Shown here: positions 1 to 41,584 of the stretch, one piece after another
Layout of the letters: every line of letters begins with the position of its first letter
How positions within the stretch are numbered: position 1 is the stretch's first letter
Assembly (NCBI GenBank): GCA_002862465.1
Contig: PKDD01000003.1
Location: 1-41,584 of the forward strand
DNA length: 41,584 nt
Reading direction: 5' to 3'
DNA from: Haliea sp.
GTDB lineage: Bacteria; Pseudomonadota; Gammaproteobacteria; Pseudomonadales; Halieaceae
Made by a program: the position numbers and the translations under genes
The notes under the pieces: generated by a model
What the model saw: only the letters and a program-made list of their open reading frames with translations
Database searches by the model: none
What the model was told of the DNA's origin: nothing

Positions 1-282
1 CTGATCTGTCTGGCATTCAATGCCTCTGCTGGCTGTCCTGTTAAGAGGCCGGGAGAGTTGCCCGTCTTACCTGATGGTGCAGTCGCAAGTGATACAGCAA
101 TGTATAGGGGGCAGTTGGCGGCAGAAAAATATTTGCTGAATGCAGAGGCTTACCTAGGATGTAATACGCTGAGCTCTCAGCAGTACCTAGTTTTGATGAC
201 AAAACTGGAAGATTTTTCTCAAATCTACAATGATGAAGTTATTGAATATCAAGTTCGTTCTAATCTTATTGCGGAAAAATAG
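1..282 (+). CDS. Small secreted or lipid-anchored protein, 5' end missing
   Basis: The reading frame is open from the first base of the window, so the true start lies upstream. The first visible residues (LICLAFNASAGC) look like the end of a signal peptide, with a Cys in a loose lipobox context (S-A-G-C). The mature part is about 80 residues: a short Pro-rich stretch containing LPDGA, then helical segments with AEKYLLNAEAYLGC. This layout (Cys, then a P-x-x-PDGA patch, then a helix ending in YL-x-C) recurs in small proteobacterial periplasmic proteins of unknown function. I do not recognise a named family. The TTG at 58 is only the first start-like codon inside the window and is probably not used. 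It is convergent with imuA, with 107 bp between the stops. Confidence 0.6.
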   Translation: MICLAFNASAGCPVKRPGELPVLPDGAVASDTAMYRGQLAAEKYLLNAEAYLGCNTLSSQQYLVLMTKLEDFSQIYNDEVIEYQVRSNLIAEK

Positions 283-389
283 TGCTCGAACCTTTCGGTA
301 GGTCAGTGAAAGGGCATCTGGATCGGCAAACTGCAACCGCTATAATGGGCAGATAGGCAGTGTTCGAGAGTAATGTAAGTCGCCGCAGG

Positions 390-1118
390 CTATGCGCCCA
401 CTGCAGGGCTGTGTTGGCTCTTAGCTGTCCAGACCGGTAATTCCCATAGTTGTGGTTGTAGTGGCTCATCTTCTGCTGGGGATAGATCAACATCGATGGC
501 CTGGTTGCCCCCACGCTGCTTGAGTATGTGTACTTTGCGATACTCGCGCATCTGCATACGCAGGCTGGAGGGAGCACTATTATAATGTGCCTGATTGGGA
601 CGAAACAGCACGGCTAGGCTACCCCCGCTGGCGGCTGCCAGCTGTAGTTTGCGCAATTCACCGTAGCTATAATCTTGTGCGCCCAGCCAACTGAATACAG
701 CGCTGCAGGTGGTACTGCGCAGTGCTTGTTCGGTCGCCCATAAACGTTCTCGACGATTTTGGGGATGAACCATCAAAACCTGCTGGGTGTCTATGCCTCG
801 CGCGGCCAAAAGTGGAGCATAGGGTGTATAGGGCGGGGCGATAAATACCTGCCAGCGGCCTTGTTCGCTAAGCCGTTCCATGGCGGGCAGGAACAGGCCC
901 ATGGCACCCAGCCCACAGCCGTCGCTCAGCAGTTCAATAGTGCCGTCCAGAGGCCAGCCCCCTTGCTGTAATTGTGCGTCTAGTGCTGTATGGCCAGAGG
1001 AAAGGACCGAAGAGTCGTTACAATCGTTATTCGCTGCAATACTCTGCCGCTGAAAGTTGCGGTGGCTCCCGCGCCAGGTGTCGTTGCGATTGATAATCTG
1101 TTCCAGCATCTCATTCAT
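390..1118 (-). CDS. imuA: ImuA-like translesion synthesis accessory protein
   Basis: A 242-residue protein of the ImuA/SulA-like RecA-fold family. In many bacteria ImuA works with ImuB and DnaE2 in SOS mutagenesis. Family features are the LSSGHTALDAQLQQGGWPLDG stretch near residue 40, the GTIELLSDGCGLGAMGLFLPA segment at the position of a degenerate Walker A loop (no Lys), the FIAPPYTPYAPLLAARGID block and the VFSWLGAQDYSYGELRKLQLAA block. The ATG at 1118 is preceded by a strong AAGGAAGG ribosome site and lies 35 bp downstream of a perfect LexA-type operator, so SOS induction is very likely. There is no imuB, dnaE2 or lexA next to it: the next gene downstream is convergent. It is therefore a solitary imuA in this window, or the partners lie elsewhere. 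Confidence 0.85.
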   Translation of the reverse strand: MNEMLEQIINRNDTWRGSHRNFQRQSIAANNDCNDSSVLSSGHTALDAQLQQGGWPLDGTIELLSDGCGLGAMGLFLPAMERLSEQGRWQVFIAPPYTPYAPLLAARGIDTQQVLMVHPQNRRERLWATEQALRSTTCSAVFSWLGAQDYSYGELRKLQLAAASGGSLAVLFRPNQAHYNSAPSSLRMQMREYRKVHILKQRGGNQAIDVDLSPAEDEPLQPQLWELPVWTAKSQHSPAVGA

Positions 1119-1140
1119 TGTCTTGCCTTCCTTAGTTCAT

Positions 1141-1182
1141 TCTTTCAATAATACTGTACATACATACAGTATTATTGAAAGA
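1141..1182. promoter_or_regulatory. LexA (SOS) box inside a 42-bp inverted repeat, upstream of imuA
   Basis: CTGTACATACATACAG at 1154-1169 matches the gammaproteobacterial LexA consensus CTG-N10-CAG. The dyad extends far beyond the operator: 1141-1158 and 1165-1182 are perfect 18-bp inverted arms around a 6-nt centre. The site lies about 35 bp before the imuA start. The AT-rich arms may also contain promoter elements. Confidence 0.9.
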
Positions 1183-1256
1183 GACAGAATGCAAGCTATG
1201 AATGACTGAGTTAGGAGTTGTCGGACGACACAACAGGTCAGAAAACAAGCAGGTAC

Positions 1257-2267
1257 TTAATTAGCTCGGGATAGCGCCGTAACGAGGCGTGAAAGATTAT
1301 CCCATGGCTTACCGTCAGCAAAACCTTTGATACTGCCGTCTACACGTGCAGCCTGTTCTAGCAGCAAAGATAAGGAATGCGCACTGTGGCGCGTCAGTGC
1401 GGCCTGCATCAGAGGTATGCGATTTTGCCACACGCGCCGAGCGTTGAGCGCCTGCTGTGCACTGTGGCCACTGTCGCAATCCAGTTGTGCCTCGTAAAGG
1501 GTTCGAATCTCTCTTACCAGCGCCCACAATACCACTGGGGGCTCAGTGCCCTCTGCGCGAAGCCCATGCAGCATGCGCAAGCTGGCACCGGCGTTGCCTT
1601 TCAGAGCGTTATCGGCCATGTCGAACAGGCTGTAGCGGGCATTGTCTGATACAGCTTCTGTAACCGTTTGCACCGTAATTCTAGAGTCCCCTGCCAACAG
1701 TTTTAGCTTATCAACTTCCTGCACTGCAGCTAGTAGGTTGCCTTCCAACCGCTCACAGAGCAACCGCAGGGCATCGTTATCGATAGTCATGCCGGCGTTG
1801 CGGATTCTTTGTTGCAACCAACGGGGCAGACTTTTGGCATCTACTGGCCATACCTGAACAGTGACACCTGCTTTATCGAGGGCCTTGTACCACTTGCTAT
1901 TGGTTGATTGCTTGTCAATTTTCCCTGACACGATAAGCAATACATCGTCACCGTTGGCCACATCTAGGTACTGGCAAAGAGCTTTGCTACCTTCTGTTCC
2001 AGGTTTGCCACTGGGTAGACGCAACTCAATCAGCTTGCGATTGGCAAACAGTGACATGTTAGAAGCGCTGTGCAGGATATCCTTCCAGTTGAAATTGGAG
2101 ACACCCCCTTCGATAATCTCACGCTCGTTACAATTCTCTGCACGCGCTTTCTGGCGAATCTGGTCGCAGCACTCTTGCAGCAACAGGGGCTCATCACCAC
2201 TCACCAGATAAACAGGAAGAAGTGTTTGCTGCAGATGCTCGGCTAGTTTCTCGGGATACAGGCGCAT
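1257..2267 (-). CDS. holA: DNA polymerase III subunit delta
   Basis: A 336-residue clamp-loader delta subunit, which opens the beta sliding clamp during DNA replication in the cytoplasm. The start MRLYPEKLAEHL, the clamp-loader segment PVYLVSGDEPLLLQECCDQIR (residues 18-38) and the NMSLFANRKLIELRLP block are typical of HolA. The AAA+ fold has no functional P-loop, as expected for delta. The C-terminal collar domain is all-helical (APVVLWAL-like segment near residue 245, then the QNRIPLMQAALTRHS region). Length is close to the E. coli protein. It begins 6 bp after the lptE stop and shares the leuS-lptE-holA order found in many gammaproteobacteria, so co-transcription is likely. Confidence 0.95.
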   Translation of the reverse strand: MRLYPEKLAEHLQQTLLPVYLVSGDEPLLLQECCDQIRQKARAENCNEREIIEGGVSNFNWKDILHSASNMSLFANRKLIELRLPSGKPGTEGSKALCQYLDVANGDDVLLIVSGKIDKQSTNSKWYKALDKAGVTVQVWPVDAKSLPRWLQQRIRNAGMTIDNDALRLLCERLEGNLLAAVQEVDKLKLLAGDSRITVQTVTEAVSDNARYSLFDMADNALKGNAGASLRMLHGLRAEGTEPPVVLWALVREIRTLYEAQLDCDSGHSAQQALNARRVWQNRIPLMQAALTRHSAHSLSLLLEQAARVDGSIKGFADGKPWDNLSRLVTALSRAN

Positions 2268-2273
2268 TACTGA

Positions 2274-2852
2274 CTATTGCGTCGCGACAGGAGTTGGTGC
2301 TGTCGTTGGGAGTGATGCGGGTGTCGAGTACTGGAAACTGGCAGCATAAAAACTGATACGCCGCACGATCTGTGCGGCCAACTCGCTGCGCATTTCGCCC
2401 TGAATCAGCCGAATTTCTGCGGCCTTGCCAACCACATTACGTGGGTTATTCTCCATTTGCTTTACTACTCGCACAGTAGTTAACGGCATAGTTTCGTCGC
2501 CACGCGCATCGACTATCTTAAATTCTGAGCTCATGGTGAGTTCGAGTTCGGCAACTCGGGCCTCGGAGTTGAGAGAAAGGTTGCGTTGTTGAAAGCGTGC
2601 TGGCATTAGAACCAGCTCAAATGCGGCATTTTTACGATCGGTCCATTGCACGTCATTGGCGGCAAGCTGTGACACCACATCTCGGCTGAAATCACTGTTC
2701 GGGCTGCTACTAGCTAGATACATACTTTTCCATGCTTCCGGTATGGCCATGCTACCAACGCCACGGAGTTGGAATCCGCAGGCAGTAAGCAGACAAATCA
2801 CGACCAAAATTATGCTGTGTTGGCAAAGTCGACTGTCCATCACGCGTCCCAT
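2274..2852 (-). CDS. lptE: LPS-assembly lipoprotein LptE
   Basis: Outer-membrane lipoprotein that plugs the LptD barrel and helps insert lipopolysaccharide into the outer leaflet. The signal peptide ends in a clear lipobox LLTAC, with Cys25 followed by GFQLRG, the hallmark start of mature LptE. The rest shows the short beta/alpha fold with VAELELTMSSEF and a C-terminal helix MRSELAAQIVRRISFYA. The tail from about residue 176 is Pro/Thr/Ala-rich and probably disordered. An alternative start is Met5 (2840), which leaves a more usual signal peptide (MDSRLCQHS...). It lies 9 bp downstream of leuS and 6 bp upstream of holA. The lipid on Cys25 would require Lnt, encoded a few genes upstream. Confidence 0.95.
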   Translation of the reverse strand: MGRVMDSRLCQHSIILVVICLLTACGFQLRGVGSMAIPEAWKSMYLASSSPNSDFSRDVVSQLAANDVQWTDRKNAAFELVLMPARFQQRNLSLNSEARVAELELTMSSEFKIVDARGDETMPLTTVRVVKQMENNPRNVVGKAAEIRLIQGEMRSELAAQIVRRISFYAASFQYSTPASLPTTAPTPVATQ

Positions 2853-2861
2853 AATGAGGGG

Positions 2862-5336
<2,475 letters not shown>

Positions 5337-5539
5337 TCAGGTAGGAAATCGGCCGAATGACAGCTTCATATGAGGCTGCTGCGAGCGAACATTAGGCCGA
5401 GAGTTTAGCAGTTATTACGGTTGGCTGCGAAGGGGCTACTTACAAGTTTCTATTTAGGGTTGCCAGGCTGAACGCGGCGAGCTTGGCCGTTCGAAAAAAT
5501 CATGGGAATAATGACGCTGCCATTAGGCGCAAAATCCTG

Positions 5540-7057
5540 CTAATTGTCGCGCCAGAATCCAATATATATAAGCGCCATGAGTAGTAGGCTGATCACGCAG
5601 CCAGCGATAATTGGGCGGTTGCCAAAACTGCTAAAGGGCGTATTGCCTAGCATCACTTCTGCCTCCCCTGTTAGTGTGGTGGCAACGAATTGTTCGGTGC
5701 TTTTCACAATGTGCCCTTGGTGATCAATGATGGCGGAAATCCCATTATTCGTTGCTCGGAGTACAAATCGTCCATTTTCTCTGCCGCGCATCTGAGCGAT
5801 TTGTAGGTGTTGCCAGGGACCAATGGAGTTACCAAACCAACTATCGTTACTGATGGTTACTATCAGGTCAGTATCATGCGCGCTGTTCGCGACGAGACCG
5901 CCGTAGACAATTTCATAGCAAATAAAAGGCGCAATACGGTAACCCGCTGCTCGCAGAGGCTGCTGTCCTTGTGGTCCGGCACTGAACGCAGACATGGGTA
6001 AATCAAAAAAGTCTATGAGGCCACGTAATTGCCCTTCCAGTGGGACATATTCTCCAAACGGAACTAATCGCTGCTTGTGATAGACGCCGTCTCCATAGCC
6101 TAATGCGGCGATGCTGTTGTAGTAGATGCGGCTGCCTGCAGCACGAAATGGAATGCCGGTGATCAGTGCGGTGCTGGAATCCTCTGCACGACGCGCTAGC
6201 GGAGTGAGAAAGTCCTGCGCCCGCTGAAAGTAGTTGGGAATGGCTGATTCGGGCCAGATAACAATATCGTGGCCTAATATCGGATCTGTGGCCTCACTTA
6301 ATTGATTCAGGATGGGTTGGTACCACTGTGGGTCCCACTTATTCTCCTGAGAAACATTGGGCTGAACGATAGCCACCGTGAGTGGTTTTTCGCTGGCCTT
6401 GGCAACCCACTGCGTCGGTTGAAGGATAGCTCCGCCCCCCCACATGGTCACCATGATGACGGCATAAGTGGTGCTTGTAATGAATTTTCGGCTGCGCCAT
6501 GCAAGAAACAGGCATGTACCTGAGAGGGCACAGATGAAGGAGAGTCCGAAAACGCCTGTGATAGGAGCCCATCCCGATAGCCAGGTTTCAGAATGGGCGT
6601 AGCCAAGGTAGAGCCAAGGAAACCCAGTGAGAAACCAATCACGTAGCCATTCGAACAGCACCCAAAGCGCTGGGAAGCCAAGCAGCATACCGCCGGGTAG
6701 CGGGCGGATAAATTTTACATAGCACCATGCGAACAGTGCATGCAGCAGTGCTAGCGCAGCACAAAATAACGCGGTCAAACCCGCAGCGAGGAGAACACTG
6801 GCATGGCCATGAACATGGATGCTGACATAGATCCAAGAGACCCCACTACCAAACATGCCTAGACCGAAAAGCCAGCCGCGCCACAGTCCCTGTTTAGCGC
6901 TGCAGGCACACAGTAGGTAGGCATAAATAGCACAACTTAGAATCCCAGCCGGCCAGATGCCGAAGGGGGACAATGACAGGGTAACCAGAACTCCGGCCAG
7001 CAGCGCAGACACCAGTACGAATAGAGGGTTAAGGCCGATGCCGGTTTCTGGGCGCAT
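5540..7057 (-). CDS. lnt: Apolipoprotein N-acyltransferase
   Basis: Inner-membrane enzyme that adds the third acyl chain to the N-terminal Cys of lipoproteins, which allows export to the outer membrane. The first ~220 residues form several transmembrane helices. The C-terminal half is a periplasmic nitrilase domain with the expected catalytic triad in order: Glu270 in IVIWPESAIPN, Lys328 in YHKQRLVPFGEYVP and Cys380 in APFICYEIVY. A last transmembrane helix (IIAGCVISLLLMALIYIGFW) closes the protein. The length of 505 matches the family. It lies 27 bp after corC in the conserved corC-lnt pair. Several putative lipoproteins in this window (LptE, PqiC, the gene at 23769) would be substrates. Confidence 0.97.
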   Translation of the reverse strand: MRPETGIGLNPLFVLVSALLAGVLVTLSLSPFGIWPAGILSCAIYAYLLCACSAKQGLWRGWLFGLGMFGSGVSWIYVSIHVHGHASVLLAAGLTALFCAALALLHALFAWCYVKFIRPLPGGMLLGFPALWVLFEWLRDWFLTGFPWLYLGYAHSETWLSGWAPITGVFGLSFICALSGTCLFLAWRSRKFITSTTYAVIMVTMWGGGAILQPTQWVAKASEKPLTVAIVQPNVSQENKWDPQWYQPILNQLSEATDPILGHDIVIWPESAIPNYFQRAQDFLTPLARRAEDSSTALITGIPFRAAGSRIYYNSIAALGYGDGVYHKQRLVPFGEYVPLEGQLRGLIDFFDLPMSAFSAGPQGQQPLRAAGYRIAPFICYEIVYGGLVANSAHDTDLIVTISNDSWFGNSIGPWQHLQIAQMRGRENGRFVLRATNNGISAIIDHQGHIVKSTEQFVATTLTGEAEVMLGNTPFSSFGNRPIIAGCVISLLLMALIYIGFWRDN

Positions 7058-7084
7058 GGATTGTTATCGCTGTTTATTCAGTGA

Positions 7085-7933
7085 TTAGTCTTGTGACGGA
7101 CTCACGTGGAGACTGTAAATTTTTCTCTGATCTGCTTTGACCACCTCAAATTTGAAGCCCTCAATGACAGTAACTTCTTGACGGGCAGGCATATGTCCAA
7201 ACGCATGTATGACTAAGCCCCCAATGGTATCGAATTCTTCATCACTGCATTCCGCCTCAAAGAAAGTATTGAACTCTTCGATGGGTGTGAGCGCATTCAC
7301 CATAAATCGCTGATCAGCTATTGCGTGGATAAACCGATCTGCTTCTGTGTCTGTTTCATCCTCAATCTCGCCAACGATTTCCTCCAGCACATCCTCGATG
7401 GTCACCAGACCCGCTACGCCGCCGTACTCATCGATAACGATAGCCATGTGATTGTGCTTCTCACGGAATTCGCGCAGCAGTATATTGAGGCGCTTACTTT
7501 CTGGCACCACCATTGTGGTACGCAACATATCTGTAACCTTGAAAGCGCCATTATCCGGAGCGAGTATTTGTGGCAGAAGGTCTTTAGCCAGCAGAATACC
7601 TAGAACCTCATCGGGGCTGTCTCCAATTACTGGGTAACGGGAGTGCGCCGATGCGGTGATTTGAGGCAAGATATCTTCAAGAGTGGCTTCAGCCTTGATA
7701 GAGACCATTTGCGAGCGAGGAATCATGATGTCCCTAGTTTGCATATCACTCACCTGCATTGCCCCCTCCATTATGCTGCGAGCGTCCTGATCTATGACCT
7801 CGTTGTCAGCGGCTACGGTGAGCACATCCTCGAGATCTCGGCGCGTGCGTGGTTCAGAGTTGAACAATAGAGCTATTTTATCTATCCAAGATTTATCGCC
7901 GGCCAAAGTCCCAGAGCGGTCATCATTTGTCAC
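7085..7933 (-). CDS. corC: CorC/HlyC-type CBS-domain protein (magnesium/cobalt efflux)
   Basis: Cytoplasmic CBS-domain protein of the CorC family, linked to Mg2+/Co2+ efflux and placed beside lnt and ybeY in many proteobacteria. It shows a tandem CBS pair (MQTRDIMIPRSQMVSIKAEATLEDIL, then DMLRTTMVVPESKRLNILLREFRE with DEYGGVAGLVTIEDVLEEIVGEIEDE), followed by the small C-terminal CorC_HlyC domain. I chose GTG at 7933, which makes a 4-nt GTGA overlap with the ybeY stop and gives an N-terminus MTNDDRSGT. A longer open frame starts at 7972, but that would overlap ybeY by more than 40 bp. There are no transmembrane helices, as usual for this short form. Confidence 0.93.
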   Translation of the reverse strand: MTNDDRSGTLAGDKSWIDKIALLFNSEPRTRRDLEDVLTVAADNEVIDQDARSIMEGAMQVSDMQTRDIMIPRSQMVSIKAEATLEDILPQITASAHSRYPVIGDSPDEVLGILLAKDLLPQILAPDNGAFKVTDMLRTTMVVPESKRLNILLREFREKHNHMAIVIDEYGGVAGLVTIEDVLEEIVGEIEDETDTEADRFIHAIADQRFMVNALTPIEEFNTFFEAECSDEEFDTIGGLVIHAFGHMPARQEVTVIEGFKFEVVKADQRKIYSLHVSPSQD

Positions 7934-8409
7934 AGTAAATACCCGCAGGGCTGCGCTAGCTTGTATGGGCACGGGTAACTCAGGTCTACGAGAATGGTGC
8001 TTTCCAGAGCTTCCATTATTTTAGCGTCTTCCTCTTCGATATGGTCATAGCCCAGCAGGTGCAGAGTGCCGTGAACGGCCATATGAGCCCAGTGTGCACT
8101 TTGGCTCTTATCTTGCTGTGCTGCTTCGACCCCGACTACTGGTGCACAGATAACGATATCGCCCAGCAGGGGGATGTCCAATCCTGTGGGCAAGAGTGCT
8201 GGGAAACTCAGCACATTGGTCGTCCCTTCTTTCCCTCGGTAGTTTTTGTTTAACAGGGCCATTTCATCCTCGTCGACTAATCTAACACTGACTTCGACTC
8301 GCTGTCGTGATGTTCGGCCCGCTAGTGCGGCGCCTATCCACTTACGTATGTCTTTTCCCGTTGGCAGGGGTTCCCTGCTCGCTCTCTGAATGTCTACGAG
8401 CACCTTCAT
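7930..8409 (-). CDS. ybeY: Endoribonuclease YbeY, rRNA maturation factor
   Basis: A single-strand endoribonuclease involved in 16S rRNA 3'-end maturation and ribosome quality control. The zinc site HGTLHLLGYDH is intact near residue 114 (H-x3-H-x5-H), and the family blocks VSVRLVDEDEMALLNKNYRGKEGTTNVLSFP and LGDIVIC are present. Length 159 is normal, although the last ~12 residues (CPYKLAQPCGYLL) look poorly conserved. It overlaps phoH by 4 nt (ATGA) and corC by 4 nt (GTGA), which suggests translational coupling through the block. Confidence 0.97.
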   Translation of the reverse strand: MKVLVDIQRASREPLPTGKDIRKWIGAALAGRTSRQRVEVSVRLVDEDEMALLNKNYRGKEGTTNVLSFPALLPTGLDIPLLGDIVICAPVVGVEAAQQDKSQSAHWAHMAVHGTLHLLGYDHIEEEDAKIMEALESTILVDLSYPCPYKLAQPCGYLL

Positions 8410-9437
8410 CGGCTATTGTCCACAGGTCTGGCATCATTTTCAGAAATATCATAGGCCTCGACGATACGTTGCACCAGTGGATGGCGAACCACGTCTTTGT
8501 TGCCAAAATAGGAAAAGCCGAGGCCTTGAACACCGTCTAGTATGTCGCTTGCATGTGTCAATCCCGATGTTGAGCCTCGGGGCAAGTCGATTTGGGTGGC
8601 GTCTCCGGTAATTACTGCCGTGGACCCAAAGCCGATGCGGGTGAGGAACATTTTCATTTGTTCCCGTGTGGTATTTTGGGCCTCATCGAGAATGATGAAG
8701 GCATTGTTAAGCGTTCGTCCACGCATGAAGGCCAGCGGGGCGACCTCGATAACATTGCGCTCAATATACTTACTCACCGTCTCAAACCCTAGCATTTCAT
8801 AGAGGGCGTCGTAGAGTGGACGCAAATATGGATCAATTTTTTGGCTCAGATCACCGGGCAGAAAGCCTAGCTTTTCGCCGGCTTCCACGGCTGGGCGCAC
8901 CAGCATAATACGGCGAACCCGTTCCTCAAGTAAGGCCTCGACGCCACATGCCACTGCGAGGTAGGTTTTGCCAGTGCCGGCGGGACCGATACCAAAGGTT
9001 ATGTCAAATTCTTTAATAGTTCTCACATAAACTTGCTGATTTTCGCCGCGCGGTTTGACAGAGACTCGCTTGGTGCGAATGATCTGAGTTGGCTTATTGG
9101 ATGGATCTGGACTGGATGATTGGATCAAGCTGCCTAATTCTGCCTCATGCAAGTGTAAGTGCAGTGACTCTGGGCTCAGCGCTATGCCCTGACCAACTTC
9201 AGTATAGACCCTAATCAGCAACTGCTCAGCTGCAGCCACATTTGCGGCAGGACCACTAAGCCGAAGTAGGTTACCTCTTGCGTTTATGATGACCCCAAGG
9301 CGCTGCTCTATTTGGCGCAAGTGACTGTCCAGATGGCCACACAGCGTTGCCAATTGGCGTGCATCATCGGGTTCCAGAGTCAGATTTTGTTGAACCAACT
9401 GTCGAGGTGACGGTTGCGGGGGAGGTTTGTTGTTCAA
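8406..9437 (-). CDS. ybeZ: PhoH-family ATPase YbeZ
   Basis: A cytoplasmic PhoH-like P-loop NTPase, functionally linked to YbeY and RNA handling. The Walker A is GPAGTGKTYLA (about residue 155), the Walker B is AFIILDEAQN, and the C-terminal motifs VITGDATQIDLPRGSTSGL and FGNKDVVRHPLVQ are typical. A KH-like N-terminal segment (LRQIEQRLGVIINARGNLLRLSG) precedes the ATPase. I prefer the TTG at 9437, preceded by AGGA with good spacing, because the protein then begins like other YbeZ proteins (NNKPPP... then TLEPDDARQLATLCG). The open frame extends to another TTG at 9467. It follows miaB in the classic miaB-ybeZ-ybeY-corC-lnt order. Confidence 0.95.
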   Translation of the reverse strand: MNNKPPPQPSPRQLVQQNLTLEPDDARQLATLCGHLDSHLRQIEQRLGVIINARGNLLRLSGPAANVAAAEQLLIRVYTEVGQGIALSPESLHLHLHEAELGSLIQSSSPDPSNKPTQIIRTKRVSVKPRGENQQVYVRTIKEFDITFGIGPAGTGKTYLAVACGVEALLEERVRRIMLVRPAVEAGEKLGFLPGDLSQKIDPYLRPLYDALYEMLGFETVSKYIERNVIEVAPLAFMRGRTLNNAFIILDEAQNTTREQMKMFLTRIGFGSTAVITGDATQIDLPRGSTSGLTHASDILDGVQGLGFSYFGNKDVVRHPLVQRIVEAYDISENDARPVDNSR

Positions 9438-9500
9438 AGTATCCTGTCGACAGCCTAAGCAATGCAATTATCTGTAAGGATATACTGGAATTCGCGGGCG

Positions 9501-10832
9501 TCAACCATCGAATATCACTCCACGCAAAGAATTCGGGAGAGCATCGACAATTTCAACATTCACAAAGCGTCCGATCATTGACAGGTCTGCTGATGAAAAA
9601 TTCACTGCTCGGTTATTTTCAGTGCGGCCCTGAAGTTGCCCCGGATCCTTTTTAGATAGGCCTGTTACAAGGATACGTTGTGTCGTGCCAACCATGCGGC
9701 GACTAATTTCTGCAGCCTGCTGGAGAATTCGCGCTTGCAATATTTGCAGCCGCTGCTTCTTGATGTCTTCGGCAGTGTTGTCCGGGAGTTCTGCTGCGGG
9801 GGTGCCTGGACGTGCGCTATAAATAAAGCTAAATGAGTTATCAAATCCTATCGTCTCAATCAGTTTCATGGTGGCAGCAAAGTCGTCCTCGGTCTCACCA
9901 GGAAAACCAATAATAAAATCCGAAGAAATGCTGATATTGGGCCGGATGGTGCGCAGGCGGCGTATTTTTGATTTATATTCCAAAGCAGTATGACCGCGCT
10001 TCATGGCAGCCAAGATGCGGTCAGAGCCGCTTTGCACTGGCAGGTGTAGATGATCTACCAACTGCGGTATCTCCGCGTAGGCGTTGATCAGTGCGTCTGA
10101 AAACTCCACGGGGTGAGATGTTGTGTAACGGATGCGCTCTATGCCTTGGATGCGTGCGACGACATGCAGTAGTTCCGCAAAGTCAACAATCTCGCCTTCG
10201 TGATTAGCCCCGCGATAGGCGTTCACATTTTGCCCTAGCAGGTTAACTTCGTGGACCCCGCTAGCGGCTAAGTGAGCCACCTCTAAAATTATATCATCCA
10301 GTGGCCTAGAAACCTCTTCACCCCGGGTATAAGGTACGACACAAAAGGTGCAGTATTTGCTGCAACCCTCCATAACGGATACGAAGGCAGTGGGCCCGTC
10401 GACCTTGGGTTGAGGAAGGTTATCGAATTTCTCGATCTCCGGAAAACTGATATCCACAACCAGTGTGCCCTCTGAGCCGCGCTGTTCCAGCATGTCGGGC
10501 AGCCGATGCAGGGTTTGTGGGCCGAAGACTAAGTCCACGTAGGGTGCTCGGCGACCGATTTCTGCCCCTTCTTGGCTGGCGACGCAGCCGCCAACTCCAA
10601 TGATAAGATTGGGATTTTTTTGTTTCAGTTTCTTCCAGCGGCCCAACTGATGGAATACCTTCTCTTGAGCTTTTTCCCTTATAGAACAGGTATTTAACAG
10701 CAATACGTCGGCCTCTTCAGGATTTTCTGTGGAGATCAGGTGATGACTTTCGTGCAACAGATCACGCATACGAGCCGAATCGTATTCATTCATCTGACAA
10801 CCATGGGTTTTGATGTAGAGTTTCTTGCTCAC
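9501..10832 (-). CDS. miaB: tRNA-2-methylthio-N6-dimethylallyladenosine synthase MiaB
   Basis: Radical SAM methylthiotransferase that converts i6A37 to ms2i6A37 in tRNAs reading UNN codons. The N-terminal UPF0004 domain carries the auxiliary cluster ligands Cys12, Cys49 and Cys83 ([30 protein letters not shown]). The radical SAM cluster is C157-x3-C161-x2-C164 in [22 protein letters not shown] domain ends the protein (near [24 protein letters not shown]). All catalytic cysteines are present and length 443 is normal. The start is GTG ([12 protein letters not shown]). Divergent from the DUF1820 gene across a 313-bp spacer. Confidence 0.98.
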
Positions 10833-11145
10833 TAGAATTTTGCAGCGGGCCAGCCGCCGATATCGCTCTGCGTAGAATTACGGGATAGAAATTATACAGA
10901 GTTGATGGCGGCAAACCTAGTGCGCTTGGTTGCCGTTTTTACACCATTTATGGGTCTTTAGACCTGACATTGCTCCATATCTGCTGAGGGGTGGCAGATG
11001 TCATGCTGGACAGAGAGGATATACTAGTGCTGAAATTGGTATTCTCGGGACGCAGTGGTAATATCATCTATCTTTAACTGCACGGTCCCTGCGCGGGCCT
11101 GTTTGCAGACACGCAATTTTATCCCAAGTGCTACACGAGACGACA
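10833..11145. other. Spacer between divergent miaB and DUF1820 genes, with a hairpin-T run
   Basis: No gene is seen in these 313 bp, which should hold both promoters. On the plus strand, 10909-10935 can fold into a hairpin (CGGC-AACC pairing with GGTTGCCG, one bulged A, 10-nt loop) directly followed by five T (10936-10940). That is the shape of an intrinsic terminator, but no plus-strand gene lies upstream of it. Possible readings are a short leader or sRNA, or chance. Confidence 0.4.
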
Positions 11146-11490
11146 ATGGCCAACCAACCCGTATACAAAATTATTTTTCAGAACGGCAGTCAGGTATTTG
11201 AGGTTTTCGCTCGCCAAATCTACCAGAGCGATATGTGGGGTTTTATCGAAATTGAAGAGTTTGTATTTGGCGAACGCTCTCAAATCCTCGTGGATCCGGC
11301 TGAGGAAAAGCTCAAAAACGAATTCAATGGAGTTAAGCGTAGCTACATTCCGATGCAAGCTATTATCCGTATTGACGAAGTTGATAAAGAGGGCTGCAGT
11401 AAGGTTTCCAATGTTAACCCTACCGATAGTAATATAACTACTTTACCCTTTACGGGCCTCAACCCTGGTCAAAAAGGCGGCGAAGAGTAG
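11146..11490 (+). CDS. DUF1820 family protein
   Basis: A 114-residue cytoplasmic protein of the DUF1820 family, common beside miaB/phoH in gammaproteobacteria and of unknown function. The conserved core runs PVYKIIFQNGSQVFEVFARQ, then YQSDMWGFIEIEEFVFGE, then VDPAEEKLKNEF and VKRSYIPMQAIIRIDEVDKEG. The tail after residue ~90 is variable. The chosen ATG at 11146 gives the usual MANQPVYKIIF start. An upstream in-frame GTG at 11128 would add six residues. Convergent with the aminotransferase at 11533. Confidence 0.93.
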   Translation: MANQPVYKIIFQNGSQVFEVFARQIYQSDMWGFIEIEEFVFGERSQILVDPAEEKLKNEFNGVKRSYIPMQAIIRIDEVDKEGCSKVSNVNPTDSNITTLPFTGLNPGQKGGEE

Positions 11491-11532
11491 GGGCACTGGG
11501 GCACATCTCAGGGTACAGCTAGGCATTTGGCT

Positions 11533-12816
11533 TTAGTCTTTCAATTGCAGGTAGTGCTCGATCGAGGCCAGCTTGACGCAGATCACAAAGGCATTTATGG
11601 CAGCCTTTACCTCTTCAAGATTTGGAAAAGTTGGCGCCAAACGAATGTTGGCGTCTTGTGGGTCGTCACGGTAGGGGAACGTAGCACCCGCTGGTGTGAG
11701 CTTTACTCCAATAGATTCGGCCAGCTTTACCACCTTCTTGGCCAGTCCGGGTAAAGTGTTGAATGATACGAAATACCCACCACGTGGCGAAGACCAAACT
11801 CCCATCCCGCTGTCCGACAGTTCGCGCTCTAGTGCATCCAATACGCAATCAAAGCGGGGCCTGATGATGGTTGCATGCGCGGCCATATGCTCTGCAAGCG
11901 CCTCTGGATTGGTCAGAAAGCGCACGTGACGCAGTTGATTGATTTTGTCCGGTCCGATGGTCTGAAAGGCTAAGTGCTCCTTAAAGGCCGTCAGATTTTT
12001 TTTGCTGCTGGCCAAAAATGCCACACCGGCACCTGCAAACGTGATTTTAGAGGTGGAGCCGAATTGAAACAGGTTGTCCATCGTGCCGTACTTGTGGCAT
12101 CGGTCTCTGATCGGCATCAAAGGTGAGGCGTCATCATACAGGGTGTGAATTGCATAGGCGTTATCCCACATCACGATAAAATGGTCCGCCGCAATCAGGC
12201 CTAGGCGTGCTATTCGGTCTACCGTCTCATCGCTATAGACGCCGCCCGTGGGGTTGGAGAAACGCGGCACGCACCATATCCCTTTAATTGAAGGGTCTTC
12301 TTTAACCAGTGTCTCGGCAATGTCCATATCAGGCCCACTGTCGAGCATCGGGATGCTGATCATCTCAATGCCGAGGTATTCGCAAACGGCAAAGTGGCGA
12401 TCATAGCCCGGAGTCGGGCATAAAAATTTTACTCTGTCATTGTTGCCCCAAGCGGAGGGAGGGCCGGATAGTCCCTCTGTCAATGCAAAATCAATAGTGT
12501 TGTACATCAGCGTCAGGCTGGAGTTTCCTGCGACTAAGGTTTCTTCGGGCGGTGTATTCAGTATAGTAGAAAACAACTCTCGCGCCTCAGCGAGCCCCTC
12601 AAGTCCACCATAATTGCGCACATCAGTGCCATCTTCTGCGAGGTAATTACCCTGAAGGATTCCGTCCAGAGCATCCGATAGCGCGACCTGTTCCCTGCAG
12701 GGTTTACCCCGGGTAAGATCGAGTTTTAAATTTAATGCCTGCAGAGCGTTGTACTGATGCAACACACTGTCGCGTTGTGTTGAAAGTTCAGCAACTGAGA
12801 GCTGATCGATATGCAC
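11533..12816 (-). CDS. Aspartate aminotransferase, PLP-dependent (Asp_aminotransf type)
   Basis: A fold-type I PLP enzyme of the unusual aspartate aminotransferase subgroup (Pfam Asp_aminotransf), distinct from AspC. It probably interconverts aspartate/2-oxoglutarate and oxaloacetate/glutamate in the cytoplasm. Features are LDLTRGKPCREQ near the N-terminus, VRNYGGLEGLAEARELF, the PLP-binding stretch AGNSSLTLMYNT, FSNPTGGVYS, MWDNAYAIHTLY and the Schiff-base Lys257 in QFGSTSKITFAGAG. The C-terminal domain includes SSPRGGYFVSFNTLPG and IRLAPTFPNLEEV. Start is GTG at 12816, with a textbook AAGGAG six bases before it. Length 427 is normal. It stands alone on the minus strand, with a terminator-like stem between it and cmoB. 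Confidence 0.92.
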   Translation of the reverse strand: MHIDQLSVAELSTQRDSVLHQYNALQALNLKLDLTRGKPCREQVALSDALDGILQGNYLAEDGTDVRNYGGLEGLAEARELFSTILNTPPEETLVAGNSSLTLMYNTIDFALTEGLSGPPSAWGNNDRVKFLCPTPGYDRHFAVCEYLGIEMISIPMLDSGPDMDIAETLVKEDPSIKGIWCVPRFSNPTGGVYSDETVDRIARLGLIAADHFIVMWDNAYAIHTLYDDASPLMPIRDRCHKYGTMDNLFQFGSTSKITFAGAGVAFLASSKKNLTAFKEHLAFQTIGPDKINQLRHVRFLTNPEALAEHMAAHATIIRPRFDCVLDALERELSDSGMGVWSSPRGGYFVSFNTLPGLAKKVVKLAESIGVKLTPAGATFPYRDDPQDANIRLAPTFPNLEEVKAAINAFVICVKLASIEHYLQLKD

Positions 12817-12970
12817 GGCTTTCTCCTTGTGTAGCGGTGTTAAAGGGTGACGGCGATGGTTACGAACAAAGTATAACGGGAACCGCAGTGCAGCAAAACG
12901 CAGTTATGACAAAGGGCGGAACATTTCCGATTTAACTGCTTAAGTTGCTGGCGTTCGGAACAGGTTCCTG

Positions 12971-13011
12971 AAAAGGTGGCGTGGGCCGCAATTATGTTGG
13001 CTACGCCACCT
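12971..13011 (-). terminator. Probable intrinsic terminator of cmoA-cmoB
   Basis: A perfect 9-bp stem, AGGTGGCGT (12974-12982) with ACGCCACCT (13003-13011), encloses a 20-nt loop. Read on the minus strand the stem is followed by TTTTC, giving a short T run. It lies about 70 bp beyond the cmoB stop. The T run is short, so termination may be partial. Confidence 0.5.
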
Positions 13012-13078
13012 CTGTTCCGTGATTGTGTTATGCGGAAACCGTACGCTTCTGAACCCTGCGCAGCGGCCCAGTGCTGGG

Positions 13079-14056
13079 TTAAATGGGTACCCGCGCCGTC
13101 ACTACAGCTCGGCGTGGCGCCGGATATCCCTCAATTGATCTTTTTGAATCCTCAGGGTCGAGAAAGTTCGTCAGTGAATGAAATGTCATCCACTCCGTGG
13201 AGCGCTGTTCTTGGATCGTGGTGTCAGCAACGTCCACCAGTTGTGGGTCATTAAAACCGAGTTTACATAGCCAGCTTAGTAAAGTGTCGCAACTGGGCAA
13301 GAACCAGACATTGCCCATGCGAGCGTAGCGACCTGCCGGTAGCAGTGTTTCTCCCAGTCCGCCCTCAATGACCAGCGTTTCCAGCACTAACTGCCCACCT
13401 GGCCGAAGGCAGTCTTTTAAATCTTGCAGGTGGTCCAGCGGTGAACGTCGATGATAGAGAACGCCCATGGAAAAGACCGTATCGAAGGCCTGCAGTTTGG
13501 CTGGTACTTGCTCAATGCCCATTGGCAGTGACCAGATGTTTTCCTGTTGCAGATATTTTTGCAATGCCCAGAACTGCACTATAAATAGCGGGGTAGGGTC
13601 GATGCCAATGACTTCCGCGGCACCATCGCCTAGCATGCGCCAACAGTGATAGCCACTACCGCAGCCTACGTCCAGTACGCGCCGACCTTTTAGGGGATCG
13701 ATGTCTTCGCGCAGCCGCTCCCATTTCCAGTCAGAGCGCCACTCGGTGTCGATATGTATGCCAAAAAGTTCAAACGGACCCTTGCGCCAAGGATGTAGTC
13801 TCTGCAGCGTCTCACGCAGTTGTGCCAGCACGGATGCGTCGAGTGGTAGGGCGGAATTTGCACCTACACGCGACGTATCTAAATGAATGCTCTCTACTGG
13901 CAAGGATGGCAAATCTTCCAGCGCCTGCAGCCAACCCGCTAGATCCCCATAGCGCTTCTGACTAAGGCCGCGGTCAATCTGCTGTTCAAGCACTTGGGCC
14001 CAGCGGTCCAACTCGCCATCTCGCCAGTGCATTATCAGCGGTTGATAGTTAATCAT
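13079..14056 (-). CDS. cmoB: tRNA U34 carboxymethyltransferase CmoB
   Basis: Transfers the carboxymethyl group of carboxy-SAM to 5-hydroxyuridine at the tRNA wobble position, giving cmo5U. A Rossmann methyltransferase core contains [17 protein letters not shown] (near residue 125), followed by [21 protein letters not shown] and the catalytic-region block [20 protein letters not shown]. The N-terminal helical region with [25 protein letters not shown] is characteristic of CmoB rather than a generic methyltransferase. The C-terminus [18 protein letters not shown] matches the family. Length 325 is normal. It overlaps the cmoA stop by 4 nt (ATGA), so the two are almost certainly co-translated. 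Confidence 0.97.
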
Positions 14057-14784
14057 TTAACGGCGATGAGAGATGCAAAATTGAAGCACTGAAACCAGAC
14101 ATCGCAGCTGCTGAAGCCAGCAGCACTAATGCGGTTCTTATGCTCGTTGAGCGTCTCTGGCACGAGCACCGTCTCCAGTGCAGTGCGCTTGCCTGCCACC
14201 TCCAGATCACTGTAACCGTTGGCACGTTTGAACTGATGATGTAATTCTATATTGAGTTCATCAAGGTGTGGATCTTCGAAGGCGAATTTCTCTGATAACA
14301 CCAATATTCCGCCGAACTCTAATCCCTGATATATGCCTCTGATTACTTCATCTCGTAGGACTTTGGGAATGAATTGCAGGGTGAAGTTGAGCACTATCAC
14401 TGAAGCATTTTGAATAACAACATCCTGCAGATCAGCACAGATCAGCTCAATCGGGGTGACGTAAGAGTCGGTATCGATTATCGTTTTGCAGCGATCTAGC
14501 ATGGCGGAAGAATTATCCACACTGATTATTTTGCAATTCGGTTGCGAAATATTGTGGCGCATAGCCAGAGTAGAGGCGCCAAGCGAGCAGCCTAGATCGT
14601 AAAGTGAACTGCCGGCAGTCGCATACTTTCCCGTGAGCACTCCGGTCATGGCTACGATGGTTGAGTAGCCGGGCACCGAGCGCTTGATCATATCCGGAAA
14701 TACGCGGGCGACGCTTTCATCGAACGCAAATAGGCCGTGTTCCGACAACGGATCGGCATAGAGTGAATCGCGGTGTTTAGTCAC
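14053..14784 (-). CDS. cmoA: Carboxy-S-adenosyl-L-methionine synthase CmoA
   Basis: Makes carboxy-SAM from SAM and prephenate, the cofactor used by CmoB for wobble uridine modification. It has the family sequence [25 protein letters not shown]-loop [25 protein letters not shown]-like binding segment, [11 protein letters not shown] and [35 protein letters not shown], ending in [13 protein letters not shown]. No ATG is available at the expected position. The GTG at 14784 gives [13 protein letters not shown], matching the usual family start, while the open frame extends to a TTG at 14802. No strong ribosome site precedes either one. First gene of the cmoA-cmoB pair, divergent from the aminotransferase at 14977. 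Confidence 0.95.
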
Positions 14785-14976
14785 CAACAGTATTAGCGCC
14801 AAAAATAGGAAAATTCATTAATAAAGCCATTAATTTTGAAGTTTAGCATGAATTAAAACTGGACGTGAATTCTAGAAATAATGTCGGCAGAGCAGGCGTT
14901 GGGCTATACTATGATGCGTGCCATTGTCGATCCTGCGGGAACTGCCAATGCAGATGTAAATCTCTGGGGAATCTTA

Positions 14977-16164
14977 ATGCTGCAAAATCTTCAACAACTA
15001 CCGGCCGATCCTATCCTTGGCTTGATGGCCGCCTGCCGGGCGGATGTTAATCCTAATAAGGTTGATTTAAGCGTTGGAATTTATATGGACGACCACGGTG
15101 TTTGTCCGGTATTCGAAGCAGTGAAGCAGGCGCAGCGCACTCTTGATGCAGAGGAAGTAACCAAGGCATATCTGCCTGCGGCTGGAGATGAAAACTTCAA
15201 TCGTGGTATACAGCGTCTGACGCTTGGCGAGGCTAGCCCGGCCCTGGCGGACGATCGCGTCTGCGCCATACAGACCCCCGGTGGGTGTGGCGCTTTGCGG
15301 ATAGGTGCTGAGATTATCCATGCGGCGGCGCCCGAGGCACGGGTCTGGCTTTCCAGTCCTACCTGGCCAGTGCATATGCCGCTGTTAGGCAGTGTCGGCC
15401 TTGAGTTTCGGACCTACCGGTACTATGACCCTGAAACGCACGGCGTTAATTTTGATGGTATGGCTCAGGACCTGAAACAAGCCGTGGCAGGAGATGTGGT
15501 GCTGCTGCAAGGATGTTGTCATAATCCTTGTGGCGCTGATCTGTCCTTGTCTCAGTGGGCCGTCATTGCTGATATGGCTGAGCAACAGGGTTTTACACCG
15601 TTTATCGATTTTGCTTATCAGGGACTCGGGGATGGCCTGGAACAGGATGCAGCGGGGTTACGCCTGTTGGTAGCGCGTCTGCCCGAAGTGATTATTGCTG
15701 CATCTTGTTCCAAGAATCTCGGGCTTTATCGTGAGCGCACTGGTGCTACGATTGTTGTTTGCCGCGACGCTGTCAACGCCCGCGCAATCATGAGCCAGGC
15801 TCAGGCAGCTGCTCGGCGGATCTATTCGATGCCGCCGGCGCATGGTGCATTATTGGCTGGCCGCATTTTAACAAGTGATCATTTGGGTGGCGTATGGCGG
15901 GCAGAGTTACAGCTTGTATGCCAGCGTATCAATAGCCTGCGTAGCGACTTGCGGCAGGCGTTGGAAAAACGTTGCGATGCAGATTATAGATTTATTGAAA
16001 GGGAAAAAGGCATGTTTTCTTTTCTCGGCTTGAGTGTTGAACAAGCACGGCGCCTGCGGCAGGAGTTTGGAGTGTACATGCTCGATTCTTCGCGTATTAA
16101 TGTAGCAGGTGTGAATACCCGGAATATAGATTACCTCGCGGAGTCAGTTTCGAAAGTACTTTAG
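14977..16164 (+). CDS. Aromatic/aspartate aminotransferase (AspC/TyrB type)
   Basis: A class I PLP aminotransferase that probably acts on aromatic amino acids or aspartate with 2-oxoglutarate. Motifs are ADPILGLMAAC at the start, KVDLSVGIYMDDHG, YLPAAGDENFN, SSPTWPVHMPLL, GCCHNPCGADLS, FIDFAYQGLGDGLEQD, Schiff-base Lys246 in ASCSKNLGLYRERTGA, and the substrate-binding Arg region SSRINVAGVN. The ATG at 14977 gives 395 residues, the AspC/TyrB length, with a GGGGA ribosome site 7 bases upstream. The open frame reaches back to 14881, but those extra residues are not family-like, and a -10-like TATACT lies there (14905-14910). HNPCG replaces the more usual HNPTG, and CCHNPC is Cys-rich. Its stop overlaps the convergent phosphoribosyltransferase stop. 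Confidence 0.93.
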   Translation: MLQNLQQLPADPILGLMAACRADVNPNKVDLSVGIYMDDHGVCPVFEAVKQAQRTLDAEEVTKAYLPAAGDENFNRGIQRLTLGEASPALADDRVCAIQTPGGCGALRIGAEIIHAAAPEARVWLSSPTWPVHMPLLGSVGLEFRTYRYYDPETHGVNFDGMAQDLKQAVAGDVVLLQGCCHNPCGADLSLSQWAVIADMAEQQGFTPFIDFAYQGLGDGLEQDAAGLRLLVARLPEVIIAASCSKNLGLYRERTGATIVVCRDAVNARAIMSQAQAAARRIYSMPPAHGALLAGRILTSDHLGGVWRAELQLVCQRINSLRSDLRQALEKRCDADYRFIEREKGMFSFLGLSVEQARRLRQEFGVYMLDSSRINVAGVNTRNIDYLAESVSKVL

Positions 16165-16952
16165 CTAGCGGCAAACACTTTTTTTAGATAATAATCGGTA
16201 AGTGCCTGCGGATAGCCAATGATATCCACCAGTCGACGACGACATTCGGCAACGTTTGCGCCTCGACTTTTCCAAACAGGCACGCGTTTGACCATAGTCT
16301 CCACGTATTCCCGTGGAGTAATGATCCAGGTGTCCTGCTGTACCTCACCAAAAAAAAAGTCTGCCGGACAGGTGCGTAGTGCCATGGGTTTCATATAGAG
16401 TGCAAGCGTCAATATTTTTTTTGCCCCTTTTTCTGCTACGTGCTGTATGAGGAATTCCATGGTGCTACCGCGATCTCCTAAGTCATCTATAATGAGCACA
16501 GTTTCGTCGAAAATTGGTATTGAAATGTCCTGCTGTACTTGCGGGTTGTCGTAGCGCTCATTGGGGCCTTTATAAAGCGATATACCAATGGTGCCAAACT
16601 CTATCGGCGATATTCCTTGAGATTGACCATTCACTAAGTGATCGTGTAGCAGTATGCCTGGAAGCATTCCGCCCATGGTGGCCATCAACGCTCGCGTAAT
16701 AGATGTGCCACCTGACGACTGCTCCTGCTGGTATTGATGAACCCGTTGTGACAATGCGAATACGGCCATGGCCTCCACGGCATCCGGTATAAGTAAAAAA
16801 GAGAGCTCATCATCGGGTATGGTGACGCCCTCTGGCGCTCTCCAAAAATCGATATCGATTTCATTGGCCGAGCAGTGGACCTGTTGTTGATAATTGCTCA
16901 TCCCTTTTGCGTTTGTAAGCCTGATCGCAACATAACGAGAGTTTTCCGGCAT
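16161..16952 (-). CDS. Gpt-like phosphoribosyltransferase with N-terminal extension
   Basis: The C-terminal half is a type I phosphoribosyltransferase: the PRPP loop is VLIIDDLGDRGSTMEFL, followed by a strand LTLALYMKP and a purine-side motif ADFFFGEVQQDTWIITPREY that resembles xanthine-guanine or hypoxanthine phosphoribosyltransferases. A purine salvage role is plausible but unproven. The first ~110 residues (YVAIRLTNAKGMSNYQQQVHC..., DFWRAPEGVTIPDDELSFLLIPDAVEAMAVFAL) are an extension I do not recognise. I chose ATG at 16952 (MPENSRYVAIRL, preceded by AAGGGC). The open frame runs to 17006 but would then overlap uup. It follows uup by 25 bp, so co-transcription is likely. Its TAA overlaps the TAG of the convergent aminotransferase gene. 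Confidence 0.8.
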   Translation of the reverse strand: MPENSRYVAIRLTNAKGMSNYQQQVHCSANEIDIDFWRAPEGVTIPDDELSFLLIPDAVEAMAVFALSQRVHQYQQEQSSGGTSITRALMATMGGMLPGILLHDHLVNGQSQGISPIEFGTIGISLYKGPNERYDNPQVQQDISIPIFDETVLIIDDLGDRGSTMEFLIQHVAEKGAKKILTLALYMKPMALRTCPADFFFGEVQQDTWIITPREYVETMVKRVPVWKSRGANVAECRRRLVDIIGYPQALTDYYLKKVFAAS

Positions 16953-16977
16953 CGCATGCCCTTTGAGACTGGAGTCA

Positions 16978-18858
16978 TCACCTTTCCAGCTCTGCCCAGC
17001 GCTCAAATGTCGTTTCCATTTCAGTCTCCACGCTCGCTAACTCGGCAAGTACCTGTTGGACGTCGTTTTGATCGCCTTGGTAGAAGCCGGACTGGGAAAT
17101 AGTATCCACAAGGGCCTGTTGACGCTGTTCCAGACTTTCTATGACCGCGGGTAAACGGTCTCTCTCTCGTTGATCCTTGTAGGAGAGTTTGTGCTTTTTC
17201 GTGCTACTAGTGTCTAAACCTTTTGCTCTCGGTGCAGTAGATTCGGTTGTCGGTTTTTCTGTGCGGTCCTGAAGTTTTCCTCCGCGCGCGTCCCAATCGC
17301 TGTAGCTGCCTGCGTGTTCACTCACTACACCACCGCCTTCAAGCACGAGTAGACTTGTGACGACGTTGTCCATGAAATCTCGATCGTGACTGACCAATAG
17401 CACGGTTCCATTAAAGGTCAGTAGTATCTCTTCTAAAAGCTCCAGCGTCTCGATATCTAGGTCGTTTGTGGGTTCATCCAGTACCAGTAGATTGGCGGGT
17501 TTGCTAAACAGTTTGGCTAAGATTGCTCGATTCTGTTCTCCTCCGGAAAGAGCCTTCACCGGGGTGCGCACCCGCTCTGGGCTAAATAAAAAATCGCCTA
17601 AGTAGGAAATCGCATGGCGGCGCTTGCCATTGATCTCGATAAAATCTTGGCCACCGCAGACGTTATCGATCAGGTTTTTCTGAGGATCCAACTGGCCTCT
17701 AAGTTGGTCCGAGTACGCTACTTCCAGCTTGCTGCCGAAATTAACTTTACCAGCGTCTGGTTGCAGTTGCCCCAGCAAGATTTTCACTAATGTGGACTTT
17801 CCGGCACCGTTGGGCCCAACGATGCCCACTCGGTCGCCCCTCTGAATAATAGTAGAGACATCCTGCAGTACGCACAAGTCGTCGAAGCGTTTCTCTATGT
17901 GCTGCAGTTCTGCCACAATCTTTCCGGATTTCCCTGATCCTTCGACAGAAAATGTCGCGTTGCCTGTTCGTTCGCGTCGATTCTGGCGCTCATTGCGCAT
18001 GTCCTTGAGTGCCCGAACACGACCCTCATTACGGGTGCGCCGCGCTTTGATTCCTTGGCGAATCCAGACCTCCTCCTGTGCCAGTTTCTTGTCGAATAAA
18101 TCATTGGCCCGCTCTTCGGCTTGTAACTGCTGCTCTCTGTGACGCAGGAACCCCTGATAGTCTCCACGCCACTGAGTGAGATATCCACGGTCGAGTTCAG
18201 CAATACTGTTTGCTACGTTTTGAAGGAATCGTCGATCGTGGGTTATCAGGATGATTGCGCCTTGGAAATTCGTCAACTGCTCCTCGAGCCAGCGTATCGC
18301 GGGAATGTCGAGATGATTAGTTGGTTCGTCTAATAGCAAGACATCCGGTTGGCTCACTAATGCTTGCGCCAAGGCGACACGCCGCCGCCAACCGCCAGAG
18401 AGCTCGCTCATGCTTGCTTCTGCAGGAAGTTGTAACTGGCTAATAGTGGTTTCAACGCGCTGTTGCAATGTCCAACCATCGGCTGCTTCCAACTGCTGCT
18501 GAACGCGTGCGAGCACATCCATGTCGGCTGGGGGATCAGCTTGCACTAGACGGTGATATTCGCTTAAGAGACGCCCAGCCTCGGCAATTCCAGAGGCAAC
18601 AGCATCATATACCGAGAGTTGGTCTGCCTCGGGTAAAGTTTGTTGTAGGCGAGCAATGCGTACGCCAGGTCTTACCCAGCTCTCTCCGGAGTCCGGAGTC
18701 AATTCGCCTGACAATACCTTGAGTAAGGTGGTCTTGCCAGCGCCATTGCGGCCTAGCAGACCCAGTTTTTCTCCTCGGTCGATAGTCAGATTTATGTCAT
18801 CCAATAACACCTGACTGCCGTATTGTAGATGAACAGAGTCTAAACTTAGAAGTGACAT
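16978..18858 (-). CDS. uup: ABC-F ATPase Uup
   Basis: A cytoplasmic, duplicated ABC ATPase of the ABC-F family without membrane domains, acting on ribosomes or DNA stability. The first domain has GRNGAGKTTLLKVL, signature LSGGWRRRVALA and Walker B VLLLDEPTNHLD. The second has GPNGAGKSTLVKIL, LSGGEQNRAILA and LLVLDEPTNDLD. The interdomain linker is rich in Arg/Lys (KARRTRNEGRVRALKDMR), and a C-terminal coiled coil (KLSYKDQRERDRLPAVIESLEQ ... ETEMETTFERWAELE) is diagnostic of Uup rather than EttA. Start ATG at 18858 (MSLLSLDSVHLQYG) fits the family. An upstream frame to 18918 is not family-like. Length 626 is normal. Confidence 0.95.
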   Translation of the reverse strand: MSLLSLDSVHLQYGSQVLLDDINLTIDRGEKLGLLGRNGAGKTTLLKVLSGELTPDSGESWVRPGVRIARLQQTLPEADQLSVYDAVASGIAEAGRLLSEYHRLVQADPPADMDVLARVQQQLEAADGWTLQQRVETTISQLQLPAEASMSELSGGWRRRVALAQALVSQPDVLLLDEPTNHLDIPAIRWLEEQLTNFQGAIILITHDRRFLQNVANSIAELDRGYLTQWRGDYQGFLRHREQQLQAEERANDLFDKKLAQEEVWIRQGIKARRTRNEGRVRALKDMRNERQNRRERTGNATFSVEGSGKSGKIVAELQHIEKRFDDLCVLQDVSTIIQRGDRVGIVGPNGAGKSTLVKILLGQLQPDAGKVNFGSKLEVAYSDQLRGQLDPQKNLIDNVCGGQDFIEINGKRRHAISYLGDFLFSPERVRTPVKALSGGEQNRAILAKLFSKPANLLVLDEPTNDLDIETLELLEEILLTFNGTVLLVSHDRDFMDNVVTSLLVLEGGGVVSEHAGSYSDWDARGGKLQDRTEKPTTESTAPRAKGLDTSSTKKHKLSYKDQRERDRLPAVIESLEQRQQALVDTISQSGFYQGDQNDVQQVLAELASVETEMETTFERWAELER

Positions 18859-19230
18859 AAACCGCCGTGGTGAGTGTGTAGTCAGACATTCTACGACAGC
18901 ATTGCATACGCTGGCCACATTAGGTTTCGCAGTATAAGATGCGCGATCGCTGACGAGAGCAGAAAGGTAGGCGTCAGAGTTCGCGAAAAGCGTTGCTCGT
19001 AAAACAACCTAAGCGGTGGTGGGCATCACGAAAGTACTCGCGTTTCCCGCTTCTTTATCGAGTGGGACGGCAACAGGGGCTAGGGTAACCGCTTAGTACA
19101 TTGCGACTAGGGACTAGCGGGGTACTCACAGAACCCCAGACGACCCGCAAAGAAGACCGCTGCTCAACGATTGTGGGAATAAAGGTGTCTCCTTTTTGGT
19201 AAGGGGTGAAATAGGGCTTGGGACAAACCT
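18859..19230. other. 372-bp spacer between divergent uup and ctaA, with several dyads
   Basis: No convincing gene. A perfect 9-bp inverted repeat, CTAAGCGGT (19009-19017) and ACCGCTTAG (19088-19096), encloses 70 nt with further short pairings (ACTCG with CGAGT inside). Just before ctaA, AAAGG (19181-19185) pairs with CCTTT (19191-19195), followed by more T. These could be an RNA leader for ctaA or chance. Both genes need promoters here. Confidence 0.4.
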
Positions 19231-20277
19231 ATGAGTAAAATCGATCAAATACGTGATGACCGGCAAGTCGCACAGTGGCTGATTTTGTGTGCGGTCGTTA
19301 TTTTCGGCATGATTATGTTGGGTGGTGTGACTAGGCTTACGCACTCGGGTTTGTCTATGGTTGATTGGAAGCCACTGATGGGAGTCATCCCGCCGTTAAC
19401 CGAGCAGCAGTGGCTGGCAGAGTTTGATAAGTATAAGCAGTTTCCTGAGTATCAGAAGATCAACCTCGGCATGAGTTTGGGGGGGTTCAAGTCTATCTTT
19501 ATGTACGAATATCTGCATAGGGTGCTGGGACGGGTGATCGGTATTTTGTTTGCCCTACCCATGTTGTATTTTTTATTTCGTCGGCGCGTGCGGCCAGGGC
19601 TTGCGCCAAGCCTAATGCTCCTCTTTTTTATGGGTGGGCTGCAGGGTTTTTTGGGCTGGTATATGGTGAAGAGTGGCTTAGTCGATAACCCACGCGTGAG
19701 CCAATATCGCCTAACGTCGCATCTAGGTGTCGCTGTGGCTATTTATGGTTATATGTTGTGGCTCGCATTTGACTTAATGTTTACAGAGAGAGCCGCGCAG
19801 GACGAAAAACCTAGTAGAAATACTCGCTGGATATTGGTGCTGGTGGCACTGGTTTACCTGATGATTTTATCGGGTGGTTTGGTAGCCGGCACGCGAGCTG
19901 GTCTAGCGTATTCTACCTGGCCTTTAATGGGGACCTCTTTCATTCCGGCGGGACTTTATGCGTCTGTGCCGCCTTGGCTTGCGGTGTTTGAAGACATTAC
20001 GACTATCCAGTTCAATCATCGGATGCTTGCTTATGTGTTGTTCGTCGTACTGAATGCTTTTGCCCTAATGGTTTATTTTAGAGCGCCAAAAGGGCATGCT
20101 AAGCTTGGCGCTATTTTGTTGCTGGTGGCGTTATGGATGCAGATGGGCCTTGGGATCAGCACACTGCTGCTGCATGTCCCGGTTGTGCTCGCGACTGCAC
20201 ATCAGGGTGGAGCGGTGTTACTGCTAACGGCCACGCTGTTCCTTACGCACGTGCAGCTGTGCCAACATAAAACCTAG
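19231..20277 (+). CDS. ctaA: Heme A synthase (CtaA/Cox15, type 2)
   Basis: Inner-membrane enzyme that oxidises the C8 methyl of heme O to give heme A for aa3-type cytochrome oxidase. It has about eight transmembrane helices. Conserved histidines appear in the expected order: LGGVTRLTHSGLSMVDWKP (helix 1), FMYEYLHRVLGRVIG, RLTSHLGVAVAIYG, TIQFNHRMLAYVLF and VVLATAHQGGAVLL. The MSLGGFKSIFMYEYLHR and LVAGTRAGLAYSTWPLM blocks mark the type 2 form found in proteobacteria and mitochondria. Length 348 is normal. It stands alone here, with no cytochrome oxidase genes beside it. Start ATG at 19231 has a poor ribosome site (GGGACAAACCT). Confidence 0.96.
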   Translation: MSKIDQIRDDRQVAQWLILCAVVIFGMIMLGGVTRLTHSGLSMVDWKPLMGVIPPLTEQQWLAEFDKYKQFPEYQKINLGMSLGGFKSIFMYEYLHRVLGRVIGILFALPMLYFLFRRRVRPGLAPSLMLLFFMGGLQGFLGWYMVKSGLVDNPRVSQYRLTSHLGVAVAIYGYMLWLAFDLMFTERAAQDEKPSRNTRWILVLVALVYLMILSGGLVAGTRAGLAYSTWPLMGTSFIPAGLYASVPPWLAVFEDITTIQFNHRMLAYVLFVVLNAFALMVYFRAPKGHAKLGAILLLVALWMQMGLGISTLLLHVPVVLATAHQGGAVLLLTATLFLTHVQLCQHKT

Positions 20278-20437
20278 ACAACATTCCACTCAATTGCTCG
20301 CTGGTTCGCGTGTAGGCGCAAAGACAATGGCTACTTGAACTCGATGAGGGGATGGCTCTTAAGTAGGTCATTGCGCCGGCCCAAAAGACTACTTGTTGGC
20401 CGGTGACGATTGGCTACAATTGCATTTACATTCATCG

Positions 20438-21106
20438 CTACAAAGAGAGGGCACAAATTCGACTTATATGACTGTAAGGAAGCTCTGACTCCTCATGCCA
20501 TTCATTGAACGCGCTTTGTATAAGGCCTAGTTCGCGCTTACTGCTTGGATTTTCGCCAATCTCTAAACCAGTGCGTTGTAAACATCGAACAACATCAGCA
20601 GTGATGATAAAGGTGTCTTTTCCCATATTGCGGAGGACGCGTTGGCCCGTCATGCCGCCTAATCGACTGCCTCGCTTCTTCATCGTTGCGAATAGTCCAA
20701 TTAAATCATGCGTAGGCCACCTGCTAATAAATTTTCCAAAGCTACCATGCTCCTCGGTGATATCAAGTATGAACTGGGCGTTGGCCTGAACCCCTAATAC
20801 TTTCTGGCGGTTGCGAATGATACGCCGATTCTGCGCGAAGCGGTCGATCTGATCCGGACTGAGCATGACAATTTTATTGGGTGGGAAACCAAAGAATACC
20901 TCCTCGAAACCGTCCCATTTTAGATCAACAACCCGCCAAACAAATCCGGCCTGAAAAACGCAGCGGGTCATCTGAGCCAGCCAGCGGTCATCTTTAGTTT
21001 GGCCCAGTGCTCGAGGGCCATGCACCGTGGGCATCATTGTTTTCAGGCAGGACTGCCCTCCTTGATGATCTCGAGCCCGCTGGATAATGTGTTCGAAAGG
21101 TTCCAA
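20438..21106 (-). CDS. DNA-3-methyladenine glycosylase I family protein
   Basis: A base-excision repair glycosylase of the Tag family (Pfam Adenine_glyco), probably removing 3-methyladenine. Core motifs are DDRWLAQMTRCVFQAGFVWRVVDLKWDGFEEVFFGF (residues ~40-75), RNRQKVLGVQANAQFILDITEEHGSF and LGGMTGQRVLRNMGKDTFIITADVVRCLQR. It differs from E. coli Tag in lacking the N-terminal Cys/His and C-terminal His/Cys zinc ligands. This belongs to a divergent, longer subgroup. The start used is TTG at 21106 (MEPFEHIIQRARDH), which fits the subgroup start; no ATG lies nearby. Convergent with ctaA; the 160-bp gap contains an imperfect GC-rich stem (20376-20403) without a T run. Confidence 0.88.
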   Translation of the reverse strand: MEPFEHIIQRARDHQGGQSCLKTMMPTVHGPRALGQTKDDRWLAQMTRCVFQAGFVWRVVDLKWDGFEEVFFGFPPNKIVMLSPDQIDRFAQNRRIIRNRQKVLGVQANAQFILDITEEHGSFGKFISRWPTHDLIGLFATMKKRGSRLGGMTGQRVLRNMGKDTFIITADVVRCLQRTGLEIGENPSSKRELGLIQSAFNEWHEESELPYSHISRICALSL

Positions 21107-21174
21107 TTACGTGTTGCCTTGGCTGTTAGTAAAAAATAAACGGTTAGCGCTTATTTGCAGACACGCCAAGAAAG

Positions 21175-21348
21175 TTAATCGCCAGCTTTGACTTCGATAC
21201 CATCTCGGATGCCTGCAGCTTTTTTGAAGTATCTATAACGAGCTTCCCTCACTTTGGCGTTAAAATTCCCCCATGTGGATGGTCCACGATTGACGCCGTT
21301 TAGATGAGCGTCTCGTTATTGCGCTACTTTTGTCGACAGCGTTTCCAT
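21175..21348 (-). pseudogene. Possible remnant of a small gene, one in-frame stop
   Basis: Between the P450 and the glycosylase, the minus strand can be read as METLSTKVAQ, stop (TAA at 21316-21318), then about 46 residues including NGVNRGPSTWGNFN and AKVREARYRYFKKAAGIRDG, ending in EVKAGD and TAA. The composition after the stop looks protein-like, and no other gene explains these bases. I do not recognise the family. It may be a decayed gene, a sequencing or assembly error at one base, or chance. The rest of the 306-bp gap shows nothing else beyond the presumed glycosylase promoter. Confidence 0.25.
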
Positions 21349-21412
21349 CTAGTTAAGGATTTTATGCGAATCGATATATCCCAACGGTATTACTCGCGAC
21401 GATCAGGTGCCG

Positions 21413-22660
21413 TCATTTGCGGTTAGTTTTTAACAGCAGTTGCTTAAATACGACCGCATTGTGATCACTGGCATCACGCTCTGGTTCCTCCATAAGTTCC
21501 ACATTAGGGAAGCGCTTGAACAGCTCTGAAATTGTCAAATAAAGCTGGCGCTTGGCTAAGGCCGCACCGATACAGAAGCGAGGCCCATAGCCAAAGAGGA
21601 CATCTGGATTAAACACTCGCTCCACATCAAATTTTTCGGGATCCTCATAATACTCGGGATCGTAATCTTTTAGGTGTGGCATCATCAGCACCATCACTCC
21701 CTTGCGCAGTTTCTGCCCCATAAATTCCATGTCTTGCGGCGCATAGCGGGCGAACCCCATTTTGGAGGAGAGCCCCCATCGATTGACCTCGCAGAATGCA
21801 TTCGCAAAACTATCTGGGGTCGCAAGCGCTTTTGCGATCTGGTTACGATCGTTTTTAAGTAGGGAATATACTGTCCACTGCTGAGCTACCAGGGTCGTAT
21901 CTGCACCCGCGCCGATAAGCGCAAGGATAAGTGTGATGATATCGCCTTCCTCAAAACCTTCATTCTCCGCTTCGATACGCAGTAGCGTACTGAGAAAATC
22001 ATCTTGAACCGGCGCAGTGCGCCGCTCATCAATAATTTTCTTGATAATATCGATAGCTCGATTGCTGTCCTGACGCGCGCTTTCGCGTTGCTCATCGGAG
22101 ATAGTAGGATTCCACGTCTCGGTGAACGTTACGATAACTTGCTTGATTTCAGGCCAATATTTTTCGGGTATTCCGACCATGCGTGTGATGGAGATAAAGG
22201 GAATGTGGAAGGCGATTTTTTCGTTGTAGTCGAAACTGTCGGGTTCGCCCAGTTCATCAAACAGTTTTTTGATTTCGGGTTCAATCTTGGCCTGAATTTT
22301 ATCTACAACATTGCGCGAGAAGGCTGGAGCGGTTACGCGCCGCACCAGGCGATGATGGTCAGGATCCGCAAGCAGACTGTGTCCTATTAAGGCTCGCTCA
22401 AAGTTGCTCCATTCGTCCTCAGGGGGTCTATGCGGTGCGAACTCCCAATCATAAAAATCAGAGGATAAAGGCTCTGTCTTCCAGCATGCGATAATATCGT
22501 CTATGCGGGTGATGATCCAAGCCTGCCAAGGCTCATACCAAACAAGTCGGCCGCGCTTAGCTAATTCTAGGCACTGAGTAATCGGGTTTTCCATGTACTC
22601 TTGTGAATTAGGATCAAAAATCTCTTCGATCGGCGGCAGATTTTCTGCGGGTGCAGCCAT
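21413..22660 (-). CDS. Cytochrome P450
   Basis: A soluble bacterial P450 of 415 residues, a heme-thiolate monooxygenase needing separate ferredoxin and reductase partners, which are not in this window. The heme-binding loop is FGYGPRFCIGAALAK with Cys363 as thiolate ligand, the I-helix oxygen-activation motif is AGADTT (251-256), and the K-helix ExxR is Glu291/Arg294. PDHHRLVRRVTAPAFS is the typical C-helix heme-propionate contact. The N-terminus has no membrane anchor. Start ATG at 22660 is supported by GAGGAGAC. Bacterial relatives act on terpenoids, fatty acids, steroids or aromatics; the substrate cannot be told from sequence. Divergent from the HAD gene across a spacer with a palindromic operator candidate. 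Confidence 0.95.
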   Translation of the reverse strand: MAAPAENLPPIEEIFDPNSQEYMENPITQCLELAKRGRLVWYEPWQAWIITRIDDIIACWKTEPLSSDFYDWEFAPHRPPEDEWSNFERALIGHSLLADPDHHRLVRRVTAPAFSRNVVDKIQAKIEPEIKKLFDELGEPDSFDYNEKIAFHIPFISITRMVGIPEKYWPEIKQVIVTFTETWNPTISDEQRESARQDSNRAIDIIKKIIDERRTAPVQDDFLSTLLRIEAENEGFEEGDIITLILALIGAGADTTLVAQQWTVYSLLKNDRNQIAKALATPDSFANAFCEVNRWGLSSKMGFARYAPQDMEFMGQKLRKGVMVLMMPHLKDYDPEYYEDPEKFDVERVFNPDVLFGYGPRFCIGAALAKRQLYLTISELFKRFPNVELMEEPERDASDHNAVVFKQLLLKTNRK

Positions 22661-22747
22661 GCTTGTCTCCTCAGTGCAGGCGCGAGACGTCGCTAACCTG
22701 CGTGGCTAGTGTGTTGCTTGAATTAATACTATCAAGTTTGTGAAAAA

Positions 22748-22763
22748 GTATACATCTGTATAC
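22748..22763. promoter_or_regulatory. Palindromic operator candidate between P450 and HAD genes
   Basis: GTATACATCTGTATAC is a perfect 7-bp inverted repeat (GTATACA / TGTATAC) with a 2-nt centre. It sits in the 214-bp divergent spacer, 87 bp before the P450 start and 111 bp before the HAD start. The TGTATAC half-site recalls operators of GntR-family repressors. No regulator gene lies nearby, so the partner is unknown. Confidence 0.5.
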
Positions 22764-22874
22764 CTTTCGGTTGTACTATTACTGGCTTTTGTTTGGATTT
22801 GACTTCAGATGAGAAAAAATAGTGGCCAAACCAAGGCTTAAGAGCATACTTTAAAAGAATGGATATCAACACTG

Positions 22875-23705
22875 ATGGACCTGATAGTTTTTGACCTAGA
22901 TGGCACCCTGCTGAATAAGAAATCGCAGGTATCCGAGCACACAAGCGATACCCTGCGGCAGCTGCGTGAACGGGGTATTGCCTATACCGTTGCTACCGGC
23001 CGCACATTACAGTCTGCGCGTAATTTGTTGGACGGCCAGGGTTTTTCACTGCCGCATATTTATAAAAATGGAGTGCTGATCTGGCGCCCGGACAGTGATC
23101 TTTATAGCCATAGTAACTTGTTGACGAGTTCCGAAATCGGAACTGTTCTACACGCTTTTTTATCCGTTGAGGTAACGCCTTTTATTTTTACAGTAGAGCC
23201 AAGTAATCGCCACGTTGTCTATCATCTACCAATGCAAAACGACACAGAACGGCGGCTGGCCAAGACTTTCAGCCAGGATCGCGGTATAGAGATGCTTCCA
23301 GTCACTGAAATGCCACCGTGTGCCGAGATAACCAATGTTAGTGCATTGGGTGCACGCGCAGCGATTGAGTCTGTTGCTGATTTGGTTCTAAATGAAGCAC
23401 ACCTGATGTCCTATGCTGGCAGTGCAATTGAAGGTGAAAGTCTTTTCTGGATAGATATCCATCACAGTGCTGCTAGCAAAGGAGGGGCTCTTACTAATTT
23501 GAAGCAGGATCTTGGTGTTAGCCGCATAATTTGTTTTGGCGATAGCGATAATGACCTCAGTATGTTCGCAATGGCGGATGAGAGTTATGCCCCAAGTAAC
23601 GCAAAAAATGAAGTTCAGGCCGAAGCTACTCAGGTTATCGGACACCATAATGAAGATGGGATTTCAAAGTTTTTGCGTAAGCGTTTCGATTTGACGATGC
23701 ATTGA
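22875..23705 (+). CDS. HAD-superfamily phosphatase (Cof/IIB type)
   Basis: A cytoplasmic haloacid-dehalogenase phosphatase of about 276 residues. Motif I is FDLDGTLL, with nucleophile Asp7 and Asp9. Motif II Thr is in TVATGRTLQSAR, the motif III Lys is probably in HSAASKGGAL, and motif IV is ICFGDSDNDLSMFAMA. The C2B cap between motifs II and III marks the Cof type, which dephosphorylates sugar phosphates or nucleotide-derived substrates. Metal-dependent phosphate hydrolysis is secure; the substrate is not. The ribosome site is weak. The unknown lipoprotein gene follows after 60 bp on the same strand. Confidence 0.92.
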   Translation: MDLIVFDLDGTLLNKKSQVSEHTSDTLRQLRERGIAYTVATGRTLQSARNLLDGQGFSLPHIYKNGVLIWRPDSDLYSHSNLLTSSEIGTVLHAFLSVEVTPFIFTVEPSNRHVVYHLPMQNDTERRLAKTFSQDRGIEMLPVTEMPPCAEITNVSALGARAAIESVADLVLNEAHLMSYAGSAIEGESLFWIDIHHSAASKGGALTNLKQDLGVSRIICFGDSDNDLSMFAMADESYAPSNAKNEVQAEATQVIGHHNEDGISKFLRKRFDLTMH

Positions 23706-23768
23706 TGAAGCAAAGTAATGCCGTGGGATAAATTTGATACTTATTATGTGTCGGCATAAGATAGCTTG

Positions 23769-24437
23769 ATGCGATCGCTATTCATAGCATTGGTTACGTT
23801 GTTTATTTGTGCCTGCGGTGGTTATGAGTTAAAAAATCTGGCCAAGTCAGATATCGATCTCGTTACTGACCAGTTCATCGCTAAAACACGAGAAGACGTA
23901 AGCGAGTTGGCGGTCATGTTGTACAGGCGAAACCCTGAGCAATTGGCAAAAAATCCTGGCATGACCATTGAAGGCCGTCTCGCTCAGCTGAAAGTTCATC
24001 GATACAAGCTGCAGTTCTTAGAGTTGGAATATAATCAGGGCATTAACGCGATGAACTTGGCCTTCAGCCCAACGTTCACTGGAGACCGTGTTTTTGCCCT
24101 GATCGTCGGCTTGGGAAGTATGTTGAGGCAGGCTTATGCCTATCAGCCTGAGGTATTTTTTTCTGATCAGCTTGAGGCAGAGGTCTTATTGACCAGTGCC
24201 CGAAACGTAGAAATGTTAGTATGGAAACTGAAAAATACTCGTAAGCCTAATGGCGAGCACTACATAATTACCCATGAAAAATCCGGTGTGGTTGACAATC
24301 TAAGCTTTGAGCGTCTGTTTGGGGAAATCATTGTGCTGCAGGAGATGATGGCAGGCATCGTCAGTGATTCAGACAACCGCACCGTGACGGGTGCTGTATA
24401 TGCCGTATCGAAGGTTTTTATACCGCTTCCAATCTAG
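23769..24437 (+). CDS. Putative lipoprotein of unknown function
   Basis: A 222-residue protein with a short signal peptide and a lipobox ICAC (Cys16) followed by GGYE, so probably an outer-membrane or periplasmic lipoprotein (the +2 residue is Gly, not Asp). The mature part is mainly helical: IDLVTDQFIAKTREDVSELAVMLYRRNPEQLAKNPGMTIEGRLAQL, then a central hydrophobic stretch RVFALIVGLGSMLRQAYAY and a C-terminal segment VTGAVYAVSKVFIPLPI. I do not recognise a characterised family. The ATG at 23769 is preferred over the TTG directly before it. It follows the HAD gene and is convergent with pqiC; a hairpin (24477-24497) lies between the stops. Confidence 0.7.
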   Translation: MRSLFIALVTLFICACGGYELKNLAKSDIDLVTDQFIAKTREDVSELAVMLYRRNPEQLAKNPGMTIEGRLAQLKVHRYKLQFLELEYNQGINAMNLAFSPTFTGDRVFALIVGLGSMLRQAYAYQPEVFFSDQLEAEVLLTSARNVEMLVWKLKNTRKPNGEHYIITHEKSGVVDNLSFERLFGEIIVLQEMMAGIVSDSDNRTVTGAVYAVSKVFIPLPI

Positions 24438-24476
24438 GTTTAGAATTTAATCAATGACGAAACGCGGAAAACAGTT

Positions 24477-24497
24477 TTGATGGTAGCCTGCCATCAA
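24477..24497. terminator. Hairpin between convergent genes, possible terminator
   Basis: TTGATGG and CCATCAA form a perfect 7-bp stem around a 7-nt loop, between the stops of the lipoprotein gene (+) and pqiC (-). Neither side has a long T run: the minus strand continues with AAACTGTTTTCC and the plus strand with CTAACTAGG. Bidirectional termination is plausible but weakly supported. Confidence 0.35.
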
Positions 24498-24565
24498 CTA
24501 ACTAGGGCAACACCGCTTGCGACGAGCCCCATAACTTTGATTCGGCCAGAAATAAACTATCCATA

Positions 24566-25138
24566 CTAGTTTTTATCCGATGTTGGGATAATCAATGACG
24601 CGGCAATCTCCTCTGCGAGTTTTACTATCAGTGCTTTCTCAGCGCTAACCATTGCACCATAGCCATCTGTCGTCAGAGCGCGTGATTCCGCGAATCGATA
24701 GAGTGAGATTATCCCCTGGCTATCAACTAGCGACCAATAGGCGACAATGCGCGCTTCACCATTAAGCGTTCCATCGAGTTTATCAATACGAACGTTAACT
24801 ACCGTTGTCTTCTCGCTTAGATTCGTCGGCAATAGCTCTTGCCCAATGGCTATCGAAATTTCTGTAGTAAGTAGATTGCGTACGCCATTATAGATAGGCT
24901 CTGCCCAGAGATGGTTTGCTGCGGGGCGTATCTGGGCCGCAGTCATATCTAGGACCAGTCCAGGCTGATTGAGGTAAGGCGCAATCTCTATTGTGCCAAG
25001 CGAAAAGTCTGTTGATGGTTTCAGTTCCTCGGACGGCAAATCCTGACTGGAGCGTAACAAATAATAGCTGGGCTCAACTGACTGACTCGCACAGCCTGAC
25101 AGCAGCACCATTAGTAATAAGCCTATAGCTTTATTCAA
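24566..25138 (-). CDS. pqiC: PqiC-like outer-membrane lipoprotein of the Pqi MCE system
   Basis: ABC-type transport auxiliary lipoprotein (DUF330/PqiC). The signal peptide ends in LLSGC (Cys16). The mature start SYYLLRSSQDLPSE, then LGTIEIAPYLNQPGLVLDM and NHLWAEPIYNGVRNLL, are typical of PqiC/YmbA. In E. coli it forms a ring on the outer membrane that docks the PqiB needle. The start is TTG, supported by an excellent GGAGGTGAG ribosome site, and overlaps the pqiB stop by 4 nt (TTGA). Last gene of the pqiA-pqiA-pqiB-pqiC run. Confidence 0.9.
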   Translation of the reverse strand: MNKAIGLLLMVLLSGCASQSVEPSYYLLRSSQDLPSEELKPSTDFSLGTIEIAPYLNQPGLVLDMTAAQIRPAANHLWAEPIYNGVRNLLTTEISIAIGQELLPTNLSEKTTVVNVRIDKLDGTLNGEARIVAYWSLVDSQGIISLYRFAESRALTTDGYGAMVSAEKALIVKLAEEIAASLIIPTSDKN

Positions 25139-26739
25139 TTGCTCACCTCCGGAATAGGGTCGACTTCTGGGCTGGACGGGAATATCACAGCGCTGGGTTG
25201 CCTAGATAACTTGCCGCTCAAGGATTCTAGGTTGGCCAAAGTACGATTTAGTGAAAGTAGGCTTGAATTAAGCGTCTGCGAGGTATCGGAATTTGGCCCC
25301 AGACGGCTTATCGCATCTCGTATTTCCTGTATCGTTTGGTCTAGATGCTTCGGCAACTGCTGCGTGCTCTGGCTTTCCAGAATAGCCTGCAGGCTTAGCA
25401 GATTCTGGTTTAGACTCGCGACCGTGTCAGCGAGTGGCAGGGCGTCGATTGTGTTGAGAATCGCCAGCACTTTCTCCTCGAGTTGCGCCAGTCCTGTCTC
25501 AATTGTTGGAATAGTTGTGTATTCCATGAAAGTCCCTAGCGAGGCCTCCTCGGCTGTTGGATAAAAATCTAAGCCGATATATTGCGCGCCCGTGAGCAGG
25601 TTGCCTCTTTTCATTGATGCTCTAAGCCCATTTCCCACGCCTAAGCGGACGGATTTCTCTATAATTGTGAGCGAAGCTTCTGTATCAGCAAGTTCCATGC
25701 GCCCGGGCTCCACATATAACAAAACGGGGATAGGAGCCCCCGTACCTTCATGGCCGGCCTCCATCTGTGCTGCTTGACCCTCTCTGAACAATATTCGCAC
25801 GACGTTTCCGATCTTGATGCCGCGATATTCAACGGGCGCTCCGGGTACCAATCCTTTAAGGGAATGATTGAAGGAAACGACGTAGTAAATTCCATAGCGG
25901 AAGGGATTTTGCAAAATGTCTTGGTATGAAGGATATAGCTTGAAGCTAGCATTTTTAGTTACTTTATCGCCTTCTTTGATTCCTTTGGGTACGCCAAAGG
26001 TAACCCCGCCGAATAATATTGTCTCCAGCGAGCCTGTTTGAACTTGGAAGCCATTCGCGTCCGCTTTCATCGATACACCGCTGATGTCCCAGAATCGCAC
26101 GCTGCTGTTAATGAGTTCTTGATAAGGCGCATCAATAAATATTTGGTAGTGCACGAGTTTGTCGCTGGGATTAAATTCCATAGTTTCAACGCGTCCAACC
26201 TTGTAGCCTTTATAGAGCACTGTGTCACCAGCGGTAACAGATGAAGCATAGTTGCTCGTCAGGTGTAGGCGCAATCCAGGGGCATCAGCAGGCGTTAATG
26301 GGGGTCGCTCCAAGGCAACAAAGGTTCTTTCTTCCCTGTCATCTGTACCGGGAGCCAACTCCACATAGGCGCCAGATAGAAGTGTGTCTAGACCACTGAT
26401 ATCGCCTAATCCCACTCGGGCTGTGACAACCCAAAACCCGGTATCTTTCACCAGTAGTGGCACAGCTTGCCGATCCATTCTAGCAGTCGCGATTACGCCA
26501 TCAAGCGATTCGTTCAGGCGGACCTCATTGACTAGACCCATATCGACATTGCGATACTTTATCTTAGTTTTACCTTCTTCCAAACCGTCAGCGGTTTTGA
26601 ACTCGATCTCAATGTTTGGGCCTTGGCTCATCCAATTATGAAAAACCATATATGCGCCCAGAACGAAAGCCAGTAAGGGTATAAACCAGATGCCTGAAAT
26701 TCTGCCTCGCCGGTTGATTGTTGCCTGTTCAGTTGACAC
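25135..26739 (-). CDS. pqiB: PqiB, periplasm-spanning MCE protein
   Basis: An MCE-family protein anchored by one N-terminal helix (ISGIWFIPLLAFVLGAYMVF). It carries three MCE domains, recognisable at IEIEFKTADGLEEGKTKIKYRNVDMG, at LRLHLTSNYASSVTAGDTVLYKGYKVG and at YYVVSFNHSLKGLVPGAPVEYRGIKIG. A long C-terminal helical region follows (AQLEEKVLAILNTIDAL through HLDQTIQEIRDAISRLG), which in E. coli builds the needle-like tunnel between the membranes for lipid transport. I chose GTG at 26739 (MSTEQATINRRGR), with a GGAAG ribosome site and an 11-nt overlap with pqiA; the open frame extends to 26796, deep inside pqiA. At 534 residues it matches E. coli PqiB. Confidence 0.93.
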   Translation of the reverse strand: MSTEQATINRRGRISGIWFIPLLAFVLGAYMVFHNWMSQGPNIEIEFKTADGLEEGKTKIKYRNVDMGLVNEVRLNESLDGVIATARMDRQAVPLLVKDTGFWVVTARVGLGDISGLDTLLSGAYVELAPGTDDREERTFVALERPPLTPADAPGLRLHLTSNYASSVTAGDTVLYKGYKVGRVETMEFNPSDKLVHYQIFIDAPYQELINSSVRFWDISGVSMKADANGFQVQTGSLETILFGGVTFGVPKGIKEGDKVTKNASFKLYPSYQDILQNPFRYGIYYVVSFNHSLKGLVPGAPVEYRGIKIGNVVRILFREGQAAQMEAGHEGTGAPIPVLLYVEPGRMELADTEASLTIIEKSVRLGVGNGLRASMKRGNLLTGAQYIGLDFYPTAEEASLGTFMEYTTIPTIETGLAQLEEKVLAILNTIDALPLADTVASLNQNLLSLQAILESQSTQQLPKHLDQTIQEIRDAISRLGPNSDTSQTLNSSLLSLNRTLANLESLSGKLSRQPSAVIFPSSPEVDPIPEVSN

Positions 26740-27355
26740 TGTCTTTATCTTCCATGTTGTCCCAAATAAGGCGGGAGTCGAAACTTTCGGCTGCAATTAT
26801 CGTAATGACAACGACGCCGGCAAATGATATGGCCGCAACACCCGGCAGGATAACCAGTAGGCCACCAAGTTGCACGAGGGCAACCAGTATAGTCACTACA
26901 AAGATATCTACCATAGACCACTTGCCGATAAATTCAACGATGCGAAAAAGTCTTGATCGTTGACGGGGGTCAAGAGCAGAATGCCGCTCTACCGTCCAAA
27001 CAAGGTAAAACAGTGCCATTAACTTAGCAGATGGAACCATCACGCTGAATACAAAAATAACAAGTGCCACTGGCGCTGAACCCAGATTAATCAACAGCAC
27101 AACGCCGCCCATTATAGTGCTAGCTTCATTGGAGCCCAGAGCATCGGTATACATAACGGGATATAGATTGGCCGGGATGTAAAGTAACGAAGCCGTGACC
27201 AGCAGTGCCAACGTGCGTTGAATGCTGTCATTCTTCCTAAGATGCATTGTTGATCCGCAGCGTGGACACTGAGTCATAGTGGCGGGAACCAACTTGAAGC
27301 ATGTATGACATGCGGCCAGATTCCGGTGGGCAGCTGTATCGGGTGCCGCATTCAT
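26729..27355 (-). CDS. pqiA: PqiA, second half as a separate protein
   Basis: Inner-membrane protein of the PqiA family, 208 residues, equivalent to the second domain of the fused E. coli PqiA (about 420 residues). It has a rubredoxin-like zinc ribbon C16-x2-C19 ... C30-x2-C33 (CHTCFKL, CPRCGSTM) and four transmembrane helices, with the family block RIVEFIGKWSMVDIFVVTILVALVQLG. It is thought to hand lipids to PqiB. It overlaps the first pqiA gene by 4 nt (ATGA) and pqiB by 11 nt. The split is intact at both ends, so this is an arrangement of two genes, not a frameshift. Confidence 0.92.
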   Translation of the reverse strand: MNAAPDTAAHRNLAACHTCFKLVPATMTQCPRCGSTMHLRKNDSIQRTLALLVTASLLYIPANLYPVMYTDALGSNEASTIMGGVVLLINLGSAPVALVIFVFSVMVPSAKLMALFYLVWTVERHSALDPRQRSRLFRIVEFIGKWSMVDIFVVTILVALVQLGGLLVILPGVAAISFAGVVVITIIAAESFDSRLIWDNMEDKDSVN

Positions 27356-27960
27356 TTTATTGCCAGTAGCTCAATTTTTTGCCAGCATTGATAGCGATCA
27401 AGATTAGAGGTTGCTAGAGTGAAACAGATTGCAAAAGCGGCATAAGCCCAGAAGGAAATGCCAATCGTCACTGTCGCCATCGCAGCAATTTTTACCATCG
27501 CAACAATTACAGCAATTAAAAACACCTCTACCATAGACCACTTCTGGCCCATGAAAATACCTTTCGCGAGCGGTAGCAGTGATGAATGGTAGCGTCCACG
27601 GTTTATAAGAATGCACAGTGTCAGCATCATCATCAACACTGTTGCTGGAATAACGATAATGAAAGCGGTCACCAGCACCGCGACCTCCGGCATACCTTTA
27701 GACCACAGCGCAAAGGGGGCCTGAATAAGTGTTATAGCGCTTTCTACACCGCTGCTGGACAAGGAAAGAAAAGGATAACTACTGGCGAAAACAAGGAACA
27801 TTAGGCCAATACTAGCGAATGCAAGCACACGCCGCAGAGCGTCATCGTGTCGTTTGGTTAGGAAGCAACCGCAGCGCGGACAGGAGGCACTTTCGCCATG
27901 CTTTGTAGCAGCCACGCTCACCAACAGGTCGCAGCTTTGGCAGGCAATTTCGTTTCCCAT
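27352..27960 (-). CDS. pqiA: PqiA, first half as a separate protein
   Basis: A 202-residue PqiA-family inner-membrane protein, matching the first domain of E. coli PqiA. The zinc ribbon is C7-x2-C10 ... C27-x2-C30 (CQSCDLL, CPRCGCFL). Four transmembrane helices follow, with KGIFMGQKWSMVEVFLIAVIVAMVKIA as the conserved WSM-VEVF block also found in the second copy. It starts only 2 bp after the stop of the small secreted protein gene and overlaps the second pqiA by 4 nt, so all five genes from 28316 to 24566 form one tight unit. Confidence 0.92.
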   Translation of the reverse strand: MGNEIACQSCDLLVSVAATKHGESASCPRCGCFLTKRHDDALRRVLAFASIGLMFLVFASSYPFLSLSSSGVESAITLIQAPFALWSKGMPEVAVLVTAFIIVIPATVLMMMLTLCILINRGRYHSSLLPLAKGIFMGQKWSMVEVFLIAVIVAMVKIAAMATVTIGISFWAYAAFAICFTLATSNLDRYQCWQKIELLAIK

Positions 27961-27962
27961 GA

Positions 27963-28316
27963 TTAGTGTGGTAGGCCTTCTGTGGCGTGCACATCAGGGT
28001 TGTAGCCCTTTTCCATTTCGCCAATGGTCTGCTGTAACTGCTCTGGAGATTCTGCTCTAATGCGCGCCGCCTCGGCCATAAGTTGATCTTCAGATTCACT
28101 GTCCATACTAGGTCCTTTTACCTCTTGGGCATAGGTTTGTCCGTTGGCGTCTAGGCAAGGATTAAGGCCACCACCCTCGCCACAGACGCGAACCACACCA
28201 CCATCATAAGTTACCCGTTCTCCTACGACGTTACCCACGGATTGCGCTAGGGCACCTGCCATCGGCAGGCAAAGAAACAATGTTAAGGCAGGGCTAAATC
28301 GAGTTAGTAATATCAT
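27963..28316 (-). CDS. Small secreted protein of unknown function
   Basis: A 117-residue protein. The signal peptide is clear (MILLTRFSPALTLFLCLPMAGALAQ, likely cut after ALA), preceded by a strong AAGGAG site six bases before the ATG at 28316. The open frame runs up to 28433, but that part has no signal-like start. The mature part has two Cys close together (RVCGEGGGLNPCLDANGQ), perhaps a disulfide, then an acidic helical tail EDQLMAEAARIRAESPEQLQQTIGEMEKGYNP. I do not recognise a family. Its position, 2 bp before pqiA and 147 bp after DUF3604, suggests a periplasmic partner of one of them. Confidence 0.75.
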   Translation of the reverse strand: MILLTRFSPALTLFLCLPMAGALAQSVGNVVGERVTYDGGVVRVCGEGGGLNPCLDANGQTYAQEVKGPSMDSESEDQLMAEAARIRAESPEQLQQTIGEMEKGYNPDVHATEGLPH

Positions 28317-28395
28317 TGTTGGCTCCTTGGGTTTTACCCCGTTATTTTCATTGTCGATTGATAGTGTTAACGCGGTCATGATGTTACTCGGTCTA

Positions 28396-28441
28396 CGGAT
28401 ACATTCAAGCCTGAGCGCTTTGGCTCTAAACATTGTATCCG
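28396..28441. repeat. Nested inverted repeat between DUF3604 and the small secreted gene
   Basis: CGGATACA (28396-28403) and TGTATCCG (28434-28441) are perfect 8-bp arms; inside them AGCC (28408-28411) pairs with GGCT (28422-28425). A 14-bp version of the right arm, CATTGTATCCGAAT (28431-28444), recurs with two differences at 30534-30547, before the DUF3604 start. It may be a regulatory site or a transcript processing element; there is no T run for termination. Confidence 0.4.
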
Positions 28442-28463
28442 AATAATGCGTTATGTGCGTTGA

Positions 28464-30491
28464 TCACTCGGGTGGCGTATACCAGATCGGAGAGCTCCAC
28501 GCGCGCTCTTGAATAACTTTTTGGTGTTCTGGCGCACAGCAGTTCTCCATTCCTTCGGGAATACTTTGTGGATTGTCGCAGCGCACGCCGGCATTGGCAC
28601 AGATGCGTTGACTCCAGCGACAGCTGGGGTTTTCTAGCACACGGGTATAATAAAAAGCTGGCGCTTCAGGATTAAAGTCATTGTCCTGCCACACATTGCA
28701 GAGTTGACTGTGTCCACTTCCTGTCGGTTCGCAGGTATTAATATTGACAGTGGCAGTGTTATCACTCCCCGCAACGCCGATTACTTTTTCATGCAGTTCT
28801 CCATCCTCATGCCAACCCTTAATCAGCTGAATGCGCTGCAATGGGCTGCCCGGATATTCAGGCGTGCCATTGTCCATACTGGCTGAGACTATGAATCGGG
28901 GAGAGGTGTCAGCGGAAGCGACGGCTGGTAGGTCCCCACCCATAGGCACGCCACCGGCATAACCCTGTGTGACCATGTCATCCAACGCACAGAGGTTTTC
29001 TGGATAATTCCACCCGCCAAAGAAACGTAATATGGGTCGTGTGCCGCTGGTGGCATATGCCTCACGCCGCTGCATGGCTGCAAATAATGCATCGCGGCTG
29101 TTTTCTTCGGCATACAATACGGCAAGGCCTCCAGGGCCATATTCAAGCTCATCGGGGAGTCCAACCGGGACGCCATCTCGGGCGCCCATGCCAGCGCCGC
29201 CATGGCCTGGATGATTTTTCTCCATGGTAAGTCCCGGCGCGGCGATATGTGTATCAGTACTTGAGATCAGACCAAATTTAAAGCCATTGACCCCCAACTC
29301 ATCCTGCTGTTGTAGACCTTTTTTTAAGGCATAGCGCATGAAATTAGTCTCAGAGGGTGGCGTTGTAACTGGAATTATGTCCTCACCGAGCACGGGACTC
29401 AGAAACTCCAGCATAGCGAACCGAGTGTGGCCGGTATTTTTGCCGCCAAAGCTGTCATAGCCCATCTTTTCGAAATTGCAGTACTCGTCTTCCGACCAGA
29501 CTGGTAGGCGGCTGTCACACTCCGAAGATCCCTTGTGCTGCATCACTTCAAAAAGAGTATTCCAGCGCGCCCTGCGGGCTGCTTCCTGAGCGGTCACTGG
29601 GTCTGCTGGAATGTCGGCGTTGGTAATGCGAGCAGTTTCAAACATCAGTCCCGCCGAGATATTTGAATTGTGCGGTATTACTACGGCGTCACAGCCGGGC
29701 TTTCCTAAAATACATTCTTCATCTAAATAATCCCACAGCTGTACCTGCGACGGCGTCTCTATCCAACTCATGGCTCGATTGGGGACGTGTTCGTTGCGAA
29801 AAACGACATTATGATGGAGGTTCTGCCCGGTGCCGCCACTAGCTGTCCACTCATAGCCTACAAAGCTGGTAAAGCTGCAATCGCTGCTTCGATCATAGGC
29901 ATCCTCGGTATCCCTTTGGATGTCCTGCCAGGTGTTGGCGGCCTGCGCAAAGCAAATATCGTTGTCGTCGCCACATAGACCCCAGCGCGTCTTGTAGGCC
30001 ATTCCCAGTGTGGCGAAGGTTAAAAAGGAAAGTCTGGGCACGTGTCTATGTGCTATGCATACGGGGTGCCAGTATCCGGGCAGGCCCTCTGTCGAGCACA
30101 TGCGCATTTCACCCATGAATTCCGAGTGATCGGTGACAGCGGTGAAATCCAGAGGGCGATCTAGCTGAATAGTGCGTGTAGGTTCGCCATTCTCATCATA
30201 GGGTTGAATACCCAGTGGGTAACCTTGCGCAAACCGGTAAGCGTCAGCCGGTGTATTGCGTGTGTCTTGGCTACTCGCATCAAAAGACCACGCCGTGTGG
30301 ACGTGCATATCGCCAAAATGCGGTCGACGCTCAACGGCGTAACTAGCACACGGTTCGCGCTCTTCTGTTCGAGAGAACGGAGGAGGCACGGTGCTAATTT
30401 CTGCGACTTCGATTGGACTTGGTATTGCTGCCAGAGTGGGTGTTGCAAGGCTTAGGATTGCAGCAAGCCGCAGAGTTCGATGTAGCTCCAT
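28464..30491 (-). CDS. Secreted DUF3604 protein, likely PHP-type metallohydrolase (copy 1)
   Basis: A 675-residue DUF3604 protein with a Sec signal peptide (cut near residue 21-22). Ordered metal-ligand motifs suggest a PHP/amidohydrolase-like site: HFGDMHVHTAWSFDA (His63, His65), DFTAVTDHSEF, FVGYEWT, VVIPHNSNIS, HKGSSE and ISSTDTHIAAPG. The conserved tail is YYTRVLENPSC ... AWSSPIW. It also has many Cys in the periplasmic part, possibly in disulfides. The family has no established function; hydrolysis of an ester bond is inference. The ATG at 30491 has AGGAG upstream. It lies 62 bp downstream of the hydrolase gene, and its product shares every motif with copy 2 (38527). Confidence 0.9.
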   Translation of the reverse strand: MELHRTLRLAAILSLATPTLAAIPSPIEVAEISTVPPPFSRTEEREPCASYAVERRPHFGDMHVHTAWSFDASSQDTRNTPADAYRFAQGYPLGIQPYDENGEPTRTIQLDRPLDFTAVTDHSEFMGEMRMCSTEGLPGYWHPVCIAHRHVPRLSFLTFATLGMAYKTRWGLCGDDNDICFAQAANTWQDIQRDTEDAYDRSSDCSFTSFVGYEWTASGGTGQNLHHNVVFRNEHVPNRAMSWIETPSQVQLWDYLDEECILGKPGCDAVVIPHNSNISAGLMFETARITNADIPADPVTAQEAARRARWNTLFEVMQHKGSSECDSRLPVWSEDEYCNFEKMGYDSFGGKNTGHTRFAMLEFLSPVLGEDIIPVTTPPSETNFMRYALKKGLQQQDELGVNGFKFGLISSTDTHIAAPGLTMEKNHPGHGGAGMGARDGVPVGLPDELEYGPGGLAVLYAEENSRDALFAAMQRREAYATSGTRPILRFFGGWNYPENLCALDDMVTQGYAGGVPMGGDLPAVASADTSPRFIVSASMDNGTPEYPGSPLQRIQLIKGWHEDGELHEKVIGVAGSDNTATVNINTCEPTGSGHSQLCNVWQDNDFNPEAPAFYYTRVLENPSCRWSQRICANAGVRCDNPQSIPEGMENCCAPEHQKVIQERAWSSPIWYTPPE

Positions 30492-30553
30492 TTATGCAGG
30501 CTCCTAGTAGTTTTGGTGAAAAATAATTTTCTGCACTGTATCCAAATGCACAG

Positions 30554-31732
30554 TCATACGTCCGTCAAGCCTTGTGTCCGTAACCATGAGGTGCAGGCGT
30601 GTTCTGCTTGGCGGAGCTGTTCACGTTGGCCGATGTAATAATGGGTGGCGCCAGCGATTTCAACGTAGACCTTGTTGTCATTAGCAACCGCCTCAAACAA
30701 CCTTTTTGCGTGGCTTGGTGTGCAGGCATCATCGGCAGCGTTATTGATGATGAGTGTCGGCAGATTCATGTTAGCGGCATCAGTAATGCCATTAGCATTG
30801 GATTCATCATAACTCCATTGAGACAGCCAACTGCGCAATGTAGTGAATCGCGCTAGACCGATTGGACTGTTGTTCACGACTTTTGGATCACCCAGAAAAC
30901 AGGTGTTAGGCTTACGCCCGTTCGGGTCGATCGTATTGTCTAGCCACACGGGTGCGGCCATTGTGCCGTGAACGATAAACGCAAATTCTTCATTCGGTTT
31001 GTCCTGTGCTCGTAACGCGGCCAACTTTATCTTAACCCAGGCCGTGATGCGTTGGTTGCGTGCAATTTGGGCAGCCTGATAACGCTTTTGAAATTCATCA
31101 CTGTAAGGAGGCTGATTGCGGTTTTCCGGATTATATAGGTCGAGCTCAGGGTCTCGGATGTTGGGATTAGACTCATCCAGAATAGAGGCGTCCATCCATT
31201 CGGTCAATGTTAGTGCGCGGCTGACGTGAGCGGCTAGCAGCATTATGCCGTCGGCAGGAATCAAGTTCGCTTCCTGTAAATTCGGGGGATCACCCGCAGG
31301 AGTGCACGTCACCGTGGCGTGCTCGGCTTGGCGCTGATAAAATAACGCCAGTGAGCCGCCGCCACTCCAGCCACCAAGAATCACTTTATCGTAGCCCAGT
31401 CGTTCCTTTGCATCCCTGATGCATTCGCTCATATCCAGTACGACTTTCTCCATGATGAGTGCGGTATCGTTATTGGGGTAGCGGCTTTGACAATAAATAA
31501 TATGGTGCCCTGCTTTGGCAAGCGCCATCGGCAGGGGTAGATACTCGCCGCCGCCAACCGGATGCATAAAAATGATAACGGTTTTTGATTGCGACGCCGT
31601 TGGTCGCATAAGGTGTGAACGCAGCACAACATGATCAACGCCCCCGTAGACATCCTTAAAACCTGTGGGCTTTTCGTTGAAAAGCAGTAGATAAGGTGTC
31701 CTATCGATACCCTTGTCAGCATCTACAAACAT
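30554..31732 (-). CDS. Cytoplasmic alpha/beta hydrolase
   Basis: A 392-residue alpha/beta hydrolase without a signal peptide. The oxyanion-hole region is FMHPVGGGEYLPLP (near residue 55), and the nucleophile elbow is GGWSGGGS (Ser123). The acid is probably in NNAADDACTPSHAK and the His in IAGATHYYIGQ. A long helical lid (YNPENRNQPPYSDEFQKRYQAAQIARNQRITAWVK) lies between. It likely cleaves an ester, lactone or C-C bond of a pathway intermediate; the substrate is unknown. It overlaps the VOC gene stop by one base (TAATG), so both are translated from one message. The ribosome site is inside the VOC gene. Confidence 0.88.
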   Translation of the reverse strand: MFVDADKGIDRTPYLLLFNEKPTGFKDVYGGVDHVVLRSHLMRPTASQSKTVIIFMHPVGGGEYLPLPMALAKAGHHIIYCQSRYPNNDTALIMEKVVLDMSECIRDAKERLGYDKVILGGWSGGGSLALFYQRQAEHATVTCTPAGDPPNLQEANLIPADGIMLLAAHVSRALTLTEWMDASILDESNPNIRDPELDLYNPENRNQPPYSDEFQKRYQAAQIARNQRITAWVKIKLAALRAQDKPNEEFAFIVHGTMAAPVWLDNTIDPNGRKPNTCFLGDPKVVNNSPIGLARFTTLRSWLSQWSYDESNANGITDAANMNLPTLIINNAADDACTPSHAKRLFEAVANDNKVYVEIAGATHYYIGQREQLRQAEHACTSWLRTQGLTDV

Positions 31733-32370
31733 TAGGTTTTCTTTGATCGTGGTTGTTGCGTATGGATGTTTGACGCGACTAATCCGCTGCAGCGCGAATC
31801 AATCGCATCAGCGCCAAAGATTTCAATTTTCTGCGCTCGTGTGCGCGCGCTCCACTCGATAATTTGCTGCTGCGCATTGCTTCTTTCTTCTAGTAGTACT
31901 GCATCGTGCTTACTAGTTTTGTGCGTAATCTCTAAAGCGTAGCCGTTCGGATCGAAGAAGTAGACGGATTCAACAAAATCGTGGTCGATAGGGCCAAATA
32001 TGAAATCTCCTGCCGCACTGATTTTGTCTTTCCATGCAAGCATGGAATCAGCACTGTCGGTTTCAAATGCGATATGAATATCAAAACTGTCCTTTAGCTC
32101 AAAGTGGTCTGGTTTAGCGTTGCCGGGTTCGTCAAAAAATGCAATATAATTACCGTCCTCAAGCTCTAAAAAAAGATGCAAGAACGGACGTTTTTTTTCT
32201 GTACCTGGCGAGTTTTCGAGCGACAATGCCGCCGCTAGTGTGAGTCCAAGGATATCTTCATAGAACCAGCGCGTTTGTTCGGCATCGCGGCAGCGCAACG
32301 CTAGATGGTGAATACCCCCCAGTGGTCTAAGCGCAGCGGTCTTGTTAATTAGCGTTGAGGATTTTTGCAT
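31732..32370 (-). CDS. VOC-superfamily protein (glyoxalase/extradiol dioxygenase-like)
   Basis: A 212-residue vicinal-oxygen-chelate protein built from two beta-alpha-beta-beta-beta units. Candidate metal ligands are His in GGIHHLALRC (residues 21-22), Glu/Asp in NYIAFFDE, His99 in FDIHIAFE and Glu in GYALEITH. This His/Glu pattern resembles lyase- or dioxygenase-type VOC enzymes. The first 17 residues and the final ~45 (from HDAVLLEERSNAQQQ) extend beyond the usual fold and are rich in charged residues. It is the first gene of the hydrolase/DUF3604/pqi run, divergent from sulfatase 1, with an operator candidate in the shared spacer. Function in a ring-cleavage or aldehyde step is inference. 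Confidence 0.87.
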   Translation of the reverse strand: MQKSSTLINKTAALRPLGGIHHLALRCRDAEQTRWFYEDILGLTLAAALSLENSPGTEKKRPFLHLFLELEDGNYIAFFDEPGNAKPDHFELKDSFDIHIAFETDSADSMLAWKDKISAAGDFIFGPIDHDFVESVYFFDPNGYALEITHKTSKHDAVLLEERSNAQQQIIEWSARTRAQKIEIFGADAIDSRCSGLVASNIHTQQPRSKKT

Positions 32371-32478
32371 TCGTCTAGTCTTCTTTAATTATATTTCTGA
32401 CTAAAGGCTAATGGTAGCAGCGCAGGCGCTGAAAAGCACTCACGGCTAAGGGCACAATATCTTGTCCTGCTATGACGG

Positions 32479-32494
32479 ACTAAACTTGTTTAGT
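32479..32494. promoter_or_regulatory. Palindromic operator candidate (ACTAAAC-TT-GTTTAGT)
   Basis: A perfect 7-bp inverted repeat with a 2-nt centre, located 109 bp before the VOC start and 215 bp before the sulfatase 1 start. Its size and symmetry suit a TetR-type or similar dimeric regulator that could control both directions. No regulator is encoded in the window. Confidence 0.5.
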
Positions 32495-32553
32495 ATGATG
32501 TCTATTCAGCAGCAGCCAGTTGGCTACTTCGAAGGAATGATAGGATCAGTGCC

Positions 32554-32685
32554 ATGGTAGTCTATGACATGGGGTTCTCAAAAGCTTATATTCATGGTGC
32601 CTATAGACGAACGGGACGGCAGACTTTGACCACGCCTGTCACTGCCAAACAGATTCTCTTTGTGGATGAAGCTGGGGATCACTAA
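32554..32685 (+). CDS. Possible 43-residue peptide upstream of sulfatase 1
   Basis: ATG GTA GTC TAT to TAA gives MVVYDMGFSKAYIHGAYRRT, then GRQTLTTPVTAKQILFVDEA and GDH. It stops 23 bp before the sulfatase 1 ATG on the same strand. The ribosome site (TAGGATCAGTGCC) is weak and there is no recognised family. It could be a leader peptide, a gene remnant or chance. Confidence 0.2.
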   Translation: MVVYDMGFSKAYIHGAYRRTGRQTLTTPVTAKQILFVDEAGDH

Positions 32686-32708
32686 GCAAAAATAATGGGG
32701 ACGTGACT

Positions 32709-34283
32709 ATGTTTAAGTTCAACGGCAACCAAACAGGCCTGCTGATTGCGGCAATGTTATCGCTGATTTTTAGTACGGGTGCAGTTGCCCTTGGGCGGCC
32801 AAATATTGTGTTCATTTTCTCAGACGACCACGCCATTGGTGCCGTCAGTGCCTATGGTGACAGCATAGTGCAGACTCCGAATATTGACCGTATTGCAGCG
32901 GGCGGCATCCGTTTTGATCGCGCGTATGTCGGGAATGCGATCTGCGGTCCCAGTCGAGCAACGTTACTCACCGGTCTGCATAGTCATGCGAACGGATTCT
33001 ACAGTAATGAATGGTCTGCTCCCTTTGACGGCGAGCAGCAAACCCTATCTAGTCTGTTGCAGGAAGCAGGTTATCAAACTGCTGTCATCGGTAAATGGCA
33101 CTTGTACAGTGATCCAGTGGGCTTTGATTATTGGGAGGTCATCGACAATGTGTTCGAGCAGGGCACTTATTATAATCCATCCTTTAGAGGCCCGAATGGT
33201 GTCGTAGAGACGACAGGTTATGTCGCGGACTTAGTGACGGATAAGACGCTTGCTTGGCTGGAACAGGCAAAAGAGGAAGATAGGCCGTTTTTTCTGCTAT
33301 ACAACCATAAGACTCCTCACCGCGATTGGCTGCCGGGTCCACAGGAACTGCGCGAATGGGATGAGGGCTATAGAGTCAAGGAGCCGGAATCTCTGTTCCG
33401 AAATGTGGATGAATTCAACGAGGCCCGACGACAATCTCGTATGCGAATAGCCGATTATATGACTGATCAAGATGTCAAATTGAGTATGGGTAATACGCTG
33501 ACACCGGAGCAAGAGGCGCTATGGAAGAGTGCATTTGCAGAGGGCAATCGACAGTATCGAGCATTAGATTTGACAGTACAGGATGACGTGCGTTGGAAGT
33601 ATCAGCGTTATGCGAAAACTTATGCGGCCTCAGTGAAAAGCATGGACCGGCAGATTGGTCGGCTGCTGGATTACCTAGAGGCCAATAGCTTAATGGAGGA
33701 CACTATCGTCCTCTACAGTTCAGACCAAGGGTTTTTCCTCGGTGAAAATGGCTGGTTCGACAAGCGCTGGATGGACGAGGTGTCTTCTCAGGTGCCGCTA
33801 TTGATAGAGTGGCGTGGGCATATCAAGCCAGGTACAGCGTCGGATGCTCTGGTACAGAATATCGATTTTGCGCCCACGCTTCTTGCCGCTGCCGGCGTAA
33901 AACCCAAAAAACCGATGCATGGGGTAAGCCTGTTGCCGCTGTTTGAGGAAGAGGCTGCACCTTGGAGCAGAGATTTATACTATCACTTTTATGAAAACCC
34001 AGGCTTTCACGGGGTCGCGCGTCACTACGGGGTGCGCACCGAGCGCTATAAACTGGTTTATTACTACCAGAATGATGAGTGGGAATTGTTTGATTTGGTG
34101 ACTGATCCACAAGATCAGGTGAATCTATATGGCAAGCAGGGGTATGCCGCTCTCACCGACGACCTGCGGCAGCGCTTGCAAGCTTTGCGTGTTGAATATC
34201 GCGTGCCGGACACAGACCCCGAGGTGCCGTGGTATCACGGGCCGTTGATAAGGGGAATCGAAAAGTTGATGATGTGGTTATGA
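32709..34283 (+). CDS. Secreted type I sulfatase (sulfatase 1)
   Basis: A formylglycine-dependent sulfatase of 524 residues with a signal peptide (through VALG near residue 29). Key residues are the metal pair Asp39-Asp40 (FIFSDDHAIG), Cys79 in CGPSRATLLTG (converted to formylglycine by a maturase), GKWHL, HKTPHRDW and the second metal site YSSDQGFFLGENGW with FDKRWMDEVSSQVPLLIEW. The C-terminal WELFDLVTDPQDQVNLYG matches S1 sulfatases. It hydrolyses sulfate esters in the periplasm; substrate unknown (choline-, aryl- or carbohydrate sulfates are all possible). ATG at 32709 is preferred: GGGGA lies 7 bases upstream, whereas the GTG at 32703 is less well placed. Convergent with the TonB receptor gene, 35 bp apart. 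Confidence 0.95.
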   Translation: MFKFNGNQTGLLIAAMLSLIFSTGAVALGRPNIVFIFSDDHAIGAVSAYGDSIVQTPNIDRIAAGGIRFDRAYVGNAICGPSRATLLTGLHSHANGFYSNEWSAPFDGEQQTLSSLLQEAGYQTAVIGKWHLYSDPVGFDYWEVIDNVFEQGTYYNPSFRGPNGVVETTGYVADLVTDKTLAWLEQAKEEDRPFFLLYNHKTPHRDWLPGPQELREWDEGYRVKEPESLFRNVDEFNEARRQSRMRIADYMTDQDVKLSMGNTLTPEQEALWKSAFAEGNRQYRALDLTVQDDVRWKYQRYAKTYAASVKSMDRQIGRLLDYLEANSLMEDTIVLYSSDQGFFLGENGWFDKRWMDEVSSQVPLLIEWRGHIKPGTASDALVQNIDFAPTLLAAAGVKPKKPMHGVSLLPLFEEEAAPWSRDLYYHFYENPGFHGVARHYGVRTERYKLVYYYQNDEWELFDLVTDPQDQVNLYGKQGYAALTDDLRQRLQALRVEYRVPDTDPEVPWYHGPLIRGIEKLMMWL

Positions 34284-34318
34284 GTTCTACCCCATGACGA
34301 CGAAACTTGATCGATCCG

Positions 34319-36658
34319 CTACCATCGATAACGCGCTTCAATACCGAAAGTTCTCTCAGCGTAACGTGGCACCTGATGACCATAGCCATTTGGTGTGAAG
34401 TTGCTGGGCAAAGCGGTAATATTGTTTAAAAACCACTCGTTGAAGACATTCTTGGTGAATAGAGTCACCGTATAATGGTCAGAATGATCTAATGCAGCCA
34501 AGGATAGGTCGAGAACCCCGAAGCTGTCTTGGGTCTCATAAATATCCTGGCTAATGGAAAACTGAACTTTGTCCTGAAAGCGGTAATTTCCGTTTATTTC
34601 AAGGTCAAAAGGCATGGATGATAATGGGACTAAATAACTCGCGGCCATTGTAAACTTCCATTCTGGCGTAGCCGGTAAGACGCCACCACGTAAATCCTGT
34701 GTTGCCGGTTGATCGCCACAGGTGGTTTGGTTGTTATATCCAACCCCCCGAAAGGACTGGCCAAATGAGCAGCCTGCGCCGTCAAATTTTTTGATCTGGG
34801 CGTCCACATAGGCCGCGCCCCCGGACAATGTCAGATTTTCCATGGGCAGAGCGGTGAAGTCTATCTCAACACCCTTGGTCTCTACTTGGCCGACGTTTGC
34901 AAGGATAAAACTGAATGTACCATCAGGAAATCCATCGTCGTTGTCATCAACTGAATTGCCGTTCTCGTCTAGATTAGGCGTAAATTCCGAGGCGGTAGCT
35001 TGAAAGTCATCGAAAGTGGTATGGAATATAGCCACGTTCATTATGAGACGATTTTCAAACCAAGTGGACTTGAGACCAAGTTCAAACGCCTTACTCGTTT
35101 CAGGGTCGACCGGATCAGTATTTGCCGGTGTAGAACCGAAGCCAACATTGAAGGCAGGCCCTTTATAGCCCTGCGAATAGCTAGCGTATGTCATTGCGTC
35201 ATCAGTGGCGTTCCATTCCAACGCGATTTTACCGGTCCACTCACTTTCATTGGTATCCCGCTCGAAGTAGGGCTGGGAATTGGCTCCCAATGTGGCGCCA
35301 ACGCGTTCAAAATTAAACTTAAGATCATCGTGCGTCCAGCGCAAGCCAGTGACCAGTCGCCAGCGTTCACTGAGGCGCGTGACGGCTTCACCGAAGGCAG
35401 CATAGTTAAGTGATTTAACCGAGAAATCAGCTATTGCTTCGGTTCGATCGGTACCGCTGAGATCGAAGGATCGGTCAAATTTACGGTCAACGGTCTGATC
35501 GAAATAATACAGGCCCGCTACATAGGATATAAGTTGATCGGCGGGGGAGGTCAGGCGCAGTTCTTGCGAGAACTGATCTTGCTTAGATTTTCCGCCTTGG
35601 ATGAATCCCAATACATCCACTGGCAGTTGGTCATTGTCGCCGCGCGCGTTTTGCGACCACTCTCGGTAAGCACTGATGGAGGTAAGAGTATGAGAGCCTA
35701 GGTCCCAATTTACCTCTAACGAGTGTCCAGAGGCATTTATGTCTCTTGTAAGATCGCCATTAAGATTTACCTTTTTGTTCTTATCGCTAGGCACTACGGG
35801 GGCCAGTTGATCTAAAATCTCATCAACCCGCTCCTGATTATTCGGTGGTTGCGCAGGGTAGGGATCTAAGGACTGTAAAGCAATGTTACAACAGGTGGAG
35901 TTTCTATCGCTGTAGTCGCTGATCCATTTGAATTGTAATTGTTCTGTGGCATTCCACAGCAATTTCCCTCGCAGACCCCAGTCATCGGAATCGTTGACTT
36001 TTTTACCGTCATAGACGTTTTCAAGCCAGCCCTCGTCGCGGTTGTAGTAACCGGTTAAGCGGCCCGCAAGGTTGTCTGTGAGGCCATCTGAAACCGTAAA
36101 ACTGGACCGGTACTCGTTATCTTCAGTGGCATAACCGCGCACTACGGCTTCAAATTCTTCTGTTGGATCTCGCGTAATGAATTGCACAACGCCCGCAGAT
36201 GCATTTTTACCAAATAGCGTACCCTGGGGACCGCGCAAGACTTCTACCCGCTGCATGTCCACCAACTGGGTGAATGCCATTCCCGTTTGACCCATGACCA
36301 CACCATCCAACATCGTTGAAATGCTAGGTTCGATTGCCGAACTGAAAGACACCGTGCCTATACCGCGAATACTGAAAGAGGTTTGTCTGGGGTTGGCACC
36401 TTTGTTGAGGTTCAATGAGGGTACCAACTGAATCAAGTCTTCGGAACTGCCTATCAGCGCATTAGTGAGATCTTTGCCGGACAACGCCGTAACAGCAATG
36501 GGAACGTCTTGTAAGTTTGATGAGCGTTTAGTGGCGGTGACGATAACTTCTTCGAGTTGCAGTTTCTGGTTGTCTTGCGCCCTTGCGCCTAGATGCATGA
36601 TAGATGAGAGAGCGGCCACGACCAATGAAGCTATTGTTGTCGATTTTTTGATGTTCAT
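34319..36658 (-). CDS. TonB-dependent outer-membrane receptor
   Basis: A 779-residue outer-membrane transporter. Signal peptide MNIKKSTTIASLVVAALSSIM..., then a TonB box (LEEVIVTATKR), a plug domain (DVPIAVTALSGKDL, PRQTSFSIRGIGTVSF, MQRVEVLRGPQGTLFGKNASAGVVQFITRDP) and a 22-strand-type barrel ending in Tyr-Arg-Trp as the typical C-terminal aromatic signature. There is no N-terminal signalling domain, so it is a simple importer rather than a FecA-type sensor. In this class, common in marine bacteria, substrates include sugars, aromatics and steroids. It lies between the sulfatases, so the likely cargo is the sulfated substrate. GGAGA precedes the ATG. Confidence 0.95.
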   Translation of the reverse strand: MNIKKSTTIASLVVAALSSIMHLGARAQDNQKLQLEEVIVTATKRSSNLQDVPIAVTALSGKDLTNALIGSSEDLIQLVPSLNLNKGANPRQTSFSIRGIGTVSFSSAIEPSISTMLDGVVMGQTGMAFTQLVDMQRVEVLRGPQGTLFGKNASAGVVQFITRDPTEEFEAVVRGYATEDNEYRSSFTVSDGLTDNLAGRLTGYYNRDEGWLENVYDGKKVNDSDDWGLRGKLLWNATEQLQFKWISDYSDRNSTCCNIALQSLDPYPAQPPNNQERVDEILDQLAPVVPSDKNKKVNLNGDLTRDINASGHSLEVNWDLGSHTLTSISAYREWSQNARGDNDQLPVDVLGFIQGGKSKQDQFSQELRLTSPADQLISYVAGLYYFDQTVDRKFDRSFDLSGTDRTEAIADFSVKSLNYAAFGEAVTRLSERWRLVTGLRWTHDDLKFNFERVGATLGANSQPYFERDTNESEWTGKIALEWNATDDAMTYASYSQGYKGPAFNVGFGSTPANTDPVDPETSKAFELGLKSTWFENRLIMNVAIFHTTFDDFQATASEFTPNLDENGNSVDDNDDGFPDGTFSFILANVGQVETKGVEIDFTALPMENLTLSGGAAYVDAQIKKFDGAGCSFGQSFRGVGYNNQTTCGDQPATQDLRGGVLPATPEWKFTMAASYLVPLSSMPFDLEINGNYRFQDKVQFSISQDIYETQDSFGVLDLSLAALDHSDHYTVTLFTKNVFNEWFLNNITALPSNFTPNGYGHQVPRYAERTFGIEARYRW

Positions 36659-37035
36659 TGTCGGCTTCTCCAGAGATTACTTTTTGTTGATATTTTAGAC
36701 TAGGATAAGCTAATTATTGAAGTCCTTGAATCTTAAAATTCATTAACATATCCAACGTTTTCCCGAGATATATAATGTTGTCTACACTTCTGATATAACA
36801 TCGAGCGTAAATTGAGTTTTTGAGCATCTATGGTCAAAAGTATGGTTTTTAAATTAAGCTTACATAATACTCCAAGCGCCTATCAAATTTGTCATCATGT
36901 CGGCCGTCAACATTTGTGTTGGATACCAGAGCGGCTTAGTGCTCCGCGCATCTGCCTTCTGGAACAAGTGAATCAAATCATGCAGCGGTTTGCAATTGCG
37001 CTGAATCCATACTGCGGTAAAGATGGCGCAGAGTC
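36659..37035. other. Divergent spacer between TonB receptor and sulfatase 2
   Basis: A 377-bp AT-rich stretch that must carry both promoters. I see no strong dyad. A 69-codon frame (36830-37039) on the plus strand reads up to the sulfatase 2 start with a GTGA overlap, but the protein is Cys/His-scattered, has no clear ribosome site and looks non-coding. Confidence 0.45.
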
Positions 37036-38511
37036 GTGACGACTCATTGGACCAGATATTGCCAGTTTATCGATATCGTAACTTGTCGTATAAGCCAATA
37101 CTTACTGCACAGGCACTTCCTCTTCTACGTTATTGCGATGGTTGCCATTTTGCTTTCCATAGCCGCAAGCAGTGTCGCCCATGCTAGTGAAAGGCCCCCT
37201 AACATTATTCTAATCCTCAGTGATGATATTGGTGCAGAAACCGTTGGTGCTTTCGGGGGTGAGTCTTATCAAACACCGCGTTTAGATGCTATGGCCGCTG
37301 AGGGTATGCGCTTTGATTACGCTCATGCCCAGCCTTTGTGCACGCCATCAAGGGTGAAAATCATGACAGGGCAGTATAATTTTCGCAATTACAATCACTT
37401 TGGTTACCTTGATCCCACGCAGACTACGTTTGCAAACATACTTAAGAGTGGCGGTTACGACACTGTGGTCGCTGGTAAGTGGCAGTTGTATAACAACCTC
37501 TTCGAAAATTTGCAGGGCGCGCTGCCATTAAGTGCGGGTTTTGATGAATATCTTGTCTGGCAATTGAAGAGAGCAGAAAGGGGTCCGCGTTACTGGGCGC
37601 CGCGTCTTAATCAGAATGGGCAGTTACGGCAGTATGATCCCTCTGTATTCGGCCCTGACGTACTCAATGAGTATGTACTGGAATATATCGACACGCATAG
37701 AGAATCTCCGTTCTTCATTTATTACCCAATGGTACTAGTGCACGATCCTTGGGTCACAACGCCAGATATGCTCGATGAGTCGGCTAGCGACCAACAGAAG
37801 TTCGCTGCAATGATGACTTACATGGACAAACTTGTCGGCAAGGTAATTGATAAGGTAACCGAATCGGGACTTGCAGATAGAACTATCATTTTCTATATCG
37901 GTGATAATGGCACAGGACGCGACATCGTCAGCCTGCAGCACAGTATAGAGGTGCGCGGAGGTAAGGGCGCTACGATTGATGCAGGGTCGCGAGTGCCATT
38001 CATCGTGTGGGGGCCCAGTTTGGTGAAAAGTGGTGCTAGTAGCGACAGCTTGGTGAGTCTCAATGATGTTTTTCCGACGCTGGCCGCACTGGCGGGCTTG
38101 CCATTACCTGAGGACTATCCTGGAGACGGCGACAGCCTACTGCCCGTGCTTTCGGGTCAGCGCGAGTTGCAGCGCACTGAGCTCTTCGTACACTATGAGC
38201 CTCGTTGGCCCTCCGCTGTTCCGGCCCGTTATGCGTTTGATCGACGTTGGAAGCTGTATCAGGACGGCAACTTCTTCGATATGCAATCCGACCCACGGGA
38301 GTCCTCGCCGATTGATGTCGATCATTTGGATGCAGAGGCTGCCTCGGCTTATCGGTCACTTCACAGGTTGATCGAGAGCATGCCGGGTAAACTGCAATCG
38401 ACACATCGCTGGATTCCCGTACAATTTTATTATGTATTCTTTGGCTGTGTTTTTTCCTTGCTAGCATTGGTCTGGCTTGCGCGGCGATTTGTAGGCTGGT
38501 TGCGAACTTAA
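37036..38511 (+). CDS. Membrane-anchored type I sulfatase (sulfatase 2)
   Basis: A sulfatase of 491 residues. After a long n-region comes a hydrophobic signal segment (FLFYVIAMVAILLSIAASSVAHA, residues 28-50), then metal pair Asp63-Asp64 (LILSDDIGAETVG), formylglycine Cys102 in CTPSRVKIMTG, AGKWQLYNN, and the second site FYIGDNGTGRD with GGKGATIDAGSRVPFIVWGP. Unusually, the C-terminus carries a transmembrane helix followed by Arg residues (FYYVFFGCVFSLLALVWLARRFVGW), so the enzyme is tethered to the inner membrane with the catalytic domain in the periplasm. The start GTG at 37036 is uncertain; ATG at 37138 would leave no basic n-region. DUF3604 copy 2 follows a few bases after the stop, suggesting one transcript. 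Confidence 0.92.
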   Translation: MTTHWTRYCQFIDIVTCRISQYLLHRHFLFYVIAMVAILLSIAASSVAHASERPPNIILILSDDIGAETVGAFGGESYQTPRLDAMAAEGMRFDYAHAQPLCTPSRVKIMTGQYNFRNYNHFGYLDPTQTTFANILKSGGYDTVVAGKWQLYNNLFENLQGALPLSAGFDEYLVWQLKRAERGPRYWAPRLNQNGQLRQYDPSVFGPDVLNEYVLEYIDTHRESPFFIYYPMVLVHDPWVTTPDMLDESASDQQKFAAMMTYMDKLVGKVIDKVTESGLADRTIIFYIGDNGTGRDIVSLQHSIEVRGGKGATIDAGSRVPFIVWGPSLVKSGASSDSLVSLNDVFPTLAALAGLPLPEDYPGDGDSLLPVLSGQRELQRTELFVHYEPRWPSAVPARYAFDRRWKLYQDGNFFDMQSDPRESSPIDVDHLDAEAASAYRSLHRLIESMPGKLQSTHRWIPVQFYYVFFGCVFSLLALVWLARRFVGWLRT

Positions 38512-38526
38512 TTTGTGAGCGCTGTG

Positions 38527-40671
38527 ATGCTAAAAAAAATTCTGCTGGGTCTATTTTTGCTTCTGTGCACTGGGCTTGTGTGGTTTTATAGTATTGGGCA
38601 AGGTTGGTTAGGGAGTGACTGGCAGGCGGCGCCAGTGACTGGCGGGCCACGTCTACAGCATTCGTCTGTGAGTGAGCAGTCCGATAATATTTTTGCCGAA
38701 CAACAGATGAGGACAGAGCGCTATGATACACCTCAGGTACTGTTTGGGGACCTTCACAGTCACACAAATTATTCTATCGATGCTTATGTGTTTAACACTA
38801 AAGCGGTGAAGGGTGGCGGGATTGTTACGCCGGCGGACGCTTGTGATTTTGCGCGCTATTGTTCTGCGCTGGATTTTTGGAGTGTTAATGATCATGCGGA
38901 GGGTCTTACGCCGCGCGCTTGGGCTGACACGTTAAAATCGATACGTGAGTGCAATCACGCCGCTGGCAACCCAATGAATCCCGATGTTGTTTCCTTTGTC
39001 GGCTGGGAGTGGTCTAACGGCGAGCGGGACGATGCACCCAGTCACTACGGACACAAGAACGTCATCTTTCGAGCATGGGAGGAGGGGCAGACTCCGACGC
39101 GGCCCATTGCGGCTGCGCCAAGCTATGTGTTGGGAAAAGTACCCTCTGTACTCTTGGGGTTGTTTAGCCTAACGGATGGCGTTCAGGCTGCTTCAGATCT
39201 GGGACGTTTTATACAGGAATCTAATCAAACGCCTGTCTGCCCTGAGGGGGTGCCAGCAAACGAGCTACCGGCAGACTGTCGAGAAGTTGCACTGACGCCG
39301 CGCGATCTTTATCGGAAGTTAGATGAATGGGGGTTCGATAGTATGGTTATCCCTCATGGTCTTGCTTGGGGTACGACGAATCCCTCCACGGCTGATTTTC
39401 GTGACCAGATGGATCAGTACGAGCGACGCTATGAAAACCTGTTGGAGATATACTCGGGTCATGGCAGTTCAGAAGTGTTCGAAGATTTTCGACGCTTTGA
39501 CCCAAGCAGTGCGAGTGATGATATCTGCCCGGACTCGACTGCCAATTTTACGCCCTGCTGCCAGCGGGCGGGAGTGCTAGCGCAAGCAAGCTGTGATGAT
39601 GCGGAATCTCCGGAGTGTGTGCAAAAAGTTGAGCAGGCCCGCGCAGACTTTGTGAAAAAGTCAGGTCAAAAAGGACGCACACTTTTTCCGCAGGCCACAC
39701 TGGATGACTGGGCAGGTTGCGGACAACTGCAAAATACCTTCCAGCCCGCCTCTATGTATGTGCCACGCATGTCCGCGCAGTATAGTCTTGCACTGGGTTT
39801 TGATGAGGATGGCTCGCCCAAGCGTGCGCGGTTTGGTCTTGTTGGCTCCAGCGACGGACATCAGGGACGTCCCGGCAGCAGTTACAAGGAAACAGATCGG
39901 TTGCTTTACACCGACAGTAAAAATTTGGGTCGAGAAAGCGGTTTGACGGATTTTTATAGGCCGGATAAGGAGTCAGGCAGTTTTTTTTACACTGGAGGCC
40001 TGGTGGCTGCACATACGCAGGGCCGCAATCGCGATGCTATTTGGGATGCGCTAAGCAATCGCAATGTTTACGCAACCTCAGGCGACCGAATGTTGGTCTG
40101 GTTTGACTTGCTCAATGGTCCCGATGGCACAGTACCAATGGGCAGTGAGGTGATGCTAAGCGACACGCCGCGCTTTCGTGTCCGCGCGCTGGGCGCTTTC
40201 GAACAGCAGCCTGGCTGTCCTGATTATGCCGTCGCCGCGCTCGGCGCCCATCGCGTGCAAACGTTATGCGGCGGAGAATGCTATTGGCCGGGCGGTGACC
40301 GCCGCAAAGTAATTTCACGTATAGAAATCGTTCGTATTAGGCCACAGGTTAGGCCAAATGAATCTATTGCGCCGCTGATAGAGGATCCTTGGCTAGTCAA
40401 AGAGTGCGCCGCTGATGGCAGTGGCTGTGTGATGGAGTTTGAAGACGCTGAATATGGCGCCGGCGCGCGAAATGCACTTTACTATGCGCGGATTATACAA
40501 GAACCAGAACCGTTAATTGGCGGCGATCCTTTTGGCTGCGAATATGATGCGCAGGGCGTTTGTGTCAAGCGCAATTATTGTATTGGAGAGTCTGCTAGGC
40601 CTGACGACAATTGTCTGTCGGTCGCCGCACCGCGGGCTTGGACATCACCCATTTTTTTGGAGTATTACTGA
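38527..40671 (+). CDS. Membrane-anchored DUF3604 protein, likely PHP-type metallohydrolase (copy 2)
   Basis: A 714-residue DUF3604 protein with an N-terminal hydrophobic helix (KKILLGLFLLLCTGLVWFY) that anchors or exports it. The metal-ligand motifs match copy 1 in order: VLFGDLHSHTNYSIDAY, LDFWSVNDHAEG, FVGWEWS, MVIPHGLAWG, GHGSSEVF and LVGSSDGHQGRPGS, then NVYATSGDRM, YYARIIQEPEP and AWTSPIF at the C-terminus. A DUF3604-family hydrolase role is inference. The frame also allows a GTG start at 38515, 3 bp after the sulfatase 2 stop; the ATG at 38527 gives a conventional n-region (MLKK). Its TGA overlaps the sulfatase 3 ATG by one base (TGATG). Sandwiched between two sulfatases, it probably shares their substrate. 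Confidence 0.9.
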   Translation: MLKKILLGLFLLLCTGLVWFYSIGQGWLGSDWQAAPVTGGPRLQHSSVSEQSDNIFAEQQMRTERYDTPQVLFGDLHSHTNYSIDAYVFNTKAVKGGGIVTPADACDFARYCSALDFWSVNDHAEGLTPRAWADTLKSIRECNHAAGNPMNPDVVSFVGWEWSNGERDDAPSHYGHKNVIFRAWEEGQTPTRPIAAAPSYVLGKVPSVLLGLFSLTDGVQAASDLGRFIQESNQTPVCPEGVPANELPADCREVALTPRDLYRKLDEWGFDSMVIPHGLAWGTTNPSTADFRDQMDQYERRYENLLEIYSGHGSSEVFEDFRRFDPSSASDDICPDSTANFTPCCQRAGVLAQASCDDAESPECVQKVEQARADFVKKSGQKGRTLFPQATLDDWAGCGQLQNTFQPASMYVPRMSAQYSLALGFDEDGSPKRARFGLVGSSDGHQGRPGSSYKETDRLLYTDSKNLGRESGLTDFYRPDKESGSFFYTGGLVAAHTQGRNRDAIWDALSNRNVYATSGDRMLVWFDLLNGPDGTVPMGSEVMLSDTPRFRVRALGAFEQQPGCPDYAVAALGAHRVQTLCGGECYWPGGDRRKVISRIEIVRIRPQVRPNESIAPLIEDPWLVKECAADGSGCVMEFEDAEYGAGARNALYYARIIQEPEPLIGGDPFGCEYDAQGVCVKRNYCIGESARPDDNCLSVAAPRAWTSPIFLEYY

Positions 40672-41584
40672 TGCGAGTCGGCAAGTGGTTGGCCTGCACG
40701 GCTGTCTTTCTGCTGGCTCCCATCGCCAACACACAGACGCCATTGAGGCCGAATATCCTTTTGCTGATGGCAGAGGACATGAGTGCCAGGGTAGGAGCGT
40801 TTGGGGACAGCGTGGCGGTCACGCCAAACCTCGATGCGCTCGCCGCTCAGGGTGTGCGCTATACAAATACGTTTGCCACAGCAGGGGTTTGTGCCCCCAG
40901 TCGCGCCGCGCACATACTCGGCATGCACCAGATTTCCACTGGCACACAGCACATGCGCAGTGGCAGTCGACCGGAGGGCAGTTACTACTCAGTGCCGCCA
41001 GAAAATGCCAAGGCCTATCCGGAATTATTGCGCTCGGCAGGTTATTACACCTACACCGATAATAAATTGGATTATCAGTTCAGTGGCTCTCTTGCAGGCA
41101 GCGGGCCAACCACTATTTGGGACCTTGAAGGCGGCGTGGTATCGGACTGGACTAAGCGGGAACAGGGGCAACCTTTTTTCGGCTTTATCAGCTTTCCGGT
41201 CACCCATGAAAGTGGCGTCTTTTTACCTTTGGGTAATATGCCCGAAAGTATCATGCATTTTACGCTGCAAGTGATGCGCTGGTATATGCAGGATCAGCCC
41301 ATTCCCAAGACGATAAAACCTCAGGATATCGTGGTGCCGCCATACTACCCCGACACAAAGACAGTGCGCACTGATATGGCGCGGCACTACGACAATATTG
41401 CCACTATGGACGCTGAAGTTGGTGTTATTCTCGGACAATTGCAGACAGCTGGTCTGACCGATTCTACGATAGTGATTTGGACAACGGACCACGGCGACGG
41501 ATTGCCGCGCGGCAAGCGGGAGTTATTTGATTCAGGGATCAAGGTGCCGATGATCATCCGTTGGCCAGAGGCCTTCCGTCCTGA
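40671..41584 (+). CDS. Sulfatase 3, 3' end outside the window
   Basis: The first 304 residues of a type I sulfatase, open to the window edge. A signal peptide (MRVGKWLACTAVFLLAPIANTQ) precedes the metal pair Glu35-Asp36 (LLLMAEDMSARVGAFGD, with Glu in place of the first Asp, as seen in one sulfatase subgroup), formylglycine Cys74 in VCAPSRAAHILGMHQ, and WTTDHGDGLPRGKRELFDSGIKVPMIIRWP for the second metal site. Start ATG at 40671 shares one base with the DUF3604 stop. The AEDMS motif and HQISTGTQHMR resemble heparan-type N- or O-sulfatases, but the substrate is unproven. It is absent from any stop-to-stop listing because no stop is reached. Confidence 0.93.
   Translation, partial: MRVGKWLACTAVFLLAPIANTQTPLRPNILLLMAEDMSARVGAFGDSVAVTPNLDALAAQGVRYTNTFATAGVCAPSRAAHILGMHQISTGTQHMRSGSRPEGSYYSVPPENAKAYPELLRSAGYYTYTDNKLDYQFSGSLAGSGPTTIWDLEGGVVSDWTKREQGQPFFGFISFPVTHESGVFLPLGNMPESIMHFTLQVMRWYMQDQPIPKTIKPQDIVVPPYYPDTKTVRTDMARHYDNIATMDAEVGVILGQLQTAGLTDSTIVIWTTDHGDGLPRGKRELFDSGIKVPMIIRWPEAFRP

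Follow-up and report, generated by a model that had tools for sequence, protein, structure and literature searches.

Several sulfatases beside glycosidases are found in the lambda-carrageenan locus of a Pseudoalteromonad (PMC12549532), which belongs to the gammaproteobacterial sulfated-glycan loci. For the PHP fold, Table 1 of PMC3666897 lists the residues H, H, D/H, H, E, H, C/H, D/N and H, in this order, as the three-metal consensus, and exonuclease activity is noted in the same source for the PHP domains of some polymerases. Among the open PMC papers searched, DUF3604 appears in a single one, purely as an annotation, and PF12228 in none; neither a function nor activity evidence for any DUF3604 was found there, in agreement with a sequence-only reading made earlier of the DNA described below. 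Yet the family is present in 136 of 140 marine Halieaceae genomes, often in several copies, i.e. it is expanded in Halieaceae.

The window analysed is a 41,584-nt stretch of Haliea sp. (GCA_002862465.1, contig PKDD01000003.1), and the locus occupies its positions 28464-41584. The three sulfatases, two DUF3604 proteins and TonB receptor claimed by the earlier reading were verified by ORF calls and Pfam, which also gave an alpha/beta hydrolase and a VOC protein:

28464-30491, minus strand: DUF3604 copy 1 (DUF1), classic type; Pfam PF12228, 507 bits (506.8)
30554-31732, minus strand: alpha/beta hydrolase (ABH); Pfam Hydrolase_4/Abhydrolase_1
31732-32370, minus strand: VOC/glyoxalase-fold protein; Pfam Glyoxalase, 61 bits
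32703-34283, plus strand: sulfatase 1 (SULF1); Pfam PF00884, 186 bits
34319-36658, minus strand: TonB-dependent receptor (TBDR); Pfam TonB_dep_Rec_b-barrel and Plug
36659-37035, no strand: space between the divergently oriented TBDR and SULF2 genes, probably holding promoters; from gene coordinates only
37036-38511, plus strand: sulfatase 2 (SULF2); Pfam PF00884, 159 bits
38515-40671, plus strand: DUF3604 copy 2 (DUF2, DUF3604-2), divergent clade; Pfam PF12228, 84 bits (84.2), match in pieces
40671-41584, running off the window end, plus strand: sulfatase 3 (SULF3), N-terminal part; Pfam PF00884, 107 bits

When the whole window was scanned with profiles in six frames, no additional sulfatase, receptor or DUF3604 of the kinds listed came up. 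ABH and VOC lie upstream of DUF3604-1 in one run and overlap each other by 1 bp. The operon-like spacing proposed for SULF2, DUF3604-2 and SULF3 was confirmed, the first two genes being separated by 3 bp and the last two overlapping by 1 bp; an alternative DUF3604-2 start at 38527, a methionine common to 15 of 18 aligned orthologues, would widen the gap to 15 bp. Contig C86 shares an exact 123-bp overlap with the window end and completes SULF3. It encodes a third DUF3604 (DUF3; PF12228, 557 bits), an SDR, a DUF7133/cytochrome c protein, a second TonB receptor and an AMP-dependent CoA ligase. All three DUF3604 proteins score above the PF12228 cut-off of 20.4 bits. The same gene arrangement recurs in related species. 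By a simple hydropathy scan, DUF1, SULF1, TBDR, SULF2 and DUF2 have an N-terminal hydrophobic stretch (SULF2 a C-terminal one in addition), and none was detected at the N-terminus of ABH and VOC; that of SULF3 stayed below the threshold and by eye resembles a signal peptide. The export of DUF3604 that had been claimed is thus predicted by hydropathy for DUF1 and DUF2.

All three sulfatases exceeded the PF00884 cut-off and carry C-x-P-S-R, the two marks of a formylglycine (type I) sulfatase used here, and the removal of sulfate esters by them is predicted from family and motif. The motifs are CGPSRATLLTG at 32943-32975 (SULF1), CTPSRVKIMTG at 37339-37371 (SULF2) and CAPSRAAHILG at 40890-40922 (SULF3); their presence had been noticed correctly, while the positions given for them (32709, 37036 and 40671) were gene starts. 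The closest solved structure to SULF1 is 5g2v, an N-acetylglucosamine-6-sulfatase (451 bits), and a full-length orthologue of SULF3 was closest to the S1_8 sulfatases 9bbd and 9bb9 (247 and 226 bits), so the nearest solved relatives of both carry carbohydrate-sulfatase names. SULF2 has remote solved relatives only (top 140.5 bits), a steryl-sulfatase among them. An FGE-type protein is encoded in the genome (contig C50; PF03781, 141.6 bits, a family that includes other proteins too).

Since its PF12228 match is weak and in pieces, DUF3604-2 was regarded as a divergent member of the family; a profile comparison with classic DUF3604 gave 100% probability. In the tree, from which 12 of the 80 loci (those below 9 kb) were omitted, it falls in a single clade of 17 rows (SH-aLRT 99), 14 of them sulfatase-linked. 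The three rows without sulfatase were L148 (on the same contig as L091), L156 and L160; the sulfatase of L155 lies at a distance of several genes. When GTDB loci were sorted by identity to DUF3604-2, a sulfatase was present at 14/17 loci of at least 57%, at 1/4 of 48-56% and at 5/59 of 40-47%. Orthologous loci were fetched from 17 places in other genomes and 16 of them were analysed; the 17th is a 3.3-kb contig on which sulfatase 3 adjoins the DUF3604-2 orthologue. At least one sulfatase orthologue occurred in 15 of the 16, the exception being L091. SULF3-type genes were present in 13, SULF1-type (at least 66% identity) in 13, SULF2-type (at least 55%) in 8 and TBDR (at least 45%) in 11; DUF1214 together with sulfotransferase was seen in 5, GMC oxidoreductases in 4, and a GH3 whose closest relatives are beta-glucosidases likewise in 4. 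The orthologue and GTDB counts are not independent because they come largely from the same genomes. A plasmid search for DUF3604-2 gave one weak partial match, annotated DUF3604, among 72,556 records.

The gene order differs between loci, e.g. GH3-TBDR-SULF3-SULF1-DUF2 in L098 and SULF2-DUF2-SULF3-DUF3 in Haliea sp., therefore the linkage of DUF3604-2 with sulfatases has been kept through rearrangement. ABH stays together with VOC and SULF1 in L086/L145 and L226. Conceivably, DUF3604-2 has another target and owes its place next to the sulfatases to the shared ancestry of one block: the linked loci belong mostly to one family with common ancestry, and L148, L156 and L160 are members of the clade without sulfatases. 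However, membership was kept while the order was rearranged, the spacing is operon-like, and the other DUF3604 genes of the same genomes show no linkage beyond chance; we consider such hitch-hiking very improbable.

The DUF3604-2 clade is strongly linked to sulfatases, unlike the DUF3604 family as a whole. Ordinary DUF3604 genes had a nearby sulfatase in 2/20 Halieaceae loci, compared with 0/20 loci at arbitrary round coordinates, and outside Halieaceae in 1/20 loci versus 0/20 controls; among nine other DUF3604 loci of this genome there was none (0/9). These counts were made on all six-frame ORFs, and several of the fetched stretches end at contig ends, so the absence of a sulfatase from them is weaker evidence. 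In a position test confined to contig C1 of six genomes, which excluded the fragmented own genome and missed two genes resembling DUF3604-2 on a different contig of G453, a sulfatase lay within 5 kb of DUF3604 in 3/56 cases (null 2.0, p 0.32) and within 10 kb in 7/56 (null 3.7, p 0.08). A general association of DUF3604 with sulfatases was rejected as a rule on the Halieaceae, outside, own-genome and genome-wide results. Thus the functional lead seen in the co-location held for one divergent clade, where neighbourhoods are strongly linked, and failed for the family, where enrichment is little or none.

No dominant partner family emerged from a Pfam tally of 124 pooled neighbours of classic DUF3604 against 124 controls. 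Of the original 137 neighbours and 139 controls, 13 and 15, respectively, had been removed by hand, and the tally is uninformative on receptors and sulfatases because four receptors and one sulfatase were among the 13 neighbours removed. A TonB receptor was near classic DUF3604 in 6/20 Halieaceae loci (controls 4/20) and near DUF3604 outside Halieaceae in 1/20 (controls 3/20), both by a home-made profile of limited reach; we claim no enrichment from these counts.

Two overlapping DUF3604 alignments share an invariant HHDHEHHDH series (48/48 and 36/36 sequences), which matches the consensus in Table 1 of PMC3666897 when mapped by order and residue type rather than by superposition. The nine candidate ligands are H63, H65, D71, H122, E214, H226, H274, D413 and H415 in DUF1 and H81, H83, D89, H127, E165, H180, H281, D447 and H449 in DUF2; they were hand-picked from the invariant columns, where every one of the six histidines was taken but, of the seven acidic residues, just three. 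With AF2 models of both proteins (pLDDT 83.2 for DUF1 and 84.6 for DUF2), the top PDB match in Foldseek was the PHP-like 3e38, whose two chains were the sole matches with E below 0.001, although the superposition was poor overall (TM 0.25-0.27 by query, rmsd 12-16 Å). Profile alignment (hhalign) with a PHP set gave 73% (DUF2-led) and 21% (DUF1-led) over about 45 columns, and with a CehA-type set 36% over 24 C-terminal columns. CehA/McbA-type matches were obtained for 7/8 DUF3604 proteins at E up to 10 and for 3/8 below 0.001; none of the eight reached the 80-bit cut-off of NF038032 (best 23.4, one without match). Single and profile searches of PDB sequences with DUF3604 found no credible relatives. 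From ligand pattern and models, DUF3604 looks like a PHP-fold hydrolase and is predicted to bind metals.

DUF3604-2 might itself be a further desulfating enzyme, a PHP-fold hydrolase of sulfate (or phosphate) esters. The tight sulfatase linkage of one clade and the complete three-metal signature would fit this, as would the exonuclease activity noted for PHP domains of some polymerases in PMC3666897. Most of the examined DUF3604-2 relatives, and classic DUF3604, are without a nearby sulfatase. To our knowledge no PHP sulfatase is known, and we regard the proposal as unlikely.

The reading we prefer, and hold with about equal belief and doubt, is that of a locus conserved in Gammaproteobacteria, chiefly Halieaceae, by which a sulfated molecule containing sugar (oligosaccharide or glycoside) is taken up and dismantled, with DUF3604-2 removing a non-sulfate substituent. 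Its observed part comprises gene content, operon spacing, recurrence in rearranged orders and the complete PHP-type ligand set of DUF3604. The TonB receptor would import the molecule into the periplasm, where SULF1-3, matured by the FGE-type protein, would strip sulfate esters at different positions, SULF1 perhaps at hexosamine 6-O-sulfate and SULF3 perhaps at 2-O-sulfate, judging by the closest solved relatives. DUF3604-2, presumably tethered to the inner membrane through an N-terminal helix, would act as a multi-metal PHP-fold hydrolase on an ester or phosphoester of the same molecule, as linkage, co-export and metal-ligand signature suggest. In some relatives the GH3 beta-glucosidase may then cut the glycosidic bond, and the freed parts would be finished in the cytoplasm, in Haliea sp. 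by ABH, VOC, SDR and CoA ligase. DUF3604 copies 1 and 3, a classic-type sister pair, probably perform related hydrolytic steps. The periplasmic pathway suggested earlier is therefore supported for this cluster by a clade linkage that survives changes of gene order, and the weak linkage of the family confines the functional lead to one clade.

The proteins scanned, a part of the neighbours, included no endo-glycanase, polysaccharide lyase or SusD, and GH3 was found neither in the window or contig C86 nor in 12 of the 16 orthologous loci (a relative with 39% identity is encoded elsewhere in the genome), so the word glycan rests mainly on sulfatase kinship. The substrate could instead be a sulfated small molecule (a steroid, terpenoid, aromatic or lipid sulfate), which DUF3604 proteins would help to break down as esterases or lactonases and from which GH3 would take off at most one sugar in some species. 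ABH and VOC adjoin DUF3604-1, the SDR, CoA ligase and DUF7133/cytochrome c protein lie on C86, GMC oxidoreductases accompany a quarter of the orthologous loci (4/16), and SULF2 has its remote steryl-sulfatase relative. The 124 classic-DUF3604 neighbours, from this and other genomes, included seven SDR and four thiolase matches, neither family being among the 25 shown for the controls; this contrast is weak because the controls had four acyl-CoA dehydrogenase matches. SULF1, however, is by far closest to GlcNAc-6-sulfatases (451 bits) and SULF3 to S1_8 (247 bits), and both recur with DUF3604-2, which leaves the small molecule a possible but rather doubtful substrate. The VOC, ABH, SDR, GMC, CoA-ligase and DUF7133/cytochrome neighbours would fit small aromatic, terpenoid or steroid molecules equally well, which counts against a glycan.

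More speculatively, the DUF3604 proteins may constitute a class of PHP-fold hydrolases not described before, exported and with three metals, whose radiation in Halieaceae gave rise to many paralogues with substrates of their own, the DUF3604-2 clade being dedicated to sulfated marine glycoconjugates and possibly cutting the sulfate or phosphate ester itself; we give this little credence, and if true it would mean a new fold for such desulfation. DUF3604 activity becomes directly testable through the cluster, which offers a single defined clade whose partners are known. The lead is corrected as well: sulfatase linkage is a guide for one DUF3604 clade and not for the whole family.

Compared with known systems, DUF1 and DUF3 match the whole PF12228 model, whereas DUF2, above the cut-off, and its relatives match in pieces only and make up a branch of their own (69 rows) in the tree. 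Like the PHP-fold metallohydrolases (3e38, BVU_3505; the PHP domains of DNA polymerases, PMC3666897; CehA/McbA, NF038032), DUF3604 has nine putative metal ligands in order, with 3e38 as best structural match and weak sequence matches; it differs from them in long insertions, an extra C-terminal beta-rich region and predicted export, and in sequence it is distant (23.4 of 80 bits on NF038032, no PDB sequence relative found). SULF1 and SULF3 are kin to 5g2v and 9bbd/9bb9, respectively, over most of their length and have the catalytic C-x-P-S-R in common, their substrate positions being suggested by this kinship and not by a SulfAtlas subfamily. Unlike a Bacteroidetes-type polysaccharide utilization locus, the locus has no SusC/SusD pair: SusD was not among the proteins scanned in the window and contig C86, and the window receptor scores 47.6 bits on the SusC model (cut-off 368). 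Of the elements that mark a sulfated glycan or glycoside utilization locus in the broad sense (TonB receptor, sulfatases and glycosidase in one run), it has the receptor and the sulfatases, and a glycosidase, GH3, accompanies them in 4 of the 16 orthologous loci. With the lambda-carrageenan locus (PMC12549532), it shares the several sulfatases and an S1_8-related type (SULF3). It differs in that no endo-hydrolase was among the proteins scanned and GH3 is confined to a minority of orthologous loci, the constant partner here being the PHP-like DUF3604.

The cluster at 28464-41584 lies on contig C27 of a 3.3-Mb genome, this contig being the window, and contains the following genes in this order:

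DUF3604-1, minus strand, classic-type DUF3604 (PF12228) protein
ABH, minus strand, alpha/beta hydrolase
VOC, minus strand, glyoxalase-fold protein
sulfatase 1, plus strand
receptor, minus strand, TonB-dependent receptor
sulfatase 2, plus strand
DUF3604-2, plus strand, divergent DUF3604 protein
sulfatase 3, plus strand, first part of the gene

The VOC, ABH and DUF3604-1 genes form a single run (1-bp overlap, then 62 bp), while the gap between sulfatase 2 and DUF3604-2 is 3 bp, and DUF3604-2 shares 1 bp with sulfatase 3. The gene inventory of the sequence-only reading was sound, but the positions it assigned to the C-x-P-S-R motifs mark gene starts; the motifs are located at 32943, 37339 and 40890. 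The last 123 bases of the window match exactly the first bases of another contig of the genome, C86, which carries at 840-10992 (L049):

the rest of sulfatase 3
DUF3604-3, classic type, 48% identical to DUF3604-1
SDR
DUF7133/cytochrome c protein
second TonB receptor
AMP-dependent CoA ligase

The order sulfatase 3, DUF3604-3, SDR, DUF7133 protein recurs in genomes G527 and G514 (L087, L090), and VOC, ABH and a DUF3604 adjoin sulfatase 1 also in G520 and G527 (L145, L226).

In a phylum sample of 398 genomes, 29 had DUF3604 (28 above the cut-off), against 136 of 140 Halieaceae genomes, the own genome being counted in both sets; the Halieaceae often have several copies, with at most 60 first-look candidates per genome, not all of which are genes. 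The own genome has 11 DUF3604 genes, some cut by contig ends, and one remnant. C81 and C60 each have a DUF3604 piece at one end; these were counted as two genes, since they are only 50% identical in their overlap. The remnant is a decayed copy consisting of frame-broken fragments with stop codons (C12:49321-49803, L054).

The co-location of DUF3604 with sulfatases, earlier put forward as a functional lead, turned out to be wrong as a general rule. No sulfatase was present near the other DUF3604 loci of the own genome (0/9 fetched stretches, one being the broken remnant and two having the gene at a contig end). Classic loci of other Halieaceae genomes had a sulfatase in 2/20 cases, against 0/20 loci at arbitrary round coordinates, and DUF3604 loci outside the family in 1/20, against 0/20 controls. 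On contig C1 of six genomes the counts were near the rotation null: a sulfatase lay within 5 kb of 3 of the 56 classic genes (null 2.0, p 0.32) and within 10 kb of 7 (null 3.7, p 0.08). Other neighbours were seen at classic loci. A PPIC-type isomerase gene is situated directly 3' of the DUF3604 gene in two of them (L115:10806-11690, L116:10878-12820), followed in L116 by HupE/UreJ_2; the 124 pooled neighbours of classic genes included three isomerase and three HupE/UreJ_2 matches, both missing from the 25 families shown for the controls. Two neighbouring CsgG-type genes are found immediately 3' of a further classic gene (L113:7032-8912).

The linkage did hold for the clade of DUF3604-2, which is tied to sulfatases. 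This protein is divergent (84 bits with Pfam PF12228, versus 507 for copy 1) and at the same time a true relative of classic DUF3604 (hhalign 100%). It has matches at E <=1e-30 in 30 of the 140 Halieaceae genomes, the own one included, and orthologues of at least about 57% identity in 17 genomes of the family besides its own. At least one sulfatase orthologue was present in 15 of the 16 orthologue loci inspected gene by gene (sulfatases 1 and 3 in 13 each, sulfatase 2 in 8; the receptor was there in 11). The single sulfatase-less locus, L091, has three DUF3604-2-like genes in the same orientation, all inside a 10-kb stretch (1438-11005). In a GTDB scan, in which 80 of 387 relatives were kept, a sulfatase accompanied 14/17 loci at >=57% identity, mostly the same genomes as in the family search plus three contigs from other genomes (two named Spongiibacteraceae), 1/4 at 48-56% and 5/59 at 40-47%. 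Many Myxococcota and some Binatota carry 40-49% identical DUF3604-2-like proteins (loci among L162-L223), mostly without nearby sulfatases. Fisher tests of the linkage gave p ~1e-8 and ~1e-5, which are overstated because of relatedness among the rows. A quick tree of 101 sequences required 12 changes of the sulfatase label versus 21 in shuffles (0/500 as low), and one clade (SH-aLRT 99, without bootstrap) had 14 of its 17 rows sulfatase-linked; elsewhere this applied to 5/52 other DUF3604-2-like and 4/32 classic rows, two of the latter being copies 1 and 3 of the own cluster. On the six C1 contigs, 3/8 DUF3604-2-like genes had a sulfatase within 5 kb (null 0.34, p 0.005).

That membership is kept despite rearrangement of the gene order argues most strongly for a substrate shared by the cluster proteins. 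The L098 run consists of GH3 (a beta-glucosidase-type glycosidase), receptor, sulfatase 3, sulfatase 1 and DUF3604-2; it includes two overlaps of 4 bp, and an AraC-type regulator is encoded divergently in front of it. The run of L100 consists of GH3, receptor, sulfatase 1, sulfatase 2, DUF3604-2, DUF1214 and a sulfotransferase. DUF1214 and Sulfotransfer_3 adjoin the operon in 5/16 loci (L095, L096, L097, L099, L100), an odd placing of a sulfate-adding enzyme beside sulfate-removing ones. The GH3, whose nearest relatives are beta-glucosidases, occurs in 4/16 DUF3604-2 orthologue loci, from which a sugar in the substrate is argued; no GH3 of this type was found in the window or on C86, and the one relative in the own genome, located elsewhere, is 39% identical.

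Sugar sulfates are also the probable substrate to which two of the sulfatases point by their nearest relatives. Sulfatase 1 is closest to an N-acetylglucosamine-6-sulfatase (5g2v, 451 bits), and a full-length orthologue of sulfatase 3 to S1_8B and S1_8A (247 and 226 bits). From their names we infer that the two S1_8 PDB entries are those of PMC12549532, a paper on lambda-carrageenan that assigns such enzymes as galactose-2-sulfatases, with the monosaccharide as substrate of S1_8A and oligosaccharides as substrates of S1_8B and S1_8C. All solved relatives of sulfatase 2 are remote. One match to the formylglycine-generating type of maturase (FGE) is present in the own genome.

Among 48 aligned DUF3604 proteins, classic and DUF3604-2-like, exactly six histidines and seven acidic residues are invariant. 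The six histidines and three of the acidic residues follow the order H,H,D,H,E,H,H,D,H in 48/48 sequences, and in 36/36 of a classic-led alignment sharing many rows with it. The three-metal consensus of PHP metallohydrolases, as given in PMC3666897, is H,H,D/H,H,E,H,C/H,D/N,H, matched here by order and residue type, not by superposition, with columns picked after their invariance had been seen. For the AlphaFold models of DUF3604-2 (pLDDT 84.6, pTM 0.88) and DUF3604-1 (pLDDT 83.2, pTM 0.87) only 3e38, a two-domain PHP-like protein, matched in the PDB with E <0.001 (by both of its chains), with poor overall superposition. CehA/McbA-type profiles matched 7/8 DUF3604 proteins (E <0.001 in 3/8), all far below the cut-off; hhalign against PHP proteins gave 73% and 21% over the H-x-H to D-H stretch, and no useful match against a CehA-type set. 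Taken together, the residue order, the 3e38 matches and the weak profile agreement make DUF3604 a probable metal hydrolase of the PHP fold, as predicted from sequence and models.

Most likely, the substrate would be taken up via the TonB receptor and desulfated step by step in the periplasm, where membrane-anchored DUF3604-2 would take off a further substituent; the GH3, where present, would cleave the glycoside, and the products would be finished in the cytoplasm. No endo-acting enzyme was found among the neighbourhood proteins scanned, a result that favours a small sulfated glycoside or oligosaccharide over a long polymer. The VOC, ABH, SDR, GMC and CoA-ligase neighbours would fit a sulfated steroid, terpenoid or aromatic instead, a substrate that we regard as plausible but less likely than the sugar sulfates to which sulfatases 1 and 3 point.

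For six Halieaceae strains, 87 sulfatases and putative polysaccharide loci are reported in a genome study (PMC10100682) in whose main text no word starts with DUF. Among the open PMC papers searched, DUF3604 has one mention, as an annotation in Chlamydia. The cluster is probably a sulfated-substrate utilization locus, of a known kind, built around an uncharacterised PHP-like enzyme.
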